DNA of 64,000 nucleotides from Trileptium ribeirensis (taxonomy: Eukaryota > Nematoda > Enoplea > Enoplida > Thoracostomopsidae), in NCBI GenBank assembly GCA_030248225.1, contig JASANE010021187.1, positions 1-64,000 on the forward strand. The letters are read 5' to 3'. The notes under the pieces are model-generated. The model saw nothing but the letters and a program-made list of their open reading frames with translations. It was not told the origin of the DNA and did not search any database. The translations under genes and the position numbers were made by a program. Shown one piece after another: positions 1-64,000 of the stretch (positions within the stretch are counted from its first letter, which is position 1; each line of letters opens with the position of its first letter).

Positions 1-109
1 ATAGACACATTAGAATTATCTGGCAGAATCGCTCACCCACATACGTAATGGTGACCATGTAATTACTATTACATAAATGCTCATGTGGGAGGGGAGGGGA
101 ATATCCCCC

Positions 110-430
110 TGTGGCTCGGACACCGTCGGAGTGTCTGTGTTCCCCTCTTGGAGGCCTGGGGCGTTTGCAGCTCCGCACCTTCCACGGTCCCTTCTCCTGC
201 ACCTAAGGCGCTCGGAAAATTTAGCCAAATTGGAAGAAATGGGCAAAAATTGGGTGAAATGGCAAAATTGGATGAAAATTGCCAAAAATTGGATTAAAAT
301 TGCAAAAATCGAGAGAAAACTTTGAGTGATTTTGGTCCCATCCCACGATGATACCCCCGCCTCCCGCCGATCGGGTGGTCCCCCAGCGAGGCCCTCCTCT
401 CCTGTAGCTCCCGCTGTCCCCTTGGGTCTT
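110..430. repeat. Dispersed A-rich repeat with GC-rich borders, copy 1
   Basis: A core full of runs such as GGCAAAAATTGG and GAAATGGGCAAAAATTGGG is bordered by C/G-rich sequence. The same layout recurs near 17.1, 29.8 and 52.0 kb. Open frames on both strands here are by-products of the biased composition. It is probably a non-autonomous repeat family, but no termini or target duplications were found. Confidence 0.4.
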
Positions 431-1814
431 CGTAGCTTGCCCACCTATAGTTTTAGACTACTTGCGCCTGATATGTTTTGTCTCACGACCAATTATTGAC
501 TCTCTGGCCAATTATTGTCTTATGACCGATTATTTTAGACAATCTAATTATGCATCATTTACCTTAAGATGTGTTCACTTAAGGCAGGATTCTGTCACAG
601 AGCCAATTCCGGGTCGTGACAAAGACGCACAGCCACATCCGGCCATTCATAAACAAAATAAATAGCTAAGCTGTGCTAGTACGCTTGTACGAGTCGGAGT
701 GGCTGTGTGGCAGACTTTGATAGTCGGAACGGACTACAGAAAAAATATTTATTACATTCAGATTAGCAGATTGTCTTACAGGCCATCGCTATTTTCAAAA
801 TTTTTGTTTAAACACTTTTACAAGCCAACCTAGTAGCTATGTAAAACAATGCTCTTTTATGCATGAAAACTGCGCTATTGTAACTGGAAGGATGGTTTAC
901 GAATATATGACCATGAATATCACCAATTTCATGTTTTAGCGATTTTCCATTGTCGTCATATATTTCTGGCTTTTAGAGCCGGTTCCGGCCTTTGTGACAA
1001 TTTATCAGCCTCGGTTTTTATTAGCTAAATATATTTGTACGGTCTGGCTCGGCCCAAAAAAATGTCACACTGGCTGACCGGGGCTAGCCAAGCGTGACTT
1101 TAGAGCCGCGGCTGACTGTGACAAAATCCAGCCCTGGTGATGAGGATTTTTTGTTAAGTTCTGTGTTCACTGTGAATGATAAAGGGCTTATTTTTTAAAA
1201 GCTAGTAATGCATGCTTCTGAACTGGATGTGCCAAAAAATTGTATTTGTAATATTGCTAGGTAGCTAAAGAGAATGTATCCTCCGCATGTTAGGTAAATG
1301 AGAAAAGAAAGCTGTGGCAACAATCTGTACTTTCCCAAACGTAGAAGTTTGCTGGTGTCAAATCTTTAAAATTTCATAGAAAAGTCGAAAAAATCGTGAG
1401 AAAAATATTCTATAAAATAGGGATGGAAGTACAATCCACAGATACGTAAAAACTCTTGCTTCTCTAAATACGGCAGAAGTGCATTGAAAACTAGATCACG
1501 TGAATTCACGACAACTGCAGCTATGTTTATACGACCCTTTCTTGGCGGGTTCATAGACGGTGGCGGTTTCTTCGCGACATTTGGGCTAAATTACACCATG
1601 GCAAAATTATCGAGAATGAGTTTCAATCTTTACGCCATTCACGAGACTCTGAAAAAGCTAGAATCTAAATAATCATTTACTGGATAGTTTGACACAGTTT
1701 TTTTTTCTCAGGAACATCCTTGTCTCTGTAAGCAAGCTTTCGGCCCGAGTTTCGATTAGTCATTTATCAACGCCGAGCTTCCACATATGTGCCCTAACTA
1801 TCAGCTATTATTAG
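431..1814. other. No gene recognised
   Basis: AT-rich sequence without a convincing exon. A GC-richer patch at about 970-1140 repeats the word GCCGG or GGCCGG, as do patches near 13.35, 14.25 and 36.7 kb, and may be an old repeat. Short open frames at 1366-1672 overlap on opposite strands and show no family features. Confidence 0.4.
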
Positions 1815-2905
1815 TATGTATAAAAAAGAAGGTATCAGTAACCCCATGAATTACCGTCCCATACACCTGGTTTCTGATTCTTGTAAAGTACTGGAGCTTC
1901 TGTGATTAAGCCAACTATTATTAATCATATTAAAAGTAATAATATATATACGTATAAGGCAAAACACACCACTACCATTCAACGTGTTATGTTTCCCAAG
2001 CTATCAGCGGCAAGTATTGAATGCCAATTACTAAATTTGACTAAATGCCTTGTTTAGAATCATAGATATCTTACAAAAGTAAGCTTGAACTATATTTTGA
2101 AGAATACTCAGTGCGTTCCGGCCTTCTCCAAGGAAGCGTGTCAGGCCCAACTTTATTTTTGCTGTTTATAAACGATTTGTTATCTTATGACTTCAATTAT
2201 GTATATATAGATTTTGCTGATAATATTACATTGTTAGCCGCATTCTTCCCCAAAGACGCGGAAACAATCGTGCAGCAGTTGCAGATATGGACAGTTCGTT
2301 GAGGCGTGTTGGGACCTATGCTACTATGTGGTACCTTATAAATTTCTGCTACAAAATATCAGCTGCTGCAACTAGATACCGCAAATGCTAAAGCCTCATA
2401 CATTTTCTGCGGACAAAGTATGGCACAAGCAGGTAGTTGCAGATATCTGGGCGTAAGAATCTCTACGGATCTGAAGTTTAGTTCTCATTGTAGGGTCCAT
2501 GACAGGGAAAACGTACAGGATTGCCAATATGCTATTTTGCTGTGTCTCTAGCTATGATGTTGACATTTTATTGCGCGCGTATTCAAGCTATGACAGAAAA
2601 ATTCTTGAATATGAGTGATGTGTTTGGTCAGCTGTGTACTCTGATGGTATTGATTTACTGGAAAAACCTCAGCGCTACGTTACGCTTAGGGTATCTAGCG
2701 CTACTGTTACACGTGTACATCCACTGAAACTTCGCAAACCGAAATTCAGATCAAACAAGTTAGGACACTCGCTTGTAGTTCGTGCCATTATAATGAGTGG
2801 AACCCTTTACCGGGCGTCGCAAACAAAGGTTCCACTTGTAATGGCATGGAACTCTAAGCTCAGAGCCCTATTAAGCAATACTGATCTAAATACACACCTC
2901 AAATA
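1815..2905 (+). pseudogene. Degenerate LINE (jockey/CR1-type) reverse transcriptase
   Basis: Pieces in several frames follow the order of a non-LTR reverse transcriptase. NYRPI..V...KVLE is at about 1840-1895. SGLLQGSVSGPTLFLLFINDL and FADNITLL are at 2111-2240. YLGVRIS..LKF is at about 2440-2480. A C-terminal part with LVVRAI...NSKLRALL is at 2740-2905. The usual [FY]ADD active site reads FADN, so the second catalytic Asp is lost. Several stops and frameshifts separate the pieces. This is a dead, 5'-truncated element; the clade is assigned from motif style only. Confidence 0.8.
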
Positions 2906-3493
2906 ATACGTCAGAAAGCTAAAAGCAGAAGTAGGATGTCAAGACTGTCTCCTTTCTACTTATCTTGCTAGAGATTGCAGTTCTAAATACACCTTTTTAA
3001 GGTATATTTCTAGCTTTATTACAGTGTAAAATTTTAAACTCTTGTAATGCTTTTTCTGCATAATATTTAATATTTTCTGTAGTACATTGAAATGCAACAG
3101 AGATAGAGAAGAATCACCATTTTGTGACCGTGTAACCAGCCATTCTAGTGACTGGCCAATGTGATGACCCGATCAATGAAGTGTCTCAGTGATAAAAGTG
3201 TCTCAGTGATAAGGCCGTCGTGCAAAGCAAACAGTGTGTAATAATTCTGCCAAACCATAGAACTCTGATCTTAGTAAAAGTTGAATATTAATCGTAAGCA
3301 ACAGCAACAACTACTATAGAGGGATAAAATCAACTTCCCTTTGGGGCCTGAACCAGAGACTGCAATCCTCAACACAAATGTAGGTGTTAAAATCGCAGCA
3401 AGTACTATGTCTTTAAAAATTTTCTGTCATCAACTGATGTAGTACCTATGCATATTGCAAGCAGTTTGGAAGTACATACTTATATAAATGGAA

Positions 3494-3525
<32 letters not shown>

Positions 3526-3616
3526 TACTGTCCATATCTACTATCTAGCGAAACCACAGCGGTGGGAACGGGCAGCGCGAAGTCGGCGGGGAAAGAAGAC
3601 CCTGTTGAGCTTGACC
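2906..3616. other. No gene recognised
   Basis: AT-rich sequence between the LINE remnant and the 179-bp array. A short direct repeat of GTGTCTCAGTGATAA lies at about 3180-3212. Nothing else was identified. Confidence 0.4.
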
Positions 3617-4148
3617 ATTGTCCCGGTTTCATGGTGCGCGACGTGACCGTGAACCATAACGCAGCCCGACACTTTTCTACCAATAGCCCACTTTTGGTCG
3701 ACTGGAATTTGCGAATTTAGAGCAAGCTTGGTTTACCCGAACTTACGTTTTCACTGTCTATCTGCGAAAGATCCGAGCAAATGAAGAAACACACTATTGT
3801 CCCGGTTTCACGTTGCGCGGCGTGGCCGTGAACCACAACGCAGCCCGACACTTTTCTACCAATAGCCCACTTTTGTTCCATTGGAATTTGCTAATTTAGA
3901 GTAAGCTTGGTTTACTTGAACTTACGTTTTCACAGTCTATCTGCGAAAGGTCCGAGCAGATGAAGAAACACACTATTGTTCCGGTTTCACAGTGCGTGGC
4001 GTGGCCGTGAACCATAAAGCAGACCGACACTTTTCTACCAATAGCCCACTTTTGGTCGACTGGAATTTGCGAATTTAGAGCAAGCTTAGTTTACCCGAAC
4101 TTACGTTTTCACAGTGTGTCTGCGAAAGATCCTAGCAGATGAAGAAAA
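3617..4148. repeat. Tandem repeat, three 179-bp units
   Basis: Units start at 3617, 3796 and 3975, each opening with ATTGT(C/T)CCGGTTTCA and closing near GATGAAGAAA. Copies differ by scattered substitutions and carry no long open frame. Confidence 0.9.
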
Positions 4149-7100
4149 ATCTAAAATATGCCGTTCTGCGATGTTGGCTACAAGGCAGAGAAAAGTGCTC
4201 TAGGCTTCTGGATCAGGCGGGATTAAATGCCGGGCCACATACCATGGCCCGTTGACCCGGTGACAGATGTGACCGGAAGTAACCAGATTATCCGGTTCCA
4301 CCTGGAATGTAACACTAAATCTCGCATCGCTTTTGCACGACGACTCAGTGACAAAGTGCGGGAATGAAATCTTTCAAATTAATTATTAACAAGCCATTTT
4401 GCTTGAAAATGTAGCGGTAATCGAGAGTTGTTGCCTGAACCAGAGTGTGTTTGTGTTCTTGACAGAAATATGTCACGACTGCATACAAGGCTGAGTTAGC
4501 GTTGTACAATATGTTCTTGCGGCAAGAATTAATCGAAAATTTCGAATGGAAAATGTAGATATTCACAATTTTGTATGGGTTTTTTGGGAGCCCATTGCAC
4601 CCCTCAAAGATTCCGGGAATCTTTGGGTCCAAAAACCAGACAACGATCAACAGGCGTCTCCGCAGATCGTCCTTAATAGCACTGTCGAGATGAGATTCGC
4701 GAGCGTCCCCTCGTTACTGATATACAATTGCTGTTATTTCCGTGTCATTCATTATATTGTATGATATCAAGGTTACAACTTTTCGAACATAGAACAATAG
4801 TAAAGTTGGTAATTCCGTTTTAAACGGCGTCAATTACTGTAACTCGGTTGTGTTTCGCCTTAAATGTGGTTGCATCAATGTGACACGTATGCCGCATGCC
4901 ACTTTCAACTGCTTAGCGGACTAAGGCGGGTCAGGTTTGTGGAACATTGCGTTAAAACCACCGTAGGGACTGAAACAAAACCGAAGGCTTAGTTGAAAAC
5001 AATGTCATAGCCTGACTGATTTGACAACAATAATCTTGCTAACGCATTGTTGGAGCTGACTGTGAGTGTTCAAATATCACTGGCGAAGAGCTATAGTTAT
5101 TAAGATACACATATAACACGGTCACGTATCATGAACAATGTCGGTGTCATAAAGATCATAAACCAAACTTGACAAAAACTAAAAATATGCGTGGGCTATT
5201 AAACTCGGTAGTTAAATTTTGTTTTCAGTCAATATCTTCGTGTTTTCTAAAACAAATTAGGGACTTTTACGTCGATTAAATTGTAAAACTTGCAACAGAA
5301 TTGGTGTGGGTGGTAAATTTCAATGAACTGTTGGGACTATTTTTCGGAAATATTTTTATTCAATAAGTTAATATACTTATTTAATAGTATTATGAGTAAA
5401 ATGTTTATAAAAAATTGCCGTGTCATAAAATGTAAAAGTAAACGCTTTGAAAGTGCCTATTAAATGTAGTGTTTATATATCTGAAGCTGTCATACAGGAA
5501 GAAGATACGGCAGCCGATATTTAGTATTTCAGTATTTACGTTACACATTCGCATTTTTAAAACTGCTCATTAAATATTAACAACAATTCGATTTTAACCC
5601 TCGAATTTCTAATTTAGCTCTAACAAAAATACTACCCAGTTGCAGATCTTACTTGTGACTTGTTTTGTGTTCGTCATAGTGATTTATTGTCAAACAGTGA
5701 AAACAAAACGGAAACCCATATTATGGGTTTTCAAATTCTGCCGACACCAAAATTTTACGTCCAATTTTAGGTGGCTAAGTAGAGGAAATTGTGATAGCAA
5801 TATATGATTTGTGATCATGTTTAGCTAATTTAGGTTGTCAAGTTTCGCCAGTATAATTAGCCTACAATGCTATAGCAAAGTTGTTCATACAACATAACAA
5901 CCTGCTAAGTCGGTGTTGCATGGCAAAAACACTTGGTCTGTGTTCAATTTATCATACGGTTTTCATACATAATTTGACCAGTAGTCTGGGCCGAAAAGTT
6001 ATCAGCTTTATTGGGTTATCGACTACCACCGCATTCCTTGGGGGTTGTCAAACACCGACAACCGGGGAGTCCTAGTGAAAATCTTACCAAATAACCTTGA
6101 GGAATACCGTTCACAGAAGTTGGGGACGCTCTGTGGCAGTCTTGGGAGATAAGCCGATAAACGTCCACATCTTCCGATCTGGTATGACATGAATATGACA
6201 GGAGTGTCATAGTTGTCTATAACATTTTTATAGTCCTCTATTGTTGTTACCTCTCCCTCTGCTTTTAAACACCTACTTTAAAATATTGTTGTTACAATAT
6301 ATTCATTCTACATAAATTTCATTACATAAACGCCGACACAAGTAACAATCGCATTAACTTCGCGTTCACACAAAGCTTTATGGCAGTAATTTATTATTCA
6401 ATTTTTTTTATATTAAACTTTTATTTTTCCGACTTTGACAACCTAAGTGCATTTTTGTCGCAACGAACAGCCATAGTTTACTGCAATTTTGTACAGTTGA
6501 GTTATTTTGCTGTCTAAGTATCGTGAATATCCAAACCGTTTAGCAACCCGCTTTGGAAAGGTGTAGCATTGTTTCAGACTTTACCTAATGCATAACTGTT
6601 GAAGCGAGAAAATTTATCTCAGATTTCATAGTTAAATTAACATATATAATGCCTATAGGCAAAATCCATTTTCATTTAGTTTAATTTCATCTGTCTTGTC
6701 GGCATGAAGTACTAACATATTACAGCTGCGTGTAACCCAGATTTGCTTTGTGCTACTAATAACCGCTTCTGAAATAAAATTTTGAGTGGTCTAACTAGCT
6801 TATAATTTTACTAAATCCTTATAAAATTGCAATAGTATTATTGTTATCATATCGGTATAATAGGCATGTGCAGATTTTCCATAAAAATTCAAATCCGCTA
6901 TGAATCAAATAAATATATTGGTTACTATAAATACGTATAAAAATATTTTTGAAATTTAAAGTTTCAATTAAACATAACTGTGTAGATTTTCAAGCGAAAT
7001 AACCCGGTATTAATTTCTAGGTTAAATAATAAAGCTCAATCTCAAGGGTTAGAGTTTTGCAGCTAGTCCACTTGTAGTTAGCCAAATATATTTTGATTTT

Positions 7101-8654
7101 GTTTTGGCTTCCGAAACGTTTACAAAACTGATAAATCAATTGTGCCTTAAGCCACAAGCTCATGATCCTGGCTGATCCATCTAGCTGTACGAGTCACAAG
7201 TTTAGTTACGCAAAATTTTTGAGCCGGGACAAATGATTAGCCTGCGTGGACAGAACTATACTACGTTCGATAGAGCAATACCACATTGTACCATCGTAGT
7301 AGAATAGTAAACTATTAATTTTCTTTAAATGTTACAAATGATATTTATATATATTCTTAGATATGTAGGTGCTACAATTTTATGAAAGTCCAAGCATAGG
7401 GAAAGTCGCTACTCCATCTTAGTGCTCATCGCTCCTGAGTGAAATATGTGGATTTTGGCCTAAATCCTCGGAAGCACGGCTTTACACCGCGACCAGAGGC
7501 TGATCAACTTTCATAGATTTGTTTCATCAACAGTAAACCGTTGTGACGCATATCGTTCGATGTTGAGCGGCAATATCCCATTGCCTAATACAACTTTATC
7601 GAAAAGCAGAAGGAGACAAATGAACTATGGAAATCGGCAACTACTAAAATCAGATCATTAATATTGCAAAGCGATAGTTGCAAACGCGACGCAAATGGGC
7701 CATGTCTAATTTAATAAATACAGATCTTGTAAAGACCACAAAAGCTGTAGGTGTAGACACTGAAAAAATTTGATCTCTTATTTGTGAAGTTAGTCATGTC
7801 ATTTGCACCGACGAACAATCATTTCCCTTATAAAAAGAAACAGCTATATACTATTTATCATATGAATTCACACAAGCAATTAGCTTAAAAGTTGTCGTTG
7901 TAGTGAAATTTCTCAGCCTCGAGTTTTGTTCCCATGACTAAATCATAAGGAATCATGATTTCAATTTACAACAAAGAATGTGCAAGAACTTCAACCATAG
8001 TCGACAACATTAATTTAGGTCTGGAGGTATAATGCCTTTGTCAAGGTCCAGTCTTGAAACAGTATAAGAACGTCTTTTATAAAAGCTAAGTAATGATTTT
8101 GTACTGAGCACAATCTTCTGTTTCTACGAGACAAGACTTGTTATTTCCACTTTTTTACTCAAAATCACTATAATAAGTAATTCTGGGGATCCTAAGCAGC
8201 ATTGTAAGCGACAACGGCTAAATGGTAGTTCATACTCAGAGTGTGATATAGCGTGCTGTCGTCATTATGTAATCTATGTCATAATTTGTTCACCTGGAAA
8301 CAAAGTACTATGCGTTAATAATGAAAAGCTGCCCAATTGGAGCAATGATAAATCCGCACATCATTTCGCTTTGCTAGTTCCACTATCTCTCATTTCTAAT
8401 CACGCCCGAGACACAAAATGGTATGCTAGCTTTGATAAAACATTTGCTTCAAATCTCAGCCAACATATTTGAGCACCGTAAAGCTAAAGTCAAAATGGTA
8501 TATACTCTATTTTTATAGTAACTTTGTCGCAAACCTTTCAACACAAATGTTCAAGATAATCCCACTTGTCCACGGTAGCGTGTCATCAGTTTAACAAATT
8601 ATAACATGTTTCAACTTCTAATCCAAAGACTTAAGCTTCATCAAAGTTTCTTTA
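4149..8654. other. Long AT-rich stretch without a recognised gene
   Basis: About 4.5 kb upstream of the multi-CSab gene. Open frames are short and lack family motifs or splice-site support. A GC-richer patch at about 6010-6180 contains the short inverted pair GGTTGTC/GACAACC. No array, terminal inverted repeat or RNA gene was seen. Confidence 0.4.
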
Positions 8655-8660
8655 AGGAAG

Positions 8661-8668
8661 TATATAAA
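8661..8668 (+). promoter_or_regulatory. Possible TATA box of the multi-CSab gene
   Basis: TATATAAA lies 139 bases before the first in-frame ATG at 8800. A start site about 30 bases further on would give a 5' UTR of roughly 110 bases. AT-rich sequence yields such words by chance, so support is only positional. Confidence 0.3.
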
Positions 8669-8799
8669 TTACATGTATACTGAGTTCTGAAAAAAATTTG
8701 TACAAATCAAAATCTATAATGCTTTTAGTCGAGTTCTGTATAATTCGCAGATTTTAACGAATTATTTTTAATAGCGAAGTTTTGTTAAATAAAACGAAT

Positions 8800-8875
8800 A
8801 TGTACAGTTTAATTAATTTTGCGGCCGGGCTTTTTATGGTATTCCACTGCTTTGCGAGCGCAACTCTTGCTCAAG
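8800..8875 (+). CDS. Exon 1: signal peptide
   Basis: ATG at 8800 is the first in-frame ATG after a stop at 8755-8757. The 25 codons encode a hydrophobic stretch (LINFAAGLFMVFHCFASA) ending in TLA before Gln-Asp, a good signal-peptidase site after residue 24. The donor is CAAG|GTATAT. The last base begins an Asp codon completed by exon 2. Confidence 0.8.
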
Positions 8876-11800
8876 GTATATTTTTTCAGATTTCGTTCTA
8901 TTATAATTTTTGTCAGTCGTACGATCAAAAAATATTCTTTTGTACATGTATGGAAACGATGGCATTGTACAAAGTTCGCATAAAGTTGTGCTAAATTTTT
9001 GCTATTACATTGTCCAAACATCGGTGAAAACGTTTTCCGTAAAAGATGCTTTTGCAAAGAGAAACATTGATCGAGTAAATATAAGTATTATGGCACAGCT
9101 GACGGTCTGTTTATAGGTAGTCGCGCCTGTTTATCAAGATTTATATAAAAATTAATCCTTCCCTAATTGACCTGCTAATGTACATTTCGTACAGCCTTGA
9201 GCAAACTTGCGGCTGAGCTTGACTGAGCCTGGATCCTTTTAGTCCGAGCATCGTACGCTAGCCACTAGCCTATCTGGAGCTGTTGCTCGGTTCATTATAA
9301 ACCTCATATAAAGGAACCTCATAAAGTGGGCGAACAACAACGCACGCTCAAACGCACGTTGCACGGCAAACTCGGTTGGTGCATCGCGCTGAAATGCACA
9401 GTCTGTCAAATATCTCAAGTTAAGAGCTATATAAATGATTAAGATTAAAAATTTGTTAAAGTTACATCTATTGTATTTGATTCAAACGTTGGGCTGAAGA
9501 TTGAAAGTTTAACCATTGAAGCTTTTATTTAGAATATCCTTTTACAACAAAAACTGCAAATTTAAATAGTGACGTGGATGATTAACAAATGCTGTTGCTC
9601 AGCTCCTTAACGAACCTCAAAAGCTAGCGAACAACGCATGCACAAACGTATGCTGCATGACAAACTCGGATAGTAAATAGCGTTGCAATACACGCGCTGA
9701 CAAATGTATCAATTTAATAACTAAAGGCTTAAGTATAAAAGTTCGTAAAACTTAGATCTATTGCCTTTGATTCAGAGAGTTTCTGCCGCCAACTATTGAA
9801 GATCGAAACTTTAACCATTGAAGCTATATATCTAGACTATCAGTTTACTATATACTCTTCATACTTTAATAATAAAACTGAATGGCTAACAAATACTGTG
9901 GAATTTCTGCAAGCTATTTGCAGAACATGTTTTAAAGCGATCACAGCCCAGGATGTAAAAGTTATCGCCGCAGCAGGACTCCGACAACCACCCCGAGGCG
10001 TCCGGCCTCAAGGGACCTCATGTTTGATGCAAAAATTGCATTTATTACATATTTGCGATATGGGGCATTGGAAACGGTTGCTTGTACTGTTCCATTGGGG
10101 ACCTCCGAGACTGTTGCATATACTGTTGTATTGGGTGGAGGGGCTCGGACACCATTGCCATGGCATTAGACCGCAGAGGTGCAAGCCAGCAAATCCGAAA
10201 CATGGAACCTATGACTTTTCGGATGATTCAAGGGTCATACAGTATCACACAACCAACAAGTAATTGTCTTGTCTAAGATAGAATGCCCACTTCTACTGTT
10301 TACTTTAAGGTTAAAAACATATTTTATCACCAAATCTGGAATTTTATATATGTGCAAAGTTTTTTCTTCAGATTGCCCAGACAGCAGCGACCGGATTGAT
10401 GTAGTCTATCGCGATACAAAAATTTGTTCGATCGGTGGTGATGTGGTGAAGAACAATAAATGCGACCGTCACTGTGTTGAAAAAAATACGGCAAGTCGCT
10501 TCGGTCGAGCGATCAACAGTCGATGTGTACGCGACGACTGTGTTTGCACATTTTGTGAGTTTCTTAACGCGTAAATAGCCATAAAATATAGACTAAAGTT
10601 TAGCTACAGCTCTAGCCATAAAATATAGCCTAAAGTTTAGCTACCGCTCTAACCATAAAATATAGCCTAAAGTTTAGCTACAGCTCTAGCCATAAAATAT
10701 AGCCTAAAGTTTAGCTACAGCTCTAGCCATAAAATATAGCCTAAAGTGTAGCTACAGCTCTAGCCATAAAATATAGCCTAAAGTTTAGCTACAGCTCTAG
10801 CCATAAAATATAGCCTAAAGTTTAGCTACAGCTCTAGCCATAAAATATAGCCTAAAGTTTAGCTACAGCTCTAGCCATAAAATATAGCCTAAAGTTTAGC
10901 TACAGCTGTAGCCATAAAATATATATAGCCTAAAGTTTAGGTACAGCTCTAGCCATAAAATATAGCCTAATGTTTAGCTACAGCTCTAGCCATAAAATAT
11001 ATATAGCCAAAAGTTTAGGTACAGCTCTAGCCATAAAATATAGCCTAAAGTTTAGCACAGCTCTAGCCATAAAATATAGCCTAAAGTTTAGCTACAGCTC
11101 TAGCCATAAAATATAGCCTAATGTTTAGCTACAGCTCTAGCCATAAAATATATATAGCCTAAAGTTTAGCTACAGCTCTAGCCATAAAATATAGCCTAAA
11201 GTGTAGCTACAGCTCTAGCCATAAAATATAGCCTAAAGTTTAGCTACAGCTCTAGCCATAAAATATAGCCTAAAGTTTAGCTACAGCTCTAGCCATAAAA
11301 TATAGCCTAAAGTTTAGCTACAGCTCTAGCCATAAAATATAGCCTAAAGTTTAGCTACAGCTGTAGCCATAAAATATATATAGCCTAAAGTTTAGGTACA
11401 GCTCTAGCCATAAAATATAGCCTAAAGTTTAGCTACAGCTCTAGCCATAAAATATATATAGCCAAAAGTTTAGGTACAGCTCTAGCCATAAAATATAGCC
11501 TAAAGTTTAGCACAGCTCTAGCCATAAAATATAGCCTAAAGTTTAGCTACAGCTCTAGCCATAAAATATAGCCTAAAGTTTAGCTACAGCTCTAGCCATA
11601 AAATATAGCCAAAAGTTTAGCTACAGCTCTAGCCATAAAATATAGCCTAAAGTTTAGCTACAGCTCTAGCCATAAAATATAGCCTAAAGTTTAGCTACAG
11701 CTCTAGCCATAAAATATAGCCTAAAGTTTAGCTACAGCTGTAGCCATAAAATATATATAGCCTAAAGTTTAGGTACAGCTCTAGCCATAAAATATAGCCT

Positions 11801-14800
11801 AAAGTTTAGCTACAGCTCTAGCCATCAAATATATATAGCCAAAAGTTTAGGTACAGCTCTAGCCATAAAATATAGCCTAAAGTTTAGCACAGCTCTAGCC
11901 ATAAAATATAGCCTAAAGTTTAGCTACAGCTCTAGCCATAAAATATAGCCTAAAGTTTAGCTACAGCTCTAGCCATAAAATATATATAGCCTAAAGTTTA
12001 GCTACAGCTCTAGCCATAAAATATAGCCAAAAGTTTAGCTACAGCTCTAGCCATAAAATATAGCCTAAAGTTTAGCTACAGCTCTAGCCATAAAATATAG
12101 CCTAAAGTTTAGCTACAGCTCTAGCCACAAAATATATCCTAAAGAATAGCTACAGCTCTAGACTATACGAAGTGGCAAACTCATATACCTTAGTAGCCAG
12201 CCAATATGCCATTATCTTTACATCGAATCAAAATTTCTAGACAAACTTAAATCATTCCAATCATGGACATTGTACGCCTAAACGATTCAAATAAACCCAG
12301 GTAACCGCGGTTAGTGATTGCTTAGTTACGAGATTAATTTGGACCACTATTCCCCGCCTCTGGGCACATCATTTTATCTGCTGTTTGAGACTGGATATTA
12401 TCTATTGTTTGGCAAGAAAGTGCCAACGTTTGTTATTCAGTGAAAAGTATGTATTTCCTTCTTGGCTTGTCTTTGCCACATGCCCTTGTAAAATTTAAAC
12501 GTTGCCTCGTGGACTTTATATATAAAAGACAGACATAATATTGAAATTGCACTGATATATCTGCGAGCTATGTTAAAGCCTTACCGAGTAATTGTGACAG
12601 TGCTGATTCATTGCGTGCGCAGCAGTGTCCCTTATAAGTAAAGGCTAATTAATATCTTATTTCGACCGAATGAAAAGTTTGCAGCATAGCTGCATCCTAG
12701 CAAAGTGAAAAAAAAGACACGCTTAATGTTTGTATGTCTATGTATGTCATGATTCTAGTTTATCAGAAGCCGATCTAACAATTATGTTGCGTTCACGTTA
12801 TAATGTAATCAACGTTTGGAACCTATGTACAGCTCACAGTGACATGCAGACTTCGCTAACAAGATGTAGACACCCCATGTTTTTACGAATTTTAAAAGGT
12901 AAATTTAGCTTGCGGTATTGTCACTTTTGTGCGAATTATACCGTGCCTTTTTCGTACTTTTACTGACTGTGTCTGGCATTATATTGCCAATACGCATATG
13001 GTCTAGGTAAAAATATCGAGATTACTAAACTGCACAACCGACTAATAGACCGCATTCGATGCAGACTGTAATCATTACTGATGACTCGTGCGAAACTGAG
13101 TCAAGTGTGTGCATTATACTATAAACAAAAAATGCAGTAGCTAAAAGAGTGTCACATAACGTCAAAAATTAATTACAGTAAGATTAAACGATGGGGTCGC
13201 GACTACAGCGGGACACAAAATCCAAATAGTGGGGCATTATAACGTGAACGCCTTTAACTATGAAGTACGATAATTACGGTGGGAAACTAATTATGTGAAG
13301 TAAGCTATTATTGTTGATTCTTTTAATTTGGCGGCCAGCCATTGGCCGGTCCGACGAGCTGGTAATACAGCCGGTTGGTTTACCGGCCGGCCAGCCATTG
13401 TTCCAACTTTTATCCACCATTGCGGCCAGCGGACCTCTCTAAGATTAATTTTGCTAAACCTTTTCTATGATGTTTTCTTAAAAATCTAATTTTTTTAACT
13501 TTTGAATCTTCAAATATCAATTAACATGCTGAATATGTCATTCAATAGGAATTATCGCACTACACAGTTACGTGTAAAACCGTTTTCCTGTTTACGTTGG
13601 AGTTTCTATTACATTGTGCAAATGCTTAATTAATCTATGCAAAGCAAATTCGAAAACAACCATACATTTTATAACGAAGCCTATGGCAATCCTAGGTATC
13701 TTGCAGCCTCTAATTCTTACCGAGTAAGCGTAAATTACTGGCTGCTCTACGATAACTTATTTGCATGTTTTGTTGCATATATGTGATAAGACCCAAGACG
13801 TTTTCAGATGGTAAGCGGTTCCAAGCAGTCTTTTTCAAAAGTATCCAATATATCCACAGTGGGACAGTAAAACGCTGTTTAGTACTTAATACATAATTTA
13901 ATTGGGTAAGCACAGATGTAACATTTATTACCGTGAAAGTGTTAAAATTGTTCATGTGTTAGAGGGAGTTATCGTTCGGCATAGCAAACTTTAAATATAA
14001 TGCGCTATTTTAGTAATCGTACTTGAATCAATTTTAACGCCATAATACAACGCTAACATATCTACAACACAACAGAAAACATTAACATTCACAAACTGCA
14101 AACGTCACAGGAATTAGTTAAAACTACTGTTTAAAAGAATATGGGTATAGTATGTTTTTCCATAATAAAGTAAATATGATAGCCACAGCAGCATAGCACA
14201 TGATATTCTGCGCGTGTTCGGTGTACCGTCTGGTCGGAATACAGGTCGGTCGGATTACTGGACAGAATAAGGGCCGGCCGACATTTCGTCGGCCTTGCCC
14301 TCGCGAAAGTCGACTGCGGCCGCCCTCACGCCAGGCCACTGGCTTTTCCGGCCGCTGCCCAATATTAATGGCTGTAGTTCAAACTGCTGCACGTCGAAAT
14401 TTCACGCAAACGAGTGAAATAGTACATGTTTGAGCGAGTACATTGTTTGGCGACCTTTACAGTGGTACCGCCACTGGATAATTTGTGCCTGCACTCCCTA
14501 ATACTTTTCCACTTTTGACTAATTCTACTCTCAGTTTACAACTGCAAGAAAATTTCAACTTTTCAGAACATGGGATCGACCTATTTACGAACCACAGCAA
14601 TGCGCGAACGCCCTTCAATTGAAATGTTCTGACCCGTTCATATGGCTCCAAAGACATGTCACATTTCGTTAAAACTAACTTGTGATATGTAGCATAATGA
14701 GGCGTTTACACTGTAAAAGACCCCAATTGGGAAAGCTTTGTTTCCTCTCCCACAGTCTACACCATACCATCCAGTGGTTAACAGCACATACCTACACTGT

Positions 14801-17800
14801 ATGATAAAATGGATGGCTTGTGAGACACCATCAACGTATCACTATAGTGTCCTAATCTACCTATTGTTTTTACTTACGGTGTCATGGAACCATACGCAAA
14901 GACATTATATAATGAATGTAAATAATACGATGATGTAGGTAACACCATATAACCTTTAAAATTATTTTATGGCTTAGTCTACACCATACTGTTACCGACA
15001 CTACACTACCTATGTATACTATCCTAAAATACTATCAGAAAAATTATGGTGTTCAAGACACCATATATATAGTGGTTGGTGGCAGAGATACCCAGGATAG
15101 ACAAATCTTTCTCAGAGGGGTCCTTTATAACGTAAACGTCGCATGAGGTTTATGTACTCATGTTATGTTAAATTAGTTGTTATTTTACGCTGTTTCAGGT
15201 GATAATGTCGGAGCCGTCGGTGGTGGGGGATGCGGTGAAACTCGAAGCCTCGTCAAACCTCGTTCCGAGTACCGCACCGCAGGACAAGGACCTCGGATCA
15301 TTTCCGGCAAAAGTATTCTTGATACATATTTCTATCTTGTTTTTATCGTATGTAAATATTAAATACTGCGATCGCGTCAGCTTTTTAGTTTTGCAGACAC
15401 AAGCCTTCGAATTTCGCAATAAAGTTACCACAAAATGATGAGCATAGACAACCATGTCTATGAGCAATCATTGAGTTGTTGTATACCAAAAGATTAGCAT
15501 ATGCGATCACGTCTACGAACAATCATTGAGTAGTTGTCTGCATAATGGTTAGAATCGACGAGCATGTCTATGAGCAATCATTGAGTTGTTGTCTGCAAAA
15601 TGGTTAGAATCGACGAGCATGTCTATGAGCAATCATTGAGTAGTGGTCTGCAAAATGATTAGCTTCTACGAGTATATCTGCGAGCAATCATTGTGTTGTT
15701 GTTTGATCAAACGTATACTGTTGGTTGCTGCTTTCGATTCTACATGAGTAACGCATAGAACGGTAGCAAAATGAAAATCTGGATCAATAAACTTATAATT
15801 CCATTTGCTCTTTTAGGTTGTGAATACTTACAAAATATAAGATTAAACCTTACAACCATTTCAGTGTACAAGTTTCACTTCAATATTTACGCCAAACCTG
15901 ATTACAGTTTATCACAACCGGAATCGAGTACTTTGAAGTAAAACTTTTTAATTAATAATTTTTTGCTCTTTATATTATACATCTTTTAATCCGTTGAACT
16001 ATCGTCATTTTCTGTTTTGTTGCAGCTTGCCCGTCACCGATCCACCACGTTTTTAGCCACGATTCGCTATGTGAAAGCTCGGACGATCATTGTGTTCGAC
16101 TTTGTCAGTCGAAATTCGGCGCTGATTTGGTGGACGCTGCATGCGAATCGCCAGAATCTTGCGTTTGTTTGCGATGTAAATAGCATGGTTAATTTTTAAT
16201 ACAAATTCTTTGATACGAGGTCTTTTAAAAACGAAATACTACACTTTGTTAAATTCAATACTGAAGTAAAATTTATAACTCGACTTGCACTGAAATCAAG
16301 CTGAGGACGTAAGCGAAATGCAACTTGTTACATTCGCGAAATATATACAAAGCCTAATTTTTAAGAATAATATTACGTAATCTTAACATATATCGGCGGC
16401 TAGCGTATCCCGAAACATTCAATGTCTCTTCCGGATATCAAAAACTTACATTTCTTGTAAACGTGACCAGATTTATAACTCGACTTGCACTGAAATCAAG
16501 CTGAGGACGTAAGCGAAATGCAACTTGTTACATTCGCGAAATATATACAAAGCCTAATTTTTAAGAATAATATTACGTAATCTTAACATATATCGGCGGC
16601 TAGCGTATCCCGAAACATTTAATGTCTCTTCCAAATATCAAAAACTTACATTTCTTGTAAACGTGACCAGATTTATAACTCGACTTGCACTGAAATCAAG
16701 CTGAGGACGTAAGCGAAATGCAACTTGTTACATTCGTGAAATATATACAAAGCCTAATTTTTAAGAATAATATTACGTAATCTTAACATATATCGGCGGC
16801 TAGCGTATCCCGAAATATTTAATGTCTCTTTCGAAAATCGAAAACTTACATTTCTTGTAAACGTGACCAGATTTATACGATTGAAGGATCAGTTCTGTTG
16901 TTCAACATATTATGCAAAATTTTTGAACAGAAGATTCTTGGTTAAAAGCGGTTTGAAACCCTTATATACAATTATTAGTCATCCGAATTTAATTATACAT
17001 ATGGCTGTATCATAAGTGTCGAAGATGAAAATTGCATAGTCTCAACACTAGGGGCACCAGGCGGGTGCGAGGCTAGAGGAATTTTTTAATTTTCAAGAAC
17101 TAACCTCATGATTTTCCATAATTTCGGTAAAAATCTTAACTATCTTTGCCTATTTTACAAAATTTGTGCTAAAAGTTTCATCAATTTTTGCCGATTCGGT
17201 ACAGTTTTGCCAAATTATTCCCAATTTTTGCCAATTTCCTCTGAAAATTTTGCTCTGGGGGTCCGAGCCTTATAGGGGCAACACCCTTACCACATCGGTA
17301 GCTATGGTCTACATGTCATTTGAGTTTATCTGTCTTTATCATGTGAAACCGCAAATATTTAAACAAAAGCATTGATTGCTTTATGAACTGAAACAATAAA
17401 TTTTCGATTACCAATTTATATCGATTACTACTTGCAAGAAACTCCCATCAAAGCTACACCATAAATGAGGTTTTTGAGTATTATAAGGCACAAATTCAGG
17501 CACTGTCTTTTCTATATTTTCATGGCGAATCAAATGTTGCCCATTTATATCTCAAGAGCTTTCAACCACTGCTGAACTCATCTAAGTCGTGAACCCAAAG
17601 CCACATTTACGTATGGTAAAAGTGTTGGGACATATAGTTGTTCTTACGTGTGCCAAAATTTCAGGTCCCTTTTACAAGCCTCCGGCGTCTTCTTTTCGCC
17701 AACAACGACGAGAAATTATCGACCAGAACTCAAGTGAGTGATATACATTTGAGTATATTTCATAGGGGTGATTTTTGTATAACTTAATTCGCCTTATTCT

Positions 17801-20800
17801 ATATATATATTAATTCTATATTAATACATATTCTATATATATATTAATGTTAGAGGTAGGGTGGAACCTCGCCTCAGTTAATGCACGAGTAAAAAAGATA
17901 ACCCCGCCAACCATCCTATTTTGTAATTTTGTATAAAAATTGTTACGGAACGCTTTTTGGCCCATTGAAATTAGGTGTAAAACTGTTCGCGGCCACACTG
18001 CTTACGATTAAAATCAAGCCATTTTGTGTTTGCGAAAATTCAAGCAAAATTATCTAAATTTTTGAGCACTAAAATTTGTCGAATTTGAATTAAACCGTTT
18101 GGTTCGCGAACACCAAGAGCTTAACTACAGGATCGATTTGCTTGTGACGTCACTTTTGCATTAAATATGTTTGCGAACACTGAATAATCTAAATTTAAAT
18201 GATTAGGTATTAGGGAACCGAATTTCTGCAAAATGAAAACGCGGAAATTGTGTTAGAACACAAGAGATAATTTCGGTCACTTGGTTTTGATTTTGCAAAT
18301 TTATGGTTACCGAAAACCTCAATGAAATTCAACCTATTTTCCGTAACAAGGGTTTGCAATCCGATATCGGTTACTACAAAATAGGATGGCTGGAGGGGTC
18401 ACTTTAAGTTTACTCATGCATACGATGCACATAGTTTTCATCTCCGCGCTGTTCCTGCATTCTCTACAAGCAAGAACAACCGGATGTAACATGATGAGCA
18501 GTGCTCATACACCATGGAATAATCACGTACGATATATTTGGTAGTCTTAGCCCATTTAATCTTTGTAGCTGTGAGACTATCGACTCTGCATACTTAACCA
18601 CTACATCCTGACATTCACATGTTGGTCAATAAAAATGATGAGATAAATGCTTAGCCACATCTGAGTTATGCGTCCATATGATTACAAGCTGCTTCGCGAA
18701 AGAGCAAATGGAAAAATAACATATAAATTATATTACCACATTAAAACGTAGTAAACCCTGAAAATCAATTACAAAAAAAAAACGCAGCGGCTTGTAAAGA
18801 AGAAAGATTAAGTTCCATTAAATGTTTATCAAGTATATATCCGATTTAGATGGTCCATTGTAAATGGAAGCTTCTTTTTTACAGGTTTTACTACAATTCG
18901 TCTCAAACCTGACAGACGTCTAGGAAACGTTGCATTCTGAAACAAACTCGACTGTCTATGTCCAAGAAAATCATTAACCCAAGCTAGAGTCGATGCTAAC
19001 ACAACAAACAAATGTGCTAAATTGAAAGTTGCCTTTTGATGGGACAGATAGAAAGCCGCGTGAAAAGGTATCACCGGAAAAAACGACACCTCACCGTAAA
19101 TCTTCCTAAACCGTTCCCAATAATTGCACACATGCGTCAAATAAGGCTGAAGAGAAGTAATGGCTAACGATTGACACATCGCCTTGGCAAATGTTACAAC
19201 CTCCAATTCAGAACAGCCGACAATATCGTTATACCATACCGAATGATCAAACAAATCTGAAATTACAGACCAAAATTATACCAAATCTATTTATGAAAAT
19301 AAAACTTGATTAGTTACGCGCTGTCGATAAGTAAAGCGAGCGTAAGTGATTGAAACAATCGAATAAGCAATTACAAATATTCAGAATTAATATATGCAAA
19401 TTAAATAGCTAATTTTCTTTCGTTGATCTCCACCAGTAACTCTGCTTATGCCTGCGTTTTACTTCGGGACAAACTACGTTACTGGTGGATCTCCTCAAGA
19501 AAAATCCCAATATAGATAAGCTTAGAAAGAAGACGTACCACCAACAATTTCATTTAGAACACACACCACACAAAAACGTAAGATTATACCCATGGTCATT
19601 AAAAATTGATTTATAGTTTGACACCGAAGCAACAATCCTTGTGCTTTCTTTATAAGAAACCATTTCACAACAAATGTTCTAAAATGCTTGCTAATAAAAA
19701 TGGAAAATAAGGGACTGACGTCCAAAAAGGAGCTATTAATGTCATTTTCCACCCATTGTGGATAAACTTTTGCAAAACCGACAAATCCAATTTAGGTGGC
19801 TTAACAACCCATGCATTTTCAGTTGACCAATCCTGATCAAGTGCATCTAGCCCTAACGCTCCTGGGCATGAAAATTTTGAATAAAGCCTCTTCAGTTTTG
19901 AATTCTGAGTAGAAGCAAATAAATCAATTGTATATGATACAAAAAGTTTGTTTAAAACATCGAAAAATTTGGAATTTATAGCCCAATTGTCAGCATCCTC
20001 ATGTTTAGAAAAATAGTCTGCCGTGGTATTATGTTCCCTAGCAATCCATTTAAATTTAATTTGACATTGATATTCCGCTATAAGACCATATATTTTTAAA
20101 GCTAAAATCTGTAAATCTTCCTTCATGCTACCTCTATATAAAATAAATACTGCTGACCGATTATCCAAACACCACTGAATACGTTGATTTTCCAAATATC
20201 CACGTAAATACCATTAAATATTGCCAAAAGCTCTCTGTACGTTGAATATTTGCAACACTGCCCCGCAGTGAAAAGGAAACGAGAAATATTAGGCGGCCCA
20301 CCGCCAATATAAGCAACAGCAGCCCCTTCTGTCTCACTAGCATTAGAACACACGACTAACGAACAGTCATCCAAAACCACCGTTCTTTTGATGCTCAATA
20401 CCTGCAAATATTTCAACCAAAAAACCAAATCGTTCTTTACCTTAATGGAACAAATAAATGGTTTATCCCATTCCTTTGCCGAGCCAACCTGCAAGTAAAA
20501 ACTACGTGTCCGTACTGGAGAAATATTTCCTAAAACCAAACGATTCGAAATGATACACCCTGCAACACATGACAATAAGCGTGCTGAAACATTCGTCCTA
20601 TTCAGAACATCACGAATTAACTGCAAAACCCCAAATAACTTTCTATCCGGTATAGAAATAGTAGAATCCGAACTATTAATACAACATCCTAAAAATTCTA
20701 TACATTGAATTGGTTCCAAAACAGATTTAGACGTATTAATCACAAAACCTGCTGAAAAAAAAGATCCTGCAAAATTCTTAAAATATGTTGTTCAAGAGTG

Positions 20801-23800
20801 TGAAACGATTCCGCCGTAACAAAACAATCATCGAAAAACCACGCACAAAATATACCCTTCGCTCTCCAAATATTAGTAAAACAACGCATTAACCTGTTAA
20901 ATATATAAAGTGCTGAAGAAATTCCAAACGGCAACACTGTAAACACATATCTTTTACTGGTACTCATATTTTCAATATCCCAAGAAAATCCTAAACATTT
21001 TTGAGATTTAGGATGAATGCCAATGTGGTAATAACCAGATTTTAGATCTAGTTTGGCCATAAACCAGTTAGGTTTAACGTACTGCGCAGCCTTCTGAAAC
21101 CCTTCCAAAGTAAACCTAAACTTGGCAATAAAATTGTTAAGTGCAGAACAGTCAAGAATCAACCTCAATTTATAACTACTATTTACAACCGATAAAGCAT
21201 TAATACAGATAATCGATTCATCCATGCTTACCTCCCTTACAATACCTCTATCAAGTAATTGTCCTAACTCCGTACAAACAAAAATGCTTGGTGCTGCAAC
21301 GCGGATCTATTATTAACTATTACCATTTCCGGTACTGTACCTAAAACTGGAATCGTATATCCAAGTTCAACCAAAATAATAAAACAGGATTTTTATAAAT
21401 GTTGCGCCAAAATTGAATGCATTTACACAAACGACCATTAACTGCATTGACAGCTGTAAGTGCCCTGTGCTTCGAAATTAAATAGACCATCTCACTTTTA
21501 AGCATATCACTGCATTTTGTGACAATTCCATATTATCCAGAAAACAACTACTCCCCGGGAGCAATCGACTCTTGCTGCACATTGTTTTTCGGACAATTGG
21601 AAACGAAGTGACCTCCTTGGCCGCACAAATAGCAGATGTCTCCTTGGTTAGGATTCCGTGTGGGGCCTCCGAAGAAACGAGGGGGTCCGTAGGCCGACGC
21701 ACCCCGGCCGCCACGAAATGACTGATTGTTCAGTTGTGCCTTTAACGTTGGTGCACTGCTACACGCTTGCATCCCATCCACCAAACTTTCTGTGGCAGAT
21801 AGCCCATATTTTTGGGATTTCTGCAACACTGACGCTGCTCTATATCCAAGATTATCTGCCAACAGAATTTGTTTTCCTCTTTTCTCAATACTGTATTTTG
21901 CTTTCTTTAAACACTTAACAAGTTGCGGCATCCGGGAAGCCCTAGATTTTTAATCAGAGGCAATATTGACTGCTTTTCCCAACATTTTGCCCAACTTCCG
22001 CAAAAAATTTAAATGATGATGATTTGATTTAAACTTCAAGTCATATTTTTTGACAACTACCGTTTCTGACATATCCGAAGAATCGGAAGAAATCGTTTGA
22101 GATTTCTTCTTTTTTGGAGCCATATAAATTTATTACAAAAAAAAATTTTTAAATCTTCATAAACAATTATACCAAATCTATCCATGAAAATAAAACTTGA
22201 TTAGTTACGACCTGTCGATAAGTAAAACGGGCGCAATTGATTGAAACAAGCGAATAAGCAATTACAAATTTTCAGAATTAATATATGCAAATTAAATAGC
22301 TAATTTTCTTTCGTTGATCTCCACCAATAACTCCGCCTGGCGTATGCGTAACTATTGTGTATGCGTTTGTATCTGAGTTGGCGTGACTGTGGGAACATGA
22401 TGATGGAGGTTCCTAAGCCTAACCTTAAACTAAGCTCTAAGGAAACCAAGCAATCGAGCTTTTGCAAGTTGGAATAGACAAGACAGCAATCATGGGACAT
22501 ATATACATGCGAAAGTTATGACCGTCATTTCAAACGTGGTTATGACTTGGTCGAGGTATGCTCAATCGCGTTGGGATGCACCTCTAGATTTTTCAAAATG
22601 TGGAATACAGGAACTTTTTTGCCTTAAAAAAGGCGGAGCCTACAGCGATATCACGCAGTATTGGGAAATCAACACTAGGTGCTTGAAGAACCACTGCCCT
22701 GCTGGCAACCGCATTGGCTACTTGCCGGAGCTACCAGGTTGAAGCACTTACATCAGGGTCCCAGGGCCCCGTTCTGCCACGTTTAGTTGTTGGTTGCGCA
22801 ATAACAAAGAGTCATATCGTTTCGTTCAAACAAGCTAACCTGGTTGGCGTTACGTTGTTTGTTACAAAATGCAGGTTAGAATACCACTCGATGAGCTTAA
22901 AAAGGCTAAGGGATAATTGATTTATATAAGTATTACAGCAAAGGCTAAAGTAAGAGACCAAAATATTGAAAATGGAATTATTTTATTACACCTACGCTTC
23001 TGATGCTTTGTTTGGAAGTTCGATAAGTATTAATACATGCTCATAGGAAAAGATGTTATCCCAATGAGACTCAGCACCCGCCTCCATGCCGACAGGCTGA
23101 TCCCGCTCCCCTCGAAGCACGGGCTATACCCATTACCCATGGCTTAGGAACTCGTCGTGATTGTATGACGAATATTTTTAAGCACAATTCACAGCTGCTG
23201 CAAACATTGAGTCTCCGTGTTAATTTTAAGTTTCCACTCATCCGGATACCTTTTTCTTGCGATTTGCGGCCGCAATAAACAATTTCCTGAATTTGTAACA
23301 TTTTAAATTTTAAAATCAATGTATTTTGTAGCGTCTACGAGCAAACGTAGAGCGAATCCTGTATCTATTAAGAATTTTGTTTCATAAGACTAAACTTGAC
23401 ACACATTGACTTACTTTTGACCTCCGCCCTCGGTGATGACTGAAAATACCAGATCCACAATTTAAATGCATGTGTACCCAAAGTATTATTTAATCCAGGA
23501 ACTAGAGAAAGATCTAAAGGGGCAGGCTAAGATGAAACTACGTAATAAAGCCTTTTGATAAGAATTGTTTGGGAAATGCCAGGCAAAAACCCGGGACGCA
23601 AAGTCAAACTCTTTAACAAATGGCATCATCTGCGCATATTCGCTGGGGGTTGCGGAAGACGTCCCAAGAAGCTGATTTCTAACAGAAAAAGACGTGTTCA
23701 TAAGTAATATGTATGCATTGCTTATTTGATTTCACCTGCGCTTCCATCGAATGAACGATTGAACGAATGAATTAGGTTCGTATTGTATCGTCCGTGACAG

Positions 23801-26800
23801 AAAAATTTCAGATGTGGCTGCAAAATTGATAAATTCATATTTCCTTTTCTTAAATTCCTCTAGAATGCATAGAGACCCACCCAAAGGGAAGAGCAAAGAG
23901 CGAAGAAGGTGGCAAATAACATTCACTTCAAATTTGGTTGATATTTTGTGCCTTCTAATAAACATGGCATTGCACAGATTCTTCAGACGTTGATATATAC
24001 CTACCTGCTGATGCTTTACAAAGTGGTCATTTAACTATTATAGCGGCGTCACACGAGAGATACGGTTAAATTGTTGCTTAGATATGAAATTCAGTTATGC
24101 ACTGTTTATTTTCTTAACGTCGATAACCAATAGGAATGTGCATGTTTTTCTATCAAATAATGTATAGTTGGGAACCTTTCTCTGAGACGCGCAAATAAAA
24201 TGCACTATAAGCACATATAACTGCATAAGAAATACTCTACAAATAACGTAATAATTTCGTCAAAAACGTTTTAATATCCACGTAACAATAATTTTGGAGC
24301 CCAACTAATAATTTCATTTTCACAGTTTGTCGCGGCCTGCCAGAAATCACTATCGAGAAATTTCGTCTCAGAAACAAGCCTTGCTCAGCGGAATTATGCT
24401 CAGAGAAATGCAACAAAGGAATTGGTCGAAATCGTAACAAAGAATACCTTCTGGCAGCTACCTACTGCGTTGACAACATGAATTGCGTTTGTGAACGATG
24501 TAAGTGTACAGGTGTTATTTTACTTCGAGAAATGCAACAAAGGCATTGGTCGAAATCGTAACAAAGAGTAAATTCTGGCGGTTACCTACTGCGTTGACAA
24601 CATGAATTGCGTGTGTGAACGATGTAAGTGTACAGGTATTATTTTACTTCGAGAAATGCAACAAAGGCATTGGTCGAAATCGTAACAAAGAGTAACTTCT
24701 GGCAGCTACCTACTTCGTGGACAACATGAATTGCGTGTGTGAACGATGTAAGTGTACAGGTATTATTTTACTTCGAGAAATGCAACAAAGGCATTGGTCG
24801 AAATCGTAACAAAGAGTAACTTATGGCAGCTACCTACTGCGTTGACAACAGGAATTGCGTGTGTGAACGATGTAATGCGGCGTTTACGTTATATAACGAC
24901 CGCCATGTGGAAGATTTGTCCACGTGTGGTCATGACCACACCATGGTGCACGGTACTCGGACGGGCATACAGTGCAGCACAAATCATGGTGTCGCTGACA
25001 CCATATATATTACACTATGGTGTCTTCGACACCCTATATTTGAATACTTATTTAAAAAAAAGGCGGGAAAACTAGCTAACTTAAATTTCAAATGATTTAC
25101 GCTAACTGATTGTAAACCATAAACCATTCCGTTGAAATCTTTGCATAGGAAGTGCGCGGACAGAAGTTAAACCGTATAAACACCATACAACGGAAAAAAC
25201 GTAAAGACATCTTCCCAAAAGACTTTCATGGAAGTTAGCTAGAATTTAATGGTGTCCATGACACCATGTATAAATGTGTAGAAACACTATATAGAATTGC
25301 TTAGAATACAGTCTGGGTATTCTATACACTATATCGTTAACGGTGTTAGGCAGGCTGTACGTGGACAAAACTTCCACATGGCGGGCAACTTATAACGTAA
25401 ACGCCGCATAAGTGTACAGGTATTATTTTACTTCGAGAAATGCAACAAAGGAATTGGTCGAAATCGTAACAAAGAATACCTTCTGACAGCTACCTACTGC
25501 GTTGACAACATGAATTGCGTGTGTGAACGATGTAAGTGCGCAGGTATTATTTTACTTCGAGAAATGCAACAAAGGAATTGGTCGAAATCGTAACAAAGAA
25601 TACCTTCTGGGCAGCTACCTACTGCGTTGACAATATGAATTGCGTGTGTGAACGATGTAAGTGTACAGCTATTATTTTACTTCGAGCATTATGTTCCACA
25701 ATTTAAGCGTTCTTGAAGTCAGATCAGCGCTCGCGGAAACAGTCTAAGGACGTTTCTAACGCGACCAACGTTCTATCTCCATCTTCTATATAACCGAACC
25801 TTCTGAATCCTGTATGGATTTTTGTGATTTTTCTCTGTCATGTAGAGTTGTTAATTTTTAAGGCTTTCCAGTAACTGTCTATTAATCATTCTTGATTCAA
25901 AATCAAATATGTTAAAATTCCAGATGATTTTCGAGACCACAATGCTACCAAGACATATTTTGATCTGATGTACTGCCTATATGATTGTCTACTAGAATAT
26001 GTACAGACCCGAACGCGGTCTCCAACGTATAAATTTACAAGATTCTGCATCTATAAAGTTTTGGGAATTTATAACTCTGTGAATTCTTAGATAATATATC
26101 TAACTTAATTTGTATAAAAGTTCGTATTCATAGAATTTGCGTGTATATTCTTTCTAAAGACATCGCTTGACAACACGTTAAACACCGTTTGCGCCACCAA
26201 TGTTTGCGAGTACTGCGACCTCAAACGACTACCAATACCCCTGTGGTTATCGGCTGGTTTTGTTCAAAACATAGTTGCCAAAATTATATAAATAAATTTC
26301 GGAACAAAAATAATAAAAAAACATTATCTACCGTTTATAATTACTTTGAAACTGAAACGTTTACTTTTAAAGCTCGTTCGAAGAAAACAACTTTAAATTT
26401 GGAATTTATACTACCTTTGGTTTGGCTGAGTTGATTCTTCATAAACTCCATGTTTGATGATAACCTAGGTTTGTGACGATGAGACACTTGTTCAATGCAA
26501 TGACGGTCCTTATTCGCTACATATTCGAAGATTTACCAAAAGATACAATATTTTTGTCGTCTAAGATTACATGTTTTCATTAAAACCGGTGAATATACTA
26601 ACTTGTGGTAACTTCTTATTTTAGGCGATGAAAACGACGTGCTATTTACCAAATCGCAATCAGGTTAGAAATGGAATATTTTTGACCCTAGTGCTTTCAA
26701 AATTGACAACTACTTTCAGAAAGCCAATGATTTTTTCATATTTTTATTACACAAAAATTGACACATGTGAATCAACACTTTCCACAGGTCAACAGGCTTT

Positions 26801-27580
26801 ATTGAAGTAAAGCCGAATTTTCTACAGTTTGTCTGAATATTCGTTTCTTACCTAGTTACTGCGCCGATGGTAAGCCAATTTTATTTCAGTTCCATGGTGC
26901 ATAATAAATATTGTTAATTGCAAATCGCAATCAGGTTAGAAATGGAATATTTTTGACCCTAGTGCTTTCAAAATTGACAACTACTTTCGGAAAGCCAATG
27001 ATTTTTCGTATTTTTATTACACAAAAATTGACACATGTGAATCAACACTTTCCTAGGTCAACAGGCTTTATTGAAGTAAAGCCGAATTTCCTACAGTTTG
27101 TCTGAATATTCGTTTCTTACCCTGTCACTGCGCCGATGGTATGCCAATTTTATTTCAGTTCCATAGTAAATATTGTTAATTTATCTTCAAGCAAACTCAA
27201 GCATTGTTCACAGTTATGATTGACGCTATATTGCATGTCTTGCTTTGATTTTGCACTTCTGAACAAGTAATCTCATAATTTTGCTCAGTTTTAGCTCGAC
27301 TGTTGACCAATATACATAAATTGTGTTCTAAATAAAGGTTTTAGGTCCCTGTGTGAACACTAACATCTCACGATTCCGCAAACCGGCTTGTAGGAACGAT
27401 AAAGCTTGCGAATTGTTGTGCGGTCGTGTTGAAGGCAAAGACGATGTCGTCCGAGCTACGTGTAACAACGGCGAATGTATCTGTGAAATTTGTAAGTTCA
27501 CATCAGCATAAACAAAAATAAGAGTTCACATTGTGCTTTAATGACCCGGAATATTTGATTTGACTTTTTCAGGTATTTAA
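8800..27580 (+). CDS. Secreted protein with four drosomycin-type CSab domains (nine exons)
   Basis: Joined exons 8800-8875, 10372-10554, 15199-15312, 16026-16175, 17665-17733, 24326-24499, 26625-26663, 27345-27491 and 27573-27580 give 960 nt, 319 residues plus stop. All introns are phase 1. Layout: signal peptide 1-24; domain 1, residues 27-87; linker; domain 2, 126-175; linker; domain 3, 199-256; linker; domain 4, 271-318; Ile; stop. Each domain has eight cysteines in the order C1..C2..C3-x3-C4..C5-x4/5-C6-x-C7-x2-C8, the pattern of drosomycin and plant defensins (CxxxC plus CxC mark the CSab fold). Members of this fold are mostly antimicrobial or channel-blocking peptides, usually single-domain. 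A secreted defence role is an inference. Splice sites were read by eye; linker 1 is the least certain exon. Confidence 0.8.
9279..9880. repeat. Diverged direct duplication of about 300 bp in intron 1
   Basis: Two old copies meet near 9590. Shared blocks include GTTGCTC, CGAACAACGCA/AACAACAACGCA, GACAAACTCGG/GGCAAACTCGG, and AACTTTAACCATTGAAGCT with its counterpart at about 9505. No coding role is apparent. Confidence 0.6.
10372..10554 (+). CDS. Exon 2: CSab domain 1
   Basis: Acceptor TTTTTTCTTCAG|AT, donor TTTT|GTGAGT, 183 nt, phase 1-1. Cysteines fall at residues 27, 44, 56, 60, 77, 82, 84 and 87. CDRHC supplies CxxxC and CVCTFC supplies CxCxxC. The C2-C3 loop (11 residues) is longer than in the other three domains. 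The codon of C8 is T|GT, so it is completed only by the next exon. Confidence 0.85.
10576..12161. repeat. 37-bp satellite array (about 42 units) in intron 2
   Basis: The unit carries CTAGCCATAAAATATAGCC then TAAAGTTTAGCTACAGCT. The array begins about 20 bases after the exon 2 donor. Variants with ATATATATAGCC, GGTACAGCT, a missing TA (TTTAGCACAGCT) and CTGTAGCC recur in the same order at about 10.90, 11.36 and 11.74 kb, so multi-unit blocks have been copied. Confidence 0.95.
12162..12784. other. Intron 2 sequence, nothing recognised
   Basis: AT-rich sequence between the 37-bp satellite and the first MITE. No open frame with splice sites of the right phase was found. Confidence 0.35.
12785..13253. 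mobile_element. PIF/Harbinger-like MITE, copy 1
   Basis: Ends are GCGTTCACGTTATAATG and the inverse CATTATAACGTGAACGC, flanked by TTA at 12782-12784 and 13254-13256. Its interior (AACGTTTGGAACCTATGTAC; GGTCGCGACTACAG) matches the copy at 48950. The extreme terminal bases differ between the ends, so the limits may be off by a few bases. Confidence 0.75.
13254..14697. other. Intron 2 sequence with GC-rich islands
   Basis: Islands rich in GGCCGG/GGCCAGCCATTG at about 13330-13435 and 14220-14360 contrast with the AT-rich surroundings. A similar GGCCGGCCCAGCCATT patch occurs at 36675. They may be relics of one dispersed repeat. No exon of the CSab type was found. Confidence 0.35.
14698..15143. 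mobile_element. PIF/Harbinger-like MITE, copy 2
   Basis: Left end GAGGCGTTTACACTGTAAAAG, right end CTTTATAACGTAAACGTCGCA. TAA precedes the left end; TGA follows the right, read as a mutated target duplication. The right end lies 55 bases before the acceptor of linker exon 3. Confidence 0.65.
15199..15312 (+). CDS. Exon 3: glycine-rich linker 1
   Basis: Acceptor GCTGTTTCAG|GT is strong; the donor AAAA|GTATTC is weak. The 114-nt exon supplies GT to finish C8 of domain 1, then residues 88-124 including GAVGGGGCGE, and ends phase 1. It adds one cysteine outside any domain. The local GC content is well above the flanks, which suggests coding. The +1 frame is also open, with an ATG at 15205, so another gene start is possible. 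A later donor (GTAT|GTAAAT, about 15353) would add a hydrophobic tail and is less attractive. Confidence 0.55.
15431..15705. repeat. 55-bp tandem repeat, five units, in intron 3
   Basis: GCAATCATTGAGT or a close variant recurs at 15464, 15519, 15574, 15629 and 15684, an exact 55-base spacing. Units also share GAGCATGTCTATGA. Confidence 0.9.
16026..16175 (+). CDS. Exon 4: CSab domain 2
   Basis: Acceptor TTTTGTTGCAG|CT, donor CGAT|GTAAAT, 150 nt, phase 1-1. Cysteines fall at residues 126, 140, 147, 151, 164, 170, 172 and 175. CVRLC gives CxxxC and CVCLRC gives CxCxxC. The C8 codon is again split after its T. Joined straight to exon 2, its first codon would be TCT (Ser), losing C8 of domain 1; this supports exon 3 lying between them. 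Confidence 0.85.
16271..16870. repeat. 200-bp tandem repeat, three units, in intron 4
   Basis: Units begin ATTTATAACTCGACTTGCAC at 16271, 16471 and 16671 and are nearly identical, so the amplification is recent. The array ends at GTGACCAGATTTATA near 16880. No coding potential was seen. Confidence 0.95.
17050..17285. repeat. Dispersed A-rich repeat with GC-rich borders, copy 2
   Basis: Words such as CCAATTTTTGCCAATTT and AGTTTTGCCAAATT (reverse of the core at 0.25 kb) lie between GGCACCAGGCGGGTG and CTGGGGGTCCGAGCC. It sits in intron 4, 380 bases before exon 5. Confidence 0.4.
17665..17733 (+). CDS. Exon 5: linker 2 with a furin-like site
   Basis: Acceptor CCAAAATTTCAG|GT, donor TCAA|GTGAGT, 69 nt, phase 1-1. 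It completes C8 of domain 2 and adds residues 176-197, rich in Pro, Ser and Arg. Residues 186-190 read RQQRR, an R-x-x-R proprotein-convertase type site. Without this exon, exon 6 would turn C8 of domain 2 into Phe, which is good indirect support for it. Confidence 0.7.
18829..19254 (-). pseudogene. Tyrosine recombinase, N-terminal part only
   Basis: A 141-codon frame with the alpha-helical core-binding region and the typical bridge GLRRIVVKPVKKKLPFT. It ends at a stop just before the catalytic R..HxxR..Y domain would start, and that domain was not found downstream. TGTAATTTCAG directly precedes the frame on this strand and could be a splice acceptor joining it to an upstream exon. Confidence 0.75.
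19274..19445. repeat. 172-bp direct repeat of the DIRS-like element, copy before the recombinase
   Basis: About 90% identical to 22165-22336 by eye. TCCACCAGTAAC at its far end pairs with GTTACTGGTGGA at 19478-19489, a 12-base inverted repeat just after the RNase H region. Confidence 0.85.
19665..21300 (-). pseudogene. DIRS-like reverse transcriptase and RNase H, frameshifted
   Basis: The first part (20740-21300) holds the RT fold: LRLILDCSALN, MAKLDLKSGYYHI, FTVLPFGISSA and FFDD as the active site. At about 20751-20760 a run of A's shifts the frame; the second part continues from INTSKSVLEPIQ with a thumb and RNase H (STYREL, plus the metal-binding region reading SNAS where Asp is usual). 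Another shift near 20200 leads to WCLDNRSAV and the DLFAS..N segment ending in TLIAPFW. At least two frameshifts and a D-to-N change show it is inactive. Confidence 0.85.
21548..22123 (-). pseudogene. DIRS-like gag with CCHC zinc knuckle, one nonsense codon
   Basis: ATG at 22123 (MAPKKKKSQ) opens a 191-codon frame interrupted by a single in-frame TAA at 21950-21952. A glycine/arginine-rich stretch precedes CYLCGQGGHFVSNC, a CX2CX4HX4C knuckle. The 172-bp repeat ends 42 bases upstream. Confidence 0.8.
22165..22336. repeat. 172-bp direct repeat of the DIRS-like element, copy before gag
   Basis: Partner of 19274-19445. It probably marks the 5' end of the element on the minus strand; sequence beyond 22340 no longer matches the other copy. 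Confidence 0.8.
22337..24325. other. 3' part of intron 5, no exon recognised
   Basis: Minus-strand open frames at 23071-23319, 23486-23701 and 23732-23965 do not join into a known protein. CCTAAGCCTAACCTTAAAC at about 22412 resembles degenerate GCCTAA (TTAGGC) repeats. No phase-1 exon with a CSab pattern was seen. Confidence 0.35.
24326..24499 (+). CDS. Exon 6: CSab domain 3
   Basis: Acceptor CATTTTCACAG|TT, donor CGAT|GTAAGT, 174 nt, phase 1-1. Cysteines fall at residues 199, 217, 222, 226, 245, 251, 253 and 256. CSEKC gives CxxxC and CVCERC gives CxCxxC. The C4-C5 loop (18 residues, with GIGRNRNKE) is the longest and most basic of the four. The 3' half of this exon with its donor is tandemly repeated in the following intron. 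Confidence 0.85.
24521..25684 (+). repeat. Five tandem copies of the 3' half of CSab exon 6 with its splice donor
   Basis: TACTTCGAGAAATGCAAC recurs at 24521, 24645, 24769, 25429 and 25553 (period 124 bp once the MITE in the third copy is removed). Each unit joins intron sequence after the donor to the exon from C4 onward, through CVCERC, to a fresh GTAAGT-type donor. Copies 1-3 carry TAA after RNRNKE; copy 4 is open; copy 5 has an extra base. They lack the first half of the domain and an in-frame phase-1 acceptor, so they are probably not spliced in. Confidence 0.9.
24876..25408. mobile_element. PIF/Harbinger-like MITE, copy 3, with clean target duplication
   Basis: Ends TGCGGCGTTTACGTTATA and TATAACGTAAACGCCGCA are exact inverted repeats. 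TAA at 24873-24875 and 25409-25411 is the target duplication. Neighbouring exon-6 copies show the empty site GATG-TAA-GTG, which proves insertion. TAA/TTA 3-bp duplications are typical of PIF/Harbinger. At 533 bp with no transposase it is non-autonomous. Confidence 0.9.
26625..26663 (+). CDS. Exon 7: linker 3
   Basis: Acceptor CTTCTTATTTTAG|GC, donor TCAG|GTTAGA, 39 nt, phase 1-1. It completes C8 of domain 3 with GC and adds DENDVLFTKSQS. It is optional on frame grounds: exon 6 joined straight to exon 8 also gives Cys, so it could be skipped or spurious. Support is its sound splice sites and agreement with the domain-linker alternation. Its last 13 bases and donor are duplicated 271 bp downstream. 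Confidence 0.6.
26651..27181. repeat. 271-bp tandem duplication across the exon 7 donor
   Basis: AAATCGCAATCAGGTTAGAA starts both copies, at 26651 and 26922. Copy 2 has small deletions. The duplicated donor has no matching acceptor before it. Confidence 0.9.
27345..27491 (+). CDS. Exon 8: CSab domain 4
   Basis: Acceptor AAAGGTTTTAG|GT, donor ATTT|GTAAGT, 147 nt, phase 1-1. Cysteines fall at residues 271, 284, 290, 294, 308, 313, 315 and 318. CELLC gives CxxxC and CICEIC gives CxCxxC. GEC before the CxC matches the GxC of the defensin gamma-core. The C8 codon is again split as T|GT. Confidence 0.85.
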
Positions 27581-27655
27581 TTATCCCTTTGTCAAAACGT
27601 ATAGGTAATGTGTCCTAAATTGCAACAAAATGCAATAAAACCATATTTGAACTCC
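27573..27655 (+). CDS. Exon 9: terminal micro-exon (Cys-Ile-stop) and 3' UTR
   Basis: Acceptor TTTGACTTTTTCAG|GT lies only 81 bases after the exon 8 donor. The coding part is GT ATT TAA (27573-27580): it completes C8 of domain 4, adds Ile and stops. AATAAA follows 54 bases later, so the listed end (27655) is an estimated cleavage point. GT-ATC-TAA after an acceptor at about 30.37 kb would code the same but lies far past the polyadenylation signal. Confidence 0.7.
27634..27639 (+). terminator. Polyadenylation signal AATAAA of the multi-CSab gene
   Basis: AATAAA lies 54 bases after the TAA at 27578-27580, a normal distance for a short 3' UTR. It supports ending the gene at exon 9. Confidence 0.6.
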
Positions 27656-27901
27656 TATGATTTTACGAGCAAAACCATTGCATTTTTCAATAAGTTAGTC
27701 AAAATAAATTAAACCTAAAAATTTATACTTCAATAGTTCGTTGAACTGTCAACAGAGATTAGTCCTCATTTTGTGGTTTAACGTTTAAATGGTTCTTTTT
27801 AATATTTTGTTAGCACAACAACACACAATTTTCGATCCTAATTTTCAATCAATCAATCAATTTTCTATTGTATGTATAAGTAAATACATATGCATATACA
27901 T

Positions 27902-28440
27902 CGACATACTTGAAATATAATGACCTACGTTTCTACCAGAAAATGCTTTCGACGCATAAGCTGGAACTAGAATCGTCGTCCTAACATTATTGTTTCGTAG
28001 GACAATCAAATAGCATAGTCAGATTCAGTCACACCGACATACTTGAAATATAATGACCTACGTTTCTACCAGAAAATGCTTTCGACGCATAAGCTGGAAC
28101 TAGAATCGTCGTCCTAACATTATTGTTTCGTAGGACAATCAAATAGCATAGTCAGATTTAGTCACACCGACATACTTGAAATATAATGACCTACGTTTCT
28201 ACCAGAAAATGCTTTCGACGCATAAGCTGGAACTAGAATCGTCGTCCTAACATTATTGTTTCGTAGGACAATCAAATAGCATAGTCAGATTTAGTCACAC
28301 CGACATACTTGAAATATAATGACCTACGTTTCTACCAGAAAATGCTTTCGACGCATAAGCTGGAACTAGAATCGTCGTCCTAACATTATTGTTATTATTG
28401 TTTCGTAGGACAATCAAATAGCACAGTCAGATTTAGTCAG
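27902..28440. repeat. 133-bp tandem repeat, four units
   Basis: Units start CGACATACTTGAAATATAAT at 27902, 28035, 28168 and 28301 and are almost identical. Each holds the short inverted pair GTCCTAA..GTAGGAC. The last unit has an extra TTATTATTG. Confidence 0.95.
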
Positions 28441-28599
28441 AACCTCAAAATTTAGCGCTCAGCAAAGGTTCATTCCTGAACGTGAACTAATAGTATTATT
28501 GCTAAAACCACACGATTGTGATGTTTGTCGTTTTCAAATGACAACGACTTAACTTCAGGGGTTAAAAATTTCACAGTGTAAATGACATAAATATCGAAT

Positions 28600-28795
28600 A
28601 GATTTATGGATTTAGTGACATAAATAAAGATCGATAAATATGGATTTAGTATGGATAGATGTATAATAAGAATATGATTTAGTATGGATTTAATATAAGA
28701 ATATGATTTAGTATGGATAGACTAAATATGGATTTAGTATGGATAGATAAATATGAAATAAGGATCGATAAATATAAAAATGGATTTAGTGACAT
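28600..28795. repeat. Degenerate GGATTTAGTAT/GGATAGAT minisatellite
   Basis: Irregular repeats of TATGGATTTAG, ATGGATAGAT and GATCGATAAATAT. No coding potential. Confidence 0.7.
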
Positions 28796-30051
28796 AAATC
28801 GTTCATTCTGTTTACGACACAATAATACCGTCGAAACCATCCATTTTGAAGCGAAACCTTGTAGATTTTGTTAGCATCATTTATATATTTTGGAATGTAT
28901 CGGCACAAATTAGATGAAATTTTCATAGTGCTTGCCACTACAATTAAGAAAACATCTTGCAGCATAAATGTAACACCGACCTAATCTACGCTGGTGAAAA
29001 ACTGTATTTATGCTAACTTTGATCAAATTTAGCATAAATTTTGCAGTTTTCAATCATTGTTGAAAAGCGACTGGTTTTGTTTAAAATAAATAAATATTCA
29101 TGGCACATGTGTCTTATAGATGCTGTTGATTTTAAACCTTTATAGCAGAATAAGTAGGTGAAATGTACAGTATAAATATAAAAGTATCCATAATGTTCAC
29201 TGTGGAATTGACATTAAATCGATCCATTCAGAAAATTTTTCAATGGAGTTACCGCGTGCTTCTACTCAAATAATTGCTGTCAGATTATTTGTAACAAAGC
29301 CTAAAAACTCACAAATTTTGCTATTCGTTGCATATTGTCAACTGTTAGAGAAGCATCAAAGATATGTGAATATTAAATGACATTTCTAACCTAGTCATTT
29401 CAACCCAAAATTGAGGTTGAGCTGTTGCCGTAAATTTAACGGGCAATAGTTAGATGGTAATCAGCCGAAAAGAATTTTTAGAACAAAAAACAATTACTGA
29501 AGGATATTTACTTATTTTAGTGCCAAATCAGGATATCACTTTATAGCAACAATGTTTAGAGGGAAACTGAAGTATTAAGCACTATTAACTGGAGTTTTGA
29601 CCCAAACTTTGTCCACGAGTTACAGCGAATAGTACGATTGTATGCTGCAGTTTTCTGTATTAATTACCATTAACGCATATGTGTCGATAGGCTGTAAGTG
29701 CATAACCACCCGTCGGTCCACTCGCGCCAAAGGCGGGCGAAAACTTAAAGCTAAAATTGGCAAAAAAGTGTGAACAGTGGCAAAAACTGATATAAAATAT
29801 GGTAAATTAGGAAATCTGTATCACAAATTGGCAAAACGTGAGGGAAAATTTTTGAGTTCTTAACAATTTCAGAAATTTACCCTCCCCCGACATCCCCTTC
29901 CCGAAGCCCCCGAGACCATCTACCCACCAAAATTTAACATGTGTTCATTAAAAGTGTACAGAGTGTGCGTTGAGAAACTTAAATGTCAGGGAATATGATT
30001 TTTCACTACGGACAAACACTGTGAAAAGCTGAATAGTATTACAATCTTTAG
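28796..30051. other. No gene recognised; A-rich repeat copy 3 at about 29690-29930
   Basis: AT-rich sequence. At 29745-29900 are AAAATTGGCAAAAAA and ACAAATTGGCAAAAC, bordered by CGCGCCAAAGGCGGGCG and CCCTCCCCCGACATCCCC, the layout of the dispersed A-rich family. Confidence 0.4.
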
Positions 30052-30297
30052 CGGAACTAGATCATCAACGCCTCTTGTTTAATTTTGAAATAGAATATCT
30101 GCTTAAACGCGTAAAACTAGATCATCAACGCCTCTTGTTCAATTTTGAAATAGAATATCTGCTTAAACGCGTAAAACTAGATCATCAACGCCTCTTGTTC
30201 AATTTTGAAATAGAATATCTGCTTGCACGCGTAAAACTAGATCATCAACGCCTTTTGAAATTCAATTTTGAAATAGAATATCTGCTTAAACGCGTAA
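30052..30297. repeat. 60-bp tandem repeat, four units, frame-preserving
   Basis: ACTAGATCATCAACGCCT repeats every 60 bases. The unit is a multiple of three, so one frame stays open for over 90 codons and reads a repeated 20-residue peptide (FNFEIEYLLKRVKLDHQRLL). There is no ATG, no splice context and no family match I recognise, so I treat the frame as a by-product. Confidence 0.9.
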
Positions 30298-30499
30298 AAA
30301 AGTTGAGAGCATCTAACATGTCTGACGGGGACATGTTTTATACGGATTGCTAAAAAATATTTTTGATTTGTTTTAGGTATCTAATATCATTTATGAATTC
30401 TGATTGACGAAAAATCACTAATGTGTATCATCAACATTCACTTTTACTAAATTATGGCCAATGGACTATAAAAAATATCGAAAATTGCAGATGGTCGAA

Positions 30500-31494
30500 G
30501 CTGAAAAGTCTGGGCAATAGTGTATTTTTATAAACTTAAACGCATGCTATCTATAAAGGTTCGTTCATCGAGTGCTGCTCCAACGTTATAGGCATAGTCT
30601 GTCGAATAACGGACCATGCAAAGGCTATTTGCATAATGCCAGCTGAAAAGTCTGAGCAATAGTGTATTTTTATAAACTTAAACGCATGCTATCTATAAAG
30701 GTTCGTTCATCGAGTGCTGCTCCAACGTTATAGGCATAGTCTGTCGAATAACGGACCATGCAAAGGCTATTTGCATAATGCCAGCTGAAAAGTCTGAGCA
30801 ATAGTGTATTTTTATAAACTTAAACGCATGCTATCTATAAAGGTTCGTTCATCGAGTGCTGCTCCAACGTTATAGGCATAGTCTGTCGAATAACGGACCA
30901 TGCAAAGGCTATTTGCATAATGCCAGCTGAAAAGTCTGAGCAATAGTGTATTTTTATAAACACTTAAACGCATGCTATCTATAAAGGTTCGTTCATCGAG
31001 TGCTGCTCCAACGTTATAGGCATAGTCTGTCGAATAACGGACCATGCAAAGGCTATTTGCATAATGCCAGCTGAAAAGTCTGAGCAATAGTGTATTTTTA
31101 TAAACTTAAACGCATGCTATCTATAAAGGTTCGTTCATCGAGTGCTGCTCCAACGTTATAGGCATAGTCTGTCGAATAACGGACCATGCAAAGGCTATTT
31201 GCATAATGCCAGCTGAAAAGTCTGAGCAATAGTGTATTTTTATAAACTTAAACGCATGCTATCTATAAAGGTTCGTTCATCGAGTGCTGCTCCAACGTTA
31301 TAGGCATAGTCTGTCGAATAACGGACCATGCAAAGGCTATTTGCATAATGCCAGCTGAAAAGTCTGAGCAATAGTGTATTTTTATAAACTTGAACGCATG
31401 CTATCTATAAAGGTTCGTTCATCGAGTGACGCTCCAACGTTATAGGCATAGTCTGTCGAATAACGGACCATGCAAAGGCTATTTGCATAATGCC
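30500..31494. repeat. 142-bp tandem repeat, seven units
   Basis: AGCTGAAAAGTCTG starts units at 30500, 30641, 30783, 30925, 31069, 31211 and 31353. Units are nearly identical apart from a CA insertion in the fourth. The minus-strand open frame 30812-31087 is only the repeat read through. Confidence 0.95.
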
Positions 31495-33440
31495 CAGAGA
31501 ATATGCGACAGTGCAGGAAGCCCTGAGTTTCAACTCGGCCAATATTGCTGTTCTTGCATTATCAATGTCTAATATAATAATTGTTACCTAATAAATTTTT
31601 AACCGTTTAATAACACGTTAAAATTTAAGATATGCTGCTCGAAAACAATCAGCTCATCGAATGAGATAAAATAGTTTGAAGTGTCACATAAATACAAGAC
31701 GTTGCGAGGAGTAGGTCTTGAAAATGGTTCATAGTTTCATGTTACAAACGTTGTCGGTGGTATAGCAATAATAGTGATGCAATTAGAAGTTGAAGACAAG
31801 CTATATTCATAAAATCTGATTGGTCAGACCCAGAAATTGGTGTCTTTTAGCTTTATGCTGAACTTATACAACATAAGTACAGTGAAAATACTAATATATA
31901 GACCATTATAAACGCACTGATAGCAAAAAATAATCAAAAGCGTATTACAGGATACATTTCGAGAGTTTGTGGATCGTCAAACCGTAGAAACTCCTGAAAC
32001 TAAGGTGACGTTCAGGTAATAAAACTATCGTATTCAATACGCTTCATAATCTACTAAACACCAGTTATAAGATAAAAACATAATATGTTGAAATATGAAA
32101 AACCGATATTTATGGCAATGCGTTGACAAACCAGGATCTAGCCCACAGCAGCTCGCAAATTGGTCCAACCAAAAGTAATATTCTGCAGGTTCTCGATAAT
32201 ATGACTATGTGCAGTGATCTTCCATCCGATTTGACGCCAAAGTAAGGTGATACAAGTTAGCGAAACAAAGGTTCCCGCTTAGAAACTTTTGGCAAAAAAA
32301 ATCCTTAAAACTGTATGTCTTAGCCATTTTGATCCGGAAGACGGGGCGGAATACCCAACCACCGACGAACACAGTTATATGAAAAGCAATTACCAATATT
32401 TACTGCATCTATTTTATTACAATTTGTATCCAAAAAAGTACAAATTTTAAATATTTGGGCTTCTTATCTCGGCAATTTTTACCAGATGCTGCGCTGAGAC
32501 CGTTTCGTTTAGCGCCAATGCGTTTATTTGCTACCCAAATCTAGCATTTCGACCAAACGAAACTGATTACTAAATATACTCAATATAGATATCAATTATT
32601 CATAGTTGAACCTTATGCAAATCAGAGATTGTTTGCATAGCACGAACGATAGCGGTAACATTTGGACGGTTGTGGCCGTAAAAATATGTTCACGCCTCAG
32701 GCGTGCAGTTTCAATAACATAGGTCCCCTATACTGCAAAAATTTTATAACCTGATTTTAGCTATCATGTTACAAACGAAAAAAAACAAAATTTGACTTAA
32801 ATTTGGTGGAAAAGTGGGCTTTGTGTTATCCCTGATGTTGAAAAGGGACACATACTCAACAATGGTTTGTGCCAATAGTTAGCTGCAATCAATAGTAAAA
32901 GAGTTACTTATATTCGCCCTGCTGGTCCTGAACCATAGGAGCTGTTGTAAATAAATTTTGGTTACGTGTGGTTAAACCTACCTTCAAGACAATCTATTTC
33001 TAGCACAAAACTATGCAACTACTGATTTCTTACATTTTATGGTGTGTCTTGTTCGGAGTAGTATTTATCGCAATAAATCAATGATTACTAGGTGGCGGTC
33101 ACCCATGCCTACAACTTGTAACAAACATTTGGAAGTTTCCAATGCTGAGTAAAGGAACTAGAAGGGTATATCTACTTTTGCCGAACTAATCGTTGGTATT
33201 ATTAGGGTAAACCTAACGGTAATTACATATTATCTGTCCCCCCCTTTATGTGGCTGTTGTGTAGTCACTCTTTAAATCTTCTAATTTTTGGCTCACCAGT
33301 AAATGTTAATATATTCGCAGTGAGTTATAGGCTATTAATTAAACATTTTAAAAAATTCTCAGCTTGACGTTATGTATTAGAAGTATCCAATCGGTCTTGC
33401 AGAAACTTCTAACATGCACAAAAATCTACACAATACATCT
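31495..33440. other. No gene recognised
   Basis: AT-rich sequence 3' of the 33.4-kb paralogue. No repeats, inverted termini or supported exons seen. Confidence 0.4.
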
Positions 33441-36400
33441 TTATTTGCTGTAGTATTTCTTTCGATCAAACAACCAAACACCACCATATGACATCGGTAA
33501 TACATTTAATCCATACTGTACGGTGCGCAAATAGTAGCGATCCATTATATCCTGCGATATTTCTCCGTACCGACATAGTTCCAAGCCGCGAGCGACGTCG
33601 CGAGCTTCGTAGAATTCAGCAGACGTAGTTCGATGCCAAGGATCTGGAAAATCGGCGGGATCACCTCTAAAATATGGTTTGCGTGGATCGTGCAAAGGTA
33701 GAACTATTTCAGCGGGTCGAAGGTGACTATAAGGACCATAATCGCGCAGCTGAGACCGATATTGATACGGTAGGATATAGTCGTCGCCGAGATAGTTTGG
33801 GAAGCAAGGGCGTTGTGGTTTGTAGAGAAGAAAGCAAGATTGGTAGCGTCCACCGAAAATTATAACAAAAAACCGCATTCGCCTAGTACTCCAAGTTATC
33901 TATATTCATATATAACAGCAGCGAATAGTGACAGTAAAGAGAACTGTTTTTGCTTTTGCATACAAGAACTAACCTACTTTATGGCCCTAATCCTGCAGTC
34001 TTTGGCTTAAAATAACTTATTTCTCAAAACAGCAATTTGGGATTAGGATTTAAGAATTTCTGCCGTTCTATGTTCTGCGTACGTTACAGTATACGAAAGT
34101 GAGGCAAATAGAAAACTGAAATGTTCGTACTGCTAAACCCTTATAAAATAATGCCACTGGTTAACAATTGCGTTATAATCAGCAAAATAATATTTAAAAA
34201 TCGTGATTGTGCAATATTATATTTCATATTACTAGCTTGCCACTGAACGCACGGGAATATCATAATAGCCAAGTATTCCAAAGAATTGTTCCAATAAATA
34301 AACTTGCCTTATTCAGATCAAAAAATTCTATGGTGGGCTACGTTATTTTAAAGATTACTAAAATATGGGTTCCGTAAGAGGCGAAATCCCAACTAACGTC
34401 ACATGAGTAAAACGCACCGCACATTGCGTAACTACCACGAAATTCTATGGCTAACATCGTGAAATTTTCAGACATTTCCATAAACACAACTAGATACAAT
34501 TATGCCAATGTTCATGGTTCAGAGGCTTCAATAGATTCTCTGAATCTTTTTAAGTATATATTCTTACAAATATACTTAAATCTAGTTCTTTTAGGAGATT
34601 TGGTGTACTATGGTCATTTCCATTGTGGTTACATTTAACTCAAGGCTATCTTCATTTCTTACACGAACTCGATGTAGGTTCAGTTTGTCAAAAAAAGTCA
34701 AAAAGCTTACTTTTGGAATCTGACTAAAGCTCGAACTTTAGATTTAAGCAGTGTCCTGCAACACAATTATTGCATTTTGAGAGATTAGTTTAGTCGGGGT
34801 ATATTAATTTGTTGATGGATTTTAGTTATAGGCATTAGAAAATTCTTATATAACTTTGAGATAACATGAACATAAGTTTAATATTGGCTTTTGTGTAAAC
34901 AATACGCGTGTCGCCGGAAAGGAACTGAAATTCGCTGAAATTTTGAGCTAAATTTGCCATAAAACTGGAACAGCAGATATACTGGAAAAATACTAAAAAC
35001 GACACTAGACAAGGGCATCAGGTATCTTATGGTGTCACAAATTAGATATATCACCTTACCTGCAATTTCGTACAAGTGATACCGAAAATCCTGAATCAAG
35101 TTAACAGATTTTAATTTTAAATATGGATGTAACAGTTCCCGTTCATCAACGGAACCTCGTGCAGTCAAATGTATGCTCACGTACACGAAGAACCTAAGTA
35201 GTATTGTACTATAAATCGCTTCAGTAATATTGGTTAACAGGTTCTACACGTAGTCCTGTTGCAAATACAATTATAATTTTTATAGCGTAAAATGGCCAAA
35301 AAAGATGATTTAACAGTAGAAATAAGAGGAGTTTTAGATTTGTAAATCCCTATCTACACCCAGATCGTTCAATCGGTGACACCGATCCGACCAGCCGTTG
35401 CTGAGCAGTGCACCATTAATTATTTGCATTAGCTATGTGATCTTTTATTAAACGATACAAGGCCCTACTACCTAGCTGGGTTAACACGATATCACAACCC
35501 TCTATTAACAGAATTGCCGAGCGTCCGCTTCAGTAGCAATACTAAGTTCAAACATTGAAACACTAAAAGCTCCATTGAAAACCGATTTTTTTATTCTTCG
35601 ACACTTGGATTTTGCAATTTAATATTTAAACAAGGCACACCGTAACAAGCTAAACTTTTAACGATAGTTTGAGCAACGTTATACGCTTAAAAACGTGTCA
35701 CAGCAGCGAGTAATTTTCTAACTTCCTGCCAATTAAATACTTCGAAAGCCATACATAAGTAGCGCTATTTATGTGAAGCCACCAAGAACACTGTTTTCCC
35801 GTAGCAGGTTTATCTCAAGAGGATTAAGAGCGATTGCACTTCCAAGTACTATTACAATCCCATTGGCAGTGATTGGTACTGCCCTGATAAATAAGCTTAT
35901 AGAGTACGTAATCTAACCCATTTACAGACAGAAGGAAATGCAGCCCGGGAACACATACAACCTCCATAAAATAGAAGAAATTAAGCCAAATTCAAACGCG
36001 AATTTTAAAAATTTTAAGCAAAAAATATAATCATCGTTATCAATGTTTGATTTAGCTGATCGTTTAATGAATTTTGCGGAGAACAATGTATAAATCAGTG
36101 CCTGATTGTTTTAAGTTTAAATTTACAGAAAATAGCAATAAATGGCGCTGTAAAATGTACCTTTAGTTTCATGTCGCAGTTTTTGAAAGGGTTTAGACAA
36201 AACCGTTCGGGACTAAAATTGAACCAACATTAGCTATCCGTCAACAAGTTGTATTGAACCTGTCTAATACTACCTGGCTGGACAGAAGACTCACTATTCA
36301 CTTCCCTGCCACATTGTGTGATGCGCACTGATATTGAATTAGAAAATCATATCTATCATCAATAATGTTCTGTCGGATTTGGCAAAAAACGACATATTAA

Positions 36401-36525
36401 AGCTTCAATGTGAATGCTTGTAACATACCTGTATAAATATCTGGCAATCTCATAGTCGCAGTTTCATAAAGCGCAACACTACGGTATACTGATGGATGCG
36501 TACGTATCAGCTCCAATATAAAACT
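33441..36525 (-). pseudogene. Paralogue A of the 39.7-kb gene, probably a pseudogene
   Basis: Main exon 33441-about 33855: like gene B it has PYFRGDPADFPDPW, then EARDVARGLELCRYGEI and SYGGVW, and ends FDRKKYYSK. A matching 5' piece at 36429-36525 ends RSVALYETATMRLPDIYT (gene B: RSIALSAIPRPVPVLRMGDIYT, shortened here) with donor ACAG|GTATGT in the same phase. Three faults: the acceptor aligned with gene B's TTCTAG reads TTTTCG; the 5' piece has a TGA at 36526-36528 and no ATG; no other acceptor fits the phase. The main exon is still open for over 130 codons, so loss is recent or a sequence error is possible. AATAAA overlaps the TAA stop. Confidence 0.65.
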
Positions 36526-36529
36526 TCAC

Positions 36530-37344
36530 GTATAGTGTACATAAAACAGCTTTTCAGTTCATCATTTTAAACGACATTCTGTAAATTCAAAATTGACTTT
36601 CAAATGAATTTACTAGAAAAAAATTTGGCCATTGATTTAATCCCAGTTAAGCAACTGTCAGGTTTGAAGTAAAACGGCCGGCCCAGCCATTTGTCTCTAG
36701 CCGACAGCCCGGCCAGAAGCTAGGTGATGTTATTTCAAAGCTTTGGAAATTGTGTTTTATGGATGTGTTATTGTCTACATAAAACCCAATGCAAAATCAA
36801 TATTTAAAAAGGCATGCATCTGTAATCTACTTATGGGCTGTATGGAAATTAGTGGATAGACATTGGCAGCTGGCCCACAGCCCAAAACTACGGCCGACGA
36901 TTTTGGATGCTGTTAAAGGCTGAAATTTTCTAACGACCCGCATATGGTTTTCACGGCTGTTAATGATCGGGAAAATTCTGGGATATCCGGCCAACAGTCT
37001 AAACCCGCAGTTCACGACTGTTGCCAAACATTAATGACCGTAAATTGAATATTGGTATAAGATTTCAGCGAGTCGGCAAATTATTAAAATACTGTGGATG
37101 ACACCAGTGCAATTAACGCTAGCACTGGGTCAGAGTTACGCTTTGAGCCATATCGGGTTACTTACCTAAGAGTAGCTGCAATATACGTGCAGTTATTGCA
37201 ACAAAAATATTACCTCTGCTTCCCAACCGGTGCAATTTCGCACGAAAGCTAGCGTCCATGTGTAGGAACAATAATATACAATAAATGTGAGGACATTTGG
37301 CCATATTCATCCATAATATCTTCAGTCATAGGTGTTGTAGTATA
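36530..37344. other. No gene recognised; GC-rich patches
   Basis: Patches near 36675-36715 and 36845-37000 contain GGCCGGCCCAGCC and related words like those in intron 2 of the CSab gene. Nothing coding is supported. Confidence 0.35.
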
Positions 37345-37682
37345 ATTAACTAACTAACTAGCTTACTAACTAGCTAGCTAATACCTAGCTAACTAGATAA
37401 CTAGCTAACTATCTTACTAAATAGCTAACGAACTAGCTAACTTACTATTTTACTAATTTCCGAAGTAGCTTACTAACTAGCTAAGTAACTACCTAACTAG
37501 TATACTAACTAGCTAACTAACTAGGTAAATAGCTAACTATCTTGCTAACTGGCTAACTAGGTAGGTTACTAACTAGCTTAGTAACTAGCTTACTAACTAG
37601 CTAACTGACCAGCTTACTAGCTTACTAAGTAGCTAACAAACTAGGTAACTAGCTAACTATCTTACTAACTAGCTAACAAAAT
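37345..37682. repeat. CTAA/CTAG tetranucleotide-based repeat tract
   Basis: About 340 bp built from TAACTAACTAGCTTACTAAC-type words with a 4-base period. It is followed by the GC-rich segment GAGCGGAGAGGGTCGGCCGG and a run of C's at about 37751. Confidence 0.95.
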
Positions 37683-39570
37683 TGAGCGGAGAGGGTCGGC
37701 CGGACCCACAGTTCTTTGGGGGCGGTTTATAAGCAACGGACTTTTCAAGCACCCCCCCCCCAAAAAACCGAGGGAAGGGTCTTTCATCCTTTCAAAATTT
37801 GGGGTCCCACCGACCGCCTCTCAAAGCTGAAAAGAGTGCGCGATGTTCCGCTCCCTTACAACTGGGTGTTTGTGCATGACGATCCCCTAAACTGGGGGGT
37901 CAGGCCGGAAACACATGCGTCATCAAACATGGGCTAACATTAGAGTGTCATACTCTTCTCTAATGGACTCTTCGATATCTAAATATCAAATTTTCATAAT
38001 TTTTGGCGCCAAAATTTTGTAATTCAGCTCCTTGCGGAGTCCCATAGTTTACCGACAAACCCATTTTTTTTTAATTTGACATAATTACTCATATTTGCTC
38101 TAGCAGACTTTCAGACAATAGCTACAACGTTTGCAGCAATAATGTATATGGCATGTATAACGAAGCGTATTATATTAAAAGTTAGCTCTTATCGTGTGAA
38201 GTGCTGTAAAGAACACAGAACCGCTGTCGCCAGAAAAAGCACGGGAAAAATAACAATTGTACAAAAACAATATCGATAATTAAATGCTTCAAAGTTAAAA
38301 AACATAAAATTTATGCTTAAGCTGTAAATAAGAGAACAGAAAACTGATCGTAATGCATAATGAGCAACCGAATATCTTACTGCTGGAAACAGAGTTTTTT
38401 CCTTAAACCTTGGAACCCATAACCAAGTCACTGATGTTTTTGTTAAGGCCCTTGAAACATCGACGACTTTCAAAACGCCTCATTTCGCCTCGCAAACAAA
38501 AAATATATATTTCAGTCCTGAATACTAAATTCTTATCTCTTTTGTCCACTTAGTTATCCACAATGATTGTATTAAAAAGTCCCATTTATTAGAAATTAAC
38601 ATACCTCGAGAAGTTAGGCAATTAATCGTGTAAGAAGCGAAGATAGCCTAAACTTAGGCATTCACATTAGGAGACCGCATAAACCCTGGCAATCTGTGGC
38701 ACTTTTTAGTTGTCGGTTGGCCAATAAGAACTCGCGTCATATTCGTTGGTACTGCATTGTTTCATTCGATGCAAAAAGTACCACGACTTTACCGGCGTTC
38801 TGTTATAGAGTGCTTGGAGATGACCCTCATATCTGCCGCTAAGTCGTATTAGCCACCCCCCCCCCCACCAAGCTTGACCACTTAAAGTTTTCAACATTTT
38901 CACAGGAAAAATTTTTATCTCCGATTTTGGTAAAAATGACAATTTAACGAATTTCGGTACTCGTAACCCATTTCAGCCACAAAATTGAGCAATACTAAAG
39001 CAGACAGATATGTATATAGAACGCACATATACATAAATGTATACATAATATACACACATAATGGTATATTAACATATAACATAAAATATTTACCCACTAG
39101 TTGTCTCCTCCCATACCTTTGAAGAGGGGGTGAGAACAAACCATGAGAACCCCCTATTATCAGAGGCCGTCATAACACCATTAATCGACACACTCACGGG
39201 TGAGCATTTGTCACTTCGGGTGAGGGCGCTTTCAATATTGAGCCAAAATCATTATATTTGCTTTCCCAGAACAGATTGGTGAGAAGCAGCTCACGGTAAT
39301 TTCGGTCTGCTACAGAATGTGTCCAACAACTTTGTTTCTTGAACAAGAATTTTGATAATTTATTATTTTAAGATTCCTTATATTCGTCGTCATTTTTGAA
39401 AGGTCAATTTCTTCACGTAAACTACAAAACTATGTTTAGAAATGTAGTATTCATTTTGAAAATCGATGCATTGAATTTTCCTTACAAATATTTTTCTGTT
39501 ATCGAGAGATCCGTTGTCGTAATCACTTGCAATTATAAAATACAATAAGATATCGTAATTTTCAAATGTC
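37683..39570. other. No gene recognised; large intron of paralogue A ends here
   Basis: Contains poly-C runs (about 37751 and 38858) and a possible A-rich repeat fragment near 38860-38950. Open frames are short and unsupported. Confidence 0.35.
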
Positions 39571-39576
39571 CTTGTC

Positions 39577-39582
39577 TTTATT
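39577..39582 (-). terminator. Polyadenylation signal of gene B
   Basis: TTTATT on the plus strand is AATAAA on the minus strand, about 105 bases after the stop of gene B. Confidence 0.55.
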
Positions 39583-39685
39583 TAGTCGTTTCGTCAGGTA
39601 TTATTGTGAAAAAACCTGAACACGGATGCACAATACGGTAAAAATAATTTGTAAACAGCAGTTATCTAAACGATTTCGTCCATTG

Positions 39686-40077
39686 CTAAACCCAAGAACC
39701 GCCATATGCTTCTAGGACCTTGTTTGCGCCATAATACACAGGTCTGATGAAAAATTTGTCCAGAACATTTTGCTTAATTTGCCCGTAGCGACATAATTCC
39801 ATTGCCCGATGCAAGTCCCGCGCTTCCCACACTTCAGCACGAGTTTTCGGTATCCAAGGATCTGGAAGATCATCAGTGTCACCCCTGAAATAAGTTAAAC
39901 GGCGTCGTCCGTACCGGGGGAAAAACACTGGCGCCGGGCGCAAAAATTCGTAGTTGAGATACGGATTCGTCAACGTCCGGTAGCGCGGCTTTTGTATATA
40001 CTCATAGTCGCTCACGACGTTGGATTGACGTGTACTACCTGGATGATAGCTTAAAAGCCACGGTTGGTAAAGATTCC
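39686..40077 (-). CDS. Gene B exon 2
   Basis: 392 nt from acceptor TTCTAG|GG to stop. It carries the conserved part shared with paralogue A; identity is highest around PYFRGD/TYFRGD and ELCRYG. Confidence 0.8.
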
Positions 40078-41165
40078 CTAGAACAAAAATTACGTCAACT
40101 GAAATTTGCCAAAAATGCAATCTGACATATAATAAATGTCAAAATAATCAGGCAAAATAAATACAGTCGTATTTTGTCGTATCTTACACGGGGACGTTCG
40201 TCTATAAATCTACGACCATTTGAAATATACATAGTGACAGTCAAATCAACTTGAAGTCACATATTCTGCTTTAGAGTTAGGCGAATAATTTCGCTTATCT
40301 CTGTGACTGTGGACTTACTAAATACCTCGTTGCTATATTGACTTTAAATGCTCTATATAATTTAGCACCAAATATTTTATCCCTGTCATAAAATCGCTGG
40401 TAACTAAGTAACTCTGTTTCAGTGGTACGTTCGCCAACACTTCGACCAATCTATTGTGTTTTCGGAAAGTATAATTTTGTGTCATAATGATTTGAACAAA
40501 GAACGGTATGACACAGCCTAAAACCAAAAATTAGGTTATTTTGCCAAGCATTAAACCAAACCCCCGTCATATCCTAAAAATTATAGAGCCAATATCTTGT
40601 CAAGAAATTCTATCGTAGCGGTCTGTTGCATTAATAACTTTACATTATAACAGATGATTTTGCAAATAACACTAGAGTGTTTCTAATACTGCTTAGCAAC
40701 TTTGGTATTACAGAGGTGAGACTGCATGGGGCGCTCCCTGGGTGTACTGCAAGGTTTAGGGAAATAATTTATTTCGCCAAGATAATTTTATCGCCTACCG
40801 CGTCTTGAGTTAAGTACCTTGTTTATGCTGCTCCACCATAACTCGGTGGAACGTGGCATATTTATATAGATTTATATGCTACAACAATCCAAACATATGT
40901 GCAACACCCTCTAATTATGTGTGTAAACTCCTGAATCCTTACCTGTGTATATATCACCCATTCGTAATACTGGTACCGGCCGCGGAATGGCAGAGAGAGC
41001 GATACTCCTGGCCCGCGTGTAAGCTCGTTGGCGAGCTTTGTTGCCAGACACTTCGGTCGGGGGCCGATAGCGGGAAAACGAGCGTGAGCGTCGAATAGGC
41101 GTAAAACCCTCGATGTAAGTGTGATGTCGGTCCAAATTGTCCATTGATAATGTCATGTCACTCAT
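39686..41165 (-). CDS. Gene B: two-exon protein of 204 residues, family not recognised
   Basis: Exon 1 is 41165-40943 and exon 2 is 40077-39686 on the minus strand. Donor ACAG|GTAAGG and acceptor TTTTTGTTCTAG|GG join in phase 1 and keep the frame (615 nt). There is no signal peptide or membrane segment. The first 70 residues are basic and serine-rich (PIRRSRSFSRYRPP). The rest is rich in Tyr, Pro and Arg: YFRGDTDDLPDPW, EARDLHRAMELCRYGQI, RPVYYGANKVLEAYGG. Conservation with paralogue A shows the protein is real and marks ELCRYGxI and YFRGDxxDxPDPW as key segments. I do not recognise the family and assign no function. Confidence 0.75.
40943..41165 (-). CDS. Gene B exon 1
   Basis: ATG at 41165, 74 codons plus one base. 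About 60 bases upstream on this strand is TTATTTCAG, a good acceptor that could take a 5' UTR exon or a spliced leader. An 90-codon frame upstream (41158-41430) overlaps this ATG and ends in it. Confidence 0.7.
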
Positions 41166-41409
41166 GATGATAGTAATGCAAAACTATATCGATAATTAAA
41201 TTGTACAAATTTGGATAATCACTGAAATAAGTCTTCATTGTCGAACTAGGCCACTCGTTTATCTTAAGACCATCAGCTCTCATAATGAAAATTTGTACAA
41301 TTTTTGCGCAATTTCTGTCAAATTTTAGATGCTCCAGATGCAGGCACTCAGTAATTCCGTCTGAGATTGTGGTTACCCTAGCGAATTCTGTCAAACGTAG
41401 CATTCTTGC

Positions 41410-43266
41410 GCTTTTTTTCACTTCTGACAAATTACAACCAAGAAATACTGTCGGACATGCGGCAATCTAAATTAAAGAACAACCCCCTAGGTAAGTCATA
41501 ACAAACAGAACTGTTTTGAGGGCCGTGTTAGTTTATACAAAGTTTTATGACCGCTTTTTTTCACTTCTGACAAATTACAACCAAGAAATACTGTCGGACA
41601 TGCGGCAATCTAAATTAAAGAACAACCCCCTAGGTAAGTCATAACAAACAGAACTGTTTTGAGGGCCGTGTTAGTTTATACAAAGTTTTATGACCGCTTT
41701 TTTTCACTTCTGACAAATTACAACCAAGAAATACTGTCGGACATGCGGCAATCTAAATTAAAGAACAACCCCCTAGGTAAGTCATAACAAACAGAACTGT
41801 TTTGAGGGCCGTGTTAGTTTATACAAAGTTTTATGACCGCTTTTTTTCACTTCTGACAAATTACAACCAAGAAATACTGTCGGACATGCAGCAATCTACA
41901 TTAAAGAACAACCCCCTAGGTAAGTCATAACAAACAGAACTGTTTTGAGGGCCGTGTTAGTTTATACAAAGTTTTATGACCGCTTTTTTTCACTTCTGAC
42001 AAATTACAACCAAGAAATACTGTCGGACATGCAGCAATCTAAATTAAAGAACAACCCCCTAGGTAAGTCATAACAAACAGAACTGTTTTGAGGGCCGTGT
42101 TAGTTTATACAAAGTTTTATGACCGCTTTTTTTCACTTCTGACAAATTACAACCAAGAAATACTGTCGGACATGCGGCAATCTAAATTAAAGAACAACCT
42201 CCTAGGTAAGTCATAACAAACAGAACTGTTTTGAGGGCCGTGTTAGTTTATACAAAGTTTTATGACCGCTTTTTTTCACTTCTGACAAATTACAACCAAG
42301 AAATACTGTCGGACATGCAGCAATCTAAATTAAAGAACAACCCCTAGGTAAGTCATAACAAACAGAACTGTTTTGAGGGCCGTGTTAGTTTATACAAAGT
42401 TTTATGACCGCTTTTTTTCACTTCTGACAAATTACAACCAAGAAATACTGTCGGACATGCGGCAATCTAAATTAAAGAACAACCCCCTAGGTAAGTCATA
42501 ACAAACAGAACTGTTTTGAGGGCCGTGTTAGTTTATACAAAGTTTTATGACCGCTTTTTTTCACTTCTGACAAATTACAACCAAGAAATACTGTCGGACA
42601 TGCAGCAATCTACATTAAAGAACAACCCCCTAGGTAAGTCATAACAAACAGAACTGTTTTGAGGGCCGTGTTAGTTTATACAAAGTTTTATGACCGCTTT
42701 TTTCACTTCTGACAAATTACAACCAAGAAATACTGTCGGACATGCAGCAATCTAAATTAAAGAACAACCCCCTAGGTAAGTCATAACAAACAGAACTGTT
42801 TTGAGGGCCGTGTTAGTTTATACAAAGTTTTATGACCGCTTTTTTTCACTTCTGACAAATTACAACCAAGAAATACTGTCGGACATGCGGCAATCTAAAT
42901 TAAAGAACAACCTCCTAGGTAAGTCATAACAAACAGAACTGTTTTGAGGGCCGTGTTAGTTTATACAAAGTTTTATGACCGCTTTTTTTCACTTCTGACA
43001 AATTACAACCAAGAAATACTGTCGGACATGCAGCAATCTAAATTAAAGAACAACCCCCTAGGTAAGTCATAACAAACAGAACTGTTTTGAGGGCCGTGTT
43101 AGTTTATACAAAGTTTTATGACCGCTTTTTTTCACTTCTGACAAATTACAACCAAGAAATACTGTCGGACATGCAGCAATATAAATTAAAGAACAACCCC
43201 CTAGGTAAGTCATAACAAACAGAACTGTTTTGAGGGCCGTGTTAGTTTATACAAAGTTTTATGACC
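41410..43266. repeat. 143-bp tandem repeat, 13 units, 5' of gene B
   Basis: GCTTTTTTTCACTTCTGACA starts units at 41410, 41553, 41696, 41839, 41982, 42125, 42268, 42410, 42553, 42696, 42838, 42981 and 43124. Units are nearly identical; alternation of GCGGCAATC and GCAGCAATC, and of CCCCCTAGG and CCTCCTAGG, shows multi-unit copying. It starts about 245 bases upstream of the gene B ATG. Confidence 0.97.
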
Positions 43267-43615
43267 TTTACATGAAAGCGTAATCAGAAGGCTTTAATTA
43301 GGTATTACCTGCCGTTACTAGGATATTAGTTACTAAATGTGCCCAGTTTCACTGCCCACGAAACCAGCTTCTGTGGCGACATTGAATTGCCGAATTGAAA
43401 AATGTCGACAAAAAATTCATCGTATAAGAGTTAAATAAACTCTACCTTGCGATCTATTAGTACCCGTCAGAAAACAAATACAGATTGAATTGCTGTATCT
43501 TACAAATGCCTAACAGAAAAACTATAATTACTACGTATAGAACAATTTCAACAGCTGATACTGAAGGAATTTGTCTTAATATAACTGTGATCTCTTGAAA
43601 TATGTTTGGCAGTAA

Positions 43616-43913
43616 TTACACGTTTGCGCTATAAATCGCCCTACAAGTGGAAGTTTTGTCCATGTACAGCTTGCGTAACATCGTCATCAATATGCTATAT
43701 AGTACGCCATTGTAATTTTTAAAATAATTTTATATTGTGTCCAGTACACTATCGACTTCTCCGTGTGGTGTTGGAGATACAGAATTCAGGGTGTCCATGA
43801 CACTGTCGTCTACATTTTCTATCTCCTTTTCACTAACGCACATCATGGGTGGTCGTGATTGTACAGATAATAAACTGTCACCTGGCGACCAATCTATAAC
43901 GTAAACGACGCCA
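43616..43913. mobile_element. PIF/Harbinger-like MITE, copy 4 (short)
   Basis: Left end TTACACGTTTGCGCTATA is diverged; right end TATAACGTAAACGACGCCA is typical. TAA flanks both sides (43613-43615, 43914-43916). GTGGAAGTTTTGTCCATG is shared with copies 3 and 5. A (TA)n run lies just downstream at about 43975. Confidence 0.6.
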
Positions 43914-44151
43914 TAATGAAAGGCGCGTTTTATTGATTTGTCGAATCATTGATTTCCGTCATCAATAAGCGCACTATATATATATATATACATTATAAGA
44001 TGTAACACCCGACCGTCCAGTACTAGATAAAAGGCGATTGGATGTGAAACTAAAAAATGGTAGCCAAACGCCTTCATAATATTTTTTCATCTAACAGCAG
44101 TTACTGTTCGAACAACGGTTGGTACAATGGGTTTGGATCGGTTCAGATTTA

Positions 44152-44574
44152 TGCAGCGTTTACGTTATAAAGGACCCCTTATGTGAAAGTTTTGTCCACC
44201 CTGAGTGTCTTTTCTCCACCATCAATTATATGGTATCGTGGACACCATGGTGTTTCTGATGGTATTTTCAGATAGTATATATACATAGGCAGTGTACTGT
44301 CGCTAATAGTATGGTGTAGACTACGCCATAAATTTTATATGGTGTTAGCTACACCATGCTGTTATTTACACACAATATATAATGTGTTTGTGTATGGTGT
44401 CCTTGACACCGCCAGTAAAATAACAATAGGTATTTTAAAACACTATAGCTACGTTAATGGTGTCTCATACACCATCTGTTGCATTACGCCATTGGACTAC
44501 ACCATTGGATGATGTGGTCTAGACCATAGGGGACAAAACTTTCACATGGGGTCCTTTGTAACGTAAACTACGCA
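44152..44574. mobile_element. PIF/Harbinger-like MITE, copy 5
   Basis: Ends TGCAGCGTTTACGTTATAAA and TTTGTAACGTAAACTACGCA, flanked by TTA at 44149-44151 and 44575-44577. The interior is full of short hairpins built from GGTGT(C/A)..(G/T)ACACC. Confidence 0.85.
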
Positions 44575-44577
44575 TTA

Positions 44578-45347
44578 ATACAGTGGGTTAAGATTTAACT
44601 ATGAATGTCGATCTTGGCAAAATTATTATGAAAACAGCCCTCTGAAAAATGATCTTAGTTTTAATATTTGCTTCGCGCTTGAACGACAATTGATGTTTGC
44701 CATCGTTCTAAAACTCTTAATCACATACCTAAGATTCTACGCACACTACGTTAAAGGTCAGCTTTATCCTCTGCTAAAGAGAGACAAAAAGAAACACCGC
44801 CCTGGGGTCAATTGGCTTCCATTAACAAGTCGTTATGTCGCTGTGAAATAAAAATATATTATCAAGTATAATTGGGTCCTTTAGTGCACTAAATTCAACA
44901 AAAGTATTTTGTATTTAAAATCCACAGTTCTATAGAAAATGATAATAATTCTTGATAGTATATACTTCACAGGTTATTGTGCCTTTTACTATGTTTGGCT
45001 ATGTCCAACTTAAAGGTGCGACACCGGAGGTCCATGATTTCATTCGTTTCTGAATCACATTTTGGCACAATTAATAAATATCTTTTTATAACATATCTAG
45101 GCCACAGGATTTCCAATTAAACTTCTGTTCTTGAGTTTTCTATTTTTTCATGTAGTATTAACATTAAAGATCAATTTTCACGTTGTTGAGAGTGAGTTCG
45201 CCGGCCGAAGCGCTTAGTACAGTACACTCCACAATGATCAACACTGAATGCTCCGCAGCAAAGCTATTGCATTTGTTTTCAGTGATTTCGATTTAGTGCA
45301 ATAGTACCAAATTTGATACCAATCACTGTGGGATAGAGACGAAGGCC
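44578..45347. other. No gene recognised
   Basis: AT-rich sequence between two terminal-inverted-repeat elements; nothing identified. Confidence 0.4.
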
Positions 45348-45555
45348 CAAGTAACCCTGAGGGGCGGTACGTTATAACGTTAGAAAAAAGAACAGCTTAG
45401 AGCGGCGGTTCGGAAAGCGGCAGCCGCACGGCTTAGGCTTAGGCTTAGTTTATGTCTCATATAAGGACCTTAGCTTAGGTTAAGACTAAGGCTTAGGCTA
45501 GTATATCGAGAACGGCATGGCCTGCATGTTATTTCCGCCCCTCAGGGCTACTTTG
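45348..45555. mobile_element. Small TIR element (about 208 bp), second family
   Basis: CAAGTAACCCTGAGGGGCGG at the left pairs with CCGCCCCTCAGGGCTACTTTG at the right, a 20-base inverted repeat with one mismatch. The interior contains repeats of TTAGGC (GGCTTAGGCTTAGGCTTAG). No coding capacity. No clear target duplication was seen, so the family is open. Confidence 0.7.
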
Positions 45556-47330
45556 GCCGAGACGAATGTGAAAGCCTAACAGTAAGAAATGCAATAACAT
45601 GTTAAACACAGCTTTGTTTTCTACTACCCTTGTGTTTTTGGTCATAGATGCCGAAACAGGCATTCAAGAGGCTACCCTCCTGCGGCCACGCACCTCCCCC
45701 TCATTGCCAAAATTGTTCAGGCGCCTCTGGGGGGTCTGGGGAAAGGGGTGGGTAGTCGCCAAACTTTTACAGCGCGTCCTGCTGGAGGACCACTCCAATG
45801 GTCTTCATCCCGCCCACCCTTCCACCCCACCCCGAGACATTAGCACAGCACATTTACCGGGCCGTTCCCTTAACAAAATTTCGGGTGCGCCACTGTTCCT
45901 GGGTACATTTCTCCTATTTGTTGTAAATAGAAATTAGAAATCAAATTTAGAAATTTTGAGAAGTAGAAATAAATTAGAAATTAGATTGAACTTGTAATAA
46001 ATAAATGTATCAAGCTACAAACGATTGTACGGCATCATTTTTAAAACGTTGGTGGTATTAAACGCCATAGCCACAATATAGTTTAGACAAGCCAAGATCA
46101 TCAAGAGTCCAGTACCCAAGTTTTAACATAAAAACATTCACACTGCCGTGGATAACAACATTATTTTATAAAAATTATACAGACCAAAGAAAGTATGATG
46201 TCATTTAGCCTATTTTAACCGAAATCTATTCAGCACATCTATTTTAAACTGCAATTGCCAGCCATTTCAACAATTGTGATGAAATTTAAAGCATTTTTCA
46301 AGAGAACAAGTATGTCAAATTATTACTGTTTTTGCAAATTTTGGGACATTTACCATGCAAACTCCAACCATGATCATAAGAAAGCGCCCAGATTTGTGGT
46401 CTAACAGTTAGCTCGTGTATAGGTGCGATGACGATATACTTGGAAAGCCTTCTTAGTAATATTATCTCTTTAACAGCGGCTAACCATTCTAGATATTTCT
46501 AGCATAATCACTTGATGTGCAATCAAAAATCTATGTAAAGTTAATAATTTGAACCTCATGGCCTTGACACAGTTTTTGGTTTCAGTGTAATTCAGCTTAT
46601 CTAATGATGGCTCTGATGTTCACATGGCTGTAGACTTTTGAAAAATGTAGTGATCGTGACATCGTAATTACGCAATGCAGTAGATATATGGGCTTGATAC
46701 AATACAAAAGTAGCCAAGTCGAACAACTTAAAGCTGATACTGTATTCCTGATTTTGTATAAAATCCTACAATATGTCTGTGTTGCCAGGCTGTCATATAC
46801 AATGATTTTTCTGTTTCCTTTTATAAACAATATAGCACGCAAAGTTCCCTTACCTATACTCCCAAATTATGTGCAAAACCAGCAGAAAAATATAAAAAAA
46901 CACTATCTCTATACAGACTTAAGATAAAATGAACTGGAACAATGCAAAGCAAGCCAAAAACAACGAGACGTAAAATCGGCTGACTGCAATACATTTTTGC
47001 CTAACGCGATGAATCTGAAACATCATAGATTATTGTAGCGCAGGTAAGAGTGTTCTCGTTTATTTCGTTGGTATTACTGGAAGGAGTTGGGACAGATGTG
47101 TGGCTACATCTCATCCGTCATAGTCGTATCCTTCCGTTATATATTTGAAGCGCTTGGTTAAGCCTTCATTCTCTGTTATGCGTCCGTCTGGACTCGCCTA
47201 ATCCAGCAACCTATGTTCACCACCGCTACCTAACATTTTTCTCATAATGCTTATTTTTATCAAAACGAATGGGAGCGGGTTTTCGGGACCGTAAAAGCAT
47301 TGGCTTGTCACCAGAAAACAGCAGACCATC
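45556..47330. other. No gene recognised; GC-rich patch at 45680-45870
   Basis: The GC-rich patch keeps a 112-codon frame open (45599-45937), but without ATG context, splice sites or a familiar motif beyond low-complexity Pro/His. The rest is AT-rich. Confidence 0.35.
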
Positions 47331-47969
47331 TACCAAATATCAGCTTGTCTGCTAATCAAGTTTCCCTTGGGCAACCTATCGTAGTGTACGTGGTCCGCAT
47401 AATGTTTTAGCGCTAACCATTTCTTTTCTGGGTTCTGCGCTGTCGGACCGGCTGTGTATTCAGCTGTCCTCGACATTGCTTCCCTCTTTTTCTTTCGTAT
47501 TTTGGAGACTCAGTTCCAGGCTCTCCGTAGCGTAATTCTGTTCTACCAAATATCAGCTTGTCTGCTAATCAAGTTTCCCTTGGGCAACCTATCGTAGTGT
47601 ACGTGGTCCGCATAATGTTTTAGCGCTAACCATTTCTTTTCTGGGTTCTGCGCTGTCGGACCGGCTGTGTATTCAGCTGTCCTCGACATTGCTTCCCTCT
47701 TTTTCTTTCGTATTTTGGAGACTCAGTTCCAGGCTCTCCGTAGCGTAATTCTGTTCTACCAAATATCAGCTTGTCTGCTAATCAAGTTTCCCTTGGGCAA
47801 CCTATCGTAGTGTACGTGGTCCGCATAATGTTTTAGCGCTAACCATTTCTTTTCTGGGTTCTGCGCTGTCGGACCGGCTGTGTATTCAGCTGTCCTCGAC
47901 ATTGCTTCCCTCTTTTTCTTTCGTATTTTGGAGACTCAGTTCCAGGCTCTCCGTAGCGTAATTCTGTTT
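47331..47969. repeat. 213-bp tandem repeat, three units
   Basis: TACCAAATATCAGCTTGTCT starts units at 47331, 47544 and 47757; they are essentially identical, so the array is young or an assembly duplication. Unlike the other arrays it has mid-range GC content. Confidence 0.95.
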
Positions 47970-48949
47970 TACTTTATGTGTTCCTAGAACAGCATGGTTC
48001 GCCGCATCGCCTAAAGTGACGGTTTGTTTTGATTTTAGTGCAAGTTTGTATAATTAATTTCGTTGTTGGCTATCTATTGGTTTTAGGTTTACAGTTGTAC
48101 TTTTTTAGGGTTACCCTGTTTTATACTTATTTGTGCCCTTATCGGCAACACAGCCGTCATGGCATGCAGGAAATTTAGAATTACCATACATCAAACGATA
48201 CGATTCCGTAACGTTGAATGACTTTTGCGCCAATAGCTAATACATGTGCCTAAATGAGAATAACAATAAAATAAGTTTGGTCGGTTCATCTGACATCTTA
48301 TATTACATCTGGCTTTTTTTGCCTTGGCTTGACTTTCCGTATTCGCGGAGAGCGGCTGTGTTCGTTTATTATTATGTTGGGCCTAGTACTTCGCCGCACT
48401 TATAGCACTTGCCTTCTGCCTTGAAATAGTTTTTTTGTTTCCCCCTTCATATAACAATGTCTATAAATTTTAAAATTTACACTTTTAAGTTATGTAATTT
48501 TCAACAAGCTCCTAAATACGTACCATGGCTCATAATAAGAATCATATCAGTTACTGCATGACCCCCAGAAGTCAATATCGCCTCGGTAGTCAATATAGCG
48601 TTGAACGTGAAGTTTCGGATGATACCAAAAATATATTATTTTTAGAGTATCGTATTACTAAGACTGAACTTTTATATTTATAGCCAACAGTTATAACCTG
48701 GTTTAACCACTGCGTAATCGCAGGTTCTTAGAACACTAAGCTGATGTATGACAGAAATTGTAATAACGTAAATGCTAAATCAATATGTTTTATGTAAAAC
48801 ATGAGAAGACATACTGCTTTACAACTTTGCATGTAACTATTACTAGCTAGTTTAATAAAGTAGGATTTCTAGTTAAAGTAATAAGGTAATAAGTAAGTGC
48901 AAGTAGGTAATGATTAAGGACAAATTATAAAAGAAGTGCTAAGAATTAA
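47970..48949. other. No gene recognised
   Basis: AT-rich spacer; no array or supported exon seen. Confidence 0.4.
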
Positions 48950-49456
48950 TGCAACGTTTACGTTATAATGTCCCCAACGTTTGGAACCTATGTACACCAC
49001 ACAGTGTCACGCACAGTGTTGACAAGAGGGCGTCTTACACACCTCCATGTTTTTAACAAATTTTTTCAAAGGTAGCTAGTTACGCGTATTACAACTTCTG
49101 GACAGTGTCAGGCACACCATGTCTTCTGCCAATTTTATTGTCAGTGTTCGGAATTATTAGAGCAATGTTCATACGGGCTGATACAAATATCGTGAATGTA
49201 GGAAAAACAACACAGGACAGTTGACTAATAAACAGCATTAGCCACAGACGGTGTCCGTTATAGTTTATTCGCGCCAAATTGTTAGCTAAGGGTGTGTACG
49301 ACACTGTCAAGAAAAATGTAGTAACTAGGGGTGTGTGGTACACACTCGACAATTGATTTACAGTCATGGTGACACCCTGACTGTTTATACGGTAGGGTCG
49401 CGACTACAGGGGGACAACATTCCAAACAGCGGGGACATCATAACCTGAACGCCGCA
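48950..49456. mobile_element. PIF/Harbinger-like MITE, copy 6
   Basis: Left end TGCAACGTTTACGTTATAAT, right end ATCATAACCTGAACGCCGCA; TAA at 48947-48949 and 49457-49459. AACGTTTGGAACCTATGTAC and GGTCGCGACTACAG are shared with copy 1, so these two form a subfamily. The 92-codon minus-strand frame inside is spurious. Confidence 0.85.
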
Positions 49457-50433
49457 TAAGCTTTCTAAAAATAAGTTATGTTCAAGAAATCATCAAAAAT
49501 GATGTATATATCTTTCTGTTAGGCGCTTGTGGTAATAATCGCATTGACGTTGACAAGTGATTTGGTATTTGATTTGGTTCATATGACTGCTTCGCTGATA
49601 TCTAATTTGTTTGGGCCATTTTCTAAATAACAACCAAAATATTGAATTTCACATCTTATACGTTCACGATAATGGTATACTTGTGGATAATTGAAGTTGT
49701 TTATATTTCGTAAAATCGCGTATACATTTCTGAAGCCTATATTCTCTATTTAATCATATCAACGCGATGCATCCATTACCAAAACACAGAATTTATTAAA
49801 CTAATGCTCAATACTGTCTCTTGTGCCAACGCTATAAATTTCCGCCTTCTACGGTACCGTTTTATCATGTACGTGATTCAAAATCCGTGACGTTGTAAGT
49901 GTTTAAATCACATAATCCATTGCAAAGCCAAGTAGCTATGAAGGCTTGCGTTGAAATTCAGATATTTTTGATAATAAGTTCACGCAGGAATTTAAAACAT
50001 TCCAGTCACACAAATCATACGTAAGCCAGATATTTTTATCTCGCAGTAATATGAAAGGTTCTTCTTTCCTTAATTCTAGTTATATCTAGTTAAGTAATCA
50101 AGTAATCCGGAATGATTTGGGAAATACTTCAGACGTTTCTAACTTAAATTTCCGTGAGATTTCATGTATTTCTAAATTACAAAACATCCCAATTTTTTTA
50201 GTTAACACGACAACTTTGGATATTCATAAATTCTCAACGGACTTGAAGTTTCAAAATTTGATAAAAAATCCTTGGAAATTTTTTTATATTTTAATTTTGA
50301 CGCTCAATGCCTACAAATGAGGACACCTCACATTGTCCACTGTTGTGTTAAATGAGTTTGTAGTATCATGTCAGCTTCCAGATACGCTGATATTCGTTTG
50401 CTTTCACATGTTCCTTAAGGAACCGGCAAAGGC
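49457..50433. other. No gene recognised
   Basis: AT-rich sequence with short unsupported frames only. Confidence 0.4.
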
Positions 50434-50490
50434 TCCTACGTAGCTCAGTGGTTTGCTTGTCCATTCATACAACTCGTGATACAACCCTGG
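50434..50490 (+). mobile_element. tRNA-like fragment, possible SINE head
   Basis: TAGCTCAGTGG fits the RNA polymerase III A box (TRGYNNARNNG). A B box is only weakly suggested by GATACAACCC. No cloverleaf can be closed, so it is a relic or a SINE start rather than a working tRNA. Confidence 0.35.
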
Positions 50491-53400
50491 TGCCTACCTG
50501 AGATTGTCCAACATTTTACGATACACAAATTCATTCCATCGCTAGGCGACCAATACCGTAAGTTTGCCCAGGGGTCGGCAGTGTTTATTCCTATATCATC
50601 TGCCATATTTCCAGGACTGTGTATTCCTGCCTTTGTTAAGGTTTACTGAATTTGAAATTTTGACGGAGCCACTTACATTCTGGCTGTTCGTTTCCAATTT
50701 CAGTAATAAAAATTTGCCACTTACCCGATTTTATCCCAATTTCATCGTGCTAGCAAAACGAAAAGAGACAATGTCGACACTGGTAACAAAACTTGTTAGA
50801 CATTCGCTTACCTCTGCAACCCTGGCCCCGGCATGACCGCCATGTGGGATGTCGGGATATATCTGAATACAGCAATTGACCAAAAGTACCCAAGGTGGGT
50901 TCTGTCGGCTATCAACAGTGCTTTTGTGAATCCGGCGTTTTTATCGAAAAGGTAAAGTAAAAGTTAGCTTAACCAACAGTGGCCTGTGCAGCTATAACAA
51001 TACACGATTGTTAGATATGAGCACATAGCCCTCGTTTCCCAACAGTGCCACTAGTATACGCTTACAATAACATCAGTACTACGGAACGGTAAGCAGGATC
51101 GTTCCCGAATCAGTAACTTGCCCACAACCAGCTGACTAAGCACGAGATTCGTACAATCCGAACAATTTTGCGAGTACGAGAAATTCATGTATTCTCCAAG
51201 TAACAGATTCTCCCAAAGCTAACAAATTGGCATAGCTGCTCAACAAACAGTATACCAGTATTACCAGATGTACAAATTTTATTGCATTTGTTATACCGAT
51301 GAAAAAATTATTGAAAGCAAAATTATTAAAAACAAATTATGGCAGAAATATGCCGAACTGTTTGTTCATGACATTTTAAGGCGTCTGCACGCCTAATCGA
51401 AATTTTCCGTGTTATTATTCGGCAAGCTGTGTAATGTGTTAAGTACTTCACTAAGATACTTTCTATCTAGCCGAACTTTAGAGTTGATATTATTTGGCAC
51501 GCTCCGTATAGCGATGCAATCTCGGTTCCTATGCTGAATGCCAAAGGCGTTAAACTGCCTGCCTGACACGCATGTGGTAGGATATTTCCGAGAAAACAAG
51601 ACCGTTGACCGTCAATCCAAGCAGCCAGCACCTTCACCGCTCACCAGTAGGAAAAATACAAAACACCGTATCTCCGCTTGCAGTTGACTATTAAATAATT
51701 ATACCATAAAACATGTGATGTTTTCAGAACCAAGAGGACGGATGTTATAAACCGAAACGAAAAATCCGGGGTACCAATACTCGTAGAAATTTTATAATGT
51801 TGATGCAAAAGTCTGCTGACGCTCTTGAGGAACGCAGGTTACTTTCACCAGCTAGCCATACGTGTTCATAGAGAGGGATAAGGATTATCTTCCTAAGAAT
51901 CGGACTCCCTCGGGCCAAGCCGATCCCATGGGAGGTGTCTGATCCCTCTGGACCTCCTCCCACAACAGCCTCTCAACCCGTGCACGCCCGACAATTTTAG
52001 CAAAAAAATGGAAAAAATCGGGCGAAATAGGGAAAAATTGCCAAAATATAGCGCAAAATATTCAATATGAGTACCTACTGAATTTCAAAATAATTTGAAT
52101 GCCAAAAAAATTAAAAAATTTATCCACTCTGACGACCACCACATTTCCCCTGCCCCCCGCCAACACCCATTACCCCCACTTGGCAATAACCTCAGCCCCA
52201 CTCGGTATCCCCTGGAAATCCTGACCTTCGTTCACGTATGAAACTAGCCTAGAGGCCGTGCATAATACTGCCGGTGCCGATATTCTTAGTGCTGCAGTGT
52301 GTCGGTAAATCCGCGGCTGCTATTCCGCCTTTAGTAAAGCGTAACGATAACACGCACAATGCCAGTATTGTGAAAGCGACGCAAAAACAATGTTAGAAGA
52401 AAAACTTTTTGAAATCAATGCGAATATTACATAATTGCCAATCGTATAACGCAACCGCACTAGGTGGTGGTAACTGTAGACTAAAAGTTTGTTGAATGTT
52501 GTTATATAACGGTGACGCAGCTGCATGGCGCAACCTCCTAACACCAGGCCCATACGACCCCGGCTATCATAACCTCAAGGGTGGACCATAAGTTTTACAG
52601 TTTAGCCACTTTTCTTGGTCCGACCCAAGAAGCTATGGAGCTTAGCAGGCCGCAGGCGCGCTTCACGGGGTGTGTTCGGACCCCGCCCGACTGGTTGCGT
52701 ACGTGTCTAGTATCCTTGTATGATTACTGAGGCCCCCAGGGAGGTTGACACCGAAACCTGCTCACAGGTCATAATGTCAAACCTATGTTCCCTGTCCTAA
52801 TCTAACGGAAGTTGATTTATCTAGCGTGGTCTAAAGTGAAAACGCGTGATAACTGAGGTTTATCAGGTGAATCTTGAGTTACACTGAGTTTATTATTGGT
52901 CGAACACTTTATTCGTTGTAGCCTAGGTGGCCCCCACAGGGTTCCGACATGCCCTGAAACGTTTAACGTCGGACTATCTATCTTGGTATCCTGATAACCT
53001 AGTTATATTAGTATTTGGCGATATGGTTTCCTAGTAAATTTTATTTTCCTTTGCGTGTACTGATTTCACGAGTGAGTTCGATAGATAATGTTCGGTTGAC
53101 CGCTCTCAGTATAATCCGTCATTCAAGAGTACAAACGTTCGGGGCGAACCGCACGTGTCAGGGCTTGGAATATTCCCTTCGTCAAGCCGTGGCACGCGGG
53201 GTTGGCCAGTCCATTAGGACGTACTTATTACGCTAAAATATCAACAACGCGGGACGCATAGAGTGCTTTCAAAACTTTATTCGAAGTCGTACACAATATC
53301 AAATAGGGGCAGTTAGAGCATCATGAATGGAAACGCGCTGGAACCGTCGTACCGATTCATATCCTTGTCTATGTTCACTTGGGAAGTAGGGCGGTGCGAG

Positions 53401-54184
53401 CGAAGGCGGTTCCAGGAAAACCGGGCCAAAATCTATACCCAAGACGTCCAGTGCGGAACGTTAACTAAGTCAGCTATGGCTCGGGTTATACGTTCTGGCG
53501 TACTTCGAAATTCGCTCTTAATAACACGCGGCGTTACATGCACTCAGAGAACCGAGCGGGGAAGGAAGCAGATTCGTTTTATGAACTGGCTTCCATAGAC
53601 AAAAAGGCATGGATAGGGGTACGAGCGTGAACATGAGCTTACAGTTTAGGCGAAACAAATCAGCTATGGTGCGAGTCACTACACGATTATGAGCAGATAA
53701 TTACTTATGATACAAGCGAGTGGTTGCTAAAGATCATTTTGCCACTAACGAAATACCACTATAACAAGCAAATGCATGGAACCTCCGTCTGGTGTGCATT
53801 CCTGATCCTGTAAATCCTGCCTACAATCCCTATCGAATCCATCACAACTTTTCGCCCTTGCGACAGATCTGACACTAATTGATAATCGCCCTTTATTTTC
53901 TCTCAATGTCCACTACAGCCCAAGCAGGAATGGAGATTTTGCCCCTTGTCCTAAAATTTCCGTAAATGGTAGGCCGGTGACACTGTGGTTAGTTTTGGTG
54001 GTGGGGATACCAGTTGGGCCGCGGCTTAATGGCAGGGGACGGGGTATTCAGCCCGCGGGCGCGTCTGCGTCCCTTTTTGGGTGTTGTTTCTTTGTTTGGT
54101 TTCTTTCTCTTTTCTTTTCCTTGGTTTTCTTTGTCGCCGTTCTCTTTTCTGTCCTCTCTCTATCGCTCATCCTATTGCCTTAAT
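50491..54184. other. Mixed-composition stretch, no gene recognised
   Basis: Includes an A-rich repeat copy with GC-rich borders at about 51890-52230 (AAAAATTGCCAAAATATAG; CCACATTTCCCCTGCCCCCC). From about 52.5 kb the sequence becomes GC-richer. Frames at 53015-53236 and 53323-53598 show no family motifs. Confidence 0.35.
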
Positions 54185-54245
54185 ACACTGTACGCATCGA
54201 AATTGTACAGTGTCTCGACTGCACTGTTGCAATTGTGCAGTCGAG
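54185..54245. other. Two adjacent hairpins with matched stem changes
   Basis: Hairpin 1: ACACTGTAC (54185-54193) with GTACAGTGT (54205-54213). Hairpin 2: CTCGACTGCAC (54214-54224) with GTGCAGTCGAG (54235-54245). They abut without a gap, and both loops end in AATT. The cores TGTAC/GTACA and TGCAC/GTGCA differ on both arms so that pairing is kept. Confidence 0.75.
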
Positions 54246-54275
54246 TTATCACTAAAATTTTAATAAATTTGATCA

Positions 54276-54350
54276 GACCTCGATGGTCGAGTGGTTAATA
54301 CTACAAGTTCTGCAGCGGGCTTAAATTCCTCGTGCAGGATCGAAACTCAA
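54276..54350 (+). mobile_element. tRNA-derived SINE-like sequence
   Basis: TGGTCGAGTGG (54284-54294) is a perfect A box and GGATCGAAACT (54337-54347) a partial B box at normal spacing. An A/G-rich tract (AAGGGAAAAAGAAAAAGG) follows. The arms do not fold into a full tRNA, so a SINE or tRNA pseudogene is more likely than a tRNA gene. Confidence 0.5.
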
Positions 54351-54359
54351 TAAGGGAAA

Positions 54360-57290
54360 AAGAAAAAGGAGAGAGACAGACATGGTAAAAAGCCAAATCG
54401 GGGCATACGTAGTACATAGCCTAACGGGCAACCAGGTAAAAATCTAAAACAACTGCTAAAACTCGCTAAAAAAGAGTCGCTCTAAAAAGAAAACGGGGTT
54501 TTGCACTTGCGCGGTTTGGGATCCAAACGATTCGCGATTGGACACGATTTTTCTTTATTAACGCGAGGGTACAGTGACTTTATTTTGAACATGGGGCACC
54601 CGAGCGTGCCCTTGGGGACGTGTATTGACCGATCATAGCATCTAACCATGCCGCAGGTTCATTTTGGCAGCGGGCAGTTTCCTACGCACTACGATCAAGC
54701 TTAACCACATGTGTGTATTATAGTGGACTATGGCAGACCTAATAGCCCTATCGAGACTGTTTCAATATCAACATTATAAAGCAGCATCCTCTATGGGCTC
54801 CAGGCAAGTGATGTCATAGGGCTGTCGAGGACTCGGTTAGTCAGGGGTTGATCCCTATGCAACGCTGGTAATGACCGTTGTGATAAGAACAACTTGAATA
54901 CGAGCAAACATGTGCAAAGAAGGTACATAAGAATCGCTCCTTGTGGAGTGCCAATATCTTATGCTCAAGCTGAAATCACCTAGAATTTGCTTAGTCTTTT
55001 ATATTCCCCAAATTTTCTTAACTCAAACTGATAAACGAAATTTTGGGGCTTCCTAAAGCCCGACGGAGGCTAATCCTCCGTGCCTAACTGCGAGATCAGT
55101 CCGAGCTCAAGCAGCGGCGTGAGCGTCGAACAGTCCACTAAGCTGTAAATTTGTAAACCATAACAATAATCAAAGACCAGCAAGCAAGTCCCTATGGCGT
55201 CGTTGGTAAATTATACCGTGGTCAGCTCAGGAAAATTCGATAGCCCTAACTCAAGAATGATAAGTCATGTAAACCATGGACGAGGAGTGTCCATTTCGAT
55301 TTGTACTACCTATGACCACGGGGAATTAGAAGGACTTCGACTGGAGTGTTCACAATCTAGCACCCCCCGTGCAATCGCTCAAACCGCCCAAAACGGAACT
55401 CGACACGAGGAGGTTTGTCGAGAAACTTGGAAAAATGTAGCAAGTCGGAGTGGAAAGTGAGACGTCCAACGGCGGGCGTCAAGTCAGCCTACAGGGTGTA
55501 AGATCTTGCTACAACGAACTAAATTGTGACGGTCTGTTACATTTCGATCTGGGGAAAATAAACCCAATTGCACCTGGTTCTCATAACTTACAATATTCGG
55601 TCCGGGACAGCAATTGCTGTCCCCTTCCGCGAGACGGAAGATGTCTATGCGGGTCCTCCATCGGTCGAATCCCATTCCAAGCGCAAAGCAAAGAGAAAAG
55701 CACGAAAGCGCAAAGTAAATTGCGAAACCAAACTACAATAATTATTGCGTCGGAGCCGGTCAGTAAAGTCGACCGAACTCCGCGCTGCCGAAGTCGAACT
55801 GATTCCAAGAGACGACGCGGTAGTCGTCGCCTCAAAATTTTCAGCTATGTTGAAGGATGGCGATTTTGTCGCCATCCAATCGGAGAAGATCTTTGAACGC
55901 CCACCTTTTTGAGTTCAAACCCGGGCGCCCAATCGAAAATTTCCCAAGATTTTATTTTTGACAGCTATCGTAAACCCGGGGTCCCCTTTAGAGAGAATCG
56001 CCTTCAATCGAAACCGCCGACATCAAATTTGAACCCTCCGAATACTCGGGGGTCGACCATCTGTGAATTTTAGCCCAAATTCCAACGAGGTCTTGAACCT
56101 CGTCCATCATTACTTTTAAATTTGTGTCAAAAATTGATCTAGAGATCATCACTCAGATCTCTTAAACCTCTTACCTAATCCTAAATCGTCCGTTATCCCC
56201 CAACTGTTCTACAAAATGGTTGGATCACCCGTCAAATTTAAAATTTTGAATCTTCTTCTCCACACAAGATACTTGGAGTAAGCTGGAAATCTGTCCTCAT
56301 TTCAGGACAGATTGGTCTTCTTGTCCTCATTCATCAAATTACCACCAGCTAACTCGTCGATTCAAGGTTAAATTTCTGCTATTTAGCGAGTTAGCTTCCC
56401 CATTGATAACCTACTTAAGCTTATTAAGAGTCCATCTGGGGCCAAATTTTACTACCAAATCATACGTAAACGTGCAAACATTGCACGTTTGCATGTCGGC
56501 TTATAGGATATCCTAACTGACAGCTTTTCAAATATCCCGACACGGCGTCTTTCGGCGTCCCGAAGGGGGGGGAACCGAAGGTGGGAATGAGCTTGTTTTG
56601 CAGCCGGGGACGCAGCACATCACTATGTATCCTTTGGTCTATCGGGGGTCCTATTCAGGAACTCCAGGAGCCCACGGGAAGGCCCTAAACATACCCCCGG
56701 ACCTTCCTAATCGTCCTTGTCCAGTCCGTCCGTAAAACTTACAAATTTAGTGTCGTTTTGTACGTCTTGTCCCTGTATGTCCTGTTTTTTGTCGTGTCCT
56801 TATATACTCTATATATACATATATATCTATATCCCTATATACATACATATATACACACAATACCCATGAACACATAAACACACTACACATGAGACACCCA
56901 GGCGACCTGAGCGACAGAAAGGTCGCTCAAGTTCACACCAGAAACACGCAGAACAACAACAACAACAACGACTACACAACCACACAGCAACCACAACAAC
57001 AACAACAAATACAACACAACCACGACGACAGCGACAACCGACCAACGAAGTCGGTTAGAGAGAGAAAAGGAAAAGAAAAAGAGGACGCAAAGCGGAAAAG
57101 AAGGGGCACGGGAAGGGAGGCGGGACAGGGGGTTCCCGAGGGATTCTCGAAGGGCCGGGGCGAAATTCGGTCCCAGGACGAAGAACGAGGCCGAACGATA
57201 CCAAACGCGAGGAGGGTAGACGCAGTGGCGGGTCGGGACCCGATTCTGGGTGCCGACATGTATAAGTATACAGGGTTTCAGCGGGCTTTC
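54360..57290. other. GC-richer block, unclassified, probably repeat-derived
   Basis: Frames at 55194-55460, 55450-55896 and 56889-57299 are open for 88-148 codons, but contain only low-complexity features (Asn/Gln run, Arg/Lys-rich stretch) and no domain I recognise. Many short inverted repeats are present, such as AAACGTGCAA/TTGCACGTTT (56468-56490) and GGATGGCGA/TCGCCATCC (55856-55878). A CAA/ACA-rich stretch lies at 56945-57020. It may be the leader or gag region of an unknown LTR element. Confidence 0.35.
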
Positions 57291-58000
57291 CCGCGCTAAC
57301 GGTTGGGCGGAGCGACGCCCGCCGGGTATCGTTGGACTCGCCTTGGAAAGGCGATCCAAACGAGGAGTGATTTCCCTGCCTTAACGGCGGCGGTTAAGGG
57401 GGCACGAAAATCACGACAGATAGAGAGTGTCACTGGTGGTGGGGGCGCGTTTGTCGGCTGTCCCGCGTTAACGGGGTAACGGACGGAGTCCGGCCGGGTA
57501 ATTTTGAAAATGTCTCGACGTGGTGAATGCAATGAGGGGCGATTTGCCTACGTTCGTGTTAAGGATAAATTTTCGGTTGGTTTGAACCCACTTTCAGTCG
57601 GTGTTCCGGACAGGGGCGCTTTAACGGGTTATGGCGGGCTAGCGAGGAGTCGAGCTGAGACCCGCCGGATATCGCTGTGTTGGCCAACAGCAGGCGAGTA
57701 GAATGAGGGGTCGCACGAGCCCATTTAGGGTCAAGGGTCAAATACGGAGTTGGTACAAACGGACGGAATTTTATGTTCAATTTTCGTGATGCATTGGGAA
57801 CAGAGAAGCAGCCCATACAACAACGGATTGACAAGTCCGGTCGAGACCCGCCTGGTCTCGCTAAATAGCTAAATGGGTAGACTACTTAGTGATACGCATA
57901 ATTCCACTCGATGAGTCGACGATAAAAGGAAAACCAGTTGCTAGGGTGCTGGGCGGGTAATTTCGGGGCGACAAGGGACGCTATAAAAAGAATGGTTTGC
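57291..58000. repeat. Degenerate tandem repeat of about 180 bp
   Basis: Related blocks recur at about 57291, 57461, 57617, 57817 and, weakly, 57945: CCCGCG(C/T)TAACGG then CCGCCGGGTATCG or close variants (GACCCGCCGGATATCG, GACCCGCCTGGTCTCG). Divergence is high, so unit limits are approximate. Confidence 0.55.
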
Positions 58001-58863
58001 ACAGTGGGAGCGAAAATTTAGACGTACTGAGACACGGGAATCAGACAGCACACACATATATATACACATACATAGCTATAAGTCCATATATGCCTAGAGC
58101 AGGTCCACTCGGAACCATGGTCACCAGCCATACCTAGCGTAAGTAATGGCTGTTAGTTGAACTTTCGCCAGATTGTCCCCAAAATATCTCGTGAAATCCC
58201 TAGCGATTTGTGACATTTTGACCTCATTCGAAAGCCCTAAAAATTCTCTACCGAAAAGTACTCGAGGCATTTCCGAGAAATCTGAACCGTTGGACGGTTA
58301 CGGGCCGCCAAACAGGCCCGATGCCCGTTATTTCCGAAGAATCGGAAACTACCGTAACCCATTTGTTTCAGCTTACTTTCGCGACCGTTAAGCTATGGTT
58401 TACTTGAACCAGGTAAAATTGATAGTCTTGATTTTGATCACTTCCCACCCCCTTAAATTGTCAAAGGCCTCCTATTCCCGGACGGTTCAAATTTTGAAGT
58501 TTCCATAGGGAAATAGGGAGAAGTAGTCGAGTTCCGTGCAGGTTTGCCTGTTTACTCCGGTCGAAGATCCTTTTACATTCCGCATTCTCCTAAGGTTAAA
58601 CAGCTGACCTATGTCAATTCTCTCTGTGCTCAGTTGCGTCTTACCCGGATATACAACCATGAAACAGGTCATGCAATGACAAATATATCAATGACAAAAA
58701 CATAGCAATGGCAGAATGCATGTGTAATATAGCAATACGAAACGCAATTGTCGGTACACATGGCACCCAGTCACACCTGATGATAACCTTGCTCCCGTAA
58801 AGTTTATCTAGCCCGATTTGAGACGTGTTTGAGCGAATTTAACGTCGGCCGCGTGAAAGACAC

Positions 58864-58889
58864 GTAACAGGCCGGAACGGGCCTGTTAC
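58864..58889. other. Strong hairpin GTAACAGGCC/GGCCTGTTAC
   Basis: A perfect 10-base stem with loop GGAACG. No gene adjoins it, so its meaning is open; it may belong to the repeat-derived block. Confidence 0.7.
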
Positions 58890-59389
58890 AGTTATTGATT
58901 GAAAATTTGGGAGATTTCATATGTTGGAAAATTTTAGAAGTTGAATTTTTGAAGGAAATTGGACGGAGTGTTGATGGCTGAAATCACTAAGATTTAAGAA
59001 AATTTAAGCAGCGGTACTTTTCCTTACGCTACTTGTACAATCCAGCAGCAAATCTACGTCGCCCAATGAATCACGCCGCACACAAAGCCACAACAACAAA
59101 ACAACATAGCGACCACATGTCATATCATATATAAATTTAACAGAATTTATATACGGATATTTATGTGTGCGGTATGAGTATTTGCGGTTTGCAAGACTGC
59201 TGGAAAAGGAAACCACATCAGGAGGCCACCCAGCAGTGGCACGTACTACCCACGAGCATGCCTGCCCGTCCCAACACGATAAAACAGAAGAAAATTAAAC
59301 AAAAGTAATACAATGTTTAGTAAGCGAAATTTCGGTAGGGTTGCGGGAGTGATGAGCAAGACGGCAACTCCCGTCAGAGAACCACCCAT

Positions 59390-60335
59390 AGGAAAAGGGA
59401 AAGGGATTAGAGTAATGGAAGAGGAAGGGGAGACGATTTAGATATATTTTGAAGTTGTGAAATAAAGAGAGGAACAGGGTAGTGGTATAAGGGAGTTTTC
59501 AAGGGTTTATAATAATACATGGGTTTTGTAATACATGTTTGGGAAATCGAATTTTAGGTAAAAAGCGTGATAGAAGATAGTTTCATTTTTAAAAAGGGAA
59601 ATAGGAAACCTTAACAATTTTAGAAAAGAAAGGGAGAGAAGTAAGCAAAAGGGAGTATAAGTGGATAGGTAAGAAAAGACAGGTTGGAAAAGAAAGATTA
59701 AAAGAAAGGGGATATGGTAGAGAAGTTTGGTTGTTGCGAATTTCGGGCAAATAACATTTTTAGGAAGAAAAAGGTTGGTGGAAATTTTGGGAAGGGGCAG
59801 GGTAAGAGATAGAGTGATAGGGTGTTTGCGGAAGGCGAGCGGGTTGGAAATTATTGCAAATGGAGATTTTCTAAGGGGTGAGAAAGAAAAAGGACGCTTG
59901 AGAAGATTTAATGAAAAGGGGTAAGTTTAATGGGGTACTTGAGGGTAAGGGAAATGAAAAACGTTAATAATAATTAAAAAATTTATCAAAGGGTTGGTAG
60001 AAACAGACATAGATCGGAAAGAAAAATAATTTATTTTGGGATACGGAAAAGTGTTTTATAAGGAATTTGATCAAAGGAAGACTGGGTTAGGTATGATTTG
60101 AGGGAATAGATTGGAGAATTTTGGGAAAAGTGAAAAGACCGAAGAGTAGTGAAAGCGTGGAGTATGAAAGTTAGAAGGGCAGGGGCAAAGACTGAGGAAA
60201 AGAAAAAGTATTTTTTGGATTAAGTCAAAAATTTTGGGAAATTTTGGGAAGGTAGAAATAAGAGAACCATGAGGAAAAAGATTAAATAAATTGGTTGCAT
60301 ATTTAATTAGATAGCTAGTGGAGAAATAGTAAGCT
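59390..60335. other. Purine-rich, C-poor tract of about 900 bp
   Basis: The plus strand is dominated by A and G (GGGAAA, GAAAGG, AGGAAG words) with little C. No unit repeats in register and no frame is supported. Such asymmetry suggests an old simple repeat or the purine-rich part of an unknown element. Confidence 0.6.
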
Positions 60336-61329
60336 TAGTTAGATGAGTGCGACGTTATGTGTCAAGATTTACCAGGCTACCATGTGGTTTTCGATCCAAA
60401 CCCACCCCGGAATCCCCAGAAATACCTAAAAACCCCGGGTTGGTCACCAAATCTGTTATTATATCCCTCTCTCCTCTGTGTTTTTCTTTTCGTTTCTCTG
60501 ATTTTGTTTTCGTTTCTTTTAATGCTAAATTGCATAATTAGCATTAATTCCTTTTATTACACAACATGTGTTAGCTTCGTTTTCCTTTTCTTTTTTCAGT
60601 CTTGAGCAGCCCTAGTCTATTGTGGTGACTTCTGCAACGGAGAAGTAGCGTATTCTGCTACTTCCTCATTGCTAGTGATAGGAAGGTCGCTTCAGTAGGA
60701 CAGGTTCTATTCCGTATAATAGTTTGTCGAATCATTTATCGCTTTAATTTTATTGTTTCTTTTTGTTATTTTGACTACCTAGCTAGTGCGCGACGAGCTT
60801 TTTGAATTTCTATACGAACCTTTTTGATTTTCAGGACCAGCTTCATGATTAATTGGTATTACCTGGCTATGCAATGGGTTTGCTTATGGTTTATGGCTTT
60901 TGATGCGAGAATAGCAGACATTAATTCCCACTTGTAAAGAAACTACGTATTACTTTTTCGGATCTAGATTGGTTTAGCTTATCCCATTATTCACTGATAA
61001 AAACTGAGCTGAGCACGAGCGAAATACCAAAACCATAACAGCCCTCCTTAGACTTCCAAGGTGTATACCCGCAGCTGAGAAATACCCCGTGGAGTTAATC
61101 GGGAAGGAGATACGTGAGTCTACCTAGGGCGAGCCCGTGGCGCGGGACACCAAAGTAATTAATCTTGACAGTTCGACGCGGAACGTTGGTCGGGCCAACT
61201 AATTGAAAATAATTGTAGGAAACTAGAGAGTAGCTGCCACTACTTACTAGTTATAGCGATAGCGGGCTCGCTAGCCGTTCGGAAGCAGGAACATTAATAT
61301 AACGGCAGTAATTAGCGTAATTGTAAGAT
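60336..61329. other. No gene recognised
   Basis: Pyrimidine-rich at 60460-60600 (CTTTTCGTTTCTC), the reverse bias of the preceding tract. A perfect stem GAAGTAGC/GCTACTTC lies at about 60642-60664. Nothing coding is supported. Confidence 0.35.
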
Positions 61330-61560
61330 CCTAGGATAAGGTAATCAAATAAACGTACGGGTCTGGCCGTCCGGAAGGCTTCGTACAAATCCACAAGGGA
61401 AAAGTAATAGACTATCAATATCCTTCAGTAAGCCATCCGGATACTGTTGCCTAAAATATGAGCGTGAATCTAAGGACGAGGTTTAAGGTAATTAAATAAA
61501 CCTACGGGTCTAACCGTTCAGAAGGCTACATACAAACAGGAGGACCAAATAGTAATCAGG
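61330..61560. repeat. Diverged direct repeat pair (about 155-bp spacing)
   Basis: AAGGTAATCAAATAAACGTA then CGGGTCTGGCCGTCCGGAAGG at about 61336 matches AAGGTAATTAAATAAACCTA then CGGGTCTAACCGTTCAGAAGG at about 61488. Related words (AGCCGTTCGGAAGCAGG) occur at 61272. It may be part of the LTR of the adjoining gypsy element. Confidence 0.6.
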
Positions 61561-61889
61561 CGTTAACCTAATTCATAATATAGACACACAAGTAATTAGA
61601 ATAATACTGCGCTCAAAATTCTGAGTTGAGAATCCATTAGCAATGCTGGGCAAGTAATAAAAATACTCAGAGTCCGTGAACGAAAAGTGGCTAGAATATC
61701 GGAAGAACGAGGTGAATCTAGGGCGCGGATATAAAGTGCGAGTATTAGCAATTAGTGTGGTTATAATCAACGCATTTCGAATCAGTAAATTGTATGCGTG
61801 TTACTAACTTTCGAATAAATATATATTCTAATATCGACTTTATTGGTTTTGTGTTGGAATTGTAATCTGAGCAATTCGACATAGGCCTG

Positions 61890-62505
61890 CTACACGCTAT
61901 ATATGAAAGGACCACTGACAAACAATATACGCGCGCCAAGAAAAGATACTATCACAAATTCCCGCCGGCATATTACTGGCCACGCGTACGAACTCCACAT
62001 CTTCTGGTGACGAATCCCGTCCCATTTTAAATTCCGATAGCCGTCATAATAAAAATACCCTCCAACCCCTACCCCCATCAAAAACAAATAAAATAACAGG
62101 GTCTTAACAACAGTTTGCATCGCCTCAGGCGATTTCGAAAAGTAATCCATAAAATTAACGATATATTTAATCTCTGAATCAGTAGTTGGTAAAGGCCCTG
62201 TTACCCCCACAACAACCATGTGAAATAGCACCACCGCTAATATTGACTGAAGGGGGCCTTGACAATCACGTCTATGTCTCCAACAAGCACATTGGACACA
62301 CTCAGCTATAAATTTCTATCCATATTTCATTATTTTTGACCAGCAAAGACGCCATTACATTTTTTCCAGTACAGGAGCTAGCCCTAGATGATTCGAATAT
62401 TTGGTAGCGTGGAATTGTTCTAACGGAAACCCGCCGGAACCACAAGTTGAAATTGCAAAACTTTACCCCGTGGTGGCCTACTTCGCTGGTGGTATCAAAT
62501 GCCAT
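61890..62505 (-). pseudogene. Ty3/gypsy integrase fragment
   Basis: On the minus strand HLG..PVLEKM.WRLCW and KFIAECVQCAC follow the HHCC zinc-binding region. TGPLPTTDSEIKYIVNFMDYFSK is the start of the integrase core, carrying the conserved Asp region. Stops break the zinc region; beyond PEAMQ the sequence no longer matches, so the core is truncated. Confidence 0.8.
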
Positions 62506-62523
62506 CTAAGCAAAATCGTGATT

Positions 62524-63590
62524 CTAGCTGCGGTCGGGTTTCCGCCATCCCTCTAGTGTATCATCTGACAACTGTTGAATCTCAAGTAAGTAGACAATAT
62601 ATATAACACATAAAATTGTCGCACCTGTCCATAAAAGGGTCGTACTTTGACTGCAAACTGCAGTTGCTTCATGTGGGCAAACAACAAGAGGCCCCGTGAA
62701 CAGTTTGGCGCCTTTGAGCTCGATCTTAAGGAGAGTCTTCCACCTTTGGCAACCATCGACTGACTGGACTGCCACAGTATTCCTAGGCTCGTGATAGCTG
62801 CTTGAGATCCTGCAGGTCGCTGTGCACCAAGTTTTCCTGACGCCACCACGGGGTAGTTGCCATTTTACCGGCGTTCGAAAGAGAAAGCTTGCTGTTGCAA
62901 GAGTGATTAGTCCAACGGTAGTACATGGCCCAGTCACTGCAAACGTGCGGTCTTCATGATTTATGTAATGGTTGACAGCCCATAGGGGCCAGTACCTTAG
63001 CGCTAGTGCCATTGTCTCGATAGTATTGTCCCCAGAAGAGCATTTCGCAGGTCTCGTAATTTACTGATGTTGATCATCTTCTTTAGCCATGTTTCACATT
63101 CATATAGAAGCATGGACATAGGCCTTGTTTTTATAGCAAAACTAATGTTTAGCCTAGGCCACAACTTTTTGTTGAAACTAGCGAAAGCTGACCGTGCTTG
63201 TCCAATTCTTGCGAAATTTCATGAGTTGCGATTTCCGATGGCGTGACCTCACACCCAGGTACCGCAAGCAATCTACACATTCTATATTGTCACCGTACAC
63301 GAGGTGGTCGTGGGCAGTTGTGACTCAGCTCGTTAACAGTTTAGATTATTCAGTATTTAACCACACCTGATTCGGCCGATAACCTTTTGCAATGTGACCT
63401 GGGGTTTAAAATGGTTTGACAGCAAGATGGCAATATCATCTGTGTAATCTAGATCCGCAAGTGGCTTCGATCCTCGAACATATTGAATGCGTCTTCTTCC
63501 TTGAGTGCGGTTTGTATTACCCAGTCTATCAGGCAATTGAAGAGCACAAAAGACATCAGGGCGCACACCGGAAAAATAGATGATGTCGAA
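62524..63590 (-). pseudogene. LINE reverse transcriptase C-terminal part, decayed
   Basis: Minus-strand pieces run in order: GRRRIQYVRG..LADLDYTDDIAILL (active site YTDD for YADD, 63440-63500), CVDCLRYLGVRS (about 63270), YECETW-like CFYMNVKHG (about 63100), and RGGVRKTWC (about 62830) near the C terminus. Many stops and frameshifts. It lies between two gypsy fragments on the same strand, consistent with insertion into that element. Confidence 0.75.
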
Positions 63591-63599
63591 TCATGGCTC

Positions 63600-63890
63600 G
63601 AATTTAATTCGTACATGGCGCGGAGAATACGGATCAGCTTTGATGGGACGCTGTCCGCCTAAAATTCCTTCTCGGTGACGCTATAACGGGTTTCGGCGTA
63701 AAAATTTACGGCTACCATAATGAATGAACCGATCACGACCATCACCTCCCGCTCGAACCAGTATATACCCGACGCTTTCACTGCTCGCATCCGTATAGTA
63801 CCGAAACCGTTTCAGGGGCTGCAGATAAGCCAAGATTTATGCAGTAGCCAGTCGAGTTTGAAGCTTCTCGAACGCATTCTGACACTTTTC
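63600..63890 (-). pseudogene. Ty3/gypsy reverse transcriptase end and RNase H
   Basis: Minus strand: WSEKCQNAFEKLQTRLATA, a stop, ILAYLQPLKRFRYYTDASSE (the YTDAS RNase H Asp), VGYILVRAGGDGRDRFIHYG and SRKFL. This is the classical RT connection and RNase H start of Ty3/gypsy. Stops and a frameshift after SRKFL make it inactive. Confidence 0.85.
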
Positions 63891-64000
63891 ACTCCATTTT
63901 TCCGACATCGGTATAAACCATTTTCACTCCATTTTTCCGACATCGGTATAAACAGTTTTCACTCATTTTTCCGACATCGGTATAAACCGTTTTCACTCCA
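63888..64000. repeat. 35-bp tandem repeat inside the gypsy pol, running off the window
   Basis: TTTTCACTCCATTTTTCCGA then CATCGGTATAAAC repeats at about 63888, 63922 and 63957, with a further start at about 63991. The minus strand of each unit begins the WSEK motif of the adjoining gypsy frame, so a piece of pol has been amplified. Confidence 0.85.

Follow-up and report, generated by a model that had tools for sequence, protein, structure and literature searches.

A nine-exon gene in the nematode Trileptium ribeirensis encoding a predicted secreted protein with four diverged CSαβ-like domains

Results

A four-domain cysteine-rich gene

The window, a 64,000-nucleotide stretch of Trileptium ribeirensis contig JASANE010021187.1, holds a gene whose nine exons, read at 8800-27580 on the plus strand, splice into a protein of 319 residues. 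The protein runs from a signal peptide through four eight-cysteine domains (D1 to D4) alternating with three linkers (L1 to L3) to a single last residue. On its sequence, we consider the gene intact and animal-type, and we take it to be real because P0001, a close full-length relative, exists. Our best explanation, to which we give an even chance, is that this intact gene specifies a secreted, multivalent binder whose four CSαβ-like domains act as one unit.

The gene spans 18.8 kb of the window. Exon 1 (8800..8875) holds the start codon and a signal peptide, recognized by reading as a hydrophobic leader, of 25 residues plus one base. The eight-cysteine domains occupy exon 2 (D1, 10372..10554), exon 4 (D2, 16026..16175; acidic, net -5), exon 6 (D3, 24326..24499; net +4) and exon 8 (D4, 27345..27491). 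Between them lie exon 3 (L1, 15199..15312), of 38 residues with an extra conserved cysteine in GGGxCGET, exon 5 (L2, 17665..17733), of 23 residues with a conserved RxQR(R/K), and exon 7 (L3, 26625..26663), of 13 residues. Exon 9 (27573..27580) supplies the last residue and the stop TAA (27578-27580). All are on the plus strand. All eight introns are GT...AG, all eight junctions are phase 1, and the nine exons contain no internal stop or frame break. The first cysteine opens each domain exon or stands one residue in, and the codon of the eighth is split. An earlier note on this DNA had described a signal-peptide exon before the domains and a stop exon after them, an alternation of domain and linker exons, and phase 1, in-frame junctions over 319 residues, and our reading agrees on each point. 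A TATA-like site 139 bases 5' of the start codon (8661..8667, plus strand) and a candidate poly(A) signal AATAAA (27634..27639, plus strand) are consensus matches only.

The cysteine pattern is rare among candidate exons

Successive cysteine spacings are 16-11-3-16-4-1-2 in D1, 13-6-3-12-5-1-2 in D2, 17-4-3-18-5-1-2 in D3 and 12-5-3-13-4-1-2 in D4. The claimed order C1..C2..CxxxC..C..CxCxxC is thus found in all four domain exons, and the CSαβ order C..CxxxC..C..CxC, taken as order only, is present in 4/4 window domains and 4/4 domains of P0001. As a chance control, we collected candidate exons of the form AG...GTRA (120-210 bases, 1-1 phase, GTRA donors only). The 882 candidates on the plus strand gave five pattern matches at four places, D1 having two acceptors. 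None of the 820 candidates on the minus strand of the window carried the cysteine pattern, nor did any of the 10,333 from ten shuffles in two-base blocks; since the pattern was modelled on the four domains themselves, these counts gauge rarity, not discovery. A profile of all eight domains run against the window scored nothing above threshold except the four exons and five partial D3 copies, the next row standing at E 0.045.

A relative of the whole protein

Among 570 candidates from a collection of 5.8 billion proteins, P0001 (321 aa) is the sole match to the spliced protein (E 6.5e-119). The two are identical at 191 of 319 residues, or 60% over 99% of the length, linkers included. P0001 derives from two contigs, neither longer than 1,366 nt, compared with 18.8 kb for the window gene, and is therefore most likely a transcript; alternatively, its source may be an intronless gene. 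A profile of both whole proteins retrieved nothing beyond P0001 among 5,197 candidates, and a D2-L3 profile found no relative among 20 candidates. As expected for an animal-type gene, no relative was confirmed in prokaryote genome contigs (55 pattern matches) or viral contigs (82).

Identity outside the cysteines amounts to 104/186 in the domains (D1 30/53, D2 23/42, D3 30/50, D4 21/41), 48/73 in the linkers (L1 24/37, L2 14/23, L3 10/13) and 5/24 in exon 1, the least conserved part. Linkers and domains are both more conserved than the signal peptide (Fisher p 1.5e-4 and 0.0018) and do not differ from each other (p 0.16), figures that come from two sequences only and serve as pointers, not as selection tests. 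That the linkers are conserved to about the same degree as the domains, and more than the signal peptide, suggests that the protein is constrained as a joined whole.

Each mature protein has 33 cysteines, of which 32 align; the second cysteine of D4 is displaced by one residue. The odd 33rd cysteine is the one in GGGxCGET of L1, kept in both proteins. A thioester-like reading of its CGET was dropped, as the usual motif requires Gln. The RxxR site of L2 reads RQQRR in the window and RSQRK at the equivalent place in P0001. Net charges of the mature proteins are +4 (window) and +5 (P0001), with D2 acidic in both.

Kinship and predicted fold of the domains

The four domains are diverged, and each holds the same place in the window protein and in P0001. 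Any two of the domains agree at 11-17 residues across 52-64 aligned columns, and D2 and D4 reach 34% in a separate comparison. Using leave-one-out profiles, we obtained E-values for the held-out domain of 0.0061 (D2), 0.0018 (D3), 0.028 (D4) and 4.8 (D1). Cysteine-preserving shuffles, 200 for each domain, reached the real score 0 times for D2 and D3, 5 times for D4 and 9 times for D1, which ranks beneath unrelated window pieces in its leave-one-out profile. By these profile scores, D2 and D3 share residues beyond the cysteines, the kinship of D4 to the other domains beyond the cysteines appears marginal, and D1 gives no clear sign of such kinship.

An AlphaFold model of D2 has the order β-α-β-β at a pLDDT of 87.8. 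The eight top solved-structure matches to this model are all CSαβ peptides, with a narrow lead over the rest, and the best 50 of 1000 aligned chains include the plant defensins PhD1, Psd1 and others; drosomycin is absent among these best 50. In the model of P0001, whose alignment used trimmed window pieces and omitted the rows for D2 and L3, the β-α-β-β order appears with low confidence in D1 and D4, and the first strand is missing from D3. Sequence searches of solved structures returned no CSαβ entry with either the whole protein (three weak rows) or the domain profile (one weak row). The CSαβ assignment, for which structure prediction had been proposed as a check, fares unevenly: the predicted CSαβ-like fold is good in D2, weak in D1 and D4 and incomplete in D3.

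A drosomycin-like cysteine order without GXC or a family match

The earlier note had called the domains drosomycin-type. Their eight cysteines do follow the drosomycin order, and they end in CxCxxC, a drosomycin feature, but the spacings differ. The γ-core GXC before the fifth cysteine, typical of drosomycin-type peptides and plant defensins, occurs in none of the eight domains of the window protein and P0001, which have S, A or T two before the cysteine. Across the domains of both proteins, C1-C2 measures 11-17 and C4-C5 12-18 residues, against 8 and 9 residues for these loops in drosomycin.

Sequence families do not support the label either. The search of defensin family models that the note had suggested came back empty: no Pfam family was matched by the window protein, its four domains or all eight domains (best E 0.19), the rows listed being SLR1-BP (0.19), Dicty_CTDC (0.19) and Toxin_2 (1.3). 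PF00304 was unlisted up to E 10 for the four window domains, the whole protein and all eight domains, and no NCBIfam family was matched by either whole protein. No family searched in the two collections, then, names this protein.

According to the sections consulted of one study, only one nematode sequence outside Drosophila and plants fits drosomycin spacing, and cremycins, cited earlier as nematode examples of the type, do not; cremycins have six cysteines and their drosomycin-type label is disputed (PMC5116183). Later work, as far as its consulted text goes, describes genes of the drosomycin type from additional nematodes (PMC10506718), and a further partial source lists arthropods, nematodes, tardigrades and plants as the groups that have the type (PMC9751787). 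Given the missing GXC, the longer loops, the lack of a family match and this literature on the spacing of the type, we assign the window protein to the CSαβ fold and describe its cysteine order as drosomycin-like, but do not class it as a drosomycin.

Discussion

Relation to known multi-domain proteins

CSαβ peptides are mostly known as small single domains; termicin and cobatoxin have six cysteines. To call a multi-domain form unusual, as had been done for this gene, is fair, but the form is not unique. In the consulted parts of their description, nasonin-2 and nasonin-6 of Nasonia vitripennis carry 4-5 tandem CSαβ defensin units, are related to termicin and cobatoxin and lack processing signals, and in nasonin-6 each unit has its own exon, with introns in phase 1 (PMC2853521). 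CSαβ genes that encode several domains, each on a single exon, have thus been published before. By that description, the window gene resembles nasonin-6 in having several CSαβ units, one exon each, and phase 1 introns; unlike the nasonins, it has separate linker exons, none being described there, and its protein keeps a conserved RxxR (PMC2853521). What differs in the window gene is the separate conserved linker exons, the diverged domains, the conserved odd 33rd cysteine and the conserved RxxR.

Other systems resemble the window protein in single respects. It shares with drosomycin and plant defensins the cysteine order C..C..CxxxC..C..CxC..C and a CSαβ-like fold, and differs from them in lacking GXC, in its longer loops and in the absence of a sequence match. 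The bi-domain plant defensin MtDef5 is likewise a secreted chain in which a linker connects CSαβ domains; its two domains are 84% alike, its linker has 7 residues and its net charge is +16 in the text available to us (PMC5700942), whereas the window protein, at net +4, has four domains that have diverged and linkers 38, 23 and 13 residues long. The nematode bi-domain drosomycin-type peptides of Gu et al. 2018 also add to a drosomycin-type scaffold, but their second domain, as partly consulted, is inserted into a single scaffold and linked by disulfides (PMC9751787), whereas the window protein has tandem CSαβ domains; D1 does have a longer C2-C3 loop, of 11 residues. Secreted cysteine-rich repeat proteins (SCREPs), with about sixty thousand candidates, are like the window protein secreted, here by reading of the signal peptide, and built of tandem disulfide-rich domains, but from what we consulted they are a class by architecture, not a family (PMC6262176). 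The words defensin, intron and exon are absent from the main text of that paper. Tandem knottin toxins are also known, according to the consulted part of PMC9950431. In the literature consulted, in part and with subscription papers mostly outside its scope, we found no four-domain, eight-cysteine CSαβ protein with linker exons.

Competing explanations and the preferred reading

That the exons arose by chance or belong to a dead gene is hardly credible. The introns do hold many repeats, among them broken partial copies of D3, but P0001 matches the whole length at 60%, which excludes chance, no shuffled candidate exon of 10,333 carried the pattern, and the nine exons are open and in frame. We consider it unlikely that the protein is a polyprotein precursor, cut by a furin-like enzyme at the RxxR of L2 and perhaps elsewhere into two double-domain halves or single peptides. 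The site does recur at the matching place of P0001; by reading, however, L1 and L3 have no dibasic or RxxR site, which leaves four single peptides unexplained, conservation of the linkers is close to that of the domains, and nasonin-2 and -6 are described, in the sections consulted, as without processing signals (PMC2853521).

A multi-defensin antimicrobial acting on microbial membranes or cell walls, made more active by its multivalency as has been argued for MtDef5 and proposed for the nasonins, seems similarly doubtful. The predicted CSαβ-like fold and drosomycin-like cysteine order fit such a role, and MtDef5 is reported to be more active than its domains apart; yet in the same partly consulted source MtDef5 has net +16 and domains 84% alike (PMC5700942), whereas the window protein has net +4, one domain at -5 and diverged domains, and all eight domains of the two proteins lack GXC. 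The low net charge and acidic D2 argue against simple membrane lysis and do not fit the usual cationic lytic peptide. CSαβ proteins commonly act in defence, and a defence role of some kind is plausible here. A venom or secretory-gland protein, serving as a multivalent ion-channel ligand or multi-headed enzyme inhibitor, appears improbable.

We therefore return to the multivalent binder. The gene model is intact, the relative extends over the whole length and the order of modules is conserved; because the linkers are conserved and the diverged domains keep their order, we infer one multivalent molecule, not a string of equal antimicrobial peptides. The gene would make a secreted mature protein of about 294 residues, in which four CSαβ-like domains, each from one symmetrical (1-1) exon, would be joined by three conserved linkers with their own exons. 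Each domain may present a different binding face to its partners, be they microbial, host or prey surfaces or enzymes, and the odd L1 cysteine might allow dimerization. As a bolder and rather unlikely extension, the two proteins would represent an undescribed old family of four-headed CSαβ proteins, with linkers that are selected parts and have their own exons, an L1 cysteine forming an eight-headed covalent dimer, and modular recognition in place of membrane lysis. A conserved four-domain protein of diverged domains, conserved linkers and phase 1 modules would present the CSαβ fold as an extracellular module open to exchange. It is also a natural case in which to ask if selection keeps multivalency or domain-specific binding.

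Repeats and other elements in the window

The 3' half of the D3 exon recurs, with its donor region, in five further copies that form a 124-bp tandem array (24527-24875 and 25435-25660, plus strand). They were rejected as alternative exons: none has an AG in the preceding 12 bases, three have an in-frame stop and one is frame-shifted, leaving one open. An element of about 535 bp with 51-nt inverted ends (88% complementary) is inserted in this array (24875-25409), and similar motifs were read at about 14680-15145. A 269-bp duplication (26650-27164, plus strand) includes the end of the L3 exon, so that the donor of this exon recurs at 26934. The L2-D3 intron contains retroelement pieces (18829-22150, minus strand) with a reverse transcriptase (PF00078, 7.3e-17) and, by reading, a CCHC-type piece and a resemblance to DIRS elements; direct repeats of 172 bp, 93% alike, accompany them at 19274 and 22165. 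About 20 bases past the D1 exon begins a 1.6-kb array of some 42 copies of a 37-bp unit (10576-12161).

Elsewhere in the window, two paralogous ORFs on the minus strand (33444-33899 and 39689-40138) have in common, by reading, YFRGDxxDxPDPW...ELCRYGxI; neither matched a Pfam family, and the former has no significant solved-structure relative. Further arrays have a 142-bp unit at 30499-31494 (99% matches) and a 143-bp unit at 41409-43266 (98%). An integrase-like piece (61893-62315) and a reverse transcriptase-like piece (63360-63590) were recognized by reading on the minus strand.
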